Source of the DNA: Cellulosimicrobium sp. Marseille-Q4280
GTDB lineage: Bacteria; Actinomycetota; Actinomycetes; Actinomycetales; Cellulomonadaceae
Assembly: GCF_943181405.1 (NCBI RefSeq)
Contig: NZ_CALPBY010000005.1
Coordinates: forward strand, 1-64,000
Length of the DNA stretch: 64,000 bases
Direction: 5' to 3'
The translations under genes and the position numbers were made by a program. Below the pieces are notes generated by a model that saw only the letters and a list, made by a program, of their open reading frames with translations, made no database searches and was not told the DNA's origin. Shown here piece after piece: positions 1 to 64,000 of this stretch. Numbering within the stretch: position 1 is the first letter of the stretch; each line of letters begins with the position of its first letter.

Positions 1-72
1 TGACCGTCCCGCCGCCCGTCCGCCGCCTGATCGCGCGGGTCGAGCGAGGACCAGGGCGAGACGACGCCGGGA

Positions 73-161
73 GGGGTGGGTGGGGCGCCGCGTCGTGGTG
101 GGCCTGGCGGGAGCCGCGAGGAACGAGCGGCGGATGGTAGACGCGGCGCCCCACCCACCCC
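73..161. repeat. 22-bp perfect inverted repeat with 45-nt loop
   Basis: Positions 73-94 are an exact reverse complement of 140-161; both arms are rich in runs of G or C. The 222 bases before the first gene hold no convincing coding region. The structure could be a transcription terminator for a gene left of the window, or a remnant of a repeat element. Its loop is longer than in a usual intrinsic terminator and no T tract follows. The arms are read directly; the role is unknown. Confidence 0.6.
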
Positions 162-198
162 GACACCCAGGACGACCACTCTCCGTCGGGCCGACCGC

Positions 199-229
199 CG
201 TACTACCTCGCGGACCCCGGTACTACCTC
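199..229. repeat. GGTAGTACC-type repeat, two units at the 3' end of the LacI gene
   Basis: Two units (199-209 and 219-229) with start-to-start spacing of 20 bases read CGTACTACCTC and GGTACTACCTC on the plus strand. On the minus strand each reads GAGGTAGTAC followed by C or G. The minus-strand LacI gene ends inside the unit at 219-229, reading AGG TAG. The same unit recurs at 7136-7298 and 25063-25160. Confidence 0.85.
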
Positions 230-1329
230 GGGGGCGGCGCGGTGCTCGCGCGGGCGACGAGGCGCGTCGGGACGAGCCGCGTCCCGGTCTCGTAGACCCC
301 CTCGCGCACCTGCCGGAGCACCTGCTCGACGCACCGGCGGCCGACCTCCGCGAAGTCCTGGTGGACCGTCGTGAGCGGTGGCAGGAACTCGCTCGACTCC
401 GGCAGGTCGTCGAACCCGACGACGCTCACGTCCTCCGGCACGCGCCGGCCCGCGTCGTGCAGGGCGCGCACGAGCCCGAGCGCCATCTGGTCGTTGGCGA
501 CGAACACGGCGGTGACGTCGTCGCGCACGGCGAGACGCCGCCCCGCCTCGTACCCGGACGTCGGCGACCAGTCGCCGCGCTCGACCGGAGGCACCTCGCG
601 CCCGGCCTCCTCGAGCGTCGAGCGCCACGCCGCGGTGCGCCGCTCGGCGGCGAACGAGTGCGCGGGCCCGGCGAGGTGGTGCACGGTCGCGTGCCCCAGG
701 TCGAGCAGGTGCCGCACGGCCTGCCGCGTCCCGTCGGCCTGGTCCGTGTCGACGACGGCGTAGCTCTCGCCCGCGTCGGAGTCCGCGACGACGACCTGCA
801 CCCCGGGCGGCAGGCTCACCTGCGCGACGTCGAGGAGGTGCACCTCCATGAGGAGGATGATCGCGTCCACCGCGAGCTCGCCGAGACGCGTGAACGCTCC
901 CCGGACGCCGTCCTGCGTGGGCGCCGCGACGGGGATGATCGTGATCGCGTAGCCCTCCGCGGCGGCCGACGTCGCGATCGCCTCGAGCGTGCGGACGTTC
1001 CCCGTGGTCGCGAGCGAGAAGAGGATCACCCCGATCGTGCGGAAGCTGCCGCTCTTGAGCGCGCGGGCCGCGCTGTTCGGCCGGTAGCCGAGCTCGCTCA
1101 TCGCCGCGAGCACCCGGGTCCGCGTGGACTCGACGACGCCGGGGTGCCCGTTGGACACGCGCGACACCGTCTGCGCCGAGACGCCGGCGACGCGTGCGAC
1201 GTCGGCCATGGACACGCGCCTCGGCGCCACCAGGCCGCCCGCCGCGCTCGCGTGCCGGCGTGAGCCGTCCGGCGGCGTCGCCGTGAGCGTCGTGGCGGCG
1301 GGGGCGTCCTCGTCGAGCCCGTCGGTCAT
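223..1329 (-). CDS. LacI-family repressor of the galactan locus
   Basis: A 368-residue LacI-type repressor. An N-terminal helix-turn-helix (around residues 40-60, MADVARVAGVSAQTVSRV) is followed by a periplasmic-binding-protein-like effector domain ending in the usual VVGFDDLPES and LTTVHQDF segments. The start at 1329 is chosen because a GAGGACGAGGACG stretch precedes that ATG; an in-frame TTG at 1374 would add 15 residues. It is divergent from an ABC sugar importer and two perfect 14-nt palindromes lie between them, so it probably represses that operon until a sugar, likely a galacto-oligosaccharide, binds. The stop codon lies inside a GAGGTAGTAC repeat. Family is certain; the ligand is inferred from neighbours. 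Confidence 0.93.
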   Translation of the reverse strand: MTDGLDEDAPAATTLTATPPDGSRRHASAAGGLVAPRRVSMADVARVAGVSAQTVSRVSNGHPGVVESTRTRVLAAMSELGYRPNSAARALKSGSFRTIGVILFSLATTGNVRTLEAIATSAAAEGYAITIIPVAAPTQDGVRGAFTRLGELAVDAIILLMEVHLLDVAQVSLPPGVQVVVADSDAGESYAVVDTDQADGTRQAVRHLLDLGHATVHHLAGPAHSFAAERRTAAWRSTLEEAGREVPPVERGDWSPTSGYEAGRRLAVRDDVTAVFVANDQMALGLVRALHDAGRRVPEDVSVVGFDDLPESSEFLPPLTTVHQDFAEVGRRCVEQVLRQVREGVYETGTRLVPTRLVARASTAPPPR

Positions 1330-1402
1330 CGTCCTCGTCCTCGTGGTCCGGTCGTGCGGGAAGGTGCGCGGCAAGCATGCCCTGCGAGATCACCCTAGGC
1401 GA

Positions 1403-1416
1403 TGTTTGCGCAAACA
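1403..1416. promoter_or_regulatory. LacI operator 1 of the galactan locus
   Basis: TGTTTGCGCAAACA is a perfect 14-nt palindrome in the divergent gap between the repressor and the importer. Its centre is 34 bp from that of the second copy, about three helical turns, which would suit binding of two dimers on one face. Confidence 0.85.
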
Positions 1417-1436
1417 CCGAGCGTCGTGCATGCTGA

Positions 1437-1450
1437 TGTTTACGTAAACA
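1437..1450. promoter_or_regulatory. LacI operator 2 of the galactan locus
   Basis: TGTTTACGTAAACA is a perfect 14-nt palindrome that differs from operator 1 only at the two bases flanking the central CG. It sits 47 bases before the first importer gene and has the CG centre typical of LacI-family sites. Confidence 0.85.
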
Positions 1451-1496
1451 CCCGGGGACGACCGACGTCCCCCGCCCCCGACGACGAGGAAGCAGC

Positions 1497-2438
1497 ATGA
1501 CGACGACGTCCCCACCCGTGGTGGTCTCCGACGTGCCACCGGTCGACGGCCCCTCCTCCCGGCCCGCGCGCCGCCGACGGCGCTCGTGGATCGGCTGGGG
1601 CTTCGTGGGCCCGTTCATGGCCGTCTTCGCGCTCGTGTTCCTCGCACCGATCGCGTACTCGATTTACCTGAGCCTGTTCCGCACGCAGATGGTCGGCGGG
1701 ACGCAGTTCGTCGGCTTCGAGAACTACGCCCGCGCCTTCTCCGACCCGCAGTTCTGGTCGGGCGTCACGCGCGTCGGGCTGTTCCTCCTCGTGCAGGTGC
1801 CGATCATGCTCGGCATCGCGCTGCTCGTGGCGCTGGCGATCGACAGCGGACGCCTGTACGGGAAGAACTTCTTCCGCATCTCGATCTTCCTGCCGTACGC
1901 CGTCCCCGCCGTCGTCGCGACGCTCATGTGGGGCTTCATGTACGGCACGCGGTTCGGCCTCGTCGGCAACATCAACGACGCGCTCGGGACGTCGATCCCC
2001 AACCCGCTGTCGCCCGAGTGGGTGCTCCTCGCGATCGGCAACATCGTGACCTGGGAGTTCGTGGGCTACAACATGCTCATCTTCTACTCGGCGCTGCGGG
2101 TCATCCCGACCTCGCTCTACGAGGCCGCCGAGCTCGACGGCGCGAGCCAGTGGCAGGTCGTCCGGTCGATCAAGATCCCCGCGATCCGGGGCTCGCTCGT
2201 CATCGCGACGATCTTCTCGATCATCGGCTCGTTCCAGCTCTTCAACGAGCCGAGCATCCTGCAGAGCCTCGCGCCCAACGCCATCACGACGTACTTCACC
2301 CCGAACCTGTACGCGTACTCGCTGTCGTTCTCCGGCCAGCAGTACAACTACTCGGCGACCGTCGCCATCATCATGGGCGTCCTCACCATGATCGTGGCCT
2401 ACGTCGTCCAGCTGCGCGGCATGCGCAAGGAGGCCTGA
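1497..2438 (+). CDS. ABC sugar importer permease, MalF type
   Basis: A 313-residue inner-membrane permease of the binding-protein-dependent transport family. After a charged cytoplasmic N-terminus there are about six membrane segments. The cytoplasmic EAA loop, seen as YEAAELDGASQWQVVRSIKIP around residues 205-225, contacts the ATPase. It pairs with the MalG-type permease three bases downstream and with the lipoprotein that follows. No ATPase gene lies in the operon, as is usual in actinobacteria where one MsiK-like ATPase serves many importers. Substrate is probably a galactose-containing oligosaccharide, judged from the GH42 and GH30 genes. Confidence 0.93.
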   Translation: MTTTSPPVVVSDVPPVDGPSSRPARRRRRSWIGWGFVGPFMAVFALVFLAPIAYSIYLSLFRTQMVGGTQFVGFENYARAFSDPQFWSGVTRVGLFLLVQVPIMLGIALLVALAIDSGRLYGKNFFRISIFLPYAVPAVVATLMWGFMYGTRFGLVGNINDALGTSIPNPLSPEWVLLAIGNIVTWEFVGYNMLIFYSALRVIPTSLYEAAELDGASQWQVVRSIKIPAIRGSLVIATIFSIIGSFQLFNEPSILQSLAPNAITTYFTPNLYAYSLSFSGQQYNYSATVAIIMGVLTMIVAYVVQLRGMRKEA

Positions 2439-2440
2439 CC

Positions 2441-3388
2441 GTGACTGCGACGACTCCCACCAACCCGCACCCGTCCGTCGTGCCCGTCGTCGGCCCGCCG
2501 CCGCGCAAGCCCGTCCGGCTGCGCTCGCGCCCGCACAGCGTCTCCACGCCCCGCCGCAGCACCCTGCTCACGGTCCTCAGCGGCGTCGTGCTCCTCTACG
2601 CGCTCGTCCCGCTGTTCTGGCTCTTCGTCAACGCGACGAAGACGCAGTCGAGCCTGTTCGCGTCGTTCGGCCTGTGGTTCAGCGGCGACTTCGCGCTGTT
2701 CGACAACATCGCCCGGACCCTGACCTACGACGGCGGGATCTTCGGCCGCTGGTTCGCCAACACGGTCCTGTACGTCGTGGTCGGTGCGGGCGGCGCCACG
2801 TTCCTCGCCGTGCTCGGCGGCTACGCCCTCGCGAAGTTCGACTTCCCCGGGAAGCGCGGGGTGTTCGCGACGGTCATCGGCGCGGTCGCCGTGCCGGGCA
2901 CCGCGCTCGCCGTCCCGACGTTCCTCATGTTCAGCCAGATGGGCCTGACGAACACGCCGTGGGCCGTGATCATCCCGTCGCTCATCTCGCCCTTCGGCCT
3001 CTACCTCATGTGGGTCTTCGCGGCCGAGGCGATCCCCACCGAGCTGCTCGAGGCCGCGCGCGTCGACGGGTCGAACGAGTTCCGCACGTTCTTCCAGGTC
3101 TCGCTGCCGCTGCTCGCGCCCGGGATCGTCACCGTGCTGCTCTTCACGATGGTCGCGACGTGGAACAACTACTTCCTGCCGCTCATCATGCTCAAGGACC
3201 CCACCTGGTACCCCCTGACGCTCGGCCTCAACGCGTGGAACGCCCAGGCCGCGACCGCGGGCGGCGAGGCCATCTTCGACCTCGTCATCACCGGGTCGCT
3301 GCTGACGATCCTGCCGCTGATCGCCGCCTTCCTGCTCCTCCAGCGCTACTGGCAGTCCGGCCTCGCGGCCGGGTCCGTCAAGGAGTGA
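2441..3388 (+). CDS. ABC sugar importer permease, MalG type
   Basis: A 315-residue second permease. The GTG at 2441 is chosen because it begins just after the preceding stop and gives the usual family length; the frame stays open further upstream without a good ribosome site. A proline-rich cytoplasmic N-terminus of about 45 residues precedes six predicted membrane segments. The EAA loop is LLEAARVDGSNEFRTFFQVSLP. The C-terminus ends GLAAGSVKE, the common ending of MalG-type carbohydrate permeases. It forms the channel with the MalF-type partner. Confidence 0.93.
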   Translation: MTATTPTNPHPSVVPVVGPPPRKPVRLRSRPHSVSTPRRSTLLTVLSGVVLLYALVPLFWLFVNATKTQSSLFASFGLWFSGDFALFDNIARTLTYDGGIFGRWFANTVLYVVVGAGGATFLAVLGGYALAKFDFPGKRGVFATVIGAVAVPGTALAVPTFLMFSQMGLTNTPWAVIIPSLISPFGLYLMWVFAAEAIPTELLEAARVDGSNEFRTFFQVSLPLLAPGIVTVLLFTMVATWNNYFLPLIMLKDPTWYPLTLGLNAWNAQAATAGGEAIFDLVITGSLLTILPLIAAFLLLQRYWQSGLAAGSVKE

Positions 3389-3489
3389 GCCCCCGGGTCC
3401 CGTGGCGCACGGCCGCGCGACCGCACCACCCCTCTGGCACGCATCCCCCGCACCACCATCCGTCTGACGACGAAGTGAGAGGAACCCTC

Positions 3490-4836
3490 ATGTCCATCCG
3501 CACCCCCCGCACCCTGCGGGCCGTCGCCGCCACCGGCGTCCTCGCCCTCGGCCTGGCCGCGTGCAGCTCCGGCAGCGGCGACGACGCCGGCTCCGGTGCC
3601 GACGGCGGCTCCGCCGACGACGTCGCCGCTGCTCTCGAGGAGGGCGGCTCGCTCACCGTGTGGGCCTGGGAGCCCACGCTCGAGCAGGTCGTCACCGACT
3701 TCGAGGCCGAGTACCCGGACGTCGACGTCGAGCTCGTCAACGCCGGCACCGGCAACGACCAGTACACGGCGCTGCAGAACGCGATCGCCGCCGGCTCGGG
3801 CGTCCCCGACGTCGCGCAGGTCGAGTACTACGCGCTCCCGCAGTTCGCGCTGTCCGACGCCGTCGCGGACCTCTCCGCGTTCGGCGCCGCCGACCTGGAC
3901 GGGACCTTCACGCCCGGCCCGTGGAGCGCCGTCCAGCAGGGCGAGGGCGTCTACGGCCTGCCGATGGACTCCGGCCCCATGGCCCTCTTCTACAACGAGG
4001 AGGTCTTCACGCAGCACGGCATCGAGGTGCCGACGACGTGGGACGGCTTCGTCGAGGCCGCCCGGGCTCTGCACGCGGCAGACCCGAACGTCTACATCAC
4101 CAACGACACGGGTGACGCGGGCTTCACGACGTCGCTCATCTGGCAGGCCGGCGGCCAGCCGTTCCAGGTCGACGGCACCGACGTGACGGTCGACCTCGCG
4201 GACGAGGGCAGCACGCAGTTCGCCGAGACGTGGCAGACGCTCATCGACGAGGACCTCCTCGCCCCCGTGAGCTCGTGGAGCGACGAGTGGTACCAGGGCC
4301 TCGGCAACGGGACCATCGCGACCCTCGCGATCGGCGCGTGGATGCCGGCCAACCTCGAGTCGGGCGTGCCCGACGGCGCCGGCAAGTGGCGCGTCGCCCC
4401 GCTCCCGCAGTGGGAGGAGGGCGCGTCCGCGAGCGCCGAGAACGGCGGCTCCGCGCTGTCCGTGCCGGCCGCGAGCGAGAACCAGGCGCTCGCCTACGGC
4501 TTCCTCGAGTACGCGAACGCCGGCGACGGCGTGCAGGCCCGCGTCGACGGCGGCGCGTTCCCGGCCACGACGGCCGAGCTCGAGTCGGACGAGTTCCAGG
4601 GCTACGAGTCCGAGTACTTCGGCGGCCAGAAGATCAACGAGGTCCTCGCGCAGTCGGCGGCCGACGTCGTCGAGGGCTGGTCGTACCTGCCCTTCCAGGT
4701 CTACGCGAACTCGATCTTCAACGACACGGTCGGCCAGGCGTACGTCTCGTCGACCACGCTGACCGAGGGCCTGCAGGCCTGGCAGGACGCGTCCGTGAAG
4801 TACGGCACGGAGCAGGGCTTCACCGTCAACGAGTGA
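3490..4836 (+). CDS. Extracellular sugar-binding lipoprotein of the galactan importer
   Basis: A 448-residue family 1 solute-binding protein. The signal peptide ends in a lipobox (LGLAAC, cysteine near residue 23), so the mature protein is lipid-anchored outside the membrane. A Ser/Gly/Asp-rich linker follows, then the binding fold beginning with SLTVWAWEPTLEQVVTDFEAEYPDV. The ATG at 3490 follows a GAGAGGAACC ribosome site. It captures the sugar for the two permeases upstream. A strong hairpin lies just after its stop, which may give it higher mRNA stability than its neighbours, as the binding protein is needed in excess. The ligand is inferred to be a galactan fragment. Confidence 0.94.
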   Translation: MSIRTPRTLRAVAATGVLALGLAACSSGSGDDAGSGADGGSADDVAAALEEGGSLTVWAWEPTLEQVVTDFEAEYPDVDVELVNAGTGNDQYTALQNAIAAGSGVPDVAQVEYYALPQFALSDAVADLSAFGAADLDGTFTPGPWSAVQQGEGVYGLPMDSGPMALFYNEEVFTQHGIEVPTTWDGFVEAARALHAADPNVYITNDTGDAGFTTSLIWQAGGQPFQVDGTDVTVDLADEGSTQFAETWQTLIDEDLLAPVSSWSDEWYQGLGNGTIATLAIGAWMPANLESGVPDGAGKWRVAPLPQWEEGASASAENGGSALSVPAASENQALAYGFLEYANAGDGVQARVDGGAFPATTAELESDEFQGYESEYFGGQKINEVLAQSAADVVEGWSYLPFQVYANSIFNDTVGQAYVSSTTLTEGLQAWQDASVKYGTEQGFTVNE

Positions 4837-4842
4837 GGCACG

Positions 4843-4874
4843 CCGGTGGCCGGGCCACGAGGCCCGGCCACCGG
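4843..4874 (+). terminator. Strong hairpin after the binding-protein gene
   Basis: Positions 4843-4856 pair perfectly with 4861-4874 (14 bp, four-base ACGA loop). It lies between the binding-protein gene and the GH42 gene on the same strand, with no T tract, so it may act as a partial terminator or as a 3' stabiliser. Equivalent hairpins follow the other three binding-protein genes of the window. Confidence 0.75.
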
Positions 4875-4931
4875 TCCCCGCCCGACGGCGCACCTCTCGC
4901 GCCACCCGAGCACCATCCGAGGAGCACCCCC

Positions 4932-7142
4932 GTGTCGACCACGACCGACCGACCCGTCCCCCACCGCTGGCTGCGCCGCCCCGGACCCCACGCGCCGTCG
5001 GGCACGCCCGCCGCGACCGGGGCCCCCGGCACGACCGGCGGGAGCGCCGAGCACGCGCCGTCGGGCCTGTCCTACGGGGCGGACTACAACCCGGACCAGT
5101 GGCCGCGCGAGGTGTGGGACGAGGACGTGCGCCTCATGCGCGAGGCCGGCGTGACCGTCATGTCGCTCGCGATCTTCTCGTGGGCGCGGATCCAGCCGAC
5201 CGAGGACACGTGGGACTTCGCGTGGCTCGACGAGATCATGGACCTGCTGCACGAGAACGGCATCACCGTCGACCTCGCGACGGCGACCGCGTCGCCGCCG
5301 CCGTGGCTCACGACGAAGCACCCCGAGATCCTGCCGCAGACCCGCACGGGCGAGACGCTGTGGCCCGGCGCGCGCCAGCAGTGGCGCCCGACGTCGCCGG
5401 TGTTCCGCGAGCACGCGCTGCGCCTCGTCGAGCGCATGGCCGAGCGCTACGGCGACCACCCGGCGCTCGTCGCGTGGCACGTCTCGAACGAGCTGGGCTG
5501 CCACAACGTCTACGACTACAGCGACGACGCGGCGTCCGCGTTCAGGTCCTGGCTGCGCGAGCGGTACGCGACCCTCGACGCGCTCAACGCCGCGTGGGGC
5601 ACCGCGTTCTGGTCGCAGCGCTACAGCGCGTGGGAGCAGGTCCTGCCGCCGCGCCTCGCCGCGTCGCACCCGAACCCCACGCAGCAGCTCGACTTCAAGC
5701 GGTTCTCGTCCGACGCGCTGCAGGACTACCTGCGCGCCGAGGCCGCGATCCTGCGCCGTGCGACCCCCGACGTCCCCGTGACGACCAACTTCATGGTCAT
5801 GGGCGAGACGAAGGGCATGGACTACGCCGCGTGGGCCGACGAGCTCGACTTCGTCTCCAACGACCACTACGTGCTCCCCGGGCCGCAGGCGCTCGACGAG
5901 CTGTCGTTCTCCGCGAACCTCACCGGCGGCATCGCCCGGCACCGCCCGTGGTTCCTCATGGAGCACTCCACGAGCGCCGTGAACTGGCAGCCGGTGAACG
6001 TCGCGAAGAAGCCGGGCGAGCTCGCGCGCGACTCCCTCACGCACGTCGCGCACGGCGCGGACGCGGTCTGCTACTTCCAGTGGCGCCAGTCCGCCGCGGG
6101 CGCGGAGAAGTACCACTCGGGGATGGTCCCGCACGCGGGCGAGCACTCGCGCCTGTTCCGTGACGTCGTCGCGCTCGGCGCGACGCTGCGCGACCTCGCG
6201 CCCGTCGCGGGCAGCGAGCAGAAGCCGTCGCGCGCCGCGATCGTCTTCGACTGGGACTCGTGGTGGACGTCCGAGCTGGACTCGCACCCGACGGACCGGC
6301 TGCGGTACCGCCAGGAGGCGCTCGACTGGTACTCCGCGTTCCTCGCGCTCGGCGTGCGCGCGGACGTCGTGCCGGTCGCGTCCGACCTCACGGGGTACGA
6401 CGTCGTCGTGGCACCCGTGCTGCACGTGGTCCCGGCGCCGCTGCGCGACCGTCTCACGACGTTCGTCGAGGGCGGCGGGCACCTCGTGACGACGTACTTC
6501 TCGGGCGTCGTCGACCAGGACGACCACGCGTGGCTCGGCGGGTACCCCGGCGCGCTGCGCGACCTGCTCGGCGTGCGCGTCGAGGAGTTCTCGCCGCTGC
6601 TGGACCACGAGTCCGCGACCGTCGAGCTCGGTGGCGAGCAGCTCGAGGCGACACTGTGGACCGAGCCGGTGGACGTCGTCGACCCCGACGTCGAGGTGCT
6701 CGGCTGGTACAAGACCGGCGAGCAGGCGGGACGCGCCGCCGTGACGCGCCGGGCCGTCGCTCCGACCGGCCGGGCCGGGGAGCGCGCCGGGTCCGCCGCG
6801 TACGTCTCGACGCGCTTCGGTCGCGAGGGTCTCGTGCCCGTGCTCGCGCGCCTGCTCGACGACGCGGGCGTGCGCAGCGAGCTGCCCGCCGCGGTCCGCG
6901 GCCAGGTCGAGCTCGCGGTCCGCACCGACGGGACCGACGACTTCTGGTTCCTCGTCAACCGCACGGCCCAGCCGGTCGAGGTGCCCGACGTCGCGGGCGA
7001 CGTCCTCGCGGGCCGCCGCCTCGCGCCGTCGGGCACGACGGGAACGGCGAGCACGGCGAGCACGAGCGACGTCCCCGGCGCTCTCCTGCTCGACCCGCGC
7101 GGTGTGGCGGTCGTCCGCCGCCCGGCAGACCCGGCGAGGTAG
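4932..7142 (+). CDS. GH42 beta-galactosidase
   Basis: A 736-residue glycoside hydrolase family 42 enzyme that removes terminal beta-galactose. Domain order is a TIM barrel (about 45-420), a trimerisation domain (about 430-640) and a small C-terminal beta domain. The acid/base is Glu187 in HVSNELG and the nucleophile Glu344 in FLMEHST. The barrel begins with the family hallmark YGADYNPDQWP. No signal peptide is seen, so it should act in the cytoplasm on imported galacto-oligosaccharides. The GTG at 4932 follows GAGGAGCACCCCC and gives an unusually long Pro/Gly/Thr-rich leader of about 45 residues. The gene ends AGG TAG inside the first unit of a repeat array. Confidence 0.93.
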   Translation: MSTTTDRPVPHRWLRRPGPHAPSGTPAATGAPGTTGGSAEHAPSGLSYGADYNPDQWPREVWDEDVRLMREAGVTVMSLAIFSWARIQPTEDTWDFAWLDEIMDLLHENGITVDLATATASPPPWLTTKHPEILPQTRTGETLWPGARQQWRPTSPVFREHALRLVERMAERYGDHPALVAWHVSNELGCHNVYDYSDDAASAFRSWLRERYATLDALNAAWGTAFWSQRYSAWEQVLPPRLAASHPNPTQQLDFKRFSSDALQDYLRAEAAILRRATPDVPVTTNFMVMGETKGMDYAAWADELDFVSNDHYVLPGPQALDELSFSANLTGGIARHRPWFLMEHSTSAVNWQPVNVAKKPGELARDSLTHVAHGADAVCYFQWRQSAAGAEKYHSGMVPHAGEHSRLFRDVVALGATLRDLAPVAGSEQKPSRAAIVFDWDSWWTSELDSHPTDRLRYRQEALDWYSAFLALGVRADVVPVASDLTGYDVVVAPVLHVVPAPLRDRLTTFVEGGGHLVTTYFSGVVDQDDHAWLGGYPGALRDLLGVRVEEFSPLLDHESATVELGGEQLEATLWTEPVDVVDPDVEVLGWYKTGEQAGRAAVTRRAVAPTGRAGERAGSAAYVSTRFGREGLVPVLARLLDDAGVRSELPAAVRGQVELAVRTDGTDDFWFLVNRTAQPVEVPDVAGDVLAGRRLAPSGTTGTASTASTSDVPGALLLDPRGVAVVRRPADPAR

Positions 7143-7298
7143 TACCCCGGTCCTCCGAGGTAGTACCCCGGTCCTCCACCGGGGTACTACCTCGCGGGCC
7201 CCCCGTACCACCTCGCGGAACCACCGTTCTACCTCGCGAGACCCCCGTACTACCTCGCGCAACCACCGTTCTACCTCGCGAGACCCCCGTACTACCTC
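7136..7298. repeat. Array of eight GGTAGTACC-type units with 21-bp period
   Basis: Two forward units (7136, 7157) and six inverted units (7183, 7204, 7225, 7246, 7267, 7288) each start exactly 21 bases after the previous one of the same orientation. The core GGTA-G-TACC is itself a quasi-palindrome. The first forward unit supplies the TAG stop of the GH42 gene. Units 7157-7172 and 7178-7193 form a perfect 16-bp hairpin with a five-base loop. A 39-nt block is repeated exactly at 7219-7257 and 7261-7299. This array fills most of the gap before the GH30 gene. Confidence 0.92.
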
Positions 7299-7376
7299 GG
7301 CACGAAGACCCCCGCGGGAACGACCCGCACCCGGCCCCGCGCCGGATCGCAGCGACGCGAAGGAGGTGGCTCAGGG

Positions 7377-10300
7377 ATGAGCCGAACACCTGACGAGCGA
7401 CAGCACGACTCGACAGCACGAGGAGGTCCGGCCCGCCGGCCGGCACGACGGGCGGGAGCACGGCTCGGCGCAGGGATCGGGGCCGGGGCGCTCGTCGCCG
7501 GCTGCGCCCTCGCGGCGCTGCCGGCCCAGGCGGCACCTGCCGTCACCGCCTCCTCCGTCGCGGCGACGGGACTGGTAGGCGCCACGACGGCGGCCGCCGC
7601 GGACGTCCCCGGCGTCACCGTGACCCCCGACCCGTCGTACGCGGGCGAGCCGTTCGAGGGCTGGGGCACGAGCCTCGTGTGGTTCGCCAACGCGACCGGC
7701 GACTACCCGGACGAGATCCGCGACCGCCTGGCCGACATGGTCTTCGGCGACGAGGGTCTCAACCTCAACATCGCGCGGTACAACGTCGGCGGCGGCAACG
7801 CGCCCGACGTCCCCGACTACCTGCGCGCGGGCGGCGCCGTCGACGGCTGGTGGAAGGCGCCCGAGGGCACCACGCGCGAGGACGTCGACTGGTGGGACCC
7901 GGAGAACCCGGACCACTGGGACCCCGACGCCGACCAGACGCAGCGCTGGTGGGTCGACCGCATCAAGGACGAGGTCACGCACTGGGAGACGTTCAGCAAC
8001 TCCCCGCCGTGGTTCATGACCGTGAGCGGCTACGTCTCGGGCGGGTTCGACGCGAACGCGGACCAGCTCAAGACCCAGAGCGTCGACGACTTCGCCGCTT
8101 ACATGGTGGGCGTCACCGAGCGCCTCGAGGAGGCGCACGGGATCGACGTCGCCACGGTCGACCCGTTCAACGAGCCGAACACCGACTACTGGGGCACCCA
8201 GCTCGGCACCGACGGCAACCCGACCGGGGGCCGCCAGGAGGGTGCCCACATCGGCCCCGAGCTGCAGCAGCAGGTGATCCCCGCGCTCGCCGAGGCGCTC
8301 GACGGTTCGTCGACCGACGCGGTGATCTCCGCGATGGACGAGACCAACCCGGGCACGTTCGCGCGGAACTGGAACTCCTACCCGCAGTCCGTGCGCGACC
8401 AGGTCTCCCAGCTCAACGTCCACACCTACGGCACGGGCCAGCGCACCACGGTCCGCGACATCGCCAAGGGCGAGGACAAGCCGCTGTGGATGAGCGAGGT
8501 CGGCGGCAACTGGAGCTCGACCGGCCAGGACTTCGAGACCATGGAGTCCGGCCTCGGCAGCGCGCAGCACATCGTCGACGACCTGCGCGAGCTCGAGCCG
8601 TCGGCGTGGGTCTTCTGGCAGCCGGTCGAGGACTACGACAACATGGCGCCCGGCGGCGAGAGCGCGAACGGCATGAACTGGGGCGAGATCCAGATCCCGT
8701 TCGACTGCACGGCCACCGACACGCTCGAGACGTGCCCCATCTACACGAACACGAAGTACTGGGCGACCCAGAACTTCACGCACTACATCGAGCCGGGCGA
8801 CTCTCTCGTCCGCTCGGACGACGCGAACAGCACCGCCGCGGTCTCCGCCGACGGCGAGCAGGCGACCGTCGTGCACGTCAACGCCACCACCGCGGAGCGC
8901 GCCGTCACGCTCGACCTGTCGAAGTTCGGTGCGGTCGAGTCCGATGCGACCGTCACCCCCGTCGTGACCAGCACGGCGGGCTACCTCGTCGAGGGCGAGC
9001 CGGTCTCCGTCTCGGCCGACGACCAGGGCGCGAGCGCCACGCTCACCGTCCCGGCCGAGTCCGTGACGACGTTCGTCGTGGACGGCGTCTCCGGCGTCGC
9101 CGAGGACGCGGCCCTCGTCCAGGACGGCCACGTGTACCGCCTCGACGGCGTGCAGTCGAACCGTTCGCTCGCCCCGGCGGCGACCGGCGACGGTGTCGTC
9201 ATCCGCACCGACGCCGCGGTCGCCGAGCAGGCGTGGGAGCTCACCGCTCTGGGCGCGCCCGAGGGCTCGGGCTCGCACCGCTCGCGCTACGCGGTGACGA
9301 ACGCGGCGACGGGCGAGCAGCTCGCCGTGGCCACGGACACGTCGCCGGTGCTGACGGAGGCTCCCGCCGACGTCGCGGACACGCCCCTGACCGCGCAGTG
9401 GATCCTCTCCACGACCGGCGACGGCACGTACACGCTCGTCAACGCGTCGTCGAAGACCCTGCTCGAGGTGGGCGGTCAGGCGACCGCCGACGGCTCGCCC
9501 GTCGGGACGTACCTCGCCAACTCCGGGATCAACCAGCGCTGGCGGATCGTCGACGAGACGGTGCTCGGCACGGAGCCCGTCGACGCGTTCACCACGCCGG
9601 GCACCGCGCCCGGGCTGCCCGCCACCGTCACGCCCGTCTACCGCGACGGCGCGCGCGGCGAGCTCCCCGTCACGTGGGAGCTCCCCGGCGACGACGCGTG
9701 GGCGTCTCCCGGGACCGTCGAGGTCCCGGGGACAGTCGCGCTGCCCACGGGCGGCACGCTGGAAGCCACGGCGACGGTCGTCGTGGACACGCTCGACCGC
9801 ACGCTGCCGGCGCGCGCGAAGTCGTACGCGGGCGGCACGCCCGCGCTCCCGACGACCGTCACCGCCGTCGCCGCGGGCGGCGCCGAGGTCCAGCGCCCCG
9901 TGACGTGGGACGCGGCCCCGGACGGCGCGTTCGACGAGGTCGGCGTGGTCGAGCTCGCCGGGACCGCCGACGCGGGCACCGTGGACGGCACACCGACGAC
10001 CCTGCCCGCCGTCGTGCGGGTCCAGGTCACCGAGGCCGCGTCCGCGAACGGCGCGCTCGCCACGGGCACGACCGCGTCCGCGACGTTCACCGAGCCCGGC
10101 TACTCCGTCGCCGGGGTCGTCAACGGCAACCTCACCGACAAGGCGTGGTCGAACTGGCTGTCCGGCACCAAGCGCGCCTCCGACACGCTCACGGTCACGC
10201 TGCCGGCGGAGCGCGACGTCACCGGCGTCGTGACCCGCTTCTGGAAGGACGGGTCGAGCGCGACCTGGGCGCAGTCCGTGCAGCTCCAGGCGCTCGTCGG

Positions 10301-10994
10301 CGGCACGTGGACCGACGTCGGGGCACCGGTCACGGTGGACGCGTCCCCGGACGGCCCGGCACCGGTCGTCGAGGTCCCCGCGGGCGTGCGCACCGCGTCC
10401 GTGCGCGTGGTCCTCGCGGCACGGGCGAACACGCACATGGTGGTCTCCGAGATCGAGGTCCTCGCCAAGGTGCCGGGCACGGGGACCGACGCCGCGGCGT
10501 CGGGCATCACCGTGGACGGCGAGCCGCTCGCGGGCTTCGACCCCGAGGTCACCGCGTACGAGGTGGCGGCCGAGGGCGACGTGCCCGAGGTCGCGGCCAC
10601 CGCGCACGACCCGTACGCGAGCGTCGCGGTCGAGCCGGCCGACGCGGTCCCGGGCGTCACGACCGTCCGCGTGACCGCCGAGGACGGCACCGAGCGCGCC
10701 TACACGCTCTCGTGGACCGACGGCGCGCAGGCGCCCGTGACCGCGACCGCCGAGGTGCGCTGCCTCGCCGGCAGGGCGTACGTCGCGGTCCGCGCGACCA
10801 ACGACGGCGCGGCGCCGATCGATGTGACGATCACGACGCCCTACGGCTCGCGGTCGTTCGCCGACGTCGCCCCCGGGTCGAACGCGTACCAGTCGTTCGC
10901 GGCGCGCTCCGCGTCCGTCCCGGCCGGGGCGGCCCAGGTGACGGTCGTCGGCCACCAGCCGGTCGACGTCACCTACGACGCGCGCACCTGCTGA
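7377..10994 (+). CDS. Secreted multidomain GH30 enzyme, probable endo-beta-1,6-galactanase
   Basis: A 1205-residue secreted enzyme. A long signal sequence with a twin-arginine-rich n-region precedes the GH30 barrel (about 80-480), with acid/base Glu266 in DPFNEPN and nucleophile Glu374 in WMSEVGG. A closing beta domain follows (480-565), then a ricin-B-like lectin domain (about 575-720), two group-4 bacterial Ig-like domains (735-890), an F5/8 C-type carbohydrate-binding domain (893-1035), a cadherin-like beta sandwich (1038-1110) and a C-terminal domain with paired cysteines. The closest family is subfamily 5, which cuts beta-1,6-galactan side chains of arabinogalactan proteins. That fits the GH42 gene and importer upstream. 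AGGAGGTGG precedes the ATG. Confidence 0.9.
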   Translation: MSRTPDERQHDSTARGGPARRPARRAGARLGAGIGAGALVAGCALAALPAQAAPAVTASSVAATGLVGATTAAAADVPGVTVTPDPSYAGEPFEGWGTSLVWFANATGDYPDEIRDRLADMVFGDEGLNLNIARYNVGGGNAPDVPDYLRAGGAVDGWWKAPEGTTREDVDWWDPENPDHWDPDADQTQRWWVDRIKDEVTHWETFSNSPPWFMTVSGYVSGGFDANADQLKTQSVDDFAAYMVGVTERLEEAHGIDVATVDPFNEPNTDYWGTQLGTDGNPTGGRQEGAHIGPELQQQVIPALAEALDGSSTDAVISAMDETNPGTFARNWNSYPQSVRDQVSQLNVHTYGTGQRTTVRDIAKGEDKPLWMSEVGGNWSSTGQDFETMESGLGSAQHIVDDLRELEPSAWVFWQPVEDYDNMAPGGESANGMNWGEIQIPFDCTATDTLETCPIYTNTKYWATQNFTHYIEPGDSLVRSDDANSTAAVSADGEQATVVHVNATTAERAVTLDLSKFGAVESDATVTPVVTSTAGYLVEGEPVSVSADDQGASATLTVPAESVTTFVVDGVSGVAEDAALVQDGHVYRLDGVQSNRSLAPAATGDGVVIRTDAAVAEQAWELTALGAPEGSGSHRSRYAVTNAATGEQLAVATDTSPVLTEAPADVADTPLTAQWILSTTGDGTYTLVNASSKTLLEVGGQATADGSPVGTYLANSGINQRWRIVDETVLGTEPVDAFTTPGTAPGLPATVTPVYRDGARGELPVTWELPGDDAWASPGTVEVPGTVALPTGGTLEATATVVVDTLDRTLPARAKSYAGGTPALPTTVTAVAAGGAEVQRPVTWDAAPDGAFDEVGVVELAGTADAGTVDGTPTTLPAVVRVQVTEAASANGALATGTTASATFTEPGYSVAGVVNGNLTDKAWSNWLSGTKRASDTLTVTLPAERDVTGVVTRFWKDGSSATWAQSVQLQALVGGTWTDVGAPVTVDASPDGPAPVVEVPAGVRTASVRVVLAARANTHMVVSEIEVLAKVPGTGTDAAASGITVDGEPLAGFDPEVTAYEVAAEGDVPEVAATAHDPYASVAVEPADAVPGVTTVRVTAEDGTERAYTLSWTDGAQAPVTATAEVRCLAGRAYVAVRATNDGAAPIDVTITTPYGSRSFADVAPGSNAYQSFAARSASVPAGAAQVTVVGHQPVDVTYDARTC

Positions 10995-11008
10995 CGACCC
11001 GTACCACC

Positions 11009-11055
11009 ACGACGGCGGATCGCCGGGGACGAGCTCCCCGGCGGTCCGCCGTCGT
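11009..11055 (+). terminator. Intrinsic-type terminator after the GH30 gene
   Basis: A 21-bp stem (11009-11029 with 11035-11055) has one G-T wobble and a five-base loop, 15 bases after the GH30 stop. It closes the galactan locus. No T run follows, as is common in high-GC actinobacteria. Confidence 0.85.
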
Positions 11056-11063
11056 GCTGCTCG

Positions 11064-11112
11064 GCGGACCGCCGGACAGACCGCCGGACAGACCGCCGGA
11101 CGGACCGCCGAC
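11064..11112. repeat. 12-bp tandem repeat CGCCGGACAGAC
   Basis: About three and a half degenerate copies of a 12-base unit lie directly behind the terminator stem. They share the CGGACCGCC words of the stem, so they probably arose by slippage of terminator sequence. No coding role is visible. Confidence 0.7.
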
Positions 11113-11244
11113 GGGCCCTCCGAGGGCTGCCGGGACACAATTCGGACACGCCCGGGCGGTACGCACGCGCGAGGGAGGCCGACATTGCGTAGCGTAGGCA
11201 CTTGCGCCCTGGATCGTCCGGGGCGCGCTGAAGGAGGCGCGTCG

Positions 11245-11550
11245 GTGGCCGAGAGCGGTGTACGGGTGCAGGACGACGGGACCCTGTGGGTCATGTACGG
11301 CGAGATCGACGCCGCGGTCCAGGCGCGGCACGAGGACGACCTGCAGCGTCGCGCACAGGCCGCGACCGCTCAGATCCGCATCGACCTGACCGACGTGACG
11401 TTCATGGACTCGGGCGGCCTGCGGCTGCTGTACCACGCGGCGACCGCGGGCGAGACGCCACCCGCGCTCCTCGGCACGCCGCGCCGCGTCCGCGACCTGC
11501 TCGAGCTGAGCGGCGTCGACTCGCTGTTCCAGGTCGAGGACTCAGCGTGA
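11245..11550 (+). CDS. STAS-domain anti-anti-sigma factor
   Basis: A 101-residue single STAS domain of the SpoIIAA/RsbV type. The phosphorylatable serine is Ser56 in the VTFMDSGGLRLL motif. Unphosphorylated protein binds an anti-sigma kinase and frees the sigma factor; phosphorylation by the kinase blocks this. The GTG at 11245 is chosen because AGGAGG lies seven bases upstream; an ATG at 11185 has no ribosome site. The next gene, an ATP-binding anti-sigma protein, overlaps its stop by four bases, so the pair is translationally coupled. The phytochrome-phosphatase convergent with them is the obvious candidate to dephosphorylate Ser56. Confidence 0.88.
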   Translation: MAESGVRVQDDGTLWVMYGEIDAAVQARHEDDLQRRAQAATAQIRIDLTDVTFMDSGGLRLLYHAATAGETPPALLGTPRRVRDLLELSGVDSLFQVEDSA

Positions 11551-12023
11551 GCATCGCCGCCGCGGACGTCCCGGTCCGTTTCGTCGAGATCGGCTCGTGG
11601 CGTCTCGCCACGCTCGCCGATCTCGGCGATCTGCGCGGGCACGTGCACCGCACGCTGACGGGTGCGCCCCTGCCGCCCGACCGTCACCTCGACGCCGCCC
11701 CGGAGCGCATCGTGCTCGTCGCGAGCGAGCTCGCCACGAACGCGCTCCGCCACGGACGGCCGCCGGCGCTCGTCCGGCTGCTCAGCGACGGGCGCGAGTT
11801 CGTCGTCGACGTCGTCGACCACTCCCCCGAGCGCCCGCCCGTCATCGACCCGCACCGCCCGCCCGGCGCCGGCGGCTTCGGCCTGCAGCTCGCGCGTCGC
11901 GCAGCCCGCGAGGTCGGCTGGTTCACCACAGCCACGGGCGAGAAGCACGTCTGGGCCCGGTTCGAGGTGCCCCTGTTCCGCGCCGGGACGGGCGCCCGGA
12001 GCGCTCTCGCACTCCTCGCCTGA
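11547..12023 (+). CDS. ATP-binding anti-sigma factor kinase, RsbW-like
   Basis: A 158-residue GHKL-fold ATP-binding protein. The N box is VASELATNALRHG (around residues 58-70), followed by a G1-like VVDHSPERPP near 90 and a glycine-rich lid GAGGFGLQLARR near 117-128. It is expected to bind and inhibit a sigma factor and to phosphorylate the STAS partner encoded immediately upstream, with which it overlaps by four bases (GTGA). No cognate sigma factor of the SigB/SigF type lies in the window, so the target is encoded elsewhere. It could instead be a free-standing regulatory ATPase, a less likely reading given the context. Confidence 0.86.
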   Translation: MSIAAADVPVRFVEIGSWRLATLADLGDLRGHVHRTLTGAPLPPDRHLDAAPERIVLVASELATNALRHGRPPALVRLLSDGREFVVDVVDHSPERPPVIDPHRPPGAGGFGLQLARRAAREVGWFTTATGEKHVWARFEVPLFRAGTGARSALALLA

Positions 12024-12065
12024 ACGGCAGCCCTCGCGCCTCGCCCGGGCAGGAGCACGGTCGAG

Positions 12066-12080
12066 CCCGACAGGGTCGGG
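12066..12080. terminator. Small hairpin between convergent genes
   Basis: CCCGAC and GTCGGG pair over a three-base loop in the 87-base gap between the anti-sigma gene and the convergent phytochrome gene. It is short and lacks a T tract; a shared terminator role is a guess. Confidence 0.4.
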
Positions 12081-12086
12081 CGCGCC

Positions 12087-12122
12087 GTCCCGTCAGGCCT
12101 CGCGGTCCCGTCAGGCCTCGCG
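12087..12122. repeat. 18-bp perfect tandem duplication over the phytochrome stop codon
   Basis: The 18 bases at 12087-12104 are repeated exactly at 12105-12122. The second copy contains the last codons and TGA stop of the minus-strand phytochrome gene, so the duplication yields a second in-frame TGA 18 bases later. Confidence 0.85.
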
Positions 12123-14384
12123 GCGGAGCACCAGGAGGGTGGCGTCGTCCGCGGAGCGGGGGTCACGGGCCGCGGCGAGGATCTCGTCGGCGCCGGGCCT
12201 GCTGCCCCTCTCGAACACCGCCGCGAGCCGGTCGAGGCCGTCCAGGACGGACTCCTCCCGCCGCTCGACGAGCCCGTCGCTGTAGAGGACGAGCGCGCCG
12301 CCGCGCGGCACCTCGAGGACGTGGGTGGTCGGCGCGCGGTCGACCAGACCCAGCGGGGGCGCGCTCGCCCCCTGCGCCCAGCGCGGCGTCCCGTCCGCCT
12401 CGACCACGAGCAGGGGCGGGTGCCCGACCGACACGTGCTCGACGACACCGCTCACCGGGTCCAGCAGCGCGACCGCGACGGTCGCGACCTCGCCCGGGAG
12501 CGTCCAGCGGGCGAACTGCGCCAACCGCTCGACCGCTTCGGCGGCCGACGACGTGCCCACGAGCGCGGCCCGGAGGGTCGTGCTCAGCTGGCCCATCGTC
12601 GCCGCCGCCTGGAGACCGTGCCCGGTGACGTCGCCGACGACGAGGGCCACCTTGCCCGACGGCAGGTCGAGCGCGTCGTACCAGTCGCCGCCGACGAGGC
12701 CGGTGCCGGCCGACTCGTAGCGCGACTCCAGGGACCAGCCCTCGATCCGCGGCAGCAGCGCGGGCAGCAGGCTCCGCTGCAGCTCCTCGGTCGCGCGCAG
12801 CGCCTTGCGACCGCGCGCGTAGAGCGCCTCGACGAGGTGCCCGCGCAGCGCCGCCGCGAAGTCCGTCTGGTCCGAGGTCCAGGGGCGGCTGTGACCGCGC
12901 ACGACCTCGCGCCACCGCTCGAACGACTTGCGCGGGCTCAGCCGGACGTCGCCGCCCTCGCGGCGTGCGATGGCCTTGTTGTGCGGGTCCCCGCCCCAGT
13001 CGACGTGCCGGAGCACCTCGTCGCGGACCCACACGACGACCTGCCCCTCGGGCAGCACGATGCCCAGGACCCCGGCCACGTCGGGCATGAGGGCCGCCAG
13101 CGCGGGCACGTCGTGCGCGAGCCGGTCGGTGGACACCAGCTCCTCGCCGTGGGACAGCACCCAGGCGACGAGCGCGCGGCAGGCGTCGTCGTCCGGGACG
13201 TTCCCGACCGAGGTGAGACGCCCCTCCGCGACGACCACCGCGCCGTCGGCGCGCACGAGCCGGCGCAGCCAGCCGGAGCGGGTGATCGCCGTGCCGAGCG
13301 GGGCCGCCTCGTCGCGGCTGTCGGCGGCGAGGTGCGCGAGCACGCTCTCCGCGCGCCGCACCTCGGCGTCCCGCTCCGTCTCGGCCTGGGACACGAGCCG
13401 GACCGACAGCGCCGACCCGAGGAACTCCGCCGCGGTGCGCACCTCGAACGGCGGCTCGTGCGGGCCGGCGTAGTGGTGGCACGCGATGAGGCCCCAGAGC
13501 CGGCCCTCGCGCAGCAGCGAGATGGACATCGACGCCCGCACGCCCATGTTCCGGAGGTACTCGAGGTGGATCGGCGAGACGCTGCGCAGCGTCGAGTACG
13601 TGAGGTCGAGCGGGGCACCCGTCGTGGACAGGACCGTCGGGACGATCGCCGACGGCTCGTAGTCGACGTCGGCGATGAGCCGGATCCAGTTCTTCTCGTA
13701 CAGCGCGCGTGCCTGCGGCGGGATGTCCGAGGCCGGGTAGTGCAGCCCGAAGAAGGAGTTGAGGTCGTCGCGCCGCGCCTCGGCGACGACCTCGCCGTTG
13801 TACGCCGCGTCGAAGCGGTAGATCATCACGCGGTCGAACTTCGTGAGCTCGCGGACGTGGCGCGCGGCGTCGTCGTACAGCTCCTCCAGGGTCGCGGCGC
13901 GCTCGAGGTCCCGCAGCGCGCGCCGCACGGAGAGGTACGTGTTGGGGAACGTCAGAGGGCGGGCGCCGGTGGCCGCCTCGAGCTCGACGACGAGGACGGG
14001 CTCGGAGCCAGGACCGTCGTCGGGCAGCGGCGGGCGGTGGAGCACCACGTCGACGTCGCGCGGGAAGCCGTCGAGCCGGAGGGTGAGCGGGTTGCGGTCC
14101 GCGAGCTCCGCTCCAGCGGACGCGTGGGCGAGGACCCTCCGCGCGGGGTCGGGCCCGAGCGCCGCGGCGAGGTGCTCCCCGAGCAGGTCGTGCGGCGACA
14201 CACCGAGCAGGCGCTCCGCGCTCGCCGACGCCTGGAGCACCGTGCCGTCCGACTCGCGGACCGCCAGGAGCACACCTCGCGGCTGGACGAGTCCCGGGAC
14301 GTGGATCGGCTCCCGGGCGCAGTTGTCGAGGTCGACGGGCTCGCCAGGGGCGAGCAACCCGTCGGGGTCGACCGTGCTGGTCAC
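12111..14384 (-). CDS. Bacteriophytochrome with SpoIIE/PP2C phosphatase output
   Basis: A 757-residue red/far-red photoreceptor. The PAS domain carries Cys22 in NCAREPIHVPG, the biliverdin-linking cysteine of bacteriophytochromes. The GAF domain has PASDIP (Asp220) and a conserved His273 in the PIHLEYL segment. The PHY tongue retains the PRxSF and WxE motifs (PRKSFERWREV, near 484). The output is a PP2C-type serine phosphatase with GGDWYDAL (575), VVGDVTGHG (583), YSDGLVE and a terminal DDATLL motif. The GTG at 14384 places the cysteine where Deinococcus BphP has it; a GTG at 14441 would add 19 residues. Convergent STAS and anti-sigma genes suggest light-controlled partner switching. No heme oxygenase gene is nearby. 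Confidence 0.92.
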   Translation of the reverse strand: MTSTVDPDGLLAPGEPVDLDNCAREPIHVPGLVQPRGVLLAVRESDGTVLQASASAERLLGVSPHDLLGEHLAAALGPDPARRVLAHASAGAELADRNPLTLRLDGFPRDVDVVLHRPPLPDDGPGSEPVLVVELEAATGARPLTFPNTYLSVRRALRDLERAATLEELYDDAARHVRELTKFDRVMIYRFDAAYNGEVVAEARRDDLNSFFGLHYPASDIPPQARALYEKNWIRLIADVDYEPSAIVPTVLSTTGAPLDLTYSTLRSVSPIHLEYLRNMGVRASMSISLLREGRLWGLIACHHYAGPHEPPFEVRTAAEFLGSALSVRLVSQAETERDAEVRRAESVLAHLAADSRDEAAPLGTAITRSGWLRRLVRADGAVVVAEGRLTSVGNVPDDDACRALVAWVLSHGEELVSTDRLAHDVPALAALMPDVAGVLGIVLPEGQVVVWVRDEVLRHVDWGGDPHNKAIARREGGDVRLSPRKSFERWREVVRGHSRPWTSDQTDFAAALRGHLVEALYARGRKALRATEELQRSLLPALLPRIEGWSLESRYESAGTGLVGGDWYDALDLPSGKVALVVGDVTGHGLQAAATMGQLSTTLRAALVGTSSAAEAVERLAQFARWTLPGEVATVAVALLDPVSGVVEHVSVGHPPLLVVEADGTPRWAQGASAPPLGLVDRAPTTHVLEVPRGGALVLYSDGLVERREESVLDGLDRLAAVFERGSRPGADEILAAARDPRSADDATLLVLRREA

Positions 14385-14402
14385 GCCTGTCTCCGTCCGC
14401 CG

Positions 14403-14424
14403 CCGTGGCACAGCGCTGCCACGG
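14403..14424 (-). promoter_or_regulatory. Hairpin just upstream of the phytochrome start
   Basis: CCGTGGCA pairs perfectly with TGCCACGG over six bases. It would lie in the leader if translation starts at 14384. The 280-base gap to the ABC ATPase gene also has a 7-bp inverted repeat (CCTGGGC 14441-14447 with GCCCAGG 14469-14475). No promoter is clear. Confidence 0.4.
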
Positions 14425-14664
14425 AAAGATCGACGGATCACCTGGGCTCGAGGATCCGAGTCGAACGGCCCAGGCTACCGCCTGCGACCCCGTTTCTCCG
14501 CCATCCGGACCGGGCGTCTCCCACGGACGCGACGGTTCCCCGCCCCGCCACCTCGTTGCGAGGACCGGGTGACCGGTGCCACGGAACTCCGCGGTAGCGT
14601 CGTACGTCGGACGGGCGGGAGGAACGGAGCGCCGTCCGCCCACGAACCGAGCCTGAAGGTGACC

Positions 14665-15471
14665 ATGAGCACGACAGTCGACCTGCCCGAACCGATCCTG
14701 CGCGCGACGGGCCTCTCCGCAGGGTACGCGGGACCCGACGTCGTCCACGGCATCGACCTCGAGGTCGTCCCGGGCACCGCGCCCGTCGGGATCGTCGGCG
14801 AGTCCGGCGCGGGCAAGTCGACGGTCGTGCGTGCGCTCGTCGGGCTCGTGCGGCCGACCCGCGGTCACGCGACCTTCCAGGGTCGCGCCGTCTCGAAGCT
14901 CTCGCGCCGCGACAAGAAGACGTTCAAGGCCGAGGTGCGCCGCGTCTCCCAGGACGGGCTCGCAGGGGTGGGGATCGACCCGCGCTGGACCGTCGACCGT
15001 GCACTGTCGGCCGCGCTCACCGAGGCGCGGAAGGCGGGCCGCGCGAACGGGCGGCCGGTCGCGGACCTCCTCGCCGACGTGTCGCTCGAGCCTCGGTACG
15101 CGCCGCGCACGATCCACTCGCTCTCCGGCGGTGAGAAGCAGCGGCTCGCGCTCGCCGTCGCGCTCGCCACGCGGCCGCGCGCGCTCCTGCTCGACGAGCC
15201 CCTCACGGCCGTCGACCCGGCGATGCGCGGCGACGTCGTGCGCCGGCTCGGCGAGGCGACGCAGGCGCTCGGCACCGCCGTGCTCCTCGTGTCGCACGAC
15301 CTCGAGCTCGTCGAGCGCCTGTGCCCCACGGTGCACGTGCTCGCGGACGGCACGTTCGTCGCGTCGGGCGCGCTGCGGGACGTGTTCGCCGGCACCGCGC
15401 CGGGGTCCGACCATCCCGCGGTCCGCGGGCTCGCGGAGGCCGCCCCGCTCGCCGTCCAGCGCTTCCGCTGA
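14665..15471 (+). CDS. Orphan ABC transporter ATPase, peptide/nickel (Dpp/Opp) type
   Basis: A 268-residue ATP-binding subunit with Walker A GESGAGKST (near residue 50), the signature LSGGEKQR, Walker B ALLLDEPLTA and the switch histidine in VSHDLELVE. Sequence style is that of oligopeptide or nickel importer ATPases (DppF/OppF/NikE), which normally work with a second ATPase, two permeases and a binding protein. None of these is next to it: a phytochrome lies divergently on one side and a DGPF protein on the other. The ATG at 14665 is preceded by only a weak GAAGGTGACC site. It may energise a transporter encoded elsewhere. Confidence 0.85.
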   Translation: MSTTVDLPEPILRATGLSAGYAGPDVVHGIDLEVVPGTAPVGIVGESGAGKSTVVRALVGLVRPTRGHATFQGRAVSKLSRRDKKTFKAEVRRVSQDGLAGVGIDPRWTVDRALSAALTEARKAGRANGRPVADLLADVSLEPRYAPRTIHSLSGGEKQRLALAVALATRPRALLLDEPLTAVDPAMRGDVVRRLGEATQALGTAVLLVSHDLELVERLCPTVHVLADGTFVASGALRDVFAGTAPGSDHPAVRGLAEAAPLAVQRFR

Positions 15472-15510
15472 GCGCTCACGGGAGTCGTCGGGAAGAAAGT
15501 TCGCGAGCGG

Positions 15511-15540
15511 TGTCGAAAACCGGTGCCGCCCGTTCGACGT
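15511..15540 (+). promoter_or_regulatory. Candidate ECF42-dependent promoter
   Basis: TGTCGA at 15511-15516 and TTCGAC at 15533-15538 are separated by 16 bases, ending about 60 bases before the DGPF gene. Published work on ECF42 sigma factors of Streptomyces describes a TGTCGA-type -35 with a CGA-containing -10 upstream of DGPF genes. The match and the location before a DGPF-ECF42 pair make autoregulation likely. The activity itself is inferred. Confidence 0.7.
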
Positions 15541-15599
15541 CCTGGTGAACCCGCCCCCACGGCACTACGGTCGAGGGGCACCCACCGAGGAGGAACGTC

Positions 15600-16040
15600 A
15601 TGCGAGTCATGGTCCTGATCACCGGCACCGGTGCCGACGAGGACAAGATCGCCCCCACGCAGGAGATGCTCGCCCAGATGGGCGAGTACAACGAGCAGCT
15701 CGTCAAGGCGGGCGTCATGCTCGACGGGCAGGGTCTGCACCCGAGCGCGAAGGGCGCGCGGGTCGTGTTCGACACGACCGGGACGTCCGTCGTCGACGGT
15801 CCGTTCACCGAGTCGAAGGAGCTCCTCGCCGGGTACTGGATCTGGCAGGTCTCGTCGCTCGAGGAGGCCGTCGAGTGGGCGAAGCGGTGCCCGTCCGACC
15901 CGCAGTACGGCAGCACGCAGGTGCTCGAGATCCGGCCCGTCTTCGAGCCGGAGGACTTCGGCGCGGAGTACACGCCGGAGCTGCGCGAGCAGGACGAGCG
16001 CCTGGCCGAGGAGATCAAGGCCCAGCACGGCGGGGCCTGA
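15600..16040 (+). CDS. DGPF-domain (YCII-related) protein partnered with an ECF42 sigma factor
   Basis: A 146-residue protein of the YCII-related/DGPF family, named for the motif seen here as VDGPFTESKELLAGYWIWQ. AGGAGGAACGTC gives a strong ribosome site for the ATG. Such small proteins are the usual neighbours and main targets of ECF42 sigma factors. Their biochemical role is not known, although the fold resembles ferredoxin-like dimeric enzymes. The ECF42 gene follows after four bases. The candidate promoter at 15511-15540 suggests the pair is transcribed by its own sigma factor. Confidence 0.9.
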   Translation: MRVMVLITGTGADEDKIAPTQEMLAQMGEYNEQLVKAGVMLDGQGLHPSAKGARVVFDTTGTSVVDGPFTESKELLAGYWIWQVSSLEEAVEWAKRCPSDPQYGSTQVLEIRPVFEPEDFGAEYTPELREQDERLAEEIKAQHGGA

Positions 16041-16044
16041 GCCC

Positions 16045-17538
16045 GTGCCCCACGCGCCGGCGACGGAGCCCTCGGACGGTTCCCGCAGCGGGTCGGTCCG
16101 GGGGTCGGTGCGCAGCGCGGCCGAGGTGCGCCGGACCGTCGAGGCGGTCTGGCGCATCGAGTCCGCGCGGCTGATCGCGGGTCTGGCGCGCACCCTGCGC
16201 GACGTGGGGCTCGCGGAGGACGTCGCGCAGGAGGCGTTCGTCGCCGCGCTCGAGCAGTGGCCCGAGCAGGGCGTGCCGGACAACCCCGGCGCGTGGCTCA
16301 CGACGGTCGCGCGCCGTCGCGCCGTCGACCTGGTCCGCCGTGAGCGCACGCGCGACGCGAAGTACGCGCGCCTCGCGGCGGACCTCGTCGCGCCCGGCGC
16401 GAGCACGCACGGCGGCACGACGGCGCGCGCGACGGACGGCGGCGCGGTGCTCGTGGGCAGCGTGCCCGCCCCGGACGCCGTGGTCGACGCGCCCGTGGAC
16501 GACGACCTCCTCGCGCTCGTGCTCGTCGCGTGCCACCCGGTGCTGCCGCGCGAGTCGCGCGTCGCGCTGACGCTCCGGCTCGTCGGTGGCCTGACGACCG
16601 AGGAGATCGCGCGCGCGTTCCTCGTCCCGTCGGCGACGGTCGGCCAGCGCGTCTCGCGCGCCAAGCGCACGCTCGCCGAGGCCCGGGTCGCGTTCGAGGT
16701 GCCGCAGGCGGACGAGCTGCCCGCCCGGGTGCCCGCGGCGCTCGAGGTCGTGTACGTGGTGTTCACCGAGGGGTATGCCGCGACGTCGGGCGACGCGTGG
16801 GTGCGCCGCGACCTCGCCGAGGACGCGATGCGCCTCGGCCGCGTGCTCGCCGGCCTGCTGCCGTCCGAGCCGGAGGTGCACGGGCTCGTCGCGCTCATGG
16901 AGCTCCAGGCGTCGCGCTTCGCGGCGCGCACGGGACCCGACGGCGAGCCCGTCCTCCTCGAGGACCAGGACCGCGCGCGCTGGGACCGCCTGCTGGTCCG
17001 CCACGGCCTGGCCGCGCTCGACCGGGCGTTCGCGCTCGGCACGCGGGGCGGGAAGGTCCTGGGGCCGTACACGCTCCAGGCGGCGATCGCCGCGTGCCAC
17101 GCGCGTGCGGCGACGTTCGCCGAGACCGACTGGGAGGCGATCGTGTCGCTGTACGACGCGCTCGCCGCGGTGGCGCCGTCGCCGGTGGTCGAGCTCAACC
17201 GGGCGGTCGCCGTGCTCATGGCCGACGGTCCGGAGCGAGCCCTCGAGGTGCTCGACGCCGTCCACGGCGACCCACGCCTCGAGCGCTACCACCTCTACGG
17301 CGCCGTGCGCGGCGACGTCCTGTCCCGCCTCGGTCGGTACGCGGAGGCCTCCGTGACGCTGGAGCAGGCGGCCGGGCTCGCGCCCACGCGGCGCGAACGA
17401 CGGCTCCTGCTCGGCCGGGCCGCGGCAGCGGCCGAGCACGGCGGCGCGGCCGCGCTCGGCGGCACGGCCGACGGGAGCGGTGCGACCGGAGCGCACGACG
17501 GCGGGACCGGTACGACCTACCGGACCGACGATCCTTAG
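16045..17538 (+). CDS. ECF sigma factor of group ECF42 with C-terminal TPR-like extension
   Basis: A 497-residue sigma-70-family factor. Region 2 runs over about residues 30-95 (LAEDVAQEAFVAALEQWP, WLTTVARRRAVDLVRRE) and region 4 over about 165-220 (LTTEEIARAFLVPSATVGQRVSRAKRTL). A long helical extension follows, with the group's conserved LGPYTLQAAIAACHA and SPVVELNRAVAV motifs, typical of ECF42 proteins that lack a classical anti-sigma factor and use this extension for control. The GTG at 16045 is taken as the start; the first 30 residues are low-complexity, so translation might begin later. The extreme C-terminus is Gly/Thr/Ala-rich. The signal sensed is unknown. Confidence 0.9.
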   Translation: MPHAPATEPSDGSRSGSVRGSVRSAAEVRRTVEAVWRIESARLIAGLARTLRDVGLAEDVAQEAFVAALEQWPEQGVPDNPGAWLTTVARRRAVDLVRRERTRDAKYARLAADLVAPGASTHGGTTARATDGGAVLVGSVPAPDAVVDAPVDDDLLALVLVACHPVLPRESRVALTLRLVGGLTTEEIARAFLVPSATVGQRVSRAKRTLAEARVAFEVPQADELPARVPAALEVVYVVFTEGYAATSGDAWVRRDLAEDAMRLGRVLAGLLPSEPEVHGLVALMELQASRFAARTGPDGEPVLLEDQDRARWDRLLVRHGLAALDRAFALGTRGGKVLGPYTLQAAIAACHARAATFAETDWEAIVSLYDALAAVAPSPVVELNRAVAVLMADGPERALEVLDAVHGDPRLERYHLYGAVRGDVLSRLGRYAEASVTLEQAAGLAPTRRERRLLLGRAAAAAEHGGAAALGGTADGSGATGAHDGGTGTTYRTDDP

Positions 17539-17550
17539 GATCGGGGCGTG
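17536..17550 (+). promoter_or_regulatory. Probable leaderless start of the GntR gene
   Basis: TAGGAT ends six bases before the GTG at 17548 and no ribosome site is present. This spacing places the transcription start at or very near the GTG, as in the many leaderless actinobacterial genes. TAGGAT is part of the palindrome ATCCTTAGGAT (17531-17541). Confidence 0.55.
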
Positions 17551-18276
17551 ACCACGAGCCCCGCGCCCCTCGACGACGCCCGCCCCTCGCTGCGGGAGAC
17601 GGCGTACGCGACGCTCAAGGCGCGCATCATCGGGCTCGACCTGCACCCGGGCCAGCGGCTCGTCGAGCGTGACATCGCGACCGAGCTGGGTGTCTCGCGC
17701 GTGCCGCTCCGCGAGGCGCTGCACCAGCTCGAGAGCGAAGGGCTCGTCGTCCTCGTGCCGCGGCAGGGCGCCCTGGTCGCGCCGTTCACGCGTGCCGACG
17801 TCGAGCAGCTCTTCGAGGTCCGCGAGAACGTCGAGGTGCTCGCGTTCCGCCTCGCGGCCCTGCGCCGCTCGGCGGCGGACCTCGCGACGATGGCCGCGGC
17901 GGTCGACGCGGCCCGGGTCGCGCTCGCGGCGCACGACGACGCCGCGACCGCCGCCGCGAACGCGGGCTTCCACGCCGCCGTCGTCCAGGCGTGCGGGAAC
18001 CCGCTGCTGCGGTCGATGCTCGCGCCGCTCGACGCGCGGGTGCGCTGGCTCTTCCACCTCACGAAGCAGCGCGACACGCGCGAGCAGTGCGAGGAGCACG
18101 CGGCGATGCTCGCGGCGATCGAGGCGCGGGACGGGGACGCCGTGGCAGACCTCGCGCTGCGGCACGTGGCCTCCGGGCGCGAGCCGAGCCTCGCGCTCGC
18201 CGAGACGTGGGCGTCGGCGCCCATCGACCCCGTCGAGGCCACCCGCACGCGCAACCGGGGCCCGCGCTCCCGCTGA
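17548..18276 (+). CDS. GntR-family regulator, FadR/FCD subgroup
   Basis: A 242-residue regulator. A winged helix-turn-helix at about 14-75 (LVERDIATELGVSRVPLREALHQLESEGLV) precedes an all-helical FCD ligand domain (about 85-215) with the metal-site histidines common in this subgroup (FHAAVVQACGN, EEHAAML, LRHV). It lies immediately upstream of, and on the same strand as, the BMP-type importer operon. A perfect 16-nt palindrome with a TGGTATACCA core precedes that operon and matches the class of site these regulators bind. It probably represses nucleoside or nucleobase uptake; the ligand is not evident. Confidence 0.92.
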   Translation: MTTSPAPLDDARPSLRETAYATLKARIIGLDLHPGQRLVERDIATELGVSRVPLREALHQLESEGLVVLVPRQGALVAPFTRADVEQLFEVRENVEVLAFRLAALRRSAADLATMAAAVDAARVALAAHDDAATAAANAGFHAAVVQACGNPLLRSMLAPLDARVRWLFHLTKQRDTREQCEEHAAMLAAIEARDGDAVADLALRHVASGREPSLALAETWASAPIDPVEATRTRNRGPRSR

Positions 18277-18352
18277 CCGCCGTCCCGTCCGGTCACACAT
18301 GATTTACGGCCGGTTGACGCGCCCGAAACACGAGGTCCCCACACTCGGTGCG

Positions 18353-18368
18353 TAGTGGTATACCACTA
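18353..18368. promoter_or_regulatory. GntR operator upstream of the BMP importer operon
   Basis: TAGTGGTATACCACTA is a perfect 16-nt palindrome 18 bases before the binding-protein ATG. A TTGACG -35-like hexamer stands at 18314-18319, so a bound repressor would sit at or just past the start of transcription. The TGGT-N2-ACCA pattern is that of FadR-subgroup regulators. Confidence 0.88.
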
Positions 18369-18386
18369 ACTCGACCAGGAGGACCC

Positions 18387-19446
18387 ATGCGCAGCTCCCG
18401 TCCCGCCGCCCCCGCCCGTCCCCGCCCCGCCGCAGGCGCACCCCGCGCGCCGGAACGCCGCCGTCGGCGCGCTCCTCGCCGCGAGCCTCGTCGCCCTCGC
18501 GGCGTGCAGCACGTCGACCGCTGCCGGCGACGACGCCCCGGCGGACGGCGACGAGCCGCTCGCCGTCGGCGTCTTCCTCCCCGGATCCACCTCCGACACC
18601 GGCTTCATGCAGTCCGCCTACCTCGGCTACCAGCGCCTCGAGGAGGAGCTCGGCGACGAGGTCGAGCTCTCGTTCGTCGAGGAGGTCGCCGCCGCCGACT
18701 ACGAGCAGACGCTCGTCCGCTTCGCGAGCACGTCCGACCTGGTCATCTCCGTGGGCGGCCAGACGGACGCCGACCTGCGCAAGGTCGCGCCGCAGTTCCC
18801 CGACGTGACGTTCGTCGAGATCGGCGGCCCGGCGGACGCCGAGCCCCTCGAGAACCTCGCCTACTACGACCCCCAGCAGGCCGAGGCGGAGTACCTCTCC
18901 GGCGCCGTCGCCGCGCTGTCCTCCGAGACCGGCAAGGTCGGGTTCATCGGCGGCGTCGAGCTCCCGGCGATCGTCAACGCCTCGGTCGCGTTCGCGAACG
19001 GCGCGGAGGCCGCGGTCCCCGGGACCGAGGTCGTCACGCCCCAGTTCCTCGGCGACTTCAACGACCCTGCGAAGGCCAAGCAGGCCGCGGCGGCGAACTT
19101 CGGCGTCGGGGTCGACGTCGTCGGGCAGATCGTCAACCTCGGCAAGCAGGGCATCGAGCAGGCCGCGAAGGACGCCGGCGCCTCGATGGTCGGCGGGCCG
19201 ATCCCGGGCGAGTGCACCGACGGCGGTCCCTACGTGGGCTACGTCCGCACCGACATCGGGACCGAGGTCGAGCACGCCGTCCGCTCGGTGCTCGACGGGA
19301 CGTGGGAGGCCGCGCAGGTGCCGTTCGGCCTGACCAGCGACCTGGGTGGCACCGAGTTCGTCCTGTGCTCCGACGACCCCGAGACCGTCGCGGCGCTCGA
19401 GGAGATCACGGAGTCCGTCGCCACCGGCGCCGTCGAGACGTACTGA
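18387..19446 (+). CDS. BMP-family nucleoside-binding lipoprotein, frameshifted near the start
   Basis: Substrate-binding protein of the basic-membrane-protein family, the receptor of purine-nucleoside-type ABC importers. The frame carrying the lipoprotein signal (ARRNAAVGALLAASLVALAAC, cysteine codon at 18505) and the whole mature protein (LAVGVFLPGSTSDTGFMQSAYLG onward) has no start codon before an internal ATG at 18607. The only ATG with a ribosome site (AGGAGGACCC, ATG 18387) is one base out of frame with it. One surplus base in the C-runs between 18400 and 18450 would repair the gene to about 352 residues. Either a sequencing error or a real inactivating or slippage-prone tract. Everything after 18450 looks intact. 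Confidence 0.8.
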
Positions 19447-19462
19447 CGCGACGTCCCGAGGA

Positions 19463-19492
19463 GACCTGCCGGCGAGACCTCGCCGGCAGGTC
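19463..19492 (+). terminator. Strong hairpin after the BMP binding-protein gene
   Basis: GACCTGCCGGCG (19463-19474) pairs perfectly with CGCCGGCAGGTC (19481-19492) over a six-base loop, between the binding-protein stop and the ATPase gene on the same strand. It probably gives partial termination or mRNA protection, as at the other three binding-protein genes. Confidence 0.72.
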
Positions 19493-19538
19493 CTCCCGAC
19501 ACCGCACGAGCGGTCCGACCAGCCCGAACGGAGACCTC

Positions 19539-21287
19539 ATGCCCACGACTCTCCCCTCCGCCCCGACGGCGCACGCACCCGGCGACCCGGACGACGCGCC
19601 CACGCTCGCCCTGCGCGGCGTGACGCGCGTCTTCGGGACCCACACCGCGCTCGACGCGGTCGACCTCGAGATCGCCGCCGGGGAGGTGCACTGCGTGCTC
19701 GGCGAGAACGGGGCCGGGAAGTCCACGCTGTGCAACATCGTGTTCGGGACGCTCCCGGCGACGTCGGGCGAGGTCCTGCTCGACGGCGTGCCGTTCGCCC
19801 CGGCGTCGCCCGCCGACGCCCTCGCGCGGGGCGTGGCGATGGTCCACCAGCACTTCTCGCTCGTCCCGACGCTCACCGTCGAGGAGAACCTGCTGCTCGG
19901 TCGGGGCGCCCGCCGACTGCGTCCCGACCGGGCCGGTCTCGCCGTACGCCTCGGAGCGATCGAGGAGACCCTCGGCCTGCGGGTCGACCCGGCGGCGCGG
20001 GTCGGGACGCTCACGGTCGGCGCCCGGCAGCGCGTCGAGATCGTCAAGGCGCTCCTGGACGGTCCCCGCCTCCTCCTGCTCGACGAGCCCACCGGCGTCC
20101 TCGGGCCGGACGAGGTCGACGGCCTGCTCGCGACCTGCCGCCGCGTCGCGGCCGCGGGCACTGCCGTCGTGCTCATCACGCACAAGCTCGCCGAGGTGAT
20201 GCGCGTCGGTGACCGGGCGACGGTGCTGCGCGGCGGGCGCGTCGTCGGCGGCGGGCCGCTCGCACGCGAGGGCGCCGGCAGAGCGCCGGGCGCCGGTCCC
20301 GGCACCGATCTCGGCGACGGCCTCGGCGCCGCCGAGCTCGTGGGCCTGATGGTCGGTCGCGACGCGTCGAGCCTCGACCCGGTGCTCGCCGCGAGCGTGG
20401 GCGTGAACCGTCCCGTCGACACCTCGTCGGTCGACGTCTCGTCGGTCGACATCTCGTCGGTCGACGTCTCGTCGATCGACGCCGCACCGGCCGCCGCCGC
20501 AGCGGACGGACGCCGGGAGCCGGCCCCGGACGTGGTGCCGCCCGTGCTCGAGGTGCGTGGCCTCGTCGTCGACCGGCCCGACGGCGCGCGCGCGGTCGAC
20601 GCCGTCGACCTCGTCGTGCGGCCGGGCGAGATCGTGGGGATCGCCGGCGTGGAGGGCAACGGTCAGAGCGAGCTCGTCGCCGCGCTGTCCGGTGCGGTCC
20701 GGCCGTCGGCGGGGCAGGTCGTCCTGGCCGGCACGGACGTCACGCGTGCCGGGCCGCGGCGACGGACCGCGCTCGGCCTCGGCGTCGTCCCGGAGGACCG
20801 CCACCACGAGGCCGTCGTGACGAGCCTGAGCGTCACCGTGAACCTGCTCCTCGGCCGCCTGCACCGCTACCGCCGGTTCGGTCTGCTCGACCGTCGCGCC
20901 ATGGACGCGGCGGCGACCGACCTCGCGCGCCGGTTCGACGTGCGGGCCGCGAGCCTCGACGCCCCGCTCTCCGCGCTGTCGGGCGGGAACCAGCAGAAGG
21001 CCGTCCTCGCGCGCGAGCTCAGCCTCGACCCGCTGCGCTGCGTCGTGGCGGCCCAGCCCACGCGGGGGCTCGACCTCGGCGCCGTGGACGACGTCGTCGC
21101 GCACCTGCGCTCCGCGGCCCGCGCGGGTGTCGGCGTGGTCGTCGTGTCCAGCGAGCTGTCCGAGCTCCTCGTCCTGTGCGACCGCGTGCACGTCGCCTAC
21201 CGGGGCTCCCTGAGCGGCCCCGTCCTCCCCACCGACCCCGGTGCGCGCGACCGCGTCGCCCACCTCATGACGGGAGCCCCGGCATGA
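19539..21287 (+). CDS. Fused two-domain ABC ATPase of the BMP nucleoside importer
   Basis: A 582-residue ATPase with two tandem nucleotide-binding halves of the RbsA/YufO type. The first half has Walker A GENGAGKST (near 60), Q-loop HQHFSLVPT and Walker B LLLLDEPTG. The second has the degenerate GVEGNGQSEL loop and SGGNQQK signature usual for this group. It powers the two downstream permeases. An insert between the halves contains TSSVDVSSVDISSVDVSS, encoded by a 15-base tandem repeat, and explains the extra length over the usual 500 or so. Its stop overlaps the next start (ATGA), so translation is coupled. Confidence 0.93.
   Translation: MPTTLPSAPTAHAPGDPDDAPTLALRGVTRVFGTHTALDAVDLEIAAGEVHCVLGENGAGKSTLCNIVFGTLPATSGEVLLDGVPFAPASPADALARGVAMVHQHFSLVPTLTVEENLLLGRGARRLRPDRAGLAVRLGAIEETLGLRVDPAARVGTLTVGARQRVEIVKALLDGPRLLLLDEPTGVLGPDEVDGLLATCRRVAAAGTAVVLITHKLAEVMRVGDRATVLRGGRVVGGGPLAREGAGRAPGAGPGTDLGDGLGAAELVGLMVGRDASSLDPVLAASVGVNRPVDTSSVDVSSVDISSVDVSSIDAAPAAAAADGRREPAPDVVPPVLEVRGLVVDRPDGARAVDAVDLVVRPGEIVGIAGVEGNGQSELVAALSGAVRPSAGQVVLAGTDVTRAGPRRRTALGLGVVPEDRHHEAVVTSLSVTVNLLLGRLHRYRRFGLLDRRAMDAAATDLARRFDVRAASLDAPLSALSGGNQQKAVLARELSLDPLRCVVAAQPTRGLDLGAVDDVVAHLRSAARAGVGVVVVSSELSELLVLCDRVHVAYRGSLSGPVLPTDPGARDRVAHLMTGAPA
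20415..20474 (+). repeat. 15-bp tandem repeat inside the ATPase linker
   Basis: Four units of GTCGAC-N2-CTCGTCG begin at 20415, 20430, 20445 and 20460. In frame they encode a flexible VDxSS repeat joining the two ATPase halves. Copy number may vary between strains. Confidence 0.85.
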
Positions 21288-22516
21288 CCGCCCCGATCTC
21301 GACCGCGCCGCCCGCGCCGCCCAGCGCGCCTGCGCGCCCCGCGACGCCGACCACCACGCACCGTGGCGAGCACGCGCTGCGCGACCGGCTGCTCGCCGCA
21401 CGCCCTGTCCTCGTCCCGCTCGCCGCCGTGCTCGGGGCGCTCGCCGTCAGCACCGCGCTGGCCGCGCTCGCCGGGGCGACGCCCGCCGAGGCCGCGACCG
21501 CCCTGTGGGAGGGCATGGTCGGCACGCCGTACGCGATCGGGTCGTCCGTCAACGTCGCCGCGGTGCTGCTGCTCGTCGCGACCGGCTTCCTCGTCGCGCA
21601 CCGAGCCGGGCTCGTCAACGTCGGGGGCGAGGGCCAGATCTGCGTGGGCGCCGTCGCCGCGACCGCCGTCGGCACGGCGCTCCCGCCCGCGGTCCCGCCC
21701 GTCGTCGCGCTCCCCCTCGTGCTGATCGTCGCCGCGCTGGGAGGTGCCGCGTGGGCGTCGGTCGCGGCCTGGCTCGCGGTCCGGCGCGGCGTGAGCGAGG
21801 TCATCACGACGCTCCTGCTCAACTTCGTCGGCGCCGCGGTGCTCGTGCTGGCCGTCCACGAGGAGGCGCTGCTCCGCCAGCCCGTGACGAGCTCGGAGAC
21901 GCTCCCCCAGTCGTCACCCCTGGTCGACGCCGCGCACCTCCCGCTCCTGGGCGTGCCCGGCTCGCCGGTCACCGTGGGCGTCGTGCTCGCGCTCACCGGG
22001 GCCGTGGTCGCCGCGCTCGTCCTGCGGCGGACCGCGACCGGCGTGCGGCTCGCCGCCGTCGGGCAGTCCCGTCCGGCATCGCTCCGCCTCGGCCTGCCGG
22101 TCGACCGGCTGCGCTTCTCCGCCCTCGCCACCGCGGGCGCCGGGGCCGGTCTCGCCGGGGGCGTGCTCGTCGCGTCGGCCCCGCACGTGCTCGACGACGG
22201 CCTGTCGTCCGGGTACGGGTTCTCCGGCCTCGTCGTCGGTCTCCTCGCGCGCGGCTCGTTCACCGCGGCCGTCGGCATCGCGACCGGGCTCGGCTTCCTC
22301 GTGTCGGGCGGCATCAACCTCCAGCTCGCCGCAGGCGTCCCCGCGTCGATCACCCAGATCACGGAGAGCCTCATCGTCCTCGGCGTCGCCGGGACCGCGA
22401 TCTGGGCGGTGGGCCGGGCCGGTGCGCACGTGCGGCGGGCGCGCCTCGGGCGCTCACGCCCACCGCAGCCCTCCTCCCCCGCCCCCAGGACGACCACCAC
22501 GGAGGTCCCGTCGTGA
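21284..22516 (+). CDS. BMP-type ABC importer permease, first subunit
   Basis: A 410-residue permease of the branched-chain amino acid/ribose-type family, subgroup of YufP-like nucleoside permeases. A proline-rich cytoplasmic N-terminus is followed by about nine membrane segments. The motif VNVGGEGQICVGAV near residue 110 and the VSEVITTLLLNFV segment are characteristic. It begins four bases inside the ATPase gene and ends four bases inside the second permease gene. Together they should carry purine nucleosides or related bases into the cytoplasm. Confidence 0.92.
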   Translation: MTAPISTAPPAPPSAPARPATPTTTHRGEHALRDRLLAARPVLVPLAAVLGALAVSTALAALAGATPAEAATALWEGMVGTPYAIGSSVNVAAVLLLVATGFLVAHRAGLVNVGGEGQICVGAVAATAVGTALPPAVPPVVALPLVLIVAALGGAAWASVAAWLAVRRGVSEVITTLLLNFVGAAVLVLAVHEEALLRQPVTSSETLPQSSPLVDAAHLPLLGVPGSPVTVGVVLALTGAVVAALVLRRTATGVRLAAVGQSRPASLRLGLPVDRLRFSALATAGAGAGLAGGVLVASAPHVLDDGLSSGYGFSGLVVGLLARGSFTAAVGIATGLGFLVSGGINLQLAAGVPASITQITESLIVLGVAGTAIWAVGRAGAHVRRARLGRSRPPQPSSPAPRTTTTEVPS

Positions 22517-23439
22517 TCCTCACTCTCACCGACCTCCTCGTCGCCACCGTCGCGCTCGCGATCCCCGTGCTCGTCGCCGCCTCGGGCGAGCTCGTCGGCG
22601 AGCGCGCCGGCGTCCTCACGATGAGCGTCGAGGGCATGATGCTCACCGGCGCGTTCGCCGCCGTCGTCGGGGCCACGTCGAGCGGCTCCGCCCTCGTCGG
22701 GGTGGCCTGCGGGGCTCTCGCCGGACTGCTGGTCGGCGTGCTGCAGGCCGTGCTGAGCGTCGTCCTGCGTGCCGACCAGATCGTGACGGGCATCGCCGCC
22801 AACGCTCTCGCGCTCGCGGGCACGACGTTCGGCGCACGCCTCCTGCTCGAGCGCGGGACCGAGGTGCCGGGGTTCGACCGCGTCGCGATCCCGGTGCTCT
22901 CCGAGATCCCGGTGATCGGGCCGGCCCTGTTCCGCCAGACCGGCCTCGCCTACGCGCTCGTGGTCCTCGTCGTGCTGCTCGCCGTGCTGACGTCGCGGCG
23001 CACCGGCTGGGGTCTCGCCGTCGACGCCGTCGGCGAGGACGCGGCGAGCGCCGACCGGTCCGGCATCCCGGTTCTGCGCGTGCGCTTCGCGGCGGTGCTC
23101 GTCGTCGGGCTCCTGTCCGGGCTCGCCGGGACGCAGCTCGCGCTGTCCGAGGTGCACACCTTCACGGACAACATGACGGCCGGCATCGGGTACCTCGCGG
23201 TCGTCGCCGTCATCGCGGGCAGCTGGCGCCCCGTCGGGGTGGCCGTCGCGGCGCTCGTCTTCGGCCTCGCCCAGGCGCTGCAGTTCACGCTCCCCGCGCT
23301 CGGCGTCGACGTGCCGTTCGCGCTGCTCGTGATGCTCCCCTACGTCCTCGCGCTGCTCGCCGTCGCGGGCTTCGTCACCCACAGCCGGCCGCCCAGCGGC
23401 CTCACGACGCCGTTCGTGCGGCTCGGCCGGTCGTCGTGA
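22513..23439 (+). CDS. BMP-type ABC importer permease, second subunit
   Basis: A 308-residue YufQ-like permease, mostly membrane helices, with the family motif GERAGVLTMSVEGMMLTGAFAAV near residues 28-50 and the conserved RADQIVTGIAANALALAGT segment. The GTG at 22513 overlaps the previous stop (GTGA). It pairs with the longer permease to form the channel. A 101-base gap separates it from the cyclodeaminase-like gene, which has its own ribosome site, so the last two genes may be partly independent. Confidence 0.92.
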   Translation: MILTLTDLLVATVALAIPVLVAASGELVGERAGVLTMSVEGMMLTGAFAAVVGATSSGSALVGVACGALAGLLVGVLQAVLSVVLRADQIVTGIAANALALAGTTFGARLLLERGTEVPGFDRVAIPVLSEIPVIGPALFRQTGLAYALVVLVVLLAVLTSRRTGWGLAVDAVGEDAASADRSGIPVLRVRFAAVLVVGLLSGLAGTQLALSEVHTFTDNMTAGIGYLAVVAVIAGSWRPVGVAVAALVFGLAQALQFTLPALGVDVPFALLVMLPYVLALLAVAGFVTHSRPPSGLTTPFVRLGRSS

Positions 23440-23540
23440 CCCCGCTGCACCCGGGGGTCGGCCCGCCGTCCGGCCAGACCACCACCCGCCCGCTCCGCAC
23501 CGCTCGCACGTCACCCGCACGCCCGACCCCTGGAGGCCCC

Positions 23541-24530
23541 GTGCCGCTCGTCCTCACCCGAAGCGACCTCACCGGACTCGTCACGCCCGCCCAGGTGGTC
23601 GAGGCCGTGGAGCACGCGTTCGCCGACCTCGCCGACGGCGCCGCCGCGCAGGCACCGCTCACCGTGGCCGCGGTGGACGACGGCGCGCACTTCCTCCCCA
23701 TGACGGCCGTCTCGCCGCGCGCGGGCCTCGCCGGGTCGAAGCTCCTCGCGGACGTACCGGGGAACCGCGCGCGCGGCCTCCCCGCGCAGCGCTCGGTGCT
23801 CGTGCTCGCGGACGCGTCGGACGGCGCGCCGGTCGCCGTGCTCGACGGCGGCCTGCCCACGCGCTTGCGCACGGCGGCGGCGAGCGCCGTCGCGACGCGA
23901 CACCTCGCCCGGGACGACGCCCGCGTGCTGGGGCTCGTCGGCGCGGGCGGGCTCGCGCTCGAGCACGTCAGCGCGATCGCCGAGGTGCGCCCGATCGAGC
24001 ACGTGCTCGTGTGGTCGCGGTCCGCCGAGACCGTCCGGGCCTTCGCCGAGCAGACCGCGGAGCGCCACCCCCACCTCAAGGTGACGCGCGTGGACACCCC
24101 CGCGAGCGCCGTCGGCTCCGCGGACGTCGTGTGCACGCTCACCCCGTCGCGCGAACCCGTCGTGCGCGGGGCGTGGTTCCACCCCGGGCTGCACGTCAAC
24201 GTCGTGGGCGCACCGCCGCGGCCCGACCACCGCGAGGTCGACGGCGAGGCGATGGCCCGCTCGCGCGTCGTCGTGGACTCGGTGTCGACCGCGCTGCACG
24301 AGTCCGGCGACACGCTCCTCGCCATCGCCGAGGGCGCGATCGACGAGTCCGCGTGCCGTCTCGAGCTCGGGGACGTGATCACGGGCCGGGCCCCGGGCCG
24401 CCGGACCGCCGACGAGGTCACGCTGTTCGACTCCGTGGGCCTCGGGATCCTCGACGTCGTCATCGGGCGCCTCCTCGTGGACGCCGCGCGGGCGGCGGGC
24501 CGAGGCCTCTCCGTAGAGTTGTCGGCATGA
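23541..24530 (+). CDS. Ornithine cyclodeaminase/mu-crystallin family oxidoreductase
   Basis: A 329-residue NAD(P)-binding protein of the ornithine cyclodeaminase/mu-crystallin family. The Rossmann segment is VLGLVGAGGLALEHVSAI near residue 132; substrate-side motifs include GSKLLADVPGN and the LPTRLRTAAASAVATRHLA stretch before it. TGGAGGCCCC precedes the GTG at 23541. Family members cyclise ornithine, reduce imino acids or make cyclic amino acids, so the reaction here cannot be read off. Coupling to a nucleoside deaminase gene by a four-base overlap, behind a BMP importer, hints at catabolism of an imported nitrogen compound. Confidence 0.86.
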   Translation: MPLVLTRSDLTGLVTPAQVVEAVEHAFADLADGAAAQAPLTVAAVDDGAHFLPMTAVSPRAGLAGSKLLADVPGNRARGLPAQRSVLVLADASDGAPVAVLDGGLPTRLRTAAASAVATRHLARDDARVLGLVGAGGLALEHVSAIAEVRPIEHVLVWSRSAETVRAFAEQTAERHPHLKVTRVDTPASAVGSADVVCTLTPSREPVVRGAWFHPGLHVNVVGAPPRPDHREVDGEAMARSRVVVDSVSTALHESGDTLLAIAEGAIDESACRLELGDVITGRAPGRRTADEVTLFDSVGLGILDVVIGRLLVDAARAAGRGLSVELSA

Positions 24531-25069
24531 GCGCGACGCCGCCCGACGACACCTCCGCGACCGGCCGCCCCGCCGCGGCGGGAACCCTCTCGGCGACGGA
24601 CCGCGCGCACCTGGCGGAGGCGCTCCGGATCGCCCGGGCGACGCTCGCCGACGGCAACCGGCCGTTCGGCGCGGTGCTCGTCGCGGCCGAAGGCCGGGTG
24701 CTCGCGACCGGTCGCAACGCCGCCGCGCAGACGGGCGACCCGACGTCGCACGCCGAGCTGGACGCGGTCCGGGCCGTCACCGCCGCCGACCGCCCCGCGG
24801 TCGCAGGCGCCACGATGTTCGCGAGCGGCGAGCCCTGCCCGATGTGCGCGGCCGCCCTCGTGTGGTCGGGCGTCGGCCGCATCGTGTTCGGCACCGCCGC
24901 ACCGGACATCCGCGCCGTCGTGCCCGGGTCGCCGTCGTTCACGCTGCGCTGCGACGACGTGGTCCGGGCCTCCGACGCGACGGTCGCCGTCGTCGGGCCG
25001 GTGCTCGGCGACGAAGGCCTGGCGCCGTTCCGCGAGCTCGCTGCCGGCCTGGCCCGACCGCCCAGGTAG
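24527..25069 (+). CDS. Nucleoside/nucleobase deaminase of the cytidine-deaminase fold
   Basis: A 180-residue zinc deaminase. Zinc ligands and catalytic glutamate are seen as SHAELDAV (near residue 77) and SGEPCPMCAAALVWSG (near 97-112), the HAE and PCxxC motifs of guanine- and adenosine-type deaminases. It starts inside the cyclodeaminase-like gene (ATGA overlap). Given the BMP importer upstream, a purine or pterin-like base is a likely substrate; guanine deaminase is the best single guess. The gene ends AGG TAG inside the first unit of a repeat array shared with the convergent aldo/keto reductase gene. Confidence 0.9.
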   Translation: MSATPPDDTSATGRPAAAGTLSATDRAHLAEALRIARATLADGNRPFGAVLVAAEGRVLATGRNAAAQTGDPTSHAELDAVRAVTAADRPAVAGATMFASGEPCPMCAAALVWSGVGRIVFGTAAPDIRAVVPGSPSFTLRCDDVVRASDATVAVVGPVLGDEGLAPFRELAAGLARPPR

Positions 25070-25160
25070 TACCGCAGTCCACCGAGGTAGTACCGCAGGC
25101 CCGCGAGGTAGTACCGCTGTCAGGACTGCGGTACTACCTCGCGGACTGCGGTACTACTTC
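25063..25160. repeat. Five-unit GGTAGTACC-type array shared by two convergent stop codons
   Basis: Three forward units (25063, 25084, 25105; 21-base spacing) and two inverted units (25130, 25150; 20-base spacing) fill the gap between convergent genes. The first unit supplies the TAG of the deaminase gene and the last, slightly diverged, supplies the TAG of the aldo/keto reductase gene. Positions 25102-25117 and 25128-25143 make a perfect 16-bp stem with a ten-base loop, a plausible bidirectional terminator. Confidence 0.92.
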
Positions 25161-26203
25161 GCGAGAGCCGTCTCGATCGCGTCCTGCTCGTCGTCGGTCA
25201 GAGCGGGCGCGGAGAGTGCGGCGACGCTGTTCTCGAGCTGGCGGACGCTGCTCGCCCCGACGAGCGCGGAGGTGACGCGCTCGTCGCGCAGCACCCACGT
25301 GAGCGCGAGCTGTGCGAGCGACTGCCCGCGCCCCTGCGCGATCTCGTTCAGCGTCCGGGCCGTCGTGAGGTACTCCTCGTCGAGGTTGTCGGCGGACAGG
25401 AACGGCGAGTCGGGCCGTGCGGCCCGCGAGCCCTCGGGCGCGAACCCCGAGAGGTAGCGGTCGGTGAGCAGGCCCTGCTGGAGCGGCGAGAAGACGATGG
25501 TCCCGATGCCGAGCTCGCCCACGACGTCGAGCAGCGACTCCGACTGCACGCCGTCGTAGCGGTCCTCGTGCGCGGCGTCCTCGACATGACGGTTGAGCAT
25601 CGAGTAGCTCGGCTGGTGGATGAGCAGCGGCGTGCCGAGGTCGGCGAGGATCGCCGCGGCCTCGCGCGTACGCGCCGGCGAGTAGTTCGAGACGCCGACG
25701 TACAGGGCCTTGCCCTGCTGGACCGCGTCGTGCAGGGCCCGCATGGACTCCTCGAGCGGCGTGCTCGGGTCCGGGCGGTGGTGGTAGAAGACGTCGACGT
25801 GGTCGAGGCCCATCCGCTGCAGCGACTGGTCGAGCGACGACAGCAGGTACTTGCGCGACGCGCCGTCGCCGTACGGGCCGGGCCACATGTCGTACCCCGC
25901 CTTGGACGAGATGACGAGCTCGTCGCGGTACGCCCCCAGGTCCTGCGCGAGGTGCCGCCCGAAGTTCTCCTCGGCGGAGCCGTAGGGCGGGCCGTAGTTG
26001 TTGGCGAGGTCGAAGTGCGTGATCCCGAGGTCGAACGCCCGCCGGAGCACGGCGCGCTGGGTCTCGAACGGGTTGACGTCCCCGAAGTTGTGCCAGAGGC
26101 CGAGCGAGATCGCGGGCAGGTCGAGGCCGCTGCGCCCTGTCCGCCGGTAGGTCATCGAGTCGTAACGGTCGTCGGCGGCGACATAGCGCGGGATGAGGGG
26201 CAT
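25154..26203 (-). CDS. Aldo/keto reductase, glyceraldehyde-3-phosphate reductase (YghZ) type
   Basis: A 349-residue NADPH-dependent reductase of the AKR14-like group. The catalytic set is visible as Asp/Tyr in FDLANNYGPPYGSAEENFG, Lys in VISSKAGYDMWPG and His in VFYHHRPDP. The N-terminus MTYRRTGRSGLDLPAISLGLW matches the YghZ/MgrA group, which reduces L-glyceraldehyde 3-phosphate and methylglyoxal. The ATG at 26203 gives the family N-terminus; a longer frame upstream is proline/arginine-rich and unlikely. It is expressed alone or behind the epoxide hydrolase gene. Its stop lies in the repeat array it shares with the deaminase gene. Confidence 0.92.
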   Translation of the reverse strand: MPLIPRYVAADDRYDSMTYRRTGRSGLDLPAISLGLWHNFGDVNPFETQRAVLRRAFDLGITHFDLANNYGPPYGSAEENFGRHLAQDLGAYRDELVISSKAGYDMWPGPYGDGASRKYLLSSLDQSLQRMGLDHVDVFYHHRPDPSTPLEESMRALHDAVQQGKALYVGVSNYSPARTREAAAILADLGTPLLIHQPSYSMLNRHVEDAAHEDRYDGVQSESLLDVVGELGIGTIVFSPLQQGLLTDRYLSGFAPEGSRAARPDSPFLSADNLDEEYLTTARTLNEIAQGRGQSLAQLALTWVLRDERVTSALVGASSVRQLENSVAALSAPALTDDEQDAIETALAK

Positions 26204-26264
26204 GCGCCCATTCTGCCGCGCGCCGCCGCATCGTGCGGGGACCGGCCGTCGTCCCGCCCGGCCT

Positions 26265-26318
26265 CCTGCCCGACGGCGGAGCGGTCGCACGGTCTCGAGC
26301 CTGCGGCTTTCGGGCAGG
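26265..26318 (-). terminator. Inverted repeat after the epoxide hydrolase gene
   Basis: CCTGCCCGA (26265-26273) and TCGGGCAGG (26310-26318) are exact complements, a few bases past the minus-strand stop at 26324. The 36-base loop is long, so the terminator role is moderately supported only. Confidence 0.45.
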
Positions 26319-26323
26319 GTAGG

Positions 26324-27469
26324 TCACGCGAGGCCGCGGAGGAACGTGCGGAGGTCGCCTGCGAGCAGCTCCGGCTGCTCCATCGCGGGGAAATGACCGC
26401 CCTCGGTGAACTCGCTCCAGTGGCCGATCGCCTTCCACGGGTCCATCGCGCGGCGCACGAGGGGATGGGTGTCGAACACGGCCCAGCCGGACGGCACCCC
26501 GGGGGCCGCCATGACGAGGTCGAGTCCGGAGTGCTCCGACTCGTAGTAGAACTGCGCGCTCGACGCACCGCTGCGGGTGAACCAGTACAGGCTGATGCTC
26601 GTCAGGAGCTGGTCGCGGTCGACCGTCTCGTCCGGCGCCCGGTAGGCGCCGTCGGCCCTGGTCTTGAACTTCTCGGCGATCCACGCGAGCTGACCGACCG
26701 GCGAGTCCGTGAGCGCGGCGCCGATCGTGTCGGGCCGATGGTCCTGCATCTCGAGATACCCGCGTTCGCCAGCGTTCTCGGAGCGCACCGCCTCGAGCTC
26801 GGCGATCTCGTCGTCGGACAGGCCGTCGGGGTAGGGGAACTTGTCGCCGAGCAGAGCGAGCAACCGGCGGTCGATGCCGAGGTGCGTGCCGAGGACGCGC
26901 TCCGGGTGGACCGCCGCGAGGCGTCCCGTGGTGCCCGCACCGATGTCCGTGCCGTGGGCGGCGAACCTCTCGTAGCCCAGGCGCGTCATGATCTCCGCGA
27001 AGGCCTCCGTCGTCCGCGCGAGCTCCCAGCCGGTCCCCGACAGCGGCGTGGAGAACCCGAAGCCGGGCAGTGACGGGATGACCACGTGGAACTCGTCGGT
27101 CAGCAGCGGGATGAGCCGCTGGTAGTCGACGAACGAGCTCGGCCAGCCGTGGTTCAGCATCAGCGGCACGGCCCCCGGGTTCGCCGATCGCGCGTGGACG
27201 ACGTGGAACGTCTGCCCGTCGACGACCGTGGTGAGCTGTTCGTGCTCGTTGAGCCTCGCCTCCTGCGCACGCCAGTCGAACCCGTCGCGCCAGTACTCGG
27301 CCAGCTCCTTCAGGTACACCAGCGGGATGCCACGGCTGAAGTCGGTGCGATCATCCCGGCCCGGGACGGGGACGGGCCAGCGGGTGTGGGCCAGACGGCG
27401 GCGCAGATCGTCGACGTCTGCCTGAGGGATGTCGATGCGGAACGGTGTGAGGGCGGTGTTCTCGGTCAT
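26324..27469 (-). CDS. Epoxide hydrolase, alpha/beta-hydrolase with EHN domain
   Basis: A 381-residue microsomal-type epoxide hydrolase that would open epoxides to diols. The N-terminal EHN domain covers residues 1-110 (ALTPFRIDIPQADVDDLRRRL). The hydrolase core carries the oxyanion motif NHGWPSSF, the nucleophile Asp in AAHGTDIGAG and the catalytic His in EGGHFPAMEQPE near the end. No signal peptide. The gene is divergent from a WYL-type regulator whose start is 63 bases away, a layout seen often for stress- or xenobiotic-induced epoxide hydrolases. The ATG at 27469 matches the family N-terminus. Confidence 0.92.
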   Translation of the reverse strand: MTENTALTPFRIDIPQADVDDLRRRLAHTRWPVPVPGRDDRTDFSRGIPLVYLKELAEYWRDGFDWRAQEARLNEHEQLTTVVDGQTFHVVHARSANPGAVPLMLNHGWPSSFVDYQRLIPLLTDEFHVVIPSLPGFGFSTPLSGTGWELARTTEAFAEIMTRLGYERFAAHGTDIGAGTTGRLAAVHPERVLGTHLGIDRRLLALLGDKFPYPDGLSDDEIAELEAVRSENAGERGYLEMQDHRPDTIGAALTDSPVGQLAWIAEKFKTRADGAYRAPDETVDRDQLLTSISLYWFTRSGASSAQFYYESEHSGLDLVMAAPGVPSGWAVFDTHPLVRRAMDPWKAIGHWSEFTEGGHFPAMEQPELLAGDLRTFLRGLA

Positions 27470-27532
27470 GCGCTCGAGGTTTCCAGCAGATGCGGCAGAG
27501 AACCTTCCGCGATCGCTGGGATGATCGAGACC

Positions 27533-28495
27533 ATGTTGGAGACCTCGGCCCGCCTGCTCGAGCTGCTGTCGCTCCTCCAGCTCAGGCGCGACTGGACGAG
27601 CTCCGCGCTCGCCGGCCGGCTCGGAGTGAGCACGAGGACGGTGCGCGCCGACATCGGCAGGCTGCGGTCGCTGGGCTATCCGGTGGACGCGCGCCCTGGC
27701 GTCGCGGGCGGTTACCGGCTGGCCGCCGGGACGGCGATGCCACCGCTCCTGCTCGACGACGACGAGGCCGTCGCCGTCGCCGTCGGGCTGGGTGTCGTCG
27801 CGACCCAGCGGCTCGGCGTCGAGGAGACGTCGCTCACCGCGCTGGCGAAGCTGGAGCAGGTGCTCCCCTCGCGCCTGCGCCGACGCGTCGAGGCCGTGCG
27901 CGAGGCGACGAGCGTCGTCCCCGGGTCTGAGCCGCCGCTCGATCTCTCGGTTCTCGCGGCAGTCGCTGCCGCGATCCGTGGACAGGAGCGGCTCAGGTTC
28001 GGGTACACGAAGCCCGGGGGCATCGAAGGGGCCCGTCACACGGAACCGCAACGGCTCGTGACCTGGGGTCCGCTCTGGTACCTCCTCGCGTGGGATCTGG
28101 ACCGTGACGACTGGCGGGTCTTCCGTGTCGACCGCATGGTCCCGCACGCACCGACGGGGGCGCGGTCCCGCCCGCGCGCGATCCCGGAGGACGACGCCGT
28201 CGACTTCGTCGTGAGACGCGTCAGCAAGGCGGCCTGGAGGTACCGGGCCCGGGTGCTCGTGCACGCTCCCGCCGCCAAGGTCGCCGCGACGATCCCCGTC
28301 CCGCTCGACATCGAGACGGTCGACGAGTCCACGTGCCGCGTCGAGCTGGGTTCCGACGACCCGGACGGTCTCGCGCTGTGGTTGACGCAGCTCGACGCCG
28401 ACATCGAGGTGATCGACGGGGACGAGCTCGCGATGGCGTTCGATCGCCTCGCGACGAGGTTCCGCCGCGCAGCGGGCGGTACGCCCTCGAGGTGA
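27533..28495 (+). CDS. WYL-domain transcriptional regulator, YafY type
   Basis: A 320-residue regulator with an N-terminal winged helix-turn-helix (residues 1-60, SALAGRLGVSTRTVRADIGRL) and a central WYL domain (about 135-205, with WGPLWYLLAWDLDRDDWRVFRVDRM), followed by the C-terminal WCX domain. The ATG at 27533 is chosen as it gives the common MLETSARLLELL beginning; another ATG lies 12 bases upstream. It is divergent from the epoxide hydrolase gene and is the likely regulator of it. WYL proteins sense nucleic-acid fragments or small ligands; the ligand is unknown here. Confidence 0.9.
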   Translation: MLETSARLLELLSLLQLRRDWTSSALAGRLGVSTRTVRADIGRLRSLGYPVDARPGVAGGYRLAAGTAMPPLLLDDDEAVAVAVGLGVVATQRLGVEETSLTALAKLEQVLPSRLRRRVEAVREATSVVPGSEPPLDLSVLAAVAAAIRGQERLRFGYTKPGGIEGARHTEPQRLVTWGPLWYLLAWDLDRDDWRVFRVDRMVPHAPTGARSRPRAIPEDDAVDFVVRRVSKAAWRYRARVLVHAPAAKVAATIPVPLDIETVDESTCRVELGSDDPDGLALWLTQLDADIEVIDGDELAMAFDRLATRFRRAAGGTPSR

Positions 28496-28546
28496 GTCCG
28501 ACCGGGCGCCTCGCGAGGTGTGTCACGGGACGCACCCCGAGAGCAC

Positions 28547-29572
28547 TCAGCGCGACGGCGTCTCCACGACCTGGCCCGCCCACGCGAACCCACCCCCGAA
28601 GCCGAAGAGCAGCGCGGGCGCGCCGGCGGGGATCCTGCCCGCGTGCCACCACTTGGACAGCCCGAGCGGGATCGACGCGGCGGAGGTGTTGCCCGACTCG
28701 ACGATGTCGGTGACGACGACCCTGTCCTCCATGCCGAGCGCCTTGGCGAGCGGCTCGATGATGCGCAGGTTGGCCTGGTGGGCGACCAGCACCTCGATGT
28801 CGTCGAGCGCCACGCCGGACCGCTCGACGACGAGCCTCGCGCGCTCTGCCGCGCGCGTGATGGCCCACTTGAAGACGGCGCGGCCGTCCTGGGCGAACTT
28901 GTCGGCCGGCGCCTCGATGAGCACGGCGGGGGTGAGGTCGGGCTCGGAGCCCCACGTCACCGGGCCGACGCCGGGGGTGTCGGTCGCCTGGAGCACGGCG
29001 GCGCCCGCGCCGTCGGCGGTGAGGATGCACGTGCTGCGGTCGGTCCAGTCGGTGAACGCGGTGAGCTTCTCGGCCCCGATCACGACGGCCGTGCGGGCGG
29101 ACCCGGCGCGGATCGCCTGGTCGGCGAGCGCGACGGAGTGCGCGAACCCGGAGCACGCGACGTTGACGTCGAGCACCGCAGGCCCGACGACGCCGCGCAG
29201 GTCGAGCTCGGACGCCTCCTCGGGCGTCGACTGCCCGGGCATGACGCCGGTCCGCAGGTGGTACGCGACGCGGCCCGCGGTGTTGGGCGAGCGGTCGACG
29301 GCGGTCGCCGTCGCGACGATCACGAGGTCGACGTCGGCGGCCGCCACGCCCGCGTCGTCGAGCGCGTGGCGGGCGGCCCCGACGGCCATGTCGGCGACGG
29401 TCGTGTCGTCGTCGGCGACGTGCCGGGTGACGATGCCCGTCCGGGACCGGATCCACTCGTCGTTCGTCTCGACGAGCTGCGCGACGTCGTCGTTGGTGAG
29501 CGTCTTCTCGGGCTGGTGGTGTCCGAGGCCGACGATGCGCGAGCCGGGCGCGCCGGTGGCAGGTGTGAGCAT
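28547..29572 (-). CDS. 3-oxoacyl-ACP synthase III (KAS III, FabH-like)
   Basis: A 341-residue condensing enzyme with the Cys-His-Asn triad seen as NVACSGFAH (Cys140), VLVAHQANLRI and ESGNTSAAS. It starts fatty-acid-type chains by condensing an acyl-CoA with malonyl-ACP. It is a lone gene with no other fatty acid synthesis genes near, and has an insert of about 20 residues before the active cysteine (MPGQSTPEEASELDL) that FabH of the main pathway usually lacks. It may therefore serve a secondary pathway or a branched primer. Convergent with the WYL regulator gene, 51 bases away. Confidence 0.9.
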   Translation of the reverse strand: MLTPATGAPGSRIVGLGHHQPEKTLTNDDVAQLVETNDEWIRSRTGIVTRHVADDDTTVADMAVGAARHALDDAGVAAADVDLVIVATATAVDRSPNTAGRVAYHLRTGVMPGQSTPEEASELDLRGVVGPAVLDVNVACSGFAHSVALADQAIRAGSARTAVVIGAEKLTAFTDWTDRSTCILTADGAGAAVLQATDTPGVGPVTWGSEPDLTPAVLIEAPADKFAQDGRAVFKWAITRAAERARLVVERSGVALDDIEVLVAHQANLRIIEPLAKALGMEDRVVVTDIVESGNTSAASIPLGLSKWWHAGRIPAGAPALLFGFGGGFAWAGQVVETPSR

Positions 29573-29588
29573 GCGTCGATCATTCACC

Positions 29589-29621
29589 GTGCCCGGCGGA
29601 TCGTCCAAGCCGCCGGGTCAC
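29589..29621 (-). terminator. Hairpin after the altronate dehydratase gene
   Basis: CCCGGCGG (29592-29599) pairs with CCGCCGGG (29610-29617), extended by GTG/CAC with one bulge. It begins seven bases past the minus-strand stop at 29628 and separates the sugar-acid operon from the KAS III gene. Confidence 0.65.
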
Positions 29622-29627
29622 GACCGC

Positions 29628-31175
29628 TCAGGTGACGGTCCCGAGCTGCCAGGGGACGAACTCCTCGCCGCCGATGTCGAGGTCCTCGCTCGCCGTCTGC
29701 TCGCCGGACGCGACGGCGAGGATGCGCGCGAAGATCTCGTCGGCGACGGCCTCGAGGGTCGCGGTGCCGTCGACGATCCGCCCGCAGTCGATGTCGACGT
29801 CGTCGCCCATCCGGGCGTAGAGCTCGCTGTTCGTCCCGAGCTTGATCGACGGCGTGGGCTTGCACCCGAACACCGAGCCGCGCCCGGTCGTGAAGCACAC
29901 GACGTTCGCACCGCCGGCGACGAGGCCCGTCACGGAGACCGGGTCGTAGCCCGGGGTGTCCATGAAGACGAAGCCCTTCGTCGTCATGGGCTCGGCGTAC
30001 TCGTGCACCGCGGCGAGGTCGGCCTGGCCGCCCTTCGCGACGGCGCCGAGGGACTTCTCGAGGATCGTCGTCAGGCCGCCCGCCTTGTTGCCCGGCGACG
30101 GGTTGTTGTCGAGGCTCCCGCCGCCCGCTGCGGCGTACTCCTGCCACCACGCGAGGCGGTCGAGCAGACGCTGTCCGACCTCGGGCGTCACCGCGCGCCG
30201 CGTGAGGAGGTGCTCCGCGCCGAAGACCTCCGGCGTCTCCGCCAGGGCGGACGTGCCGCCGTAGGCGACGAGGCGGTCGGACGCGATCCCGAGCGCGGGG
30301 TTCGCCGTGATGCCGGAGTACCCGTCGGAGCCCCCGCAGTTGAGGCCGAGGACGAGCTCGGACACGTCGCACTCGGTGCGCTCGAAGCGGCCGTCGATCT
30401 CCTCGACCATCTCCCGGACGGCCTGGGCACCCGCCTTGACGGTCGCGCGCACGCCTCCCGAGTCCTGGATGGTCAGGGTCCGCACGACGGTGTCCGGGGA
30501 GAGCTGCGCTCCGGCGAGGACCGTGTCGACGGCGATCATCTCGCAGCCGAGGCCGAGCACGAGCACGCCCGTGACGTTGGGATGCCCCGCGTACCCGCGC
30601 AGCGTCCGCAGGAGCACCTGTGCGCCGTCGCTCGTCGGGACGAGCCCGCACCCCGACTGGTGGGTGAGCGCGACGACGCCGTCGACGTGCTCGTAGCCGT
30701 CCATCGCGAACCCGCGGAACTGGTCGGCGATCATCTTCGCCGTGCTCGCCGAGCAGTTCACGGACGTGAGGATCGCGACGTACGAGCGCGTCCCCACGCG
30801 GCCGTCGGCGCGGCGGTAGCCGCGGAACGTGGGCCGCGGTCCCGCGGGCGTCTCGAGCGCGGTGCGGACCGTGGCGAGCTCGTGCTCGCGCTCGCCCTCC
30901 TCGAAGCCCAGGTTGTGCACGTGCACGTGGTCGCCCGGCTCGATCGACGCCGACGCGACCCCGATGACCTGCCCGTACTTGCGCACGGGATCGCCCGTCG
31001 GCACCGCGCGCAGCGCGACCTTGTGCCCGCGCGGGACGTCGTTGCGGACCGTGACGGTCTCGCCGCCCTCGGCCGCCACGACGTCACCGGGGACGAGGTC
31101 GCGCGTGGCGACCGCGACGTCGTCCTCGGCGCGCAGCACGAGCAGCGCGGCGCGCTCGTGCGTGGACGCGGTCAT
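29628..31175 (-). CDS. Altronate dehydratase family protein (UxaA type)
   Basis: A 515-residue dehydratase of the UxaA/GarD family with both family parts in one chain: an N-terminal SAF domain (about 10-90) and the large C-terminal catalytic domain with conserved THQSGCGLV, GLGCEM and LNCGGSDGYSGITANP segments. These enzymes remove water from altronate or galactarate to give a 2-keto-3-deoxy sugar acid. The start overlaps the preceding Gfo/Idh gene by four bases, so both are coupled. With that dehydrogenase it could form an oxidise-then-dehydrate route for an imported sugar acid. The exact epimer cannot be told from sequence. Confidence 0.9.
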   Translation of the reverse strand: MTASTHERAALLVLRAEDDVAVATRDLVPGDVVAAEGGETVTVRNDVPRGHKVALRAVPTGDPVRKYGQVIGVASASIEPGDHVHVHNLGFEEGEREHELATVRTALETPAGPRPTFRGYRRADGRVGTRSYVAILTSVNCSASTAKMIADQFRGFAMDGYEHVDGVVALTHQSGCGLVPTSDGAQVLLRTLRGYAGHPNVTGVLVLGLGCEMIAVDTVLAGAQLSPDTVVRTLTIQDSGGVRATVKAGAQAVREMVEEIDGRFERTECDVSELVLGLNCGGSDGYSGITANPALGIASDRLVAYGGTSALAETPEVFGAEHLLTRRAVTPEVGQRLLDRLAWWQEYAAAGGGSLDNNPSPGNKAGGLTTILEKSLGAVAKGGQADLAAVHEYAEPMTTKGFVFMDTPGYDPVSVTGLVAGGANVVCFTTGRGSVFGCKPTPSIKLGTNSELYARMGDDVDIDCGRIVDGTATLEAVADEIFARILAVASGEQTASEDLDIGGEEFVPWQLGTVT

Positions 31176-32635
31176 GCCCCGACCGCCTGCACGCGCGCCG
31201 CGTCGTCGGGGTCGAGGTCGGAGGCGTCGGCGACGGTGGCCGTGAGCTCCCGGTGCGCACCGCCGACCGCGTCGGCCAGGCGGACCGGCAGGCCGGTCTC
31301 GAGCGACCTGTTCGCGGCGATCCCGACACCGGCCGCGAGCAGCCCGTCGCGCCAGCCCGCGGGACGACCGAGCGGGTCCTCGCCCGGACCGCGGAAGACG
31401 TCCTGCAGGAGCATCGCGTCGCCGCCCCCGTGAGACCCCTGCCCCCTCGGGATCGGCACCTCCCGCGCCTCCTCCCAGTGCCGCTGCACGACGAGCCGCT
31501 CGCCGCGCGGGCGCGTCGGCCCGGTGGCCAGCGCCTCCTGCGCGGACGGGTCCAGGACGGGCCGACCGTCCTCGTCCGTGAGGACGGCACCACGCTCGAC
31601 GACCTCGAGCTCCGCGCGGCCGCGCGTCCCGGTGACGCTCACGCGGTACCCCTCCCAGGGTCCGTAGGCGGTCAGCGAGTAGGTGAGGAGGGCGCCGCGG
31701 CCGTACTGGACGATCACGGCAGCCGTGTCCTCGATCGTCACCCCGGGCGCGAACGGGTCCTGGTCGCGCCGGTACCCGTCGTGCGCCTCGGCGTCGAGGT
31801 ACAGGTCGGCCAGGCGCTGGTCGTCGGCGAGGTCGAGGAGGAACAGGTCGCGCGGCGCGTCCGCCGCAGGGCCGTCGGGAGCACCGCGCGTCCCGCGCGC
31901 GGGCCGGCTCCCCGCCGGCGCGTCGTCGGACCCTGCGCCGTCGGCCCCGTAGAAGCGCAGGCCGCCGCGCGCGAACACCAGGTCGGGCTCGTCGTCGACC
32001 CACCAGTTGACGAGGTCCGCGTGGTGGCTCGACTTGTGGACGAGGAGCCCGCCGGAGATCGCCTTCTCGCGGTGCCAGCGGCGGAAGTAGTCGGCGCCGT
32101 GCACGGTGTCGAGGACCCACTCGAAGTGGACCGCGGTGACCTCGCCGATCTCACCGCTCGCGATGACCTGCTTGAGCGCGGTGTTCCGGGGCGAGTAACG
32201 GTAGTTGAACGTCACCACGACGTCGCGACCGTGCTCGGCGACGGCGTCCACGATCTGGCGGCAGCCCCGCCCGGTCGTGGTCATCGGCTTCTCCAGCACG
32301 ACGTCGGCCCCGGCGGCGAGCACGCGCGCGACGACGTCCGCGTGGGTGCGGTCGGGCGACGTCACGACGACCGCGTCGACGCGCTCGCGCTCGATCATCC
32401 CCTCGAGGTCGTCGGGCGCGTACGTCGGGACGGGCGCCTCCCCGGCGGCGGCCACCAGGTCGTCGTAGAACGCGGAGCGGACCGGGTTCGGCTCGCACCA
32501 CGCGACGATCCGCGCGACGTCGCGGTGCGGCCCGAGGATCGCGTCGACGTACATCTGGGCCCGGTGCCCGGTCCCGACGACCGCGTAGCGGCGACGGGTG
32601 TCGGTGTCTCGGGGGGACTCGGCGAGGGGAGGCAA
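31172..32635 (-). CDS. Gfo/Idh/MocA-family sugar dehydrogenase
   Basis: A 487-residue NAD(P)-dependent oxidoreductase. An N-terminal Rossmann domain (YAVVGTGHRAQMYV, residues 17-30) carries the catalytic lysine in VLEKPMTTT; the C-terminal alpha/beta domain includes the SGGLLVHKSSHHADLVNWW segment. A Pro/Ala/Gly/Asp-rich insert of about 30 residues lies near 245. The TTG at 32635 is taken as start because GGAAGGA stands five bases upstream. It should oxidise a hydroxyl of a sugar or sugar acid and is coupled to the altronate dehydratase gene. A large hairpin separates it from the binding-protein gene upstream in the operon. Confidence 0.9.
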   Translation of the reverse strand: MPPLAESPRDTDTRRRYAVVGTGHRAQMYVDAILGPHRDVARIVAWCEPNPVRSAFYDDLVAAAGEAPVPTYAPDDLEGMIERERVDAVVVTSPDRTHADVVARVLAAGADVVLEKPMTTTGRGCRQIVDAVAEHGRDVVVTFNYRYSPRNTALKQVIASGEIGEVTAVHFEWVLDTVHGADYFRRWHREKAISGGLLVHKSSHHADLVNWWVDDEPDLVFARGGLRFYGADGAGSDDAPAGSRPARGTRGAPDGPAADAPRDLFLLDLADDQRLADLYLDAEAHDGYRRDQDPFAPGVTIEDTAAVIVQYGRGALLTYSLTAYGPWEGYRVSVTGTRGRAELEVVERGAVLTDEDGRPVLDPSAQEALATGPTRPRGERLVVQRHWEEAREVPIPRGQGSHGGGDAMLLQDVFRGPGEDPLGRPAGWRDGLLAAGVGIAANRSLETGLPVRLADAVGGAHRELTATVADASDLDPDDAARVQAVGA

Positions 32636-32686
32636 AGCGGTCCTTCCGTGGGTGGTGTCCCGTCCGCCGGTGGGTGGCGGGCGGTC

Positions 32687-32726
32687 GGCCGGACCGTCCC
32701 CGTGGGGCGACGGGGACGGTCCGGCC
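32687..32726 (-). terminator. Strong 16-bp hairpin after the binding-protein gene
   Basis: Positions 32687-32702 pair perfectly with 32711-32726 around an eight-base loop, between the binding-protein stop (32768) and the dehydrogenase start (32635) on the minus strand. It probably reduces read-through into the dehydrogenase or stabilises the upstream message. Confidence 0.8.
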
Positions 32727-32767
32727 AGTCGTGCCCGGGCGCTGTCGGCACCCGGTGGATCGGTGCG

Positions 32768-34111
32768 TCAGCCGCCGATGGCTGCCTCGACCTCGGTCAT
32801 GAACTGCGCCGCGGCGTCGGCGGGCGAGAGGTTGCCGAAGAGCACCTCGGTGTTGACGCGGATGAGGATGTCGGTGACGTCGCCCGCGCCCTGCGGGGGC
32901 ACGGCCGGCCCGTCGACGATGTCCTCGCTGATCTCCTCGATGAAGGAGGCGACCTGCTGGTCCGTCGGGGGCAGGTCGGGCAGGATCGCCTCACGGACGT
33001 CGACGTTCGCGGGGAGACCGCGGTCGGAGAGCATCAGCGCGCCGGCCTCGGGGTCGTTGAGGAGGAAGTCGACGAACTTCGCGGCGGCCTCCGGGTGCTC
33101 CGAGGTCTCGGCGACGGAGTAGTACATCGCCGGCTTGAGGTACATGCCGGTGCGCTCGCCGTCGGACTCGCCGGGCACGCGCAGCAGCTCCAGGTCGCGT
33201 CCCGCGGCGGTGCTCACCGCACCGAGCTGGTTGGACCACCAGAAGCCCATCGCACCGGTGTTCGTGCCGAGCAGCGAGCCCTCCGGTCCGGCGGCCTCGA
33301 TCTCGACGGAGCGCGCGGCGTCCGGCTCGCCCCCGCCGGCCTGCAGGTCGAGGGACGTCTGGAAGAAGTCGGCGACCGTCTCCTCCGAGACGCCCAGCTC
33401 ACCGTCCGCGGTGTACAGCGCCTCGCCGAGCTGGCGCGCGCGGATCGAGATGCCGGCCTCGTTGAAGCCGTAGTCCTGGGTCCCGTAGACGCCCTCGGAC
33501 CCGGCCGCGACGGCGTTGGCCGTCTCGACGTAGTCCTCCCAGGTCCACGTGGTGTCGTCCGGGATCTCCACGCCCGCGGCCTCGAACGCCTGGGGGTCGG
33601 CGAGGACCGTGTAGGCGTTCACGCCCGTCGGGATGCCGTACAGGCCCCCGTCGGTCTCACCCGTCTTCACGATCGACTCGTCGATCGCGGACGTGTCGAC
33701 GTCCAGCTCGGCGAGGTCGGCGAGCACCCCACGGCTCGCGTAGTCGGCGAGGTAGCGCTCCTCCTGGGTGATCACGTCGGGCGCGTCGCCCGCTGCCACC
33801 GAGGTCGCCAGCTTGTCCCAGTACCCGCTCCAGTCGGTGAAGTCGGGGACGACCGTGATGTCGGGGTTCTTCTCCTCGAAGAGGTCGATGATCTCCTGCG
33901 TGGTCTGGTGGCGCGTGTCCGAGCCCCACCACGCGAAGCGGATCTCGACGGGACCCTCCTCGGCCGTCGACGAGGACTCCTCGTCCTCGGGGAGGGCTCC
34001 GCTGTCACCCGAGCACGCGGTCAGCGTGAGGGCTCCGGCGACGAGGGCGGCCGCGACGGCCGCGCTGCGGCGTGCAGCGGGGCGCCCCGCGCGGGTGGTG
34101 AACGTGTTCAT
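32768..34111 (-). CDS. Extracellular sugar-binding lipoprotein of the second importer
   Basis: A 447-residue family 1 solute-binding protein. The signal peptide ends in the lipobox LTLTAC, then an acidic Ser-rich linker leads to the binding fold beginning VEIRFAWWGSDTRHQTTQEIIDLFEEKNPDI. It is the third gene of a minus-strand operon after two permeases. The substrate is probably a sugar acid or glycoside, judged from the dehydrogenase and altronate dehydratase genes that follow. A 16-bp hairpin stands just behind the stop. Confidence 0.93.
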   Translation of the reverse strand: MNTFTTRAGRPAARRSAAVAAALVAGALTLTACSGDSGALPEDEESSSTAEEGPVEIRFAWWGSDTRHQTTQEIIDLFEEKNPDITVVPDFTDWSGYWDKLATSVAAGDAPDVITQEERYLADYASRGVLADLAELDVDTSAIDESIVKTGETDGGLYGIPTGVNAYTVLADPQAFEAAGVEIPDDTTWTWEDYVETANAVAAGSEGVYGTQDYGFNEAGISIRARQLGEALYTADGELGVSEETVADFFQTSLDLQAGGGEPDAARSVEIEAAGPEGSLLGTNTGAMGFWWSNQLGAVSTAAGRDLELLRVPGESDGERTGMYLKPAMYYSVAETSEHPEAAAKFVDFLLNDPEAGALMLSDRGLPANVDVREAILPDLPPTDQQVASFIEEISEDIVDGPAVPPQGAGDVTDILIRVNTEVLFGNLSPADAAAQFMTEVEAAIGG

Positions 34112-34201
34112 GACTCTCCTTCGGTGCGTGACGAGACGTCGTCGTTTCGGTCGCGGTCCGGCCTGGAGCCGGGGCGGAGTCGTGCGGTGGTGCGAGGTGA
34201 G

Positions 34202-35191
34202 CTACTTGATGCCCGTCGTGGCGATGCCCTTGACGAGGTACTTCTGGCCGAACAGGAAGACGAGGAAGACGGGTACCAGCGAGACGATGGACATCGCGAA
34301 CATCGGTCCCCACGAGCTCTGGCCGGTCGAGTCGACGAACGTGCGCAGCGCGATCGGGACCGTGTACATGTCCGGCTTGGTGAGGAAGATGAGCTGGCTG
34401 AAGAAGTCGTTCCACGTCCAGATGAACGTGAAGATCGCCGTCGTGGCGAGGGCCGGGAGCGCGAGCGGCATCATGATCCGCGCGTAGATGCGCCCGTGGC
34501 CGCACCCGTCCAGGCGCGCCGCCTCGTCGAGCTCGCGCGGGATGCCGCGGAAGAACTGGACCATGAGGAAGATGAAGAACGCGTCCGTGGCCAGGAGCTT
34601 CGGCACGATGAGCGGCAGGAACGTGTTGATCCAGCTCAACGACGAGAAGAGGATGTACTGCGGCACGATGATCACGTGGATCGGCAGCATGATCGTCATG
34701 AGCATGATGGCGAACCAGACCTTGCGGCCGCGGAACTCGAGTCGCGCGAACGCGTAGGCCGCGAGCGAGCACGCCACGAGGTTGCCGAGGACGGACCCCA
34801 GGACCACGATCGCCGAGTTCATCAGGTAGTGGCTGAACGGGTGGAGCAGCGCACCCCAGCCCTCGGTGTAGTTGGAGAGGTCGATCTCGGACGGGATGAG
34901 CCCGGGCTCGCGGAAGATGAGCGCCGTCGGCTTGAACGAGCTCGCGAGCATCCACAGCAGCGGGTAGAGCATGATGAACCCGAACGCCACGAGCAGCACG
35001 TGCTTGACGCCGGACGCCGCGCGGGAGCGCAGGCGTCCCTGGCGGCGCACGGGACGCTGAGAGGCCTCGGCCGCGAGCTCGGTGAGGGTGGTGCGGGCGT
35101 CGGCGGTACCCCCGGCGGCCGAGCCGCCGTGCGGGTCGTCGCCGGCCGCGGACGTGGTGCGCCGCACGGCGCCGGTCGTCGTCTCAGTCAT
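34202..35191 (-). CDS. ABC sugar importer permease, MalG type
   Basis: A 329-residue permease with a Gly/Ala/Thr-rich N-terminal tail of about 60 residues, then six predicted membrane segments. The EAA loop reads ELDEAARLDGCGHGRIYARIMMPLA. Its start overlaps the end of the MalF-type gene by eight bases, so the two are coupled. It contributes half of the transport channel for the second importer. No dedicated ATPase gene is present in the operon. Confidence 0.93.
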   Translation of the reverse strand: MTETTTGAVRRTTSAAGDDPHGGSAAGGTADARTTLTELAAEASQRPVRRQGRLRSRAASGVKHVLLVAFGFIMLYPLLWMLASSFKPTALIFREPGLIPSEIDLSNYTEGWGALLHPFSHYLMNSAIVVLGSVLGNLVACSLAAYAFARLEFRGRKVWFAIMLMTIMLPIHVIIVPQYILFSSLSWINTFLPLIVPKLLATDAFFIFLMVQFFRGIPRELDEAARLDGCGHGRIYARIMMPLALPALATTAIFTFIWTWNDFFSQLIFLTKPDMYTVPIALRTFVDSTGQSSWGPMFAMSIVSLVPVFLVFLFGQKYLVKGIATTGIK

Positions 35192-36125
35192 CGTAGAAGA
35201 CCCAATACTTGGAGGCGAGGAAGTTGACGAGCGTCATGCCGCCGACGATGAGGAGCAGGAACCAGGCCATCGCCGACGCGTAGCCCATCTCGTAGGAGCC
35301 GAAGCCCTTCAGGTAGAGATAGAGCGTGTAGAACATCGTCGAGTCCGCCGGGCCGCCGGTCCCGCCGCTGACGACGAAGGCCTGCGTGAAGGACTGGAAG
35401 GCGTTGATGAGCTGCAGGACGAGGTTGAAGAAGATGATCGGCGTGAGCATCGGGACGGTGATGGCGAAGAACCGCCGCGTCCTGCCGGCGCCGTCGATCG
35501 AGGCCGCCTCGTAGTACATCGCCGGGATCTGGCGCAGACCCGCGAGGAAGATGACCATCGGCGCCCCGAACGTCCAGACGTTGAGGACCACGAGCGTCCC
35601 GAGCGCGTAGTCCGGGTGCGACACCCAGCCCTGACCCTGGATCCCGAAGAAGGCGAGCACCTGGTTGAGGAGCCCGTCGGCGCCGAAGACCTGGCGCCAC
35701 AGGATCGCGATGGCCACGCTGCCGCCGAGGAGCGACGGCAGGTAGTACACCGAGCGGTAGATCGCGAGACCCCGCATGCCCTTGTCCAGCAGGAGCGCGA
35801 GGCCGAGTGCCGCGGCGAGCTGGAGCGGCACCGACACGAACACGTAGGTGAACGTCACGCGCAACGAGTTGTGCAGGCGCGGGTCCTCGAGCATGCGCTC
35901 GTAGTTCTCGAAGCCCACCCATGACGGCGCCTGCAGGAGGTCGTAGTCGGTGAACGACAGATACAGGGAGGCGGCCATGGGGACGGCCGTGATCAGCAGG
36001 AGACCGGCGAACCACGGCGCGAGGAACAGCGCCGCCGCTCGGCCGTCACCACGCCTCCTGCGGGCCACGGGCCGGCGTGCCGGCGCGTCGCCGCCCACCT
36101 TCGCGGGTTCGGTCACGGTCGCCAC
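35184..36125 (-). CDS. ABC sugar importer permease, MalF type
   Basis: A 313-residue permease, first gene of the minus-strand operon. An arginine-rich N-terminus precedes six membrane segments; the EAA loop is YYEAASIDGAGRTRRFFAITVP. The GTG at 36125 follows AAGGAGG. Two AACCGGTT-centred operators stand between it and the divergent LacI-DUF6807 regulator, so the importer is very likely controlled by that regulator. Confidence 0.93.
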   Translation of the reverse strand: MATVTEPAKVGGDAPARRPVARRRRGDGRAAALFLAPWFAGLLLITAVPMAASLYLSFTDYDLLQAPSWVGFENYERMLEDPRLHNSLRVTFTYVFVSVPLQLAAALGLALLLDKGMRGLAIYRSVYYLPSLLGGSVAIAILWRQVFGADGLLNQVLAFFGIQGQGWVSHPDYALGTLVVLNVWTFGAPMVIFLAGLRQIPAMYYEAASIDGAGRTRRFFAITVPMLTPIIFFNLVLQLINAFQSFTQAFVVSGGTGGPADSTMFYTLYLYLKGFGSYEMGYASAMAWFLLLIVGGMTLVNFLASKYWVFYDD

Positions 36126-36226
36126 GGCACGCCTCCTTCAGGGGGCGCGCCGCCTACAGCGTTGCGGGTCATGCCATACCTCCGGTCGACACTGATCGGA
36201 ACACGGTGCGCATCCGTCGCCGTAGC

Positions 36227-36240
36227 GGGAAACCGGTTGC
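36227..36240. promoter_or_regulatory. LacI-type operator 1 of the second sugar locus
   Basis: GGGAAACCGGTTGC contains the palindrome AACCGGTT (36231-36238), the typical CG-centred core of LacI-family sites. It lies in the 257-base divergent gap and is matched by a second copy 37 bp away. Confidence 0.75.
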
Positions 36241-36263
36241 ACGTGGAGGAACGTATCACACCA

Positions 36264-36277
36264 GGAACCGGTTTCCC
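36264..36277. promoter_or_regulatory. LacI-type operator 2 of the second sugar locus
   Basis: GGAACCGGTTTCCC has the same AACCGGTT core as operator 1 with the better-matching arm on the other side; together they suggest a consensus GGAAACCGGTTTCC. A pair of sites could support looping between the two divergent promoters. Confidence 0.78.
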
Positions 36278-36382
36278 ATGGTGTACCGTCATGCCATCGC
36301 GACCGGCCAGGGGCCGGGAGAGCGTGCCCGCGACGACGCGGGGGGCGCCGAGGACGCGCGCCCGACGACCCGAGGGAGAACG

Positions 36383-38335
36383 ATGGCCAGCGTGAGCACA
36401 CGCCGAGACCAGATCACCATCGCCGACGTTGCGACGGCGGCGGGTGTCTCGCGCGCGACGGTGTCGAGGGTCATGAACGGCCGGTCGACCGTCGACCCCG
36501 AGATCACCGAGCGCGTGCGCCGCGTCGCCACGGAGCTGAGCTACCGCCCGAGCAACGTCGCCCGCAGCCTGTCGATCGGGCGCACCCACACGATCGCGCT
36601 CGTCGTCCCCGACCTCGGCAACCCGGTCTTCCAGCAGATCCTGCGCGGCGTGACCACGGCGGCGGCGCCGTCGGGCTACCGCGTCCTCGTCGCGGACAGC
36701 GCGGAGGACCCGAGCGAGGAGGCCGCGATCGCGCTCGAGGCACGACTGCGGTGCGACGCGCTCGTCCTCGTCTCGCCGCGCATGCCCGACGCCCTGCTCG
36801 CCGACCTCGTCCCCCAGGTCGCGCCCGTGGTCCTCGTCAACCGCTCGCTCGCCGGCGCCAACGTGCCCGCGCTCGTCGTCGACTACGCCCACGCCGCCGA
36901 GCAGGTGCTCGAGCACCTCGTGGGCCTCGACCACCGCCGCGTCGTCTACCTCGCGGGCCCTCCGGGCAGCACCTCCGACGCGCAGCGCCGCGAAGGGCTG
37001 CGCCGCGTGCTCGACCGCCGCCCCGACGTCGAGGTCGTCGAGCTCCTCGGCGGCTCCGACATCGCCGCGGGCCACGCCGCCGTCGACGAGGTGCTCGCCG
37101 CCCGCCCGACGGCGGTCGTCGCGTTCAACGACCTCGTCGCCTTCGGCCTGCTCGCGGGCCTCAACGAGGCCGGGGTCGCGATCCCGGCCGACCTCTCCGT
37201 CGCAGGGTTCGACGACATCGACCTCGCGCGGTACGCCACCCCGTCACTGACCACCGTCGCGGTTCCCCAGGCCGAGCTCGGCCGGCACGCGTGGAAGGAG
37301 CTGTCGGCCTTGATCGACGCGAACCAGGGCGCCTCGCACGCGACGCGCTTCGACCCCTCTCTCGAGGTCCGGGCGAGCACCGGCCCCGCGCCCCGCGGCG
37401 TCGTGCGCTCGCGCGCCGCCCAGCCGGAGACGCGGGCACCCGAGGCCACCGGGGTCTCCGCACCCTCCCCCGGGGACGTCGTGCGCTGGGAGACGGACGG
37501 CGACGCCGTCGGGCTCCGCTACGGGGACCTGCGCCTCGCGCGCTACCAGCAGGGCGACCGGCTGCCGCAGGTGCACGCGCCCCGCAGCTTCCTGCACCCG
37601 GTCCACACGCTCGCCGGCGTTCCCCTCACCGACTCCGGACCCGTCGACCACCGTCACCACTACGGCGTCTCCGTCGCCGTGCCGGACGTCAACGGCACGT
37701 CCTACTGGGGCGGGCGCACGTTCGTCAGCGACGTCGGCCCGACGCTGCTGCCGAACCACGGCCGCCAGCTGAGCCGTGCCCTGCTCGTCGACCCCGTCGA
37801 GCCGCACCTCCTGCACGACCGCGTGCGCTGGCACGACGAGCACGGCGTCCCCCAGCTCGAGGAGGACCGCCGGCTCGACGCCTGGTTGCTCGACACGGAC
37901 GCCTGGGTGCTCGACTGGAGCTCGACGCTGCGCGCCGAGCGCGGGGCGCTCGTCATCGGGTCGCCCGCCACCAACGGGCGGCCGGGCGCCGGCTACGGCG
38001 GGCTGTTCTGGCGCCTGCCGATCGCCGGCCGCACCGAGGTCCTCAGCGCCGCCGGCACCGGCGAGGAGCTCGCCCACGGGAGCACGTCCCCCTGGGTGGC
38101 GTACGTCCAGGAGCACGGGGACCGCCGCACGACGCTCGTCCTCGTCCAGCCCGGCGAGCCGCTGCCCTGGTTCGTCCGGGCGTCGGAGTACCCGGGCACG
38201 GGCCCGGCCCTGGCGTGGGAAACGCCGCGGACCGTCCCGGCCGGTGGGACGTTCGAGACCGGGGTCCGCGCCGTCCTCGTGGACCGGGCGCTCGACCTCG
38301 ACGAGGCGGCCTCGTACGCGGGACGCGTCCGATGA
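36383..38335 (+). CDS. LacI-family regulator fused to a DUF6807 (PmoA-like) domain
   Basis: A 650-residue fusion. Residues 1-340 are a complete LacI repressor: helix-turn-helix ITIADVATAAGVSRATVSRVMNG and effector domain with VPDLGNPVFQQILRG and VAGFDDIDLARYATPSLTTV. After a short Pro/Ala linker, residues about 365-650 form a DUF6807/PmoA domain with VHTLAGVPLTDSGPVDHRHHYGVSVAV, containing a possible metal-binding HRHH cluster, and GGLFWRLP. The biochemical role of DUF6807 is unproven; it often sits beside Gfo/Idh dehydrogenases in sugar loci, as here. The next gene overlaps by four bases. GAGGGAGAACG precedes the ATG. Confidence 0.9.
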   Translation: MASVSTRRDQITIADVATAAGVSRATVSRVMNGRSTVDPEITERVRRVATELSYRPSNVARSLSIGRTHTIALVVPDLGNPVFQQILRGVTTAAAPSGYRVLVADSAEDPSEEAAIALEARLRCDALVLVSPRMPDALLADLVPQVAPVVLVNRSLAGANVPALVVDYAHAAEQVLEHLVGLDHRRVVYLAGPPGSTSDAQRREGLRRVLDRRPDVEVVELLGGSDIAAGHAAVDEVLAARPTAVVAFNDLVAFGLLAGLNEAGVAIPADLSVAGFDDIDLARYATPSLTTVAVPQAELGRHAWKELSALIDANQGASHATRFDPSLEVRASTGPAPRGVVRSRAAQPETRAPEATGVSAPSPGDVVRWETDGDAVGLRYGDLRLARYQQGDRLPQVHAPRSFLHPVHTLAGVPLTDSGPVDHRHHYGVSVAVPDVNGTSYWGGRTFVSDVGPTLLPNHGRQLSRALLVDPVEPHLLHDRVRWHDEHGVPQLEEDRRLDAWLLDTDAWVLDWSSTLRAERGALVIGSPATNGRPGAGYGGLFWRLPIAGRTEVLSAAGTGEELAHGSTSPWVAYVQEHGDRRTTLVLVQPGEPLPWFVRASEYPGTGPALAWETPRTVPAGGTFETGVRAVLVDRALDLDEAASYAGRVR

Positions 38336-39459
38336 GCGACGCGACGCCGGTAGCGGTCGTCGGCATCCACGGTCACGGGGGGTCGCACCTGCGCGCCGTC
38401 GCGGCGCTCGCCGAGCGCGGCCTCGTGCGCCTCAGCGCGGTCGTCGACCCCCGGCGGCCCGACGACGACCCCGCGCCCTGGTTCCCGACGCTCGGCGACC
38501 TGCTCTCCGCGGCCGATCCCGACGTCCGGCCCGAGGTCGTGATCCTGTGCACGCCGATCCACACGCACCTCCCGCTCGCGCGCGTCGCGATGGAGGCCGG
38601 GCTCGACGTCCTGCTCGAGAAGCCCACGGCGGCGTCGTTGGCGGAGCACGCGGCGATCGTCGAGACGGCCGAGCGCACCGGTCGCCTGTGCCAGGTCGGC
38701 TTCCAGTCGTTCGGGTCGCACGCGATCGACGCCGTGACGGAGCTCGTCGCCGACGGCGAGATCGGCGAGGTCGTCGGGTACGGCGCGGTCGGCACGTGGG
38801 TGCGGACGGCGGGCTACTGGGGACGCGCGGCCTGGGCGGGCCGGCGCCGCCTCGACGGGCGCGACGTCGTCGACGGCGTCGTGACGAACCCGCTCGCGCA
38901 CGCCGTCGCGACGATGCTGCGCGTCGGCGGGGCGAGGACGTCCGCGGACGTGGCGCACGTCGTCGTGGACCTGTACCGCGCGAACCCGATCGAGTCCGAC
39001 GACACGTCGTCGCTGCGGGTCGTGACGGCGGACGGGAGGCGCTTCGGCGCCGGGCTCACGCTGTGCGCGCAGGAGCGGACGCCCGCGCGGGTCCTCGTGC
39101 TGGGCACGGACGGAGAGATCACCTTCGAGTACGAGCACGACCGCGTCACGCTGCGCACGCCGCGGCTCCAGGTCGAGAAGACCTACGGCCGGACGAACCT
39201 CCTCGAGGACCTGCTCGCGACGCGCGAGGACCCGGACCGGCGTCTCGCGTGCGACGTCCGCGACACCGGAGCGTTCATGCGCGTGCTCGAGGCCGTCCGG
39301 ACCGCACCTGCACCGCGCGCGATCCCCGACGACGGCGTGACCTGGCTCGGCGAGGGCGACGACCGCCACCCCGTGGTGGCCGACGTCGCGCGGTGGTGCG
39401 AGGACTCCGCCCGGAGCGCGCGGACGTTCACCGAGCTCGGCGTCCCCTGGGCGCGCTGA
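38332..39459 (+). CDS. Gfo/Idh/MocA-family dehydrogenase
   Basis: A 375-residue NAD(P)-dependent oxidoreductase with a Rossmann start (VAVVGIHGHGGSHLRAV) and catalytic lysine in VLLEKPTAAS; the second domain contains VVDGVVTNPLAHAVATML. It is translationally coupled to the LacI-DUF6807 gene (ATGA overlap). This is the second Gfo/Idh enzyme of the locus, so one may oxidise and the other reduce, as in epimerising pathways that pass through a keto-sugar. The substrate is not known. Confidence 0.9.
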   Translation: MSDATPVAVVGIHGHGGSHLRAVAALAERGLVRLSAVVDPRRPDDDPAPWFPTLGDLLSAADPDVRPEVVILCTPIHTHLPLARVAMEAGLDVLLEKPTAASLAEHAAIVETAERTGRLCQVGFQSFGSHAIDAVTELVADGEIGEVVGYGAVGTWVRTAGYWGRAAWAGRRRLDGRDVVDGVVTNPLAHAVATMLRVGGARTSADVAHVVVDLYRANPIESDDTSSLRVVTADGRRFGAGLTLCAQERTPARVLVLGTDGEITFEYEHDRVTLRTPRLQVEKTYGRTNLLEDLLATREDPDRRLACDVRDTGAFMRVLEAVRTAPAPRAIPDDGVTWLGEGDDRHPVVADVARWCEDSARSARTFTELGVPWAR

Positions 39460-39488
39460 GCGGTCCGGGCGTGTGAGGAGACTCAGCG
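39454..39488. terminator. Convergent inverted repeat holding both stop codons
   Basis: CGCTGAG (39454-39460) and CTCAGCG (39482-39488) are exact complements. The arms contain the TGA stops of the dehydrogenase gene and of the convergent ThuA gene. The stem is only 7 bp, with a 21-base loop; it may be a weak shared terminator. Confidence 0.45.
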
Positions 39489-40151
39489 GTTCAGGAGCCA
39501 GTCCACCTCACGGCGCAGGAGCTCGCGCCGCGACGGCGAGGCGTACGACTCCACGCCGTGGCCCAGACCGTCGTAGACGGCGCGGGCCCCGGCGCTCACC
39601 CACGCGACCGGCTGGTCCGTCCCGTCGTGCCGTGCCGTGAGCAGGACGCGCGACGAGGGGTCGACGACGAGGTCCCGGTAGCGCTCGTCGTCCGCCACGA
39701 CCGGGCCGAGGCCGCCGACGACGGGGTGGTCGCCCACCGGGGTGAACGTCGCGACGTCCTGCGGCGGGTGCCAGGACGTGCCTGGCACCCAGCGCCCCCC
39801 GAGGAGTGCCGCCCAGTGCGGGCCGTCCGCGAACGCGTTCGCGGCCTGGTGCAGCCCGAGCAGCGCGCCGCCCGCGGCCGCGTACGCCCGGACCGCCTCG
39901 TGGGCGGGCGCCCACGCGGCGTCGTCGCCGTCGAAGCCCGGGTCGGGGCGGCCACGGCCGGCGTTCACCACGACGAGGTCGAACGCGCCGAGGTCGCCGA
40001 ACGCGTCCGGGAACGTGGACCGCACCTGCGCGTCGACGCCCTGCTCGCCGAGCAGACCGGCTACGACGTGCGACGTCGCGGCGTGGTCGTGCCACGGGTC
40101 CTCGTACCGTCCGCGGCCGGCGAGGACGAGGGCGCGGCTCGGCGTGGTCAT
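39483..40151 (-). CDS. ThuA-like domain protein
   Basis: A 222-residue protein of the ThuA (trehalose utilisation) family with a glutamine-amidotransferase-like fold. Visible landmarks are ALVLAGRGRYEDPWHDHAATS at the N-terminus, GGALLGLHQAANAF at the turn where related enzymes hold the nucleophile (here His-Gln, no Cys), and GTSWHPPQDVATFTP. The family is implicated in oxidised disaccharide metabolism, often with Gfo/Idh dehydrogenases. It is the last gene of the minus-strand rhamnosidase/glucosidase operon, 10 bases after the GH3 gene. The ATG at 40151 is preferred over an upstream start nine bases away. Confidence 0.88.
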   Translation of the reverse strand: MTTPSRALVLAGRGRYEDPWHDHAATSHVVAGLLGEQGVDAQVRSTFPDAFGDLGAFDLVVVNAGRGRPDPGFDGDDAAWAPAHEAVRAYAAAGGALLGLHQAANAFADGPHWAALLGGRWVPGTSWHPPQDVATFTPVGDHPVVGGLGPVVADDERYRDLVVDPSSRVLLTARHDGTDQPVAWVSAGARAVYDGLGHGVESYASPSRRELLRREVDWLLNR

Positions 40152-40161
40152 GCGCCGCAAC

Positions 40162-42405
40162 CTACCGGGTCGTGTCGAGGAGCCCGTCGAGAAGCTCGGT
40201 GCTCAGGGCGTTCGCGGGGTCCGCCAACAGCCTCGCGATCGGCATGTCGCCGATCATCGCGCGGATCACCGGGCTCGTGAGAAACCCGGTCGTCGAGCCG
40301 GAGGGGTCCGCCGCGGCGACGGCGTCGAGGAGCCGCGGGCCGAGGACGTCGTCCTCGACCCACTCGCGGAGCGTCGACCTGAGCGTCGGGCGCGGGCGCG
40401 GCCCGTGCGCGGAGCGAGGCACGATGACGCGTGCACGCAGGTCGCGTGACGACGCCCCCACCTCGACGGCGTGGTCGCCCGCCGTCACGGCCCAGCCACC
40501 GGCGGCCTGGTCCCACGTCGCGAAGCCTCGCCGGTCCACGGTCAGGTCGACCTCGGCGGAGCCGCCCGCCTCGAGGTGCACCCTGCCGAAGCCGACGAGC
40601 CGCCGGACCGGCTCCGTCGGTCCCGCCCCTTCCCGGCCCGCGTACGCCTGCCAGACCTCGGCGCCCGCACGGTCGCCCGTGTTCGTCAGGGTGAAGCGCA
40701 GGCGGACGTGCTCCTCGTCCTCCTCGACGGCCTCCAGGCCCGAGTACGCGAACGTGGTGTAGCTCAGCCCGTGCCCGAACGGGTACGCGACGTCCTTCTC
40801 CGCGCGGTCGTACCAGCGGTACCCGACGAGCGTGCCCTCCGCGTGGAAGGCGCGGCCACCGGTCGCCGGGAAGCCCGGCCACGCCGGGGTGTCCCGCAGG
40901 GACACCGGGAACGTCTCGGGCAGCCTGCCCGACGGGTTGGTCACGCCCGTCAGGACGTCGACGACGGCGCCGCCGCCCGACGCGCCGGGGAGCCACATGT
41001 GCACGACGGCGCCCACGGCCCGGTCCCACGGGGACGTGCGGACGACGCCGCCGGCGTTGATCACGACGACCGTCGGCGTGCCGGAGCCGGCGACCGCCTC
41101 GATCAGCCGGACCTGCTCGGCGGGCAGGTCGATCGTGTCGCGGTCGTACCCCTCGGAGTCGCTGCCGGCGGGCGGGCCGACGACGAGGACCACCGCGTCG
41201 GCCGCCTGCGCCTGGCGGCGGATCGCCAGGTCCGCCGCGTCGGTACCGGCACCGTCGTCGGACGTCCCGGACGCACCGAGCTGACCGTCGACCGGGTACC
41301 CGGGCTCGAACCGGACCTCGCCGTCCCACACGGCGCGCAGCGCGTCGAGAGGCGTGTCACCGGACGTCTCGGGGACCTCGGTCCCGACGTGCGCGCTGCC
41401 CCCACCCTCCCGGTGCGGCGCACGGGCGAGCTCGCCGACGACGAGCAGCGTCCCGGCGCCCCGCAGCGGCAGCGTGCCGCCCTCGTTGCGCAGGAGCACG
41501 ACCGACGCCTCGGCGACCCGGCGCGCCAGCGCCTGGTGCGCGGCCCGGTCCACCGTCCGCGCGGGCCGACCGGACCACCGCCGCGCCACCGAGGCCAGGC
41601 GGCCGGCGGCGTCGAGCACGCACTCCGTGTCGAGCCGGCCGTCGGCGACCGCGTCGAGCACGGCGTCTCGCGAGGCGTCGGCGGGCCCGGGCATCTGGAG
41701 GTCGAGCCCCGCCGCGACGGCCGCGACCGGGTCGTCGACGGCGCCCCAGTCGGAGACGACCGCGCCGTCGAAGCCCCACTCCTCGCGCAGGACCCGGGTC
41801 AGGAGCCAGGGGTCCTGCGCCGCGTGCACGCCGTTGACGCGGTTGTACGACGCCATGACCATCGCGGGCCGCGCCTCGCGGACGACGTGCTCGAACGCGG
41901 GCAGGTAGATCTCGCGGAGCGCACGCTCGTCGACCTCCGCGCTCACCCGCATCCGGTCGGTCTCCTGGCTGTTGACCGCGAAGTGCTTGACGCAGGCGCC
42001 GACGCCCTCGCTCTGCACGCCCCGCACGAAGGCGGCACCCGCCCGGCCGGCAAGGCGGGGGTCCTCGGAGTAGTACTCGAAGTTCCGCCCCCCGAGCGGC
42101 GAGCGCTTGATGTTGACCGAAGGGCCGAGCAGCACGTCGGCCCCCGCCGCGCGGGCCTCAGCGCCGATCGCCGCGCCGACCTGCTCGACGAGCCCGACGT
42201 CCCACGTCGCGGCGAGCGCCACGGGGGCCGGGAAGCTGGTCGCCGGCACCTTGCCCGCAAAGCCGGGCAGGTTCATCGCGAGCCCGCTCGGCCCGTCGGA
42301 CAGCACGAGCCGCGGGACGTCGTCGGACGCCCGGGTGCTCGCCATGTCGGCGCCGAACAGGAGCCTCGCGGCGTCGTCCAGGGCGGCGGGGGAGGTCGTC
42401 GTCAT
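40162..42405 (-). CDS. GH3 beta-glucosidase
   Basis: A 747-residue glycoside hydrolase family 3 enzyme. The N-terminal barrel has the substrate-binding KHFAVNSQETDR segment and the nucleophile Asp in AVVSDWGAV (near residue 243). The second alpha/beta domain follows (about 310-560, GPPAGSDSEGYDR), then a fibronectin-III-like domain and a C-terminal helical extension of about 80 residues. No signal peptide, so it acts inside the cell. It starts one base after the GH78 stop, so both enzymes are made together, fitting stepwise removal of rhamnose then glucose from an imported rhamnosyl-glucoside. Confidence 0.92.
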   Translation of the reverse strand: MTTTSPAALDDAARLLFGADMASTRASDDVPRLVLSDGPSGLAMNLPGFAGKVPATSFPAPVALAATWDVGLVEQVGAAIGAEARAAGADVLLGPSVNIKRSPLGGRNFEYYSEDPRLAGRAGAAFVRGVQSEGVGACVKHFAVNSQETDRMRVSAEVDERALREIYLPAFEHVVREARPAMVMASYNRVNGVHAAQDPWLLTRVLREEWGFDGAVVSDWGAVDDPVAAVAAGLDLQMPGPADASRDAVLDAVADGRLDTECVLDAAGRLASVARRWSGRPARTVDRAAHQALARRVAEASVVLLRNEGGTLPLRGAGTLLVVGELARAPHREGGGSAHVGTEVPETSGDTPLDALRAVWDGEVRFEPGYPVDGQLGASGTSDDGAGTDAADLAIRRQAQAADAVVLVVGPPAGSDSEGYDRDTIDLPAEQVRLIEAVAGSGTPTVVVINAGGVVRTSPWDRAVGAVVHMWLPGASGGGAVVDVLTGVTNPSGRLPETFPVSLRDTPAWPGFPATGGRAFHAEGTLVGYRWYDRAEKDVAYPFGHGLSYTTFAYSGLEAVEEDEEHVRLRFTLTNTGDRAGAEVWQAYAGREGAGPTEPVRRLVGFGRVHLEAGGSAEVDLTVDRRGFATWDQAAGGWAVTAGDHAVEVGASSRDLRARVIVPRSAHGPRPRPTLRSTLREWVEDDVLGPRLLDAVAAADPSGSTTGFLTSPVIRAMIGDMPIARLLADPANALSTELLDGLLDTTR

Positions 42406-42406
42406 G

Positions 42407-45061
42407 TCAGGCGGCTCCTGCTTCCATCAGCGCACGGTCCTGCGGGTCGTGGATGTTCCAGCGGCGCGGCAGCGGGGGGTCGTCCGACGCCCCCCGCCAG
42501 CGGCACGCGTGGTGCGTCGTGCCGGGACCGACCTCGACCGGCGCGCTGCCGTCGGGCAGGTGCACGGTGGCGCGGGCGCCCGGCGGGACCTCGACCTCCA
42601 GGTCGAAGCGGTCGCCGTCGCGACGCCACTCCACCCGGATCAGACCCTGCGGCGACAGGTGCGAGGCGGAGGCGTGCGTCAGCCCGCCCCCCGGGCGGGG
42701 CGCGACGTCGATCTCGCGGTAGCCCGGAGCCGCGGGCGCGATGCCCGCGACCACGCGGTGCATGAAGTCGACGACCGCACCCAGCGCGTAGTGGTTGAAC
42801 GAGGTCATCTCCCCCGGGTTGACGCTCCCGTCCGGGAGCATGCTGTCCCAGCGCTCCCACACGGTCGTCGCGCCCATCGTCACGGGGTAGAGCCACGACG
42901 GACAGCGCGTCTGCAGGAGCAGGTGGTAGGCCGTGTCGGCCGCGCCGACACGCGTCAGAGCGTCGCAGACGAGCGGTGTGCCGACGAACCCGGTGCTGAT
43001 GAGGTGGTCGCTCTCGCGGACCAGCTCGACCAGGCGCTCCCCGGCGACACGGACCTGCGCCTCGTCGTCCAGGAGGTCGAAGCAGATCGCCACGGACAGC
43101 GCCGTCACGGTGTCGCTGACCACGCGCCCCGCCGGCGAGACGAACGTGTCCCGGAACGCGCGACGAGCACGCGCGGCGACGGCCGTGGCGGCCTGCGCCC
43201 TCCGGGCGTCGCCCAGGACGTCCCAGGTCCGCGCGAGGAGCGCGCTGCTGCGGGCGTGGTAGGCGGTCGCCACGAGGTGCGGGTCGGTCCGTGACTCCCC
43301 CGGGTTGTCCGGGGGCGCCGCGGGGTCCAGCCAGTCCCCGAGCTGGAACCCGGTGTCCCACAGCCCGGTACCGCCGGTGGCGCGCTCGACCTGGTCGACC
43401 CAGGCGGCCATGCTCTCGACGTGGTCGCGCAGGACCTGCACGTCGCCGGTGCGCTCGTACAGGGTCCACGGGACGACGACCGCGGCGTCGCCCCACGCGG
43501 CGGCCGGCTCCGCCGGGAAGCCGCACTCGAGCCACGGGTGGAAGTTGCGCATCGTGCCCTGGTCGCGCTGCTCCGCCTTCACGTCGCGCAGCCAGCTCAG
43601 CAGCACGCCCGTGCTGTCGTGCAGGAAGGACGCAGCAGGGGCGAACACCTGGATGTCCCCCGTCCACCCGAGCCGCTCGTCGCGCTGAGGGCAGTCCGTG
43701 GGCAGGTCGACGAAGTTGTCGCGCATGCTCCAGACCACGTTCTCGTGGAAGCGGTCGAGGAGGTCGTGCGACGAGCCGAACCAGCCCGTGCGGCGCATCG
43801 CCGAGTGCACGACGAGCGCCTCGACGGTCCCCAGGTCCTCCCCGGCGGGCCAGCCCTCGAGCTCGACGTAGCGGAAGCCGTGCAGGGTGAACCGAGGTGT
43901 CCAGGTCTCCGGCCCGTCACCGGCGAACACGTACTCGTCGACGGACGTCGCGGAGCGCAGCGGCCGCACGGACAGCTCGCCGTCCTCGAGGACCTCCGCG
44001 TGGTGCAGCCTCAGGACGTGGCCCGCCGGGGCGGACGCCGTGAACCGGATCGTGCCCGAGACGTTCTGACCGAGGTCGAGGCGCACGCGGCCGCCGGGAC
44101 GGTGCTCGACGGACACCGGCGCAAGGGTCTCGACGACCCGGACCGCGGGACCGGGCGAGGCCTCGAGAGCGTGCAGGAAGGAGCGGCGCGGCAGGACGGC
44201 GGGACGCTCCCACAGCGCGTCGTCGAAGCCCGGCCGGGACCAGCCCGGCTGCTCGAGCCGCGCGTCGTGGGTCTCGCCCTCGTAGAGCCCGGACGCCGTG
44301 ATCGGAGCCGGAGCAGTGCGCCACCGCAGCGGGAGCCGTTCGACGGTGCCGTCGGCGTGCCGAGCCTCGACCTGGACGAGCGCGGCGACGTCGGTGCCGT
44401 AGACGTCCCAGAGCCCGCCGTTGAAGCCGATCCGCCCGCGGTACCAGCCGTCGGCCAGCCAGATCCCGAGCACGTTCTCGCCCGGTGTCGTCGCGGGACC
44501 GAGGTCGAGGGTCTGGTACCTGAGCCGGTGCCCGTAGCTGCTCCAGCCCGGCGCGAGCACCGCGTCCGACGCGGCGGTCCCGTTGACCTCGAGGTCGTAG
44601 ACACCGTGCGCGGTGACGTAGGCACGCACCCGGACGGCGGACGCCGGGACGCTGAAGGTGGCGCGCAGGAGCCATCCGGGCCGGGGCCCGGAGGCCGCGG
44701 CGGTGAGCGAGGGAGAGACGAAGTCCTCGAGCCAGTCCTCCGCACCGAGACCTACCTCGACGGTCAGCGGCTCGGACCACGCCGTGGTGCTGTCGTCGCT
44801 GAGCGTCGCCCGGACGCGCACGGATGCGCGCTCCCGGGGCTCGAGCGGGACGCCGGGCCACGGCACGAGCGAGACGTCCGCGGATGCTGCGCGCACGGTG
44901 GACGGGTCCTGCGCGTCCCGGTCGACCGAGACCTCGTACGAGCGCTGCTCGACACCCGGAGCGCACCCCTCGAGGCGCCAGCTCAGGCGGGGCGCGCGCT
45001 CGTCGATCCCCAGGGCGTCCGTGCGGTGCTCGGCGCGGAGGTCGACGACGGCGGCGCCCAT
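42407..45061 (-). CDS. GH78 alpha-L-rhamnosidase
   Basis: An 884-residue alpha-L-rhamnosidase. N-terminal beta-sandwich domains (residues 1-300, with LSWRLEG and VYDLEVNGT), a concanavalin-like domain (300-405, RLDLGQNVSGTIRF), the alpha/alpha-barrel (about 410-780) and a C-terminal beta domain. The catalytic motif CPQRDERLGWTGD is at 457-469 and includes the acid Glu462. No signal peptide, so substrates must be imported. The start overlaps the stop of the MalG-type gene. It would release rhamnose from plant glycosides such as flavonoid rutinosides or from rhamnogalacturonan fragments; GH3 beside it favours the former. Confidence 0.94.
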   Translation of the reverse strand: MGAAVVDLRAEHRTDALGIDERAPRLSWRLEGCAPGVEQRSYEVSVDRDAQDPSTVRAASADVSLVPWPGVPLEPRERASVRVRATLSDDSTTAWSEPLTVEVGLGAEDWLEDFVSPSLTAAASGPRPGWLLRATFSVPASAVRVRAYVTAHGVYDLEVNGTAASDAVLAPGWSSYGHRLRYQTLDLGPATTPGENVLGIWLADGWYRGRIGFNGGLWDVYGTDVAALVQVEARHADGTVERLPLRWRTAPAPITASGLYEGETHDARLEQPGWSRPGFDDALWERPAVLPRRSFLHALEASPGPAVRVVETLAPVSVEHRPGGRVRLDLGQNVSGTIRFTASAPAGHVLRLHHAEVLEDGELSVRPLRSATSVDEYVFAGDGPETWTPRFTLHGFRYVELEGWPAGEDLGTVEALVVHSAMRRTGWFGSSHDLLDRFHENVVWSMRDNFVDLPTDCPQRDERLGWTGDIQVFAPAASFLHDSTGVLLSWLRDVKAEQRDQGTMRNFHPWLECGFPAEPAAAWGDAAVVVPWTLYERTGDVQVLRDHVESMAAWVDQVERATGGTGLWDTGFQLGDWLDPAAPPDNPGESRTDPHLVATAYHARSSALLARTWDVLGDARRAQAATAVAARARRAFRDTFVSPAGRVVSDTVTALSVAICFDLLDDEAQVRVAGERLVELVRESDHLISTGFVGTPLVCDALTRVGAADTAYHLLLQTRCPSWLYPVTMGATTVWERWDSMLPDGSVNPGEMTSFNHYALGAVVDFMHRVVAGIAPAAPGYREIDVAPRPGGGLTHASASHLSPQGLIRVEWRRDGDRFDLEVEVPPGARATVHLPDGSAPVEVGPGTTHHACRWRGASDDPPLPRRWNIHDPQDRALMEAGAA

Positions 45062-45963
45062 CAGCCCTTCACCGAGCCGGCGGTGAGGCCCTTCATGACC
45101 CGCTGGTTGAGGAAGAGGTAGATCGCCAGCGTGCCGAACACGTTGAGGCAGATCGCGGCGAACGTCGGCCCGTAGTCCACCTGGCCGAACTGGCCGCGGA
45201 AGTTCAGCAGGCCGACCTGGATCGTGCGCAGCTCGTCGCGGTTGGTGAAGGTCAGCGCGATGAGCAGGTCGTTCCAGATGAAGAAGAACTGCACGAGCGC
45301 CACGGTGAAGATCGCGTTGCGCACCAGGGGCAGGCCCACGGAGAAGAACATCCGCAGGACGTTCGCGCCGTCGAGCGTGGCGGCCTCGAAGATCTCGCGC
45401 GGCACGCTACGGAAGAACGTCGCCATCATGAACACCGTGAGGGGCAGCCCGATCGTCGTGTACGTGATGATGAGCGGCCACAGCGAACCGGTCAGCCCGA
45501 CCTCGAAGTAGATGGTGAACAGCGGCAGCAGGATCATCTGGCCAGGGATCATGATCCCGGCGAGGAAGAGCAGCAGCGTCGTCGAACGCCCCTTCCACAC
45601 CATGACCTCGAGCGCGAACCCGGCGGCGACGCCGAGCAGGATCGTCAGGAAGAGGGAGGGCACCACGGCGAGCACGCTGTTGCGGGCGTACGTCCCGAGG
45701 TTGCCGTCGGTGACCGCCGTGACGTAGTTGTCGAAGTTCGCCCAGTTCTCCGGCAGGGCGAACGTCGGGTTGTTCAGGAACTCCGGCTGGGACTTGAGCG
45801 AGCCGAGGACGAGCCACACCAGCGGGTAGACGACGATCACGAGCACGAGGGCGGTGACCAGGCCGGTCCAGACCGAGTGCCAGACGCGTCGAGCGGGCCG
45901 ACGGCGCCGCGGCGCACGCGTCGGCGTGGACGGGGCGGTGGTGGGAGCGAGGGTGGTGGTCAT
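45061..45963 (-). CDS. ABC glycoside importer permease, MalG type
   Basis: A 300-residue permease with six predicted membrane segments after an Arg/Thr/Pro-rich tail. The EAA loop is REIFEAATLDGANVLRMFFSVGLP and the C-terminus ends GLTAGSVKG as in other MalG proteins. It starts three bases after the MalF-type gene and its stop overlaps the GH78 start, tying import and hydrolysis together. Confidence 0.93.
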   Translation of the reverse strand: MTTTLAPTTAPSTPTRAPRRRRPARRVWHSVWTGLVTALVLVIVVYPLVWLVLGSLKSQPEFLNNPTFALPENWANFDNYVTAVTDGNLGTYARNSVLAVVPSLFLTILLGVAAGFALEVMVWKGRSTTLLLFLAGIMIPGQMILLPLFTIYFEVGLTGSLWPLIITYTTIGLPLTVFMMATFFRSVPREIFEAATLDGANVLRMFFSVGLPLVRNAIFTVALVQFFFIWNDLLIALTFTNRDELRTIQVGLLNFRGQFGQVDYGPTFAAICLNVFGTLAIYLFLNQRVMKGLTAGSVKG

Positions 45964-45966
45964 GGT

Positions 45967-46851
45967 TCAGGCCTTCGTCAGGTCGCGGCGGCTCGAGCGG
46001 AAGATGAAGAGGGTCACGACGAGGCACAGCATCGTCAGCAGCAGCGCGAGGGAGCTGCCGTACCCGTACTCGCCGTAGCTGAACGAGGTCTGGTACATGT
46101 ACAGCGTCAGCGGCGTCGTCTGGCTGCCCGGCCCGCCGTTCGTCAGCGCGAGCACGGAGTCGAAGACCTTGAGCGTGCCGTTGATCGAGAAGATCACCGA
46201 CGAGAGCAGCACCGGCAGGGAGAGCGGGAGCACGATGTGCCGCACGAGGCGTGCGCCCGACGCGCCGTCGAGGCGCGCGGACTCGAGCGTCTCCTCGGGG
46301 ATGTCCACGAGGCCGGCGTACAGCAGCACCGCGTAGAACCCCATCGACCGCCAGGCCTCCATGAGGATGATCACCCAGAACGCGCTCGAGCCGCTCGCGA
46401 ACCAGTCGACGGCGCCGATGCCGACCGCCTCGAGCAGCGCGTTGACGGGGCCCGTGCGCGGGGCGGACTCGAAGAGCTGCTGGAACATGAGCGCCACCGC
46501 GACCGTCGGCAGCACGACCGGGAAGAAGACGAGCGTCCGCACGATCCCGGACGACCGTCGCAGGACGAAGACGTACAGCAGCGAGAGCAGGTACCCGACG
46601 GCGACCTGCACGACGGTGAGGACGAGCGCGAACCTGACGGTGAACCACAGCGCGTCGCGCACCGCGGGATCGGTGGCCAGGCGGACGAAGTTGTCGGCGC
46701 CGACGAACGTGAACCCGCTGATCGCGTTGCCCTCGAAGAACGTGTAGCCGAGCGACCACACGACGGGGACGAGCAGGATCAGGGTGTAGAGGGCGAGGGC
46801 CGGCCCCAGGAGCAGGGCGATCGCGCGCCGATCACCGAGTACGTGACGCAT
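45967..46851 (-). CDS. ABC glycoside importer permease, MalF type
   Basis: A 294-residue permease with six membrane segments and the EAA loop EETLESARLDGASGARLVRHIVLP. It follows the binding-protein gene after a 145-base gap that contains a large hairpin. Together with the MalG-type partner it should carry rhamnosyl-glucosides or related oligosaccharides, an inference from the GH78 and GH3 genes in the same operon. Confidence 0.93.
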   Translation of the reverse strand: MRHVLGDRRAIALLLGPALALYTLILLVPVVWSLGYTFFEGNAISGFTFVGADNFVRLATDPAVRDALWFTVRFALVLTVVQVAVGYLLSLLYVFVLRRSSGIVRTLVFFPVVLPTVAVALMFQQLFESAPRTGPVNALLEAVGIGAVDWFASGSSAFWVIILMEAWRSMGFYAVLLYAGLVDIPEETLESARLDGASGARLVRHIVLPLSLPVLLSSVIFSINGTLKVFDSVLALTNGGPGSQTTPLTLYMYQTSFSYGEYGYGSSLALLLTMLCLVVTLFIFRSSRRDLTKA

Positions 46852-46903
46852 GGAGTGTCTCTCCGTCGTGAGGGGTCCGCCTCGGGACCCGCGTGCTGAA
46901 GGG

Positions 46904-46943
46904 TCCGCGGGGCGTGGCCGGCGTCCGGCGCACGCCCCGCGGA
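46904..46943 (-). terminator. Large hairpin after the glycoside-binding-protein gene
   Basis: TCCGCGGGGCGTG (46904-46916) pairs with 46931-46943, and the intervening GCCGG/CCGGC pairs as well, leaving a three-base loop and one bulge. It lies between the binding-protein stop (46997) and the MalF-type start (46851) on the minus strand, the same position as the hairpins in the other importer operons. Confidence 0.8.
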
Positions 46944-46996
46944 GGGCTGGTCAGCCCTGGTCGGAACGGTGGGGCTGGCCGCCCCCGTCGGGCAGG

Positions 46997-48298
46997 TCAG
47001 CCGAGATCCGCCTGGACGTCGGCCATGAAGTCCTCGGGGCTCATCTGCCCGGTGACGAGGAGCTGCGCGTTCGACGTCGCCGTCGTGGTGGCCTTGGGGT
47101 TGAACAGGGCCTCGAACCACAGGACGGTCGTGTCCGCGGACGCGATCTGGTCCTGCACGATGCCGGTGAGGGGCTCGACGTCGAGGGCGTCGTCGGCCGC
47201 GAAGCCCGTGATGACGCCCTGCTCCGCGAGCGACTGCGTGCCGAAGTTGTCCGCGATGCAGCCGAGCCACTCCTTCGCGCCGTCGTCGAACGCGCTCTGG
47301 GACATCGCGAGCGGGACGCCGATGTTGGCCGCGAGCTGGGTCGAGTCGCCCGACCCGCCGTCGACGTCGGGGAACGGGACGAAGCCGATGCCGTCCGCGC
47401 CGAGCTGGTTCTGCGCGGGGTCGTTGAAGTTCGCGAGCGCCCAGGAACCCATGTAGTACATGCCGGCCTTGCCGGTGAGGAACTCGTTCATGGCCGTCGT
47501 GTAGTCGATGGAGCCGACCGACGGACCGAACGCCCCTGCCTCGCCGAGCTCGGCGATCTTCGCCGCGCCCTCCACGTACTCCGGGTCCGTGAGCTTCGCC
47601 TCGCCGTCGGCGACCTTCTGCAGCGCGTCGGGGCCGACGGAGCGGTAGATGTAGTTGCCGACCAGGCGCGTGAGCGGCCAGCCGTCCTTGCCGGCGGCGG
47701 CCATGGGCGTGACCCCGGCCGCCGCGAGCTGCTCCGCCGCGGTGGCGAGCTCGTCGAACGTCGTGGGGATGCTGATCCCGTTCTCCTCGAAGAGCGCCTT
47801 GTTGTACCAGATGCCCTCGACGTTGAACTCGGACGGGAGGACGTAGACCTCGCCGTCGTAGAGCGCCTCGATCGTGGAGCGGGCCGCCGGGATGATCGCG
47901 TCGGACTTGCCCAGCTCCTCGAGCTCGGCGTCGATGTCGACGAGCTGGTCGGCCCCGTGGACGTCCTTGATCACCTGCGGCGAGTTGCCGGTCGCGAAGA
48001 GCGACGGCAGCGCGTCCTGGCCCGCGAGGAGCTGCAGCTGCTGGTCGAAGCTGGCCTGCGGCTGCGTCGTGACGGACAGCGGGGACGCCTCCTCCGGCGC
48101 GGCGCACTGGTCCTCGCTCAGCGCGGTCAGGGTGTCCTTGACCGCCGTGTTCTCCGCGAGGGAGAGGTACTCCAACTTTCCGCTGGCCTCGCCGCCCTGC
48201 TCGCCGCCGTCACCTGCCGAGCACGCCGACGCGAGCAACGCGATCGACAGCGTCGATGCCGTGAGCAGCGCCGCGCGCCGCTGTCCCTGAGTGATCAT
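46997..48298 (-). CDS. Extracellular glycoside-binding lipoprotein
   Basis: A 433-residue family 1 solute-binding protein, first gene of the rhamnosidase/glucosidase operon. Signal peptide with lipobox (LSIALLASAC), acidic Gly-rich linker, then the binding fold. GAGGAGG precedes the ATG at 48298; in-frame codons upstream to 48343 are less likely. The LacI gene is divergent and a palindrome TTGAAGCGCTTCAA overlaps the upstream region. A large hairpin follows. The ligand is inferred from the co-transcribed GH78 and GH3 genes. Confidence 0.93.
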   Translation of the reverse strand: MITQGQRRAALLTASTLSIALLASACSAGDGGEQGGEASGKLEYLSLAENTAVKDTLTALSEDQCAAPEEASPLSVTTQPQASFDQQLQLLAGQDALPSLFATGNSPQVIKDVHGADQLVDIDAELEELGKSDAIIPAARSTIEALYDGEVYVLPSEFNVEGIWYNKALFEENGISIPTTFDELATAAEQLAAAGVTPMAAAGKDGWPLTRLVGNYIYRSVGPDALQKVADGEAKLTDPEYVEGAAKIAELGEAGAFGPSVGSIDYTTAMNEFLTGKAGMYYMGSWALANFNDPAQNQLGADGIGFVPFPDVDGGSGDSTQLAANIGVPLAMSQSAFDDGAKEWLGCIADNFGTQSLAEQGVITGFAADDALDVEPLTGIVQDQIASADTTVLWFEALFNPKATTTATSNAQLLVTGQMSPEDFMADVQADLG

Positions 48299-48329
48299 CA
48301 CTTCCTCCTCGAAGTCTTTCGCTACGCCT

Positions 48330-48343
48330 TTGAAGCGCTTCAA
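48330..48343. promoter_or_regulatory. LacI-type operator 1 of the rhamnoside locus
   Basis: TTGAAGCGCTTCAA is a perfect 14-nt palindrome with a CG centre, 32 bases before the binding-protein start and in the gap shared with the divergent LacI gene. It is the classic GAAGCGCTTC pattern of this regulator family. Confidence 0.88.
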
Positions 48344-48451
48344 TCGAGGAGGCTAGAGTGTCGACCGCGATGGTGGCAAGTCCCCGATGTGCACTGGAAA
48401 CACTGGCAGCAGCGTGGAGCCCGCTTCTCCTGGGCCTATTCACCTGGTCGA

Positions 48452-48464
48452 TGAAGCGGATCAA
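48452..48464. promoter_or_regulatory. Imperfect LacI-type operator 2 of the rhamnoside locus
   Basis: TGAAGCGGATCAA matches 11 of 13 bases of the core of operator 1. It lies 42 bases before the LacI ATG, about 121 bp from operator 1, so it may mediate autoregulation or looping. Confidence 0.6.
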
Positions 48465-48505
48465 CAACGGCTATGCTGCGCTGCGGAAGCGCGAGAGAGG
48501 TGAGG

Positions 48506-49564
48506 ATGGCTGAGAACGGCGAGGTGGGGGGACGGTCACGACCGTCCATCGGTGACGTCGCGGCGCTGGCCGGGGTGTCGTCGGGGACCGTGTCGAACGT
48601 GCTGAACCACCCCGGACGCGTGTCGACCGCGACGGCCGACAAGGTCGTGCGGGCGATGGCGATGCTGGACTACGTCCCGGACGCGAATGCCCGCTCGCTC
48701 GCAGCGGGTACCAGCAGGACGGTAGGCATCGTCCTGCCCGACCTGAGCAACTCGTTGTTCGTCGACGTGGCGCGCGGCGCGGAGGCAGCGGCGGAAGACG
48801 GCGGGTACTCGTTGATGATCGCGAACAGCGACACCCGCCTCGACCGCGAGACCCGACACCTGCGGACCTTCACCCAGGCTCGTGTCGCCGGCGTGCTCCT
48901 GACGCTGAACGACAGCGACCACTTCGCGGCGATCGCGGGCCAGACACCGCGGACGGCACCGACGGTGATGCTCAATCTCGCCGTGCCGTCGACCCGGTTC
49001 TGCAGCGTCGCCGTCGACAACGAGCACGGAGGATGGCTGGCGACCGACCATCTCGTCGAGGTGGGGCGCCAGCGCCTCGTCTTCGTCGGCGGTCCCGGGG
49101 GCCTCGAGCCGGTGCGGCACCGGGCGCAAGGCTTCGCCCGTGCCGTGAGCGAGCGCGGGGTGAGCCACGTGCGGACCATCACGCCGACGGGCGTCAACCG
49201 GGCTGACGGCTGGGAGGTCGGGCGCGCGATCGTCGACGACGTGCGCGCGGGGCTGGTCGACGGCGTGGTCGCGGCGACCGACCTCCTCGCGGCGGGGATC
49301 GTCCAGGCTCTGGAGTCGACGCTGGACGTGCGCGTCCCCGACGACGTCGCCGTCGTGGGCTACGACAACAACCAGGCGGCGTGGGACAGCCCGATCCCCA
49401 TCACGACCGTCGCCCAGCCGGGCGAGAAGATGGGGCGTGAGGGCATGCGACTGGTGATCCAGGAGGGACGCGACGCGGAGGGTCACGAGCACGAGGCCGT
49501 CGTGCTGGCGCCATCGCTCGTCGTGCGCGCCAGCACCGGACAGGCCCGTCGGGCTGACGCCTGA
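48506..49564 (+). CDS. LacI-family repressor of the rhamnoside locus
   Basis: A 352-residue LacI repressor: helix-turn-helix SIGDVAALAGVSSGTVSNVLNHPGRV (residues 14-40), then an effector domain with VGIVLPDLSNSLFVDVARG and VVGYDNNQAAWDSPIPITTV. The ATG at 48506 follows AGAGGTGAGG. It is divergent from the binding-protein/GH78/GH3 operon and two related palindromes lie between. Probably releases its operators when rhamnose or a rhamnoside is present, an inference from the operon. The stop codon lies in the loop of a terminator-like hairpin. Confidence 0.93.
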   Translation: MAENGEVGGRSRPSIGDVAALAGVSSGTVSNVLNHPGRVSTATADKVVRAMAMLDYVPDANARSLAAGTSRTVGIVLPDLSNSLFVDVARGAEAAAEDGGYSLMIANSDTRLDRETRHLRTFTQARVAGVLLTLNDSDHFAAIAGQTPRTAPTVMLNLAVPSTRFCSVAVDNEHGGWLATDHLVEVGRQRLVFVGGPGGLEPVRHRAQGFARAVSERGVSHVRTITPTGVNRADGWEVGRAIVDDVRAGLVDGVVAATDLLAAGIVQALESTLDVRVPDDVAVVGYDNNQAAWDSPIPITTVAQPGEKMGREGMRLVIQEGRDAEGHEHEAVVLAPSLVVRASTGQARRADA

Positions 49565-49572
49565 CGGCGTCA
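49555..49572 (+). terminator. Hairpin with the LacI stop codon in its loop
   Basis: TGACGCC (49555-49561) pairs with GGCGTCA (49566-49572) and the TGA stop fills the loop. It separates the LacI gene from the convergent isomerase gene 29 bases further on. Confidence 0.6.
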
Positions 49573-49600
49573 TCCCGGCGGACCTGTGGGCGCAACCACC

Positions 49601-50128
49601 TCACACGGTGATCGGAGGACGCTCCCACACCTGCACGGGCAGATCCTCCCGCCGAGCTCCGTTGTCGAGGTCCAGGGCCGCCAGCCACACCTCCCGTGCT
49701 CGCAGCCACGGGGTGCGCGACACCTTCTCGTCGCCGGACTCCGGAACGCTGACCACCCGCTCCCAGCATTCGGGCGGAAGGTCGCGCCACTCGACGTCCA
49801 GATGAACTGCGGCGTGTGCGTGCAGGTTGCGCAGCGCGCTGGGTGGCAGCGTGGCACCGAAGTCCACCGTGTCGAGTCCGTACGCCACCTCAGGATCCGG
49901 GCGCGCGCCGGTGCGTGCGAGCTCGATGGCACCGGCCAGCTCCCGGGCGTGATAGCCCACGTGCGCGACGACGTGCGCTCGGCTCCAGCCGGGCACGCGA
50001 GACGCGCCGTACAGGTCGACGTCGGAGAGCTCGTTGAGCTTGCGGGAGAAGTAGGCGGTCCCCCGTCGCGCCAGCAGGAGGTCGGACCTGATGCCGGGGT
50101 CGGTGACGCGGTCGGTACGTGCGGCCAT
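49601..50128 (-). CDS. Mycothiol-dependent maleylpyruvate isomerase
   Basis: A 175-residue protein of the DinB-like metal-binding family with the MDMPI landmark GWSRAHVVAHVGYHAREL near residues 47-64. In actinobacteria such enzymes use mycothiol to convert maleylpyruvate, the ring-cleavage product of gentisate, to fumarylpyruvate. It is the last gene of the gentisate operon, three bases after the dioxygenase gene. Length is shorter than the roughly 240 residues of the best-studied member, which carries an extra C-terminal domain, so the second domain appears reduced or absent. Confidence 0.86.
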   Translation of the reverse strand: MAARTDRVTDPGIRSDLLLARRGTAYFSRKLNELSDVDLYGASRVPGWSRAHVVAHVGYHARELAGAIELARTGARPDPEVAYGLDTVDFGATLPPSALRNLHAHAAVHLDVEWRDLPPECWERVVSVPESGDEKVSRTPWLRAREVWLAALDLDNGARREDLPVQVWERPPITV

Positions 50129-50131
50129 CGC

Positions 50132-51259
50132 TCAGCCTCGGCTGCCCGGCAGCAGGCGGCCCGACTCGGTGAGGTAGGTCCGCTGGAACTGCAGCCGCTC
50201 GACGATGGGGGCGTCGGAGAACCGGAAGAGGTCGAACTCCTCGCGCGCCTCGATCGACCACTCGGTCCACGAGGGCACGACGAACAGATCGCCCTTGTGC
50301 AGCTCGCGCTGCTCCCCGTCGAGCACGACCGCCCCCGAGCCCTCGAAGACCTGCCAGACGGACGAACCGACCTCGCGACGGGCGGCTGACCGGGCACCGG
50401 GCCGCAGGCGGTGGAACTCGCAGCGCATCGTCGGCAGGACGTCGCCGCCCGTGGTGGGGTTGGTGTACTTGATCGCCGCGTGGCCCTGCTCGACCGTGGC
50501 GGGGTGGCCCTCGTCCTCGAGTGCGAGCTGCTCGCGCAGCGCGGCGTCGGTGTGCTCCCACCGGTAGGCGGCGATCGGCGTGGAGACCTGCGGGCCCGGG
50601 GAGGACAGGGGCGTGAGCCCCGGGTGGGCCCAGAGCCGCTCGGAACGCGAGAACGGCGGGGACGCCTCGTCGGTGACGCGCTCCGAGCCGTACTCGAAGA
50701 AGCCGAGGTCGACGTCGTGGACGAAGGGGACGTCGAGGCCGTCGATCCACGCCATGGGCTGGTCGGTGTCGTTGTGGTGCCCGTGGAAGTTCCACCCCGG
50801 CGTCAGCAGCAGGTCTCCTCGGCTCATGCGGACGGGGTCCCCGTTGACGACGGTCCAGACGCCCTCCCCCTCCACGACGAACCGGAACGCGTTCTGCGCG
50901 TGTCGATGCTCGGGCGCGGTCTCGAACGGTCCCAGCCACTGGATGGCGCACCACAACGTGGGGGTGGCGTACGCGGTGGGGGCGAGTCCCGGGTTGGCCA
51001 GTCCGATGGCGCGGCGCTCACCGCCACGCCCGACCGGCACGAGATCGCCGGCTCGGCGGGCGATGTCGACCAGCTCGGTCCACCTCCACACGAACGGCAC
51101 CGCAGCCGGCTTGGGGACCATCGGCATGAGGTCGTTGGTCTGGGTCCACAGCGGCGCCGTGCTGTTGCGCTCGAAGTCCGCGTACAGACGGTCGAGCTCG
51201 GGGCCCGGTTCGGGCTGGCCGTCGTGGGCCTCGGGAAGAGTCTCGGGCTGCGTGCTCAT
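50132..51259 (-). CDS. Gentisate 1,2-dioxygenase
   Basis: A 375-residue bicupin Fe(II) dioxygenase that opens gentisate to maleylpyruvate. The N-terminal cupin carries the metal ligands in EHRHAQNAFRFVVEGEG (near residue 118) and LLLTPGWNFHGHHND (near 152-165); the C-terminal cupin holds SSVWQVFEGSGAVVLDG. Length and motifs are those of the family. It overlaps the transporter gene by four bases and is followed by the isomerase gene, so ring cleavage and isomerisation are coupled. Confidence 0.94.
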   Translation of the reverse strand: MSTQPETLPEAHDGQPEPGPELDRLYADFERNSTAPLWTQTNDLMPMVPKPAAVPFVWRWTELVDIARRAGDLVPVGRGGERRAIGLANPGLAPTAYATPTLWCAIQWLGPFETAPEHRHAQNAFRFVVEGEGVWTVVNGDPVRMSRGDLLLTPGWNFHGHHNDTDQPMAWIDGLDVPFVHDVDLGFFEYGSERVTDEASPPFSRSERLWAHPGLTPLSSPGPQVSTPIAAYRWEHTDAALREQLALEDEGHPATVEQGHAAIKYTNPTTGGDVLPTMRCEFHRLRPGARSAARREVGSSVWQVFEGSGAVVLDGEQRELHKGDLFVVPSWTEWSIEAREEFDLFRFSDAPIVERLQFQRTYLTESGRLLPGSRG

Positions 51260-52638
51260 GGCTGACCTCCTGAAGTAGTCGACGTCACGGTCCCGACGGC
51301 CTGTCCCGTCGAAGCGGGGCTGGCCACGGTGGCGTCAGGGGTGGCGAGCGGAACGCGGCGCAGCAGTGCGATCGCCGCTGCGCCCACGAGCATGGGGATG
51401 ACGAACAGGTAGTAGAGCTGGCCCGGCTCCCAGCCGGTGTCGAGCAGACGGCCGGCGACGATCGGCGAGACGATCGCACCGACCCGGCCGAGCCCGATGA
51501 TCAGCCCGACCCCGGTCGCCCGCGTGGCGGCGTCGTAGGACATCGGCCCGACGGAGAACATGCCGGCCATCGCAGCGCTGGTCGTGGCCCCGAGCGCGGC
51601 GGCAAGAGTGAAGGCCACGGCGAGCGATCCCATCGACGACGCGTAGCCGGCGAAGGCTGCGCCGGCGAGCACGAAGGCCGCTACCAGCGTCGGCCGGACA
51701 CCGACCCGTGATGCGACAGGGCCGAAGATCAGCGATCCGGCGATACCGCCCAGGCTGAACATCACCCCCGCCTGGACCCCGTCTCCCGGCAGGAAGCCGT
51801 TCAGGACGATCAGCTGCGGCGTCCACGAGTTCGCGAAGTAGAAGCCCGCCATGAGCATGAAGAAGGCGAGACCCAGGGCCAGGGTGACCAGGCCGGCCCG
51901 GCCCATCAGGACGGCGCTCCAGCGTGCCCTCGTCGTACGGGCCGCCGCCGGCGCGGGCAGCTCTGTCACGTGTGGGTGGCCGATGCGAGCGAGGATCGCG
52001 TTGAGGCGTTCCAGAGCTCGGGGAGGCCGACGACTGGTGAGGTAGTCGATCGACTCGGGCAGCACACGCCAGACCACGAGCATCAGCACCCCGGTCGCCA
52101 CGGCGCCGAAGGCGAAGACCGAGCGCCAGCCGAGGGTGGCGAGCAGGACGCCGGCGAGGATGCCCCCGAGGGTCCCGCCGATCGGCTGGCCAGCCGTGTA
52201 GAAGCTGATCGCCGTGGGCCGGTGGCGTGCGGAGGCGTACTCCGAGACGAGCACGTTGAGGCACGCCTGCAGCGTGCCGATCGCGAGTCCGGTCAGTACG
52301 CGCACGGCCAGGAGCATCTCGTAGCCGGTGGCGGCCGCAGACAGAGCCATCCCCAGGGTGATCACGGCGCCGCACGCCAGGACGGTGGTGCGACGTCCGA
52401 TCACGTCGGCGACCTGGGACACCAGGGCCGAGCCGATCGCCATGCCCAGCAGCGCGCTGCTCAGCAGCACGCCCAGCTGGCCGCCCGAGAGCTGCCACTC
52501 GTCCGCGATGGCCGAGCTGCTGAAGGCCAGGGCCAGCACGTCGAAGCCGTCGAGCATGTTCATCGCGACGCACAGAGCGACGACCGCGTACTGCGTCCGG
52601 CTCATCGGCGCGGACTGCACGCGTTGCGTGAGGCTCAT
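51256..52638 (-). CDS. Aromatic acid/proton symporter, major facilitator family
   Basis: A 460-residue twelve-helix transporter of the aromatic acid:H+ symporter group. The first helix contains NMLDGFDVLALAF, whose DGFD motif is required in PcaK/BenK-type proteins, and the loop between helices 2 and 3 carries VADVIGRRTT. It overlaps genes on both sides by four bases. Probably imports 3-hydroxybenzoate or gentisate for the surrounding pathway. Confidence 0.92.
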   Translation of the reverse strand: MSLTQRVQSAPMSRTQYAVVALCVAMNMLDGFDVLALAFSSSAIADEWQLSGGQLGVLLSSALLGMAIGSALVSQVADVIGRRTTVLACGAVITLGMALSAAATGYEMLLAVRVLTGLAIGTLQACLNVLVSEYASARHRPTAISFYTAGQPIGGTLGGILAGVLLATLGWRSVFAFGAVATGVLMLVVWRVLPESIDYLTSRRPPRALERLNAILARIGHPHVTELPAPAAARTTRARWSAVLMGRAGLVTLALGLAFFMLMAGFYFANSWTPQLIVLNGFLPGDGVQAGVMFSLGGIAGSLIFGPVASRVGVRPTLVAAFVLAGAAFAGYASSMGSLAVAFTLAAALGATTSAAMAGMFSVGPMSYDAATRATGVGLIIGLGRVGAIVSPIVAGRLLDTGWEPGQLYYLFVIPMLVGAAAIALLRRVPLATPDATVASPASTGQAVGTVTSTTSGGQP

Positions 52639-53522
52639 CGGCTGCCCTCCCCGGCCAGCGAGCCGATCCGCCCCTGGGGCCGGGCGTCGTACGCGACGGC
52701 GTGACGAGCCGTCACGCCGACCTCGAGCGAACCGACCGAGTCGATCTCCACCCGGACGCGATCGCCGTCGGCGAGCGGGCCGACGCCTGCCGGCGTTCCC
52801 GTCAGGACGACGTCTCCGGGCTCCAGGGTCATCACCGACGAGGCGTAGGAGATGAGCTGCGGCACCGAGAAGAGCAGCTCGGCCGTGCTCGTCCTCTGCC
52901 GCAGCTCACCGGAGACCCAGCACCGCAGGGCGAGGTCGTCGGGGTCGGAGATCTCGTCGGCGGTCACGAGCCAGGGGCCGAGCGGCGTGAAGGTGTCGAA
53001 CGACTTGCGGGTGGAACGGTCCTCGGTCGAGCGCAGGCTGATGTCGAGCCCGCACGTGTACGCGAAGACGTGGTCCAGGGCGTCGTCCGTCGAGACGTGC
53101 CGGGCCGTGCGTCCGATGACCAGGGCGAGCTCTCCCTCCTGGTCGGTGCGCTTGTCGTGATACGGCAGCTGGACGTCCTGGCCCGGCCCGACGACCGAGG
53201 TCCCGGCCTTGAGGAAGACGCCGTAGTCCGCGATGGACTTCTGCTCGGCCATCTCCACCTTGTGGTCGAGGTAGTTGACCGGCGCAGCCACGATCTTGCG
53301 GGGCCTGCGCAGCGGCGCGGACAGACGCCCGAGATCCAGAGCGGCGTGAGGGAACGCCCTCAGGTCGAGGGCCGCGAGCTCGTCCACGCCACGCCCGGCC
53401 TCCAGGAACGCTCCCCACGGTCCGGCGGGCCCCGGCTGCGGGGCGACGACGTCGCTGACGTCCACGGCCTCGTCGCCGATCACGATGACCGGGATGGTGT
53501 TGTCCAGCACTGCGAGTCTCAT
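52635..53522 (-). CDS. Fumarylpyruvate hydrolase, FAH family
   Basis: A 295-residue fumarylacetoacetate-hydrolase-family enzyme. Metal ligands are in the QEGELALVIGR stretch (ExE) and the downstream GLDISLRSTEDR segment; the C-terminal part holds LEPGDVVLTGTPAGVG. In this operon it should split fumarylpyruvate to fumarate and pyruvate, the last step of the gentisate route. It overlaps the transporter gene by four bases and lies 21 bases after the hydroxylase gene. Confidence 0.9.
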   Translation of the reverse strand: MRLAVLDNTIPVIVIGDEAVDVSDVVAPQPGPAGPWGAFLEAGRGVDELAALDLRAFPHAALDLGRLSAPLRRPRKIVAAPVNYLDHKVEMAEQKSIADYGVFLKAGTSVVGPGQDVQLPYHDKRTDQEGELALVIGRTARHVSTDDALDHVFAYTCGLDISLRSTEDRSTRKSFDTFTPLGPWLVTADEISDPDDLALRCWVSGELRQRTSTAELLFSVPQLISYASSVMTLEPGDVVLTGTPAGVGPLADGDRVRVEIDSVGSLEVGVTARHAVAYDARPQGRIGSLAGEGSR

Positions 53523-53543
53523 GGTGATCTCCGTCGATCGGGC

Positions 53544-54770
53544 TCAGGCGAGCGTCAGGGGTCGGGTGGGTGCGAGGCGCTCGGCGGCGGTACCCGCGTA
53601 GAGCCAGTCGGTGTACTCGCTGAGGTCGTCCGCGCGCTCGAGCAGGGCGTTGCGCAGCACCCGGGCCGCGCCGTCGGCATGACAGACCTCGCCGAAGAAC
53701 CGGGCGCGTCGCTGGACCTCGGCGGTCCGCGGGATCCTCGCCCGCGTGAAGCGCTCGAGGACCTGTGGCCAGTCGGTGGCACCGAGCGTCTGCTCGGCCA
53801 GGAGCTCCTCGAGCGTGCGGGCGTCCTCCAGCGCCTGGCAGCAGCCCTGAGCCAGGTACTGCAGCATCGGGTGCGCGGCATCGCCGGTCAGCACGACCCG
53901 ACCTGCCCCCCAGTGGTTCGCAGGCTCGCGGTCGAACAAGGGCCAGCGACGCTGGCGCCCCACGTGGGACACGGCCTCGCGCACGCGCGGATCGCACGCG
54001 GAGAAGACCTCTTCCAGCTCCTCGGGAGTGCCGTAGTCGGGCTCACCACGGTCGAACCCCGGCGAACGGAACGTCGCGACGACGTTGAGAACGCTGCCGC
54101 CCCTGAGCCGGTACTGGACGACGTGTGCGCCGGGCGCGACCCAGCACACCACGTCGTCGAGCGCGCGGGCGTCGGGAACGTCCTCGACGGGCACGGTTCC
54201 CCGGTAGGCGACGAAGCCCGAGGGGACCACCTCGTCGCCGACGATGTCCTGGCGCAGCACGGAGTGCAGACCGTCCGCGCCGAAGGTCACGTCCGCGCCG
54301 AAGGTCCGGCCGTCGTCGGTGCGCGCCAGCGTGCCGGCCTCGTCCTGGGTGACGTCGGCGATACGCGTCGAGGTCTCCAGGTCCACCCCGGCGTCCTGAC
54401 AGGCACGCAGCAGGATGGCGTGCAGGTCGGTGCGGTGGATGACCACGTACGGCGAGGCGTACCGGGCTCGGAAGCTGCCCGTGAGGTCGAGGGCCGCGAG
54501 CTCGTCGCCGGTGATCGCGTCCCGCAGGACGAGACGGCGGGGCTCGACGCCGACCGCGCGGACCTCGTCGAGCACGCCCCAGTCGGCAAGGATGCGGGTG
54601 GCGTTCGGGCCGAGCTGCAACCCCGCGCCGATCTCGCCGAAGGCGGGCGCCTGCTCGACCACGGTGACCGCCTGCCCGCTGCGTCTCAGGACGAGGGCGG
54701 CGGCGAGGCCTCCGATGCCTCCGCCGACCACCAGGGACGTCTCTGTCGGGACCACCACGTCGTGAACCAT
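53544..54770 (-). CDS. 3-hydroxybenzoate 6-monooxygenase-like FAD hydroxylase
   Basis: A 408-residue single-component flavoprotein hydroxylase. It has the FAD Rossmann motif GGGIGGLAAALVL (residues 16-28), GADGLHSVLR near 185 and the second FAD motif VLTGDAAHPMLQYLAQGCCQALEDA near 295-320. Placement at the head of a gentisate operon indicates hydroxylation of 3-hydroxybenzoate to gentisate; salicylate 5-hydroxylation by such enzymes is less usual. The ATG at 54770 is chosen for the family N-terminus. The IclR gene is divergent, 49 bases away. Confidence 0.9.
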   Translation of the reverse strand: MVHDVVVPTETSLVVGGGIGGLAAALVLRRSGQAVTVVEQAPAFGEIGAGLQLGPNATRILADWGVLDEVRAVGVEPRRLVLRDAITGDELAALDLTGSFRARYASPYVVIHRTDLHAILLRACQDAGVDLETSTRIADVTQDEAGTLARTDDGRTFGADVTFGADGLHSVLRQDIVGDEVVPSGFVAYRGTVPVEDVPDARALDDVVCWVAPGAHVVQYRLRGGSVLNVVATFRSPGFDRGEPDYGTPEELEEVFSACDPRVREAVSHVGRQRRWPLFDREPANHWGAGRVVLTGDAAHPMLQYLAQGCCQALEDARTLEELLAEQTLGATDWPQVLERFTRARIPRTAEVQRRARFFGEVCHADGAARVLRNALLERADDLSEYTDWLYAGTAAERLAPTRPLTLA

Positions 54771-54819
54771 GCCGGGGACCGTAAGCGCGACGGCGACGCT
54801 TGCGCGAGAATGTTCCGCT

Positions 54820-55611
54820 GTGAGGAATCTGCGCACCCACCCACCGCTGCCGGAACGCCCGTCGATCGCCGTGGAGTCCCTGGACCGTGGCTTGAGGCTG
54901 CTCCAGCTCCTGCGGGACTACGGCGCGCTGCGCGTCGCGGACGCCGCCCAACAGCTCGGCGTCTCGCGGTCCAGCGCTCACCGCCTGTTGCAGACCCTGG
55001 TGTTCCGGGGCTTCGCCGTGCAGAACGAGGCTCACGTCTACCTCCCGGGGCCCTCCATGGACGCAGGGCCGGCGCGCCTGGAGTGGACGCGCGACTTCCG
55101 CCGGCTGTGCCAACCGCATCTCGAGGTTCTGTCGCGGCGCAGTCGAGAGTCGGCGAACCTCATGATCCGCGTGGGTACGAACGTCCGCTTCCTCGTCACG
55201 GTCCGGGCTCGCACCGTCGAGGCGACGCACGACCGGGACGGCGTCGTCATGCCCGCCCACGAGGCATCGGGAGGAAAGGCGCTCCTGGCCGAGCTCACCG
55301 ACGACCAGATCCGAGAGATCTACACGGCGGGGCCCGCAGCAACCCTCACCGAGGCCGCCATGGCGAAGCTGCTCGGCGACGCGACGAGGGCCCGTGCCCA
55401 CGGCTACGCGGTCAACGTCGAGGAGACGGAACGTGGGGTCGCAGCGGTCGGGACCGCCGTCCACGACCGCTGGGGCACACCCGTCGGCGCCGTGACCCTC
55501 TCCACCCGGGCGGACCGGTTCGCGGAACGACTGCCCTCGACGTTGCTCCCGCTGCTGCTGGACTCGCGTGCACAGATCGAGCGAGACCTCGCCGACGTGG
55601 ACCTGACCTGA
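54820..55611 (+). CDS. IclR-family regulator of the gentisate operon
   Basis: A 263-residue regulator: winged helix-turn-helix at about 18-80 (VADAAQQLGVSRSSAHRLLQTL) and a GAF-like effector domain (about 90-255) with MPAHEASGGKALLAEL. The GTG at 54820 gives the usual spacing to the DNA-binding domain, though no ribosome site is visible, so the transcript may be nearly leaderless. It is divergent from the 3-hydroxybenzoate/gentisate operon and most likely controls it. An aromatic acid is the expected effector. Confidence 0.9.
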   Translation: MRNLRTHPPLPERPSIAVESLDRGLRLLQLLRDYGALRVADAAQQLGVSRSSAHRLLQTLVFRGFAVQNEAHVYLPGPSMDAGPARLEWTRDFRRLCQPHLEVLSRRSRESANLMIRVGTNVRFLVTVRARTVEATHDRDGVVMPAHEASGGKALLAELTDDQIREIYTAGPAATLTEAAMAKLLGDATRARAHGYAVNVEETERGVAAVGTAVHDRWGTPVGAVTLSTRADRFAERLPSTLLPLLLDSRAQIERDLADVDLT

Positions 55612-55627
55612 CGTCTGCGCAGCTCGG

Positions 55628-56614
55628 CTAGGCCTGGTCCAGCGTGCGTGCCGCACGCCGGAGCACGTCGCGCAAGAACTCGTGCTCGGGGTCGTGCGTG
55701 TTGACCGGGTGCCACCACATGGCCTCGACGAGCGACCCCAGGTCGACCGGCGACGCGACGGTGCGCACACCGGCCTCCGGGGAGAGCCGGCGCGCGAGCC
55801 GCTCCTGGAGCACCGCGACCCGACCGCTCCCCGCGACGAGGGCAGGCACGGTGAGGAAGTGCTCGGTGACCACTTCGACCCGCGGCTCGACGCCGGCCAT
55901 CCGCAGACGACGGGCGGCGGGTGTCGACGCCGTCGGGCTGTGGAACGTCATCACCCACGGGAGCTCGGTGAGCTGCTCGCGCGTCAGCTCCTCGCCCACC
56001 TCGGTGTTCGACGCGGCGACCAGGCACACCCACCGGTCGTCGTGGAGGTCTCTGTGCGGGAGGTCGGTCACGAACCCGTGCGGCAGGAGGATCAGGTCGA
56101 CGCCGACGAGGGCGTGCTCCGCGTCGTCGATGATGCTCGGCGTGTTCGCGGAGAAGTGCACCCTCATGCCCGGGGCCTCCCGCTCGAGCAGCTCGGTGAG
56201 CGGCGCCCCGAGGATCGCGACGCTGTAGTCGCTCGCGACGATCGTGAGCTGCCGCGTCGAGGAGGCCGGGTCGAAGACCGGCTCGGCGGCGAACACCCGC
56301 TCGACGCCTGCCAGCACGGTGCGTGTCCGTTCCCGGAGCTGCTGCGCGAGCGGCGTCAGGACGTACTCGTTCCCCCGTCGGCTCAGCAGCGGGTCGTCGA
56401 AGTGCCGCCGAAGCCGGGCCAGAGAGGCGGAGAGCGCAGGCTGGCTGAGCCCCATCTGCGCCGCGGCCCGGGTCACGCTGCGGTTCTGGAGCAGCGCGTC
56501 CAGCGCGACGAGCAGGTTGAGGTCGAGGTTCGTCAGTCGCGTCGAGGACACGGGGGGGCGTGACGACGGGTTCGACCGATCCGCATCCATGCGGTCGATG
56601 GGCACCATACGCAC
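55628..56614 (-). CDS. LysR-family regulator of the ring-cleavage operon
   Basis: A 328-residue LysR regulator of the NodD/LinR-like subgroup: helix-turn-helix [41 protein letters not shown] (described by positions about 28-68) and a C-terminal periplasmic-binding-like effector domain. The GTG at 56614 is preferred because GGAGGG lies six bases before it; the ATG six bases later is an alternative. It is divergent from the VOC dioxygenase operon and a T-N11-A dyad lies between them. Probably an activator responding to the aromatic substrate. Confidence 0.9.
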
Positions 56615-56738
56615 ATCATGCCCTCCACTGCCCGCCGTCGGGCAGGACGGTGTCGGGATGAGCCAGCACGACGGAGCCGCTACCGACCTTTGACGGGCAG
56701 CCGAGGCGCGACCGCTTGGCACGCGACCCTCGTAGTCC

Positions 56739-56766
56739 TATCGATCGCGTCGATACCGCTTATCGA
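56739..56766. promoter_or_regulatory. LysR-type binding site
   Basis: TATCGA-N5-TCGATA (56739-56755) is a perfect dyad containing the T-N11-A form TCGATCGCGTCGA, followed by a third TATCGA half-site at 56761-56766. It stands in the 280-base divergent gap; the layout of a recognition dyad plus an extra half-site is that of LysR activators. The rest of the gap shows no other clear element. Confidence 0.75.
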
Positions 56767-56894
56767 CAACATCGTCTTCCCTGATGGATGCCGAGGACCC
56801 AGAGTGGTGCCAGGCCGCGCGGCGTTGCGCAACTCCTCAGGTGCGAATCGCGCCGCGCGGACCGGTGACGACCGACCCGAGAGGACGACGTTCG

Positions 56895-57923
56895 ATGACG
56901 AGCACGCACCTGGCACACCTCGCCCACCTGGAGATCGCCTCCCCCGACGTGGACGCGACGGCCGCCTTCTTCGAGAAGCAGTTCGGCCTGCGCCCTGTCG
57001 CGCGCGACGACGACGGCACCACCTACCTCCGGTGCTGGGGCGACTACTACCCCTACAGCCTCATCGTCTCCCCCGGCGCCGAGCCCGCCCTGGTGAACAT
57101 GGCCTGGCGCACCACCAGCGCCGACGCGCTCGAGACCGCGGCCGCGCGGGTGCAGGCCAAGGGCGTCGAGGGCACCTGGTACGACAAGCGCCAGGGACAC
57201 GGCCGCTCGTTCCAGTTCACCGGCCCCTACGGCCACACGATGGAGCTGTACTGGGACGTGCCCCAGCACTCCGCGCCCGCCGAGCTCACCTCGGTCTTCC
57301 CCGACCGTCCCGAGCGACGCAGCTCGCACGCCGCCGCCCCGCGGTTCCTCGACCACGTGACCATCGCCGCGAGCGACGTCAAGGGCTTCGCCGCCTGGTA
57401 CAGCGAGGTCCTGGGCTTCCGCGTCATGGCGTTCACCGAGCTGGACCACGCCGAGATCACGGTCTTCAGCGTGCTCACTACCAACGAGAAGTCGCACGAC
57501 CTCGGCGTCGTGCTCGACTCCTCGGACCGTGGCGGTCGCGTGAACCACATCGCGTTCTGGACCGACTCGGTGCAGGAGCTCCTCGTCGCCGCCGACGTGC
57601 TCATGGAGAACGGCGCCCACATCGAGTACGGCCCCAGCATCCACGGCATCGGAGAGCAGTCCTTCCTGTACTTCCGCGAGCCCGGCGGCATGCGCATCGA
57701 GCTGAACACCGGCGGCTACCGCAACTACGTCCCCGACTGGCAGGCCAACACCTGGAAGCCGTCGACGGGTTCCAACAGCATCTACCGCAACTCGGCCATG
57801 CCGATGTCCATGACCGAGTGCTTCCCGCCGGACGCCGGCAAGCCGTCGGCGACCGAGGAGGGCGTGCTCCCCGGCACCGAAGACGCGCTCGTCAACCCCT
57901 ACGCCCGCCACGGCCAGGGCTGA
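56895..57923 (+). CDS. Type I extradiol ring-cleavage dioxygenase (two VOC domains)
   Basis: A 342-residue catechol-2,3-dioxygenase-type enzyme with two VOC domains (about 8-120 and 155-275). The second domain holds the Fe(II) ligands: His in FLDHVTIAAS, His in VNHIAFW and Glu in MRIELNTGG. The full extradiol signature H-x7-L-Y-x2-E-P-x-G-x3-E is present before that Glu. The ATG at 56895 follows GAGGACGACG. It should cleave a catecholic ring next to its hydroxyl pair. First gene of a long operon. The natural substrate is unknown; a larger substrate than catechol is suggested by the downstream C-C hydrolase. Confidence 0.92.
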   Translation: MTSTHLAHLAHLEIASPDVDATAAFFEKQFGLRPVARDDDGTTYLRCWGDYYPYSLIVSPGAEPALVNMAWRTTSADALETAAARVQAKGVEGTWYDKRQGHGRSFQFTGPYGHTMELYWDVPQHSAPAELTSVFPDRPERRSSHAAAPRFLDHVTIAASDVKGFAAWYSEVLGFRVMAFTELDHAEITVFSVLTTNEKSHDLGVVLDSSDRGGRVNHIAFWTDSVQELLVAADVLMENGAHIEYGPSIHGIGEQSFLYFREPGGMRIELNTGGYRNYVPDWQANTWKPSTGSNSIYRNSAMPMSMTECFPPDAGKPSATEEGVLPGTEDALVNPYARHGQG

Positions 57924-57933
57924 GGCCCGCACG

Positions 57934-59106
57934 ATGTTCCAGTACTTCCCCGGAAACTACGTGTGGAACCTGTCCGTGAACCTGGCCCTGCAGATGGGCG
58001 GGCAGATCGGCGAGATCGACACCGTCTGCCGTCCCCTTCTCGACGCGGCCGCACAGGGTGATGACGCGGGCACGGTCGCGCTCATGGCCGCCTGGGAGGC
58101 CAAGGGCGACACGCTCGTCGAGCTCGCGGACGAGGACGAGGCCGCAGGGCACGAGCTGTCGGCCGGTGAGAAGCTCGCTCGGGCCGCGACCTACTTCCTG
58201 ACCGGCGAGCGGATGCAGGCAGCAGGCCACGCTCCGCGCGCCGCGTTGTACGCCAAGTTCCGCGACACGTTCGACCGCGGCACCCACCTGGCGCGCGAGA
58301 ACGCCGAGCGGGTGGAGATCCCCTACGCAGGCACGCACCTCGCGGGCATCCTCACCCACGCGCTGGCCCCGGACGGAACCAGGATCCAGGGTCCGAGTCC
58401 GCTGCTCGTCCAGGTGAACGGCCTCGACAGCACCAAGGAGATGCTCTACCGCACGGGACCGGCGGCGAAGCTCGCCGCCCGGGGCATCTCCAGCCTGTGC
58501 CTGGACCAGCCGGGAACCGGTGAGGCGCTGCGCCTGCAGGGTCTGCACGCCGTCCCGGAGGCCGAGAAGTGGGCGTCCGTGGTCTACGAAGCAGTGGCGG
58601 GCCGTGACGACGTGGACGCCGAACGGGTCGGTCTCCTGGGTGTCTCCCTGGGCGGCTACTACGCACCCCGAGCGGTCGCGTTCGAGCCCCGCTTCGCCCT
58701 CGGCGTCGCCTGGGGAGCCAACCACGACTGGCGCGCGGTCCAGCAGGCACGGCGTGCCCGTGAGGGCGAGCGACCGGTCCCCCACTACTGGGAGCACGTC
58801 CAGTGGGTGTGGGGCGCGAAGGATCTCGACGAGTTCTTCCAGATCGCGGAGAACGTCCACCTCGACGGTGTCCTGGACCGGATCCATGTGCCGTTCCTCG
58901 TGACGCACGGCGAGCACGACCGGCAGATCCCGCTCGAGTACGCCCACCGCACGTACGACCAGCTCACGTCGTCGCCCGATCGCGAGCTCGTGGTGTTCAC
59001 CGACCGCACCGGAGGCACCGCCCACTCCAGCGTGGACAACGGGTCGGTCGCCACGGATGTCATCGCCGACTGGGTCGCCGACCGGCTGGGCGGGAGAACA
59101 CGATGA
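57934..59106 (+). CDS. Alpha/beta hydrolase with helical N-terminal domain, probable C-C bond hydrolase
   Basis: A 390-residue hydrolase. A helical region (about 1-110, NLALQMGGQIGEIDTVCRPLLDAA) precedes the alpha/beta core with nucleophile Ser in GLLGVSLGGYYAPRA, Asp in HGEHDRQIP and His in GGTAHSS. This architecture recalls 2,6-dihydroxypseudooxynicotine hydrolase and FrsA-like proteins, which cut a C-C bond next to a ketone. Behind an extradiol dioxygenase it would be expected to split the ring-opened product. It overlaps the next gene by four bases. The comparison is from motif style and architecture; the reaction is inferred. Confidence 0.84.
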   Translation: MFQYFPGNYVWNLSVNLALQMGGQIGEIDTVCRPLLDAAAQGDDAGTVALMAAWEAKGDTLVELADEDEAAGHELSAGEKLARAATYFLTGERMQAAGHAPRAALYAKFRDTFDRGTHLARENAERVEIPYAGTHLAGILTHALAPDGTRIQGPSPLLVQVNGLDSTKEMLYRTGPAAKLAARGISSLCLDQPGTGEALRLQGLHAVPEAEKWASVVYEAVAGRDDVDAERVGLLGVSLGGYYAPRAVAFEPRFALGVAWGANHDWRAVQQARRAREGERPVPHYWEHVQWVWGAKDLDEFFQIAENVHLDGVLDRIHVPFLVTHGEHDRQIPLEYAHRTYDQLTSSPDRELVVFTDRTGGTAHSSVDNGSVATDVIADWVADRLGGRTR

Positions 59107-60125
59107 CCACTGCCGTGCAGGCCCACGGCGGGGTCGCCGACGACCTGCCTCGCGGGCTCGACCGGGCCGACCCGGAGGGCGCGATCGCTGCGGCTGCCGC
59201 CCGGTGCTCGAACTGGGGTCGCTGGGGCGAGCATGACGTCAAGGGGTCGCTCAACCTCGTGACGGACGAGCACCGCCGTCGTGCCGCTGCCCTCGTGCGG
59301 CGGGGGGCGAGCTTCTCGCTGGCGCAGCGCTTCGACATGGACGGGCCGCAGAAGGGCTGGCGCCGGCGCACCAACCCGGTGCACACGATGCTCGACACAG
59401 GGATCGAGGCGGAGCTCGGCGACCAGGGTCTGCCGCACGGCATCGGCGGAGCCGACGACGTGGTGGCCATGCCGCTGCAGTGCTCGACCCAGTGGGACGG
59501 GCTCGGGCACATCTTCGACCACGGCCGCGCCTGGAACGGCCGTCGCGCGAGCGAGGTCGTCACCTCGGCGGGCGACTCCGTCACCGGCATGGAGACCGTC
59601 GCCGCAGACTTCGCCGGACGCGGGGTCCTGCTCGACGTCGGTCGGCACCTGGGCACGGCGGCCGGCGGTGAGCTGCCGGACGGCTTCGCGATCCTGCCCG
59701 AGCACCTCGACGCCACGATCGCCGCGCAGGGCTCGACCTCTCAGGTCGGTCCCGGCGACTTCCTCGTCGTCCGGACCGGGCACTACGGACGGACCCGCCG
59801 CGAAGGGTGGGGCGCCTACGCGGGCGGACCTGCCCCGGGGCTGTCCTTCACGACCATCGACTGGCTCCGGGAGCACGACGTGGCCGCCGTGGCCACGGAC
59901 ACCTGGGGCGTCGAGGTCAGGCCCAACGAGTTCGAGGACGCGTTCCAGCCGTTCCACCAGGTCGTCATCCCCCATCTCGGCCTGTTCCTCGGCGAGATGT
60001 GGGCGCTCGAGGAGCTCGGCGCGGACTGCTCCGACGACGCGATCTACGAGTTCCTGCTCGTCGCACCACCCCTGCCGATCACCGGTGCCGTCGGTTCGCC
60101 CCTGAACCCCGTCGCCCTGAAGTGA
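59103..60125 (+). CDS. Cyclase-family metal-dependent hydrolase (kynurenine-formamidase-like)
   Basis: A 340-residue member of the cyclase family (PF04199). The metal-binding region reads STQWDGLGHIFDHGRAWNG near residues 124-142, a variant of the usual HxGTHxDxPxH in which the first His-Gly-Thr is replaced by Gln-Trp-Asp-Gly, and the second motif is DTWGVEVRP. The family includes kynurenine formamidase, isatin hydrolase and ring-opening lactonases. In this operon it might hydrolyse a lactone, enol or amide formed after ring cleavage. Coupled to the preceding gene by ATGA overlap. Confidence 0.85.
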   Translation: MTTAVQAHGGVADDLPRGLDRADPEGAIAAAAARCSNWGRWGEHDVKGSLNLVTDEHRRRAAALVRRGASFSLAQRFDMDGPQKGWRRRTNPVHTMLDTGIEAELGDQGLPHGIGGADDVVAMPLQCSTQWDGLGHIFDHGRAWNGRRASEVVTSAGDSVTGMETVAADFAGRGVLLDVGRHLGTAAGGELPDGFAILPEHLDATIAAQGSTSQVGPGDFLVVRTGHYGRTRREGWGAYAGGPAPGLSFTTIDWLREHDVAAVATDTWGVEVRPNEFEDAFQPFHQVVIPHLGLFLGEMWALEELGADCSDDAIYEFLLVAPPLPITGAVGSPLNPVALK

Positions 60126-60168
60126 ACGGCTGATCCCCTCCATCGAACCACCCGGAAGTGAGGCAACG

Positions 60169-61308
60169 ATGCCTGCAGTACGTTCCGTCCTGATCGTCGG
60201 CGGCGGCGCCGCCGGCACGGCAGCTGCGATCCTGCTCGCCCGAGAGGGAGTGGCCGTCGAGCTCGTCGAGGAGCGCCCCGACGTGCCCGACGTCGGGTCC
60301 GGCATCACCCTGCAGGGCAACGCCCTACGGATCCTGCGAGAGCTGGGCGTGTGGGACGACGTCCTCGCGGCCGGCTACCCGTTCGACTCCCTCGGCATCC
60401 GTCTGCCCGACCCCGCGGCGACCCTCGTGGCCGAGATCCCCGACGTGCGCACCGGCGGGCCCGACCTCCCTGCCACCCTCGGGATGCCGCGACCTGTCCT
60501 GGCACGCGTCCTGCTGGACCGCGCTGCCGAGACGGGGGTCAAGATCCGGTACGGAACCGTCCCGACGACCCTCAGCCAGGACGCGTCGGGAGTCGACGCC
60601 GCGTTCGCCGACGGGTCGAGCGGACGATACGACCTCGTCGTCGGCGCCGACGGCATCCACTCGTGGACCCGACGCGAGCTCGGCATCGACGTCGAACCGA
60701 CCAGCGCCGGCATGGGGATCTGGCGCGTGCACGTGCCTCGCCCGACAGCAGTCGAGCGCACCGACCTCACCTACGGCGGGCGGTGCTACATCGCCGGCTA
60801 CTGCCCCACCGGTGCGGACACGATGTACGCCTACCTCGTCGAGGACGTGCAGGACCGGTCGGGACTGGACCACGCCGAGCAGATCGACGTCTTCCGCGAT
60901 CTCGCGTCGTCGTACCACGGCGCCTGGGACGAGGTCCGGGACAGCCTCTCTCCGGACACCTTCATCAACTACGCGCGCTTCGAGCACCACGTCGTACCGG
61001 GAGCCTGGCACAGCGGGCGCGTGGTCCTCGTCGGCGACGCCGCACACTCCTGCCCGCCGACGATCGCCCAGGGCGCCGCGCAGGGGTTCGAGGATGCGCT
61101 CGTCCTCGCAGAGCTCCTCGTCGCCGCGGACGCCTTCGACGAGTCGCTCCTCGCGTCCTACGCGGACCGGCGCCGACCTCGCGCCTCGACGGTCGTCGAG
61201 GCATCGGTCCAGGTCGCCCGGTGGATGCTCGACCACACCCCGCCGACCGAGGCCGACGTCCCCGGCCTCATGCGACGCATCTCGACTCTCGTCACGGATC
61301 CGGCATGA
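60169..61308 (+). CDS. FAD-dependent aromatic monooxygenase
   Basis: A 379-residue flavoprotein hydroxylase: FAD motif VGGGAAGTAAAILLAREG (residues 10-27), VGADGIHSWTRRELG near 160 and the second FAD motif VVLVGDAAHSCPPTIAQGAAQGFEDA near 283-308. It probably introduces the hydroxyl that makes the substrate of the extradiol dioxygenase encoded three genes upstream. Sequence differs from the 3-hydroxybenzoate hydroxylase of the neighbouring operon, so a different substrate is likely. It overlaps the FAH-family gene by four bases. Confidence 0.9.
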   Translation: MPAVRSVLIVGGGAAGTAAAILLAREGVAVELVEERPDVPDVGSGITLQGNALRILRELGVWDDVLAAGYPFDSLGIRLPDPAATLVAEIPDVRTGGPDLPATLGMPRPVLARVLLDRAAETGVKIRYGTVPTTLSQDASGVDAAFADGSSGRYDLVVGADGIHSWTRRELGIDVEPTSAGMGIWRVHVPRPTAVERTDLTYGGRCYIAGYCPTGADTMYAYLVEDVQDRSGLDHAEQIDVFRDLASSYHGAWDEVRDSLSPDTFINYARFEHHVVPGAWHSGRVVLVGDAAHSCPPTIAQGAAQGFEDALVLAELLVAADAFDESLLASYADRRRPRASTVVEASVQVARWMLDHTPPTEADVPGLMRRISTLVTDPA

Positions 61309-62333
61309 GGTTCGCGCGGTACGAGCTCGCGGGCGCGGAGCATCACGCGCTCGTCGTCGGAGCGCCGGGCGAGGAACGCCTGCACGATCTGCGGCCGGGG
61401 ACCACGGTGCTCGACGTCGCGGGAGCGGGCTTGCCCGCCGCCGTCGAGGCGGCGTCGTGGGCACGCGCCAGCTCCGCGCTCGTGCCGATCGCCGATGTCC
61501 GTCTCCTGCCGCCGCTGCAGCCACCGTCGGTGCGGGACTTCGTCGCGTTCGAGGAGCATGTCGAGGGGGTGGTGCGCAGCGTGTCCGACGACGGTGCCGT
61601 CCCCGCTGCCTGGTACGACGCGCCGACGTTCTACTTCACCAACCCGCACTCGATGGTCGGTGCCCACGACGACGTCCCCGTACCGCCCGGTTCTACACAG
61701 CTCGACTTCGAGCTCGAGGTAGCCGTCGTGGTGTCCCACGCGGGAACGAACCTCTCCCCGCGTGCGGCGCGCGACCACATCTTCGGGTACACGGTGTTCA
61801 ACGACTGGTCCGCTCGAGACCTCCAGGGCCGCGAGATGCAGGTCAATCTCGGACCCGCCAAGGGCAAGGACTCCGCCAGCACGCTCGGGCCGTGGATCGT
61901 CACGGCCGACGAGCTCGAGGACTACCGGGACGCCGACGGGTACCTCGCCCTCGGACTCGACGCGACGATCGGAGGTCGAGCGGTCGGCCGCGACCTGCTG
62001 TCGAACGCCGCCTGGACCTTCGACGAGATGATCGCGTACGCCTCCCGCGGGACCTGGGTCATGCCCGGCGACGTCCTGGCGTCCGGGACCTGCGGCAACG
62101 GGGGATGCCTCGCCGAGCTCTGGGGCCGGACCGGCGTCCAGGATCCGCCGCCGCTCGTGCCCGGTGACGTCGTCCGGCTCGCGGTCGAGGGGATCGGTGC
62201 CGTCGAGAACCGCATCGTTCCCGGACCCTCCCTCAGCGACCTTCCTTTCATACCGCCCGCACGCTCCCGAGACCGACGGCGTGACCGAGCATCGGGCAGC
62301 GCGACCCCCCACGCGCCGCAGGAGGTGAGATGA
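61305..62333 (+). CDS. FAH-family hydrolase/decarboxylase
   Basis: A 342-residue fumarylacetoacetate-hydrolase-family enzyme of the two-domain form. Metal ligands sit in QLDFELEVAVVVSH (ExE) and VFNDWSARDLQGREMQ; the substrate loop GPAKGKDSASTLGPWIVT is typical. It would hydrolyse an acylpyruvate-type C-C bond or decarboxylate a ring-opened intermediate. Both this gene and the alpha/beta hydrolase could act on ring-cleavage products, implying a pathway with two C-C scission steps. Starts and ends overlap neighbours by four bases. The last 25 residues are Arg/Pro-rich and probably disordered. Confidence 0.9.
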   Translation: MRFARYELAGAEHHALVVGAPGEERLHDLRPGTTVLDVAGAGLPAAVEAASWARASSALVPIADVRLLPPLQPPSVRDFVAFEEHVEGVVRSVSDDGAVPAAWYDAPTFYFTNPHSMVGAHDDVPVPPGSTQLDFELEVAVVVSHAGTNLSPRAARDHIFGYTVFNDWSARDLQGREMQVNLGPAKGKDSASTLGPWIVTADELEDYRDADGYLALGLDATIGGRAVGRDLLSNAAWTFDEMIAYASRGTWVMPGDVLASGTCGNGGCLAELWGRTGVQDPPPLVPGDVVRLAVEGIGAVENRIVPGPSLSDLPFIPPARSRDRRRDRASGSATPHAPQEVR

Positions 62334-63088
62334 CCACGCTCGAGCGTGACGCACACCAGGCTCTCGCTGGTGTGCTCCGAGACGGCATGACCATCGCCGT
62401 CGGCGGGTTCGGCCTCTGCGGGGTGCCCTACGAGCTCATCGATGCCGTCCGTGCCTCCGGCGTCCGCGACCTCACCATCGTCTCCAACAACATGGGAGTG
62501 GACGGCCTGGGCCTCGGGGTGCTGCTGGAGAACGACCAGGTCAGCCGGGTCCTCGCCTCGTACGTGGGCGAGAACAGGCTCTTCGCCCGCCGCTACCTGG
62601 ACGGCGAGCTCGACGTCGAGCTGGTCCCGCAGGGCACCCTCGCCGAACGTCTTCGGGCCGGAGGAGCGGGCATCCCCGCCTTCTACACTCCCACGGGCGT
62701 CGGCACAGCCGTCGCCGACGGCAAGCCCACCGCCGAGCTCGACGGCCGCACGTACATCCTCGAACGCGCGATCCGTGCCGACCTCGCGCTCGTCCACGCA
62801 CACACGGCAGACGCGGCCGGCAACCTGCGATACCGGCTCACGGCGCGGAACTTCAACCCGGTCGTCGCGATGGCCGCTCCCGTCACGGTCGCGTCCGTCG
62901 AGCACCTTCTCGACCCGACGGTCGAGGGATACCTCGACCCCGACGACGTCGTGACGCCTGGCGTGTTCGTGAACGCCGTCGTGACCACCGCGCACGACAA
63001 GCCGATCGAGAAGCGCACGGTGCGCGAGCGCACGCCTGAGGCCTCGGACGCCGCCGCACCCCACGCCGCAGCACCAGGAGGTGCCTGA
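62330..63088 (+). CDS. 3-oxoacid CoA-transferase, subunit A
   Basis: A 252-residue family I CoA-transferase alpha subunit with the signature [21 protein letters not shown] at residues 19-39. GGAGGTGAG precedes the ATG, which overlaps the FAH-family stop. With subunit B it transfers CoA from succinyl-CoA to a 3-oxoacid such as acetoacetate or 3-oxoadipate. Because a thiolase follows, the operon probably ends in thiolytic cleavage of a 3-oxoacyl-CoA. Confidence 0.93.
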
Positions 63089-63089
63089 C

Positions 63090-63767
63090 ATGCCCTGGAC
63101 CCGTGACCAGATGGCCGCACGAGCGGCGCTCGAGCTCCGTGACGGCGACTACGTCAATCTCGGCATCGGCATCCCCACGCTCGTCGCCGGGCACGTGCCA
63201 CGCGACGTCCGCGTGACCCTGCAGAGCGAGAACGGGCTCCTGGGGATCGGGCCGTTCCCCTTCGACGGCGACGAGGACCCCGACCTCGTCAACGCGGGCA
63301 AGCAGACGGTCACCATGCAGCCGGGCGCCAGCTGCTTCGACTCCGTCACGTCCTTCGCCATGATCCGCGGCGGGCACATCGCGGTGGCGATCCTCGGCGC
63401 GCTCCAGGTCTCGGCCTCCGGCGACCTCGCCAACTGGCAGGTGCCCGGGTCCATGGTCAAGGGCATGGGAGGGGCGATGGATCTCGTCGTGGGTGCGCGC
63501 CGCGTGGTCGTCCTCATGGACCACCTCACCCGGGACGGCGCACCCAAGATCGTCGAGGAGTGCGACCTGCCGTTGACGGCCCGGGGCGTCGTCGACCGCA
63601 TCATCACCGACCGTGCCGTGCTCGACGTCGCACCGGACGGGCTCGTCCTGCGCGAGCTGGCACCGGGCGTCACCGTCGAGGACCTGCGCACGTCGACGGG
63701 ACCAGCGTTCGGCGTTGACCTCGACCTCGACCCGGTGCGTCCCGCTGCCGCCGGCCTTCGCGCGTGA
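63090..63767 (+). CDS. 3-oxoacid CoA-transferase, subunit B
   Basis: A 225-residue beta subunit. The catalytic glutamate is in the signature [12 protein letters not shown] (near residue 44-55) and [14 protein letters not shown] follows near 155. The ATG at 63090 is preferred because AGGAGG lies eight bases before it; a GTG nine bases upstream is an alternative. It forms a heteromer with subunit A. The thiolase gene begins within its last codon (GTGA overlap). Confidence 0.93.
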
Positions 63768-64000
63768 GCCGGACCAGGGAGGACGAGCTCGTCCTCGTCG
63801 GCGCTGCGCGGACACCGCAGGGGCGCCTCCGAGGCCAGCTCGCACCGGTGCCCGCCACCGAGCTCGGCACGATCGCTCTCCGGGGCGCGCTCGCCCAGGC
63901 CGAGGTCGACCCCCGCGTGGTGGACGCCGTGGTGATGGGGCACGTCCTGCAGGCCGGCGCCGGCCAGAACCCCGCCCGCCAGGCGGCGCTGCGCGCCGGC
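63764..64000 (+). CDS. Thiolase (acetyl-CoA C-acyltransferase family), N-terminal part
   Basis: The first 79 codons of a thiolase, cut by the window end. The beginning reads [36 protein letters not shown] and continues to [24 protein letters not shown], the usual start up to the segment just before the active cysteine. The GTG at 63764 overlaps the CoA-transferase stop. It should cleave the 3-oxoacyl-CoA made by the CoA-transferase, giving acetyl-CoA and a second acyl-CoA (succinyl-CoA if the substrate is 3-oxoadipyl-CoA). Confidence 0.9.

Follow-up and report, generated by a model that had tools for sequence, protein, structure and literature searches.

Short tandem repeats at gene ends in Cellulosimicrobium and related bacteria

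As described in passages of PMC3733652 and PMC2817692, GTAG-tagged REPs and BIMEs are short, intergenic repeats with many copies near gene ends, which form facing pairs and carry GTAG within a conserved part. According to a passage of Di Nocera 2013 (PMC3733652), the GTAG termini of REPs often give a TAG stop to the flanking ORFs. In the passages on their distribution, GTAG repeats are named for Proteobacteria, Cyanobacteria, Chloroflexi and the PVC group, and the word "Actinobacteria" does not occur in the main text of that paper (PMC3733652). The MIRUs of mycobacteria, as a passage of PMC12548453 describes, are inserted at start codons and contain an ORF that is coupled to the gene.

Here, we describe a family of short repeats found in a stretch of 64,000 nucleotides (the window) from Cellulosimicrobium sp. 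Marseille-Q4280. The unit has the form C-GAGGTAG-NN-CC followed by a linker, 19-21 bp in total. At the 3' ends of genes the units are arranged head to tail in arrays; in some cases inverted arrays face these, and in some a large hairpin lies between. The repeat family is real, is spread over part of one bacterial family, that of Cellulosimicrobium and Isoptericola, and is partly explained.

The present repeats resemble GTAG-tagged REPs and BIMEs in being short and numerous, in their facing pairs and in having GTAG within a conserved part, and their arrays likewise are intergenic (140 of 147), stand at gene ends and lend TAG (57 stops). GTAG REPs have the motif at one end of the unit; here GTAG is conserved but lies inside CGAGGTAG, where the preceding bases are equally conserved. 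Whereas the GTAG REP is a palindromic stem-loop of 20-40 bp, the present unit has no stem-loop of its own: a near-palindrome over 9 bases is seen only in the TAC dialect, GAGGTAGAGCC and GAGGTAGGACC are not palindromic, and pairing arises between facing units. Head-tail dimers are rare among GTAG REPs, but the head-to-tail arrangement prevails in the present arrays. The GTAG REP has a RAYT gene in its genome, whereas Y1_Tnp (PF01797, the only mobilising family sought) was found in 0 of the 17 genus genomes here, with 5 of the 14 named controls positive; mobilisation by a RAYT thus has no support. The dialects, the periods of 19-21 and the host group also set the present family apart. Since three tested features of the GTAG REP failed, we did not file the family as a GTAG REP. 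It works like a REP/BIME family, and because stop lending by a repeat is already in print for GTAG-tagged REPs, it is a variant in this respect.

Like the MIRU (PMC12548453, in the passage concerned), the family is an interspersed actinobacterial repeat adapted to the codons of the genes beside it; unlike the MIRU, its units are at stops and have no ORF. The DUS of Neisseriaceae also have clade dialects around a fixed part, and passages of PMC3630211 tie inverted DUS pairs to terminators. In contrast to DUS, the present units form tandem arrays and have a lower copy number. The Sal-box terminator arrays of eukaryotic rDNA are tandem short protein-binding units behind the gene. They share with the present arrays the tandem short units behind a gene, but come from another domain of life.

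Arrays in the window and in the genome

Direct reading of the letters placed GAGGTAGTACC units at 199-229, 7136-7298 and 25063-25160 (Table 1). The spacing is 21 bp, and 20 bp at two places (199/219 and 25130/25150). All four adjoining genes, which encode LacI, GH42, a deaminase and an aldo/keto reductase, take their stop codon from the TAG of a unit. At two sites the units flip to inverted copies (7157/7183 and 25105/25130), and both flips give strong hairpins. The preliminary description had claimed the units, their spacing, the lent stops and the hairpin-forming flips, and all were confirmed. When GGTAGTACC was searched with at most one mismatch, 25 matches were found in the window, near-palindromic units being scored on both strands, and shuffled sequences gave a mean of 3.4 and a largest count of 9. 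Eight TAG stops were present among the 51 complete genes called in the window, four of them supplied by units. The inverted array at 7187-7299 is a 42-bp doublet repeat in which TAC and AAC units alternate with 94% matches. No match over the gathering threshold of Rfam was detected in the window, and none up to E 1 in positions 1-300.

Table 1. Repeat units and hairpins in the window
Feature	Position	Strand	Basis or remark
LacI-end unit 2 (GAGGTAGTACG)	199..209	-	sequence
LacI-end unit 1	219..229	-	provides the stop codon of LacI 223-1329 (-): TAG 223-225
Two forward units	7136..7167	+	provide the stop codon of GH42 4932-7142 (+): TAG 7140-7142
Six inverted units, 21 bp apart	7183..7298	-	sequence
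Three forward units	25063..25115	+	provide the stop codon of the deaminase 24527-25069 (+): TAG 25067-25069
Two inverted units	25130..25160	-	outer unit (GAAGTAG) provides the TAG stop codon of the aldo/keto reductase 25154-26203 (-)
Hairpin from the forward-inverted flip	7134..7200	+	-45.1 kcal/mol, RNA z -6.0
Long hairpin filling the gap between two convergent stops	25061..25165	+	-69.2 kcal/mol, RNA z -9.4
Large hairpin (type A) adjoining the LacI-end units	61..175	.	RNA z -6.5

The preliminary description had taken the repeats for a mobile or selected element that inserts at gene ends, or for an array of protein-binding sites. Its view of gene-end repeats that double as stop codons, with hairpin-forming inverted copies, was supported and holds across the genome. 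In the own genome of the window (Cellulosimicrobium, 4.86 Mb, 12 contigs), GAGGTAGTAC has 137 copies versus 6 for the reversed motif, so that the copies are not few. Nor are they random with respect to gene ends: 17 array TAGs of this genome coincide with a gene stop and 0 lie 1-9 bases off. A total of 219 units (137 exact, 82 near) were found in 52 stretches and the window.

Eight genome groups were then scored with genes from a codon-usage caller, not from annotation. Among 147 arrays of at least two units (146 distinct, one being counted twice through overlapping stretches), 140 were intergenic and 7 lay inside called genes. Arrays were held by 64 of 237 convergent gaps, 50 of 749 tandem gaps and 5 of 233 divergent gaps (convergent versus divergent, Fisher p 7e-16); the regions were selected for holding units, so these rates are valid for array-rich regions, and overlapping stretches (L118/L119 and L125/L126, about 6 kb each, and L131/L132, 0.1 kb) doubled some gaps and stops in the denominators but no unit stop. 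Head-to-tail neighbours were commoner than flips in each of the eight groups. Facing arrays run forward and then inverted, with one exception among the counted flips. In tandem gaps, the units had no preferred orientation in the own genome (36 same and 38 opposite), while in C. marinum the counts were 34 and 12, respectively.

A second repeat family, type A, is a large hairpin with a variable stem and a conserved inner part (CTCGTTCCTCG...CTCCCGCCAG). Besides window 61-175, it was found in L071, L076, L105, L124, L130, L135, L142, L199, L201 and L203. By eye, at least 9 of the 19 spacers longer than 45 bp between forward and inverted arrays hold a nested type A hairpin (L071, L076, L124, L130, L135, L199, L201, L203 and L205). 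The inner motif is present in 35 of 220 family genomes and in all 17 of the genus (reversed control, 0), and the hairpin is not in Rfam. An element with cargo between the facing arrays was considered and rejected, as just one of the 19 spacers overlaps a called gene (for a NUDIX protein). A third type of large hairpin (CTCGGTGCTCGGGCTGCCGCGCC ... ACGCCCTTCGCATCCGA) was seen by eye at gene ends in L080, L101, L122 and L205. Several G006 contigs begin with the type A motif in their first 60 bases, the L119 spacer has N within the hairpin, and the start of the window and contig adjoins a type A hairpin. Type A hairpins may break assemblies.

Dialects, lent stop codons and turnover of units

Tandem pairs of GAGGTAGNNCC were detected in 41 of 221 family genomes and 9 of 25 genera, and the reversed pattern gave one hit. 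This relaxed pattern overturned the view, derived from dialect-bound searches, that most Cellulosimicrobium are without arrays. In an order-wide draw of 396 genomes, six genomes of other families matched with 1-3 hits each (nine in total), and the reversed control had two hits in other families. A facing pair in G475 may be genuine, and the remaining matches in other families may be chance or unrelated.

Dialects other than GGTA-G-TACC, namely GAGGTAGAGCC, GAGGTAGAACC or GAGGTAGGACC, occur in other species, and the listed g20 genomes have mostly GGAC or GGGC with a 19-bp period. The preliminary description had pointed to the near-palindrome GGTA-G-TACC and to 21 bp as two helical turns. Because the two N letters and the period vary by clade, neither is general: the near-palindrome is confined to the TAC dialect, and the Isoptericola loci mostly have a period of 20, G190 of the genus g20 one of 19.

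The end of the aldo/keto reductase gene was compared in 16 of the 17 genus genomes (all but G014, whose match fell into two pieces). A unit-like TAG stop was found in 13 of the 16 (11 GAGGTAG, one GAAGTAG and one GAGATAG). TAA in a unit-like word was found in G002 and G006, and G010 had no unit at this end. The letters after TAG were TAC in G000, G012 and G016, TGC in G001, and AAC or AGC in the other nine. In the tree of this gene, 11 genomes of the ARC dialect group in a single supported clade, from which G003 is separate. The dialect needs 2 changes on the tree, and 12 and 13 of 500 shuffles were as low; the labels were taken from the unit at this gene and from GAGGTAGTACC counts, and G010 was labelled ARC because of its 2 TAC copies versus 4 tandem pairs. 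By eye, the region beyond this array varies between species (L178, L180, L182, L185 and L186, compared with window 25063-25160). To the eye, the varying flanks look as if arrays were frequent rearrangement breakpoints.

In the eight groups, 1252 stops were called (187 TAG, 1055 TGA and 10 TAA), and the TAG of a unit was the stop in 57 genes. In G190, no unit TAG was used as a stop (41 TGA stops). Of 25 own-genome ends where the stop is not part of a unit, 12 have the first unit's TAG within the next 10-20 bases. Under a looser rule (7 of 9 fixed letters; seven groups, repeats removed), 91 genes end in a unit-like TAG, and 60 of the 91 have another unit behind it. A unit-like stretch lies upstream within the coding part in 17 of the 91 genes, although some of these stretches are weak (6-7 of 9 letters) and may be chance. 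In six genes (L114, L120, L127, L134, L148 and L211), the upstream unit has 8 of 9 letters and the stop is exactly 21 bp on. The missing letter is always the T of TAG, the first unit reads GAGGAAG or GAGGGAG, and the frame crosses one unit and ends in the next. In these genes the stop has probably moved to the second unit. The GH42 ortholog of G011 is alike, with GAGGAAC and then PRNNPATAR-stop. In 20-bp arrays, a gene can cross the upstream unit in another frame and end in the next unit, as in Isoptericola L055 and L049 and in L199 of G008. The role as TAG stop would be an exaptation and not the reason for the existence of the repeat.

G007 and G008 are 98-100% identical near the compared arrays (98.3 and 99.3% over L219/L222) and differ by whole units at two sites (2 versus 5 and 4 versus 9). 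In the five alignable locus pairs, all array sites are common to both, so that none shows a fresh insertion; a sixth pair, L218/L221, could not be aligned. Therefore, unit number seems to change faster than occupancy. Many gene ends have arrays in both the own genome and C. marinum, with differing linkers and numbers, the sharing being biased upward because the C. marinum sample was chosen by its own exact units. Arrays were present on one side only at L081, L093, L097 and L106. At L081, the C. marinum ortholog has, by eye, a type A hairpin where the array would stand.

The identity between arrays in six groups was 0.84-0.94 in the 11-base core and 0.43-0.64 in the linker, the core value being inflated by a unit finder that seeds on nine core letters and admits near units with up to 3 mismatches. 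The linkers have some consensus too, GGT in Cellulosimicrobium. Whole-unit copying alone would keep core and linker alike, and therefore the core would be constrained or read by something. A mini-hairpin within the unit (RCC-NN-GGT) was rejected as an explanation. Its A changes to G in a dialect while the partner mostly stays T, so there is no covariation, and the GGT consensus is absent in Isoptericola and G190.

Explanations for the arrays

We judge it slightly better than an even chance that the arrays are a REP/BIME-like family of short intergenic repeats at gene ends, which grows by slippage and has a core read by a putative factor. Hairpin templating would make and correct the inverted half of facing arrays. 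Copies would persist at gene ends, where expansion would do little harm and the TAG would close the reading frame. A sequence-specific factor, which may be an enzyme of mobilisation or a protein that binds DNA or RNA, may read the core, which would evolve with it; the conserved core against drifting linkers is the main argument for such a candidate recogniser. Against this reading stand the lack of Y1_Tnp in the 17 genus genomes, of fresh insertions in the alignable G007/G008 pairs and of the flip-pair advantage outside the TAC dialect, the partial consensus of the linkers, and the age and stability of the aldo/keto reductase site (13 of 16), a pattern equally compatible with selection for function. 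A REP-like family seems not to have been described before in these bacteria: in the literature searched, no paper on these repeats was found by title, and the exact string occurred only in papers titled on unrelated subjects (human cells and disease, fly genetics, Streptococcus pneumoniae and pneumonia assays).

The arrays might instead be selected sites at which a DNA- or RNA-binding protein would mark the ends of genes, with dialects arising by co-evolution, and serve as a roadblock, in insulation of convergent genes, or in gyrase or nucleoid binding; we regard this as possible but doubtful. The contrast of core and linker suits such sites, as do the near agreement of dialect with the gene tree, the favoured convergent and avoided divergent gaps, and the aldo/keto reductase gene end, which is kept in 13 of 16 genomes though the flanks beyond the array differ by eye in several. 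However, the unit number is labile, some species are array-poor by tandem pairs (G003 0, G014 2 and G010 4), and a period of 19-21 bp gives no fixed helical phase. To our knowledge, there is no known binder of the array units. Along the same line, we suggest only tentatively that CGAGGTAG-NN-CC arrays at the ends of transcription units throughout a bacterial family may mark gene ends in a way that forms a class of its own, with the mark incorporated into the stop codon of each marked gene and read by a putative lineage-specific factor that would co-evolve with the two dialect letters.

The preliminary description had also proposed that the units double as terminators. That the arrays are transcription terminators or hairpins stabilising 3' ends, with the stop at the foot of the stem as part of the design, seems unlikely to us. 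The arrays do stand at gene ends, and two window sites fold strongly (z -6.0 and -9.4), but the LacI-end unit pair alone has no strong fold (z 0.18). In six groups, 43 of 133 arrays of at least two units had both orientations close by and 90 had one only, arrays parted by long spacers being scored as one-sided; with these 90, and with several arrays standing behind a separate hairpin, a terminator role is not general. Such another strong hairpin precedes the arrays at, for example, L076, L084, L204 and L222, and by eye at L205, and makes it less likely that termination at these places depends mainly on the array. Innermost facing pairs of the TAC dialect are near-perfect, 0.95 identical (n=14) versus 0.80 for tandem neighbours (n=290), whereas this advantage was absent in other dialects (AGC 0.83, n=3; Isoptericola 0.66, n=2), where pairs are few. 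By median z, folding is stronger in convergent gaps that hold arrays than in those that lack them for G000 (-4.7, n=16, versus -2.3, n=29), G012 (-4.4, n=10, versus -2.5, n=31), G008 (-6.0, n=1, versus -4.0, n=3) and G190 (-4.9, n=2, versus -2.5, n=3), but not for G002 (-2.4, n=2, versus -3.6, n=3) or Isoptericola (-2.7, n=9, versus -3.7, n=3); more than 9 gaps of each kind were available in G000 and G012 only. No U tract accompanies the arrays: window 1-15000 has a single terminator-like site (shuffles 1.8), which lies away from the arrays, and no hairpin with a T tract was found at the arrays there, while 25063-25160 was read by eye only.

Uptake signals kept by biased DNA uptake are very improbable, for although the fixed part with dialects, the inverted pairs and the gene-end position resemble DUS of Neisseriaceae as passages of PMC3630211 describe them, the present units form head-to-tail arrays at 19-21 bp and number 137 here versus 1543-3770 per genome in the DUS examples given there.

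With the REP/BIME-like reading, an actinobacterial family gains a REP-like system that lacks the usual transposase and has clade dialects. Comparison of the dialects makes it testable what keeps 100 or more short repeats of one genome alike without a known mobiliser. Differences in unit number between close genomes are possible typing markers. Stops lent by a repeat and shifted one unit along the array are a simple route to new protein C-termini.
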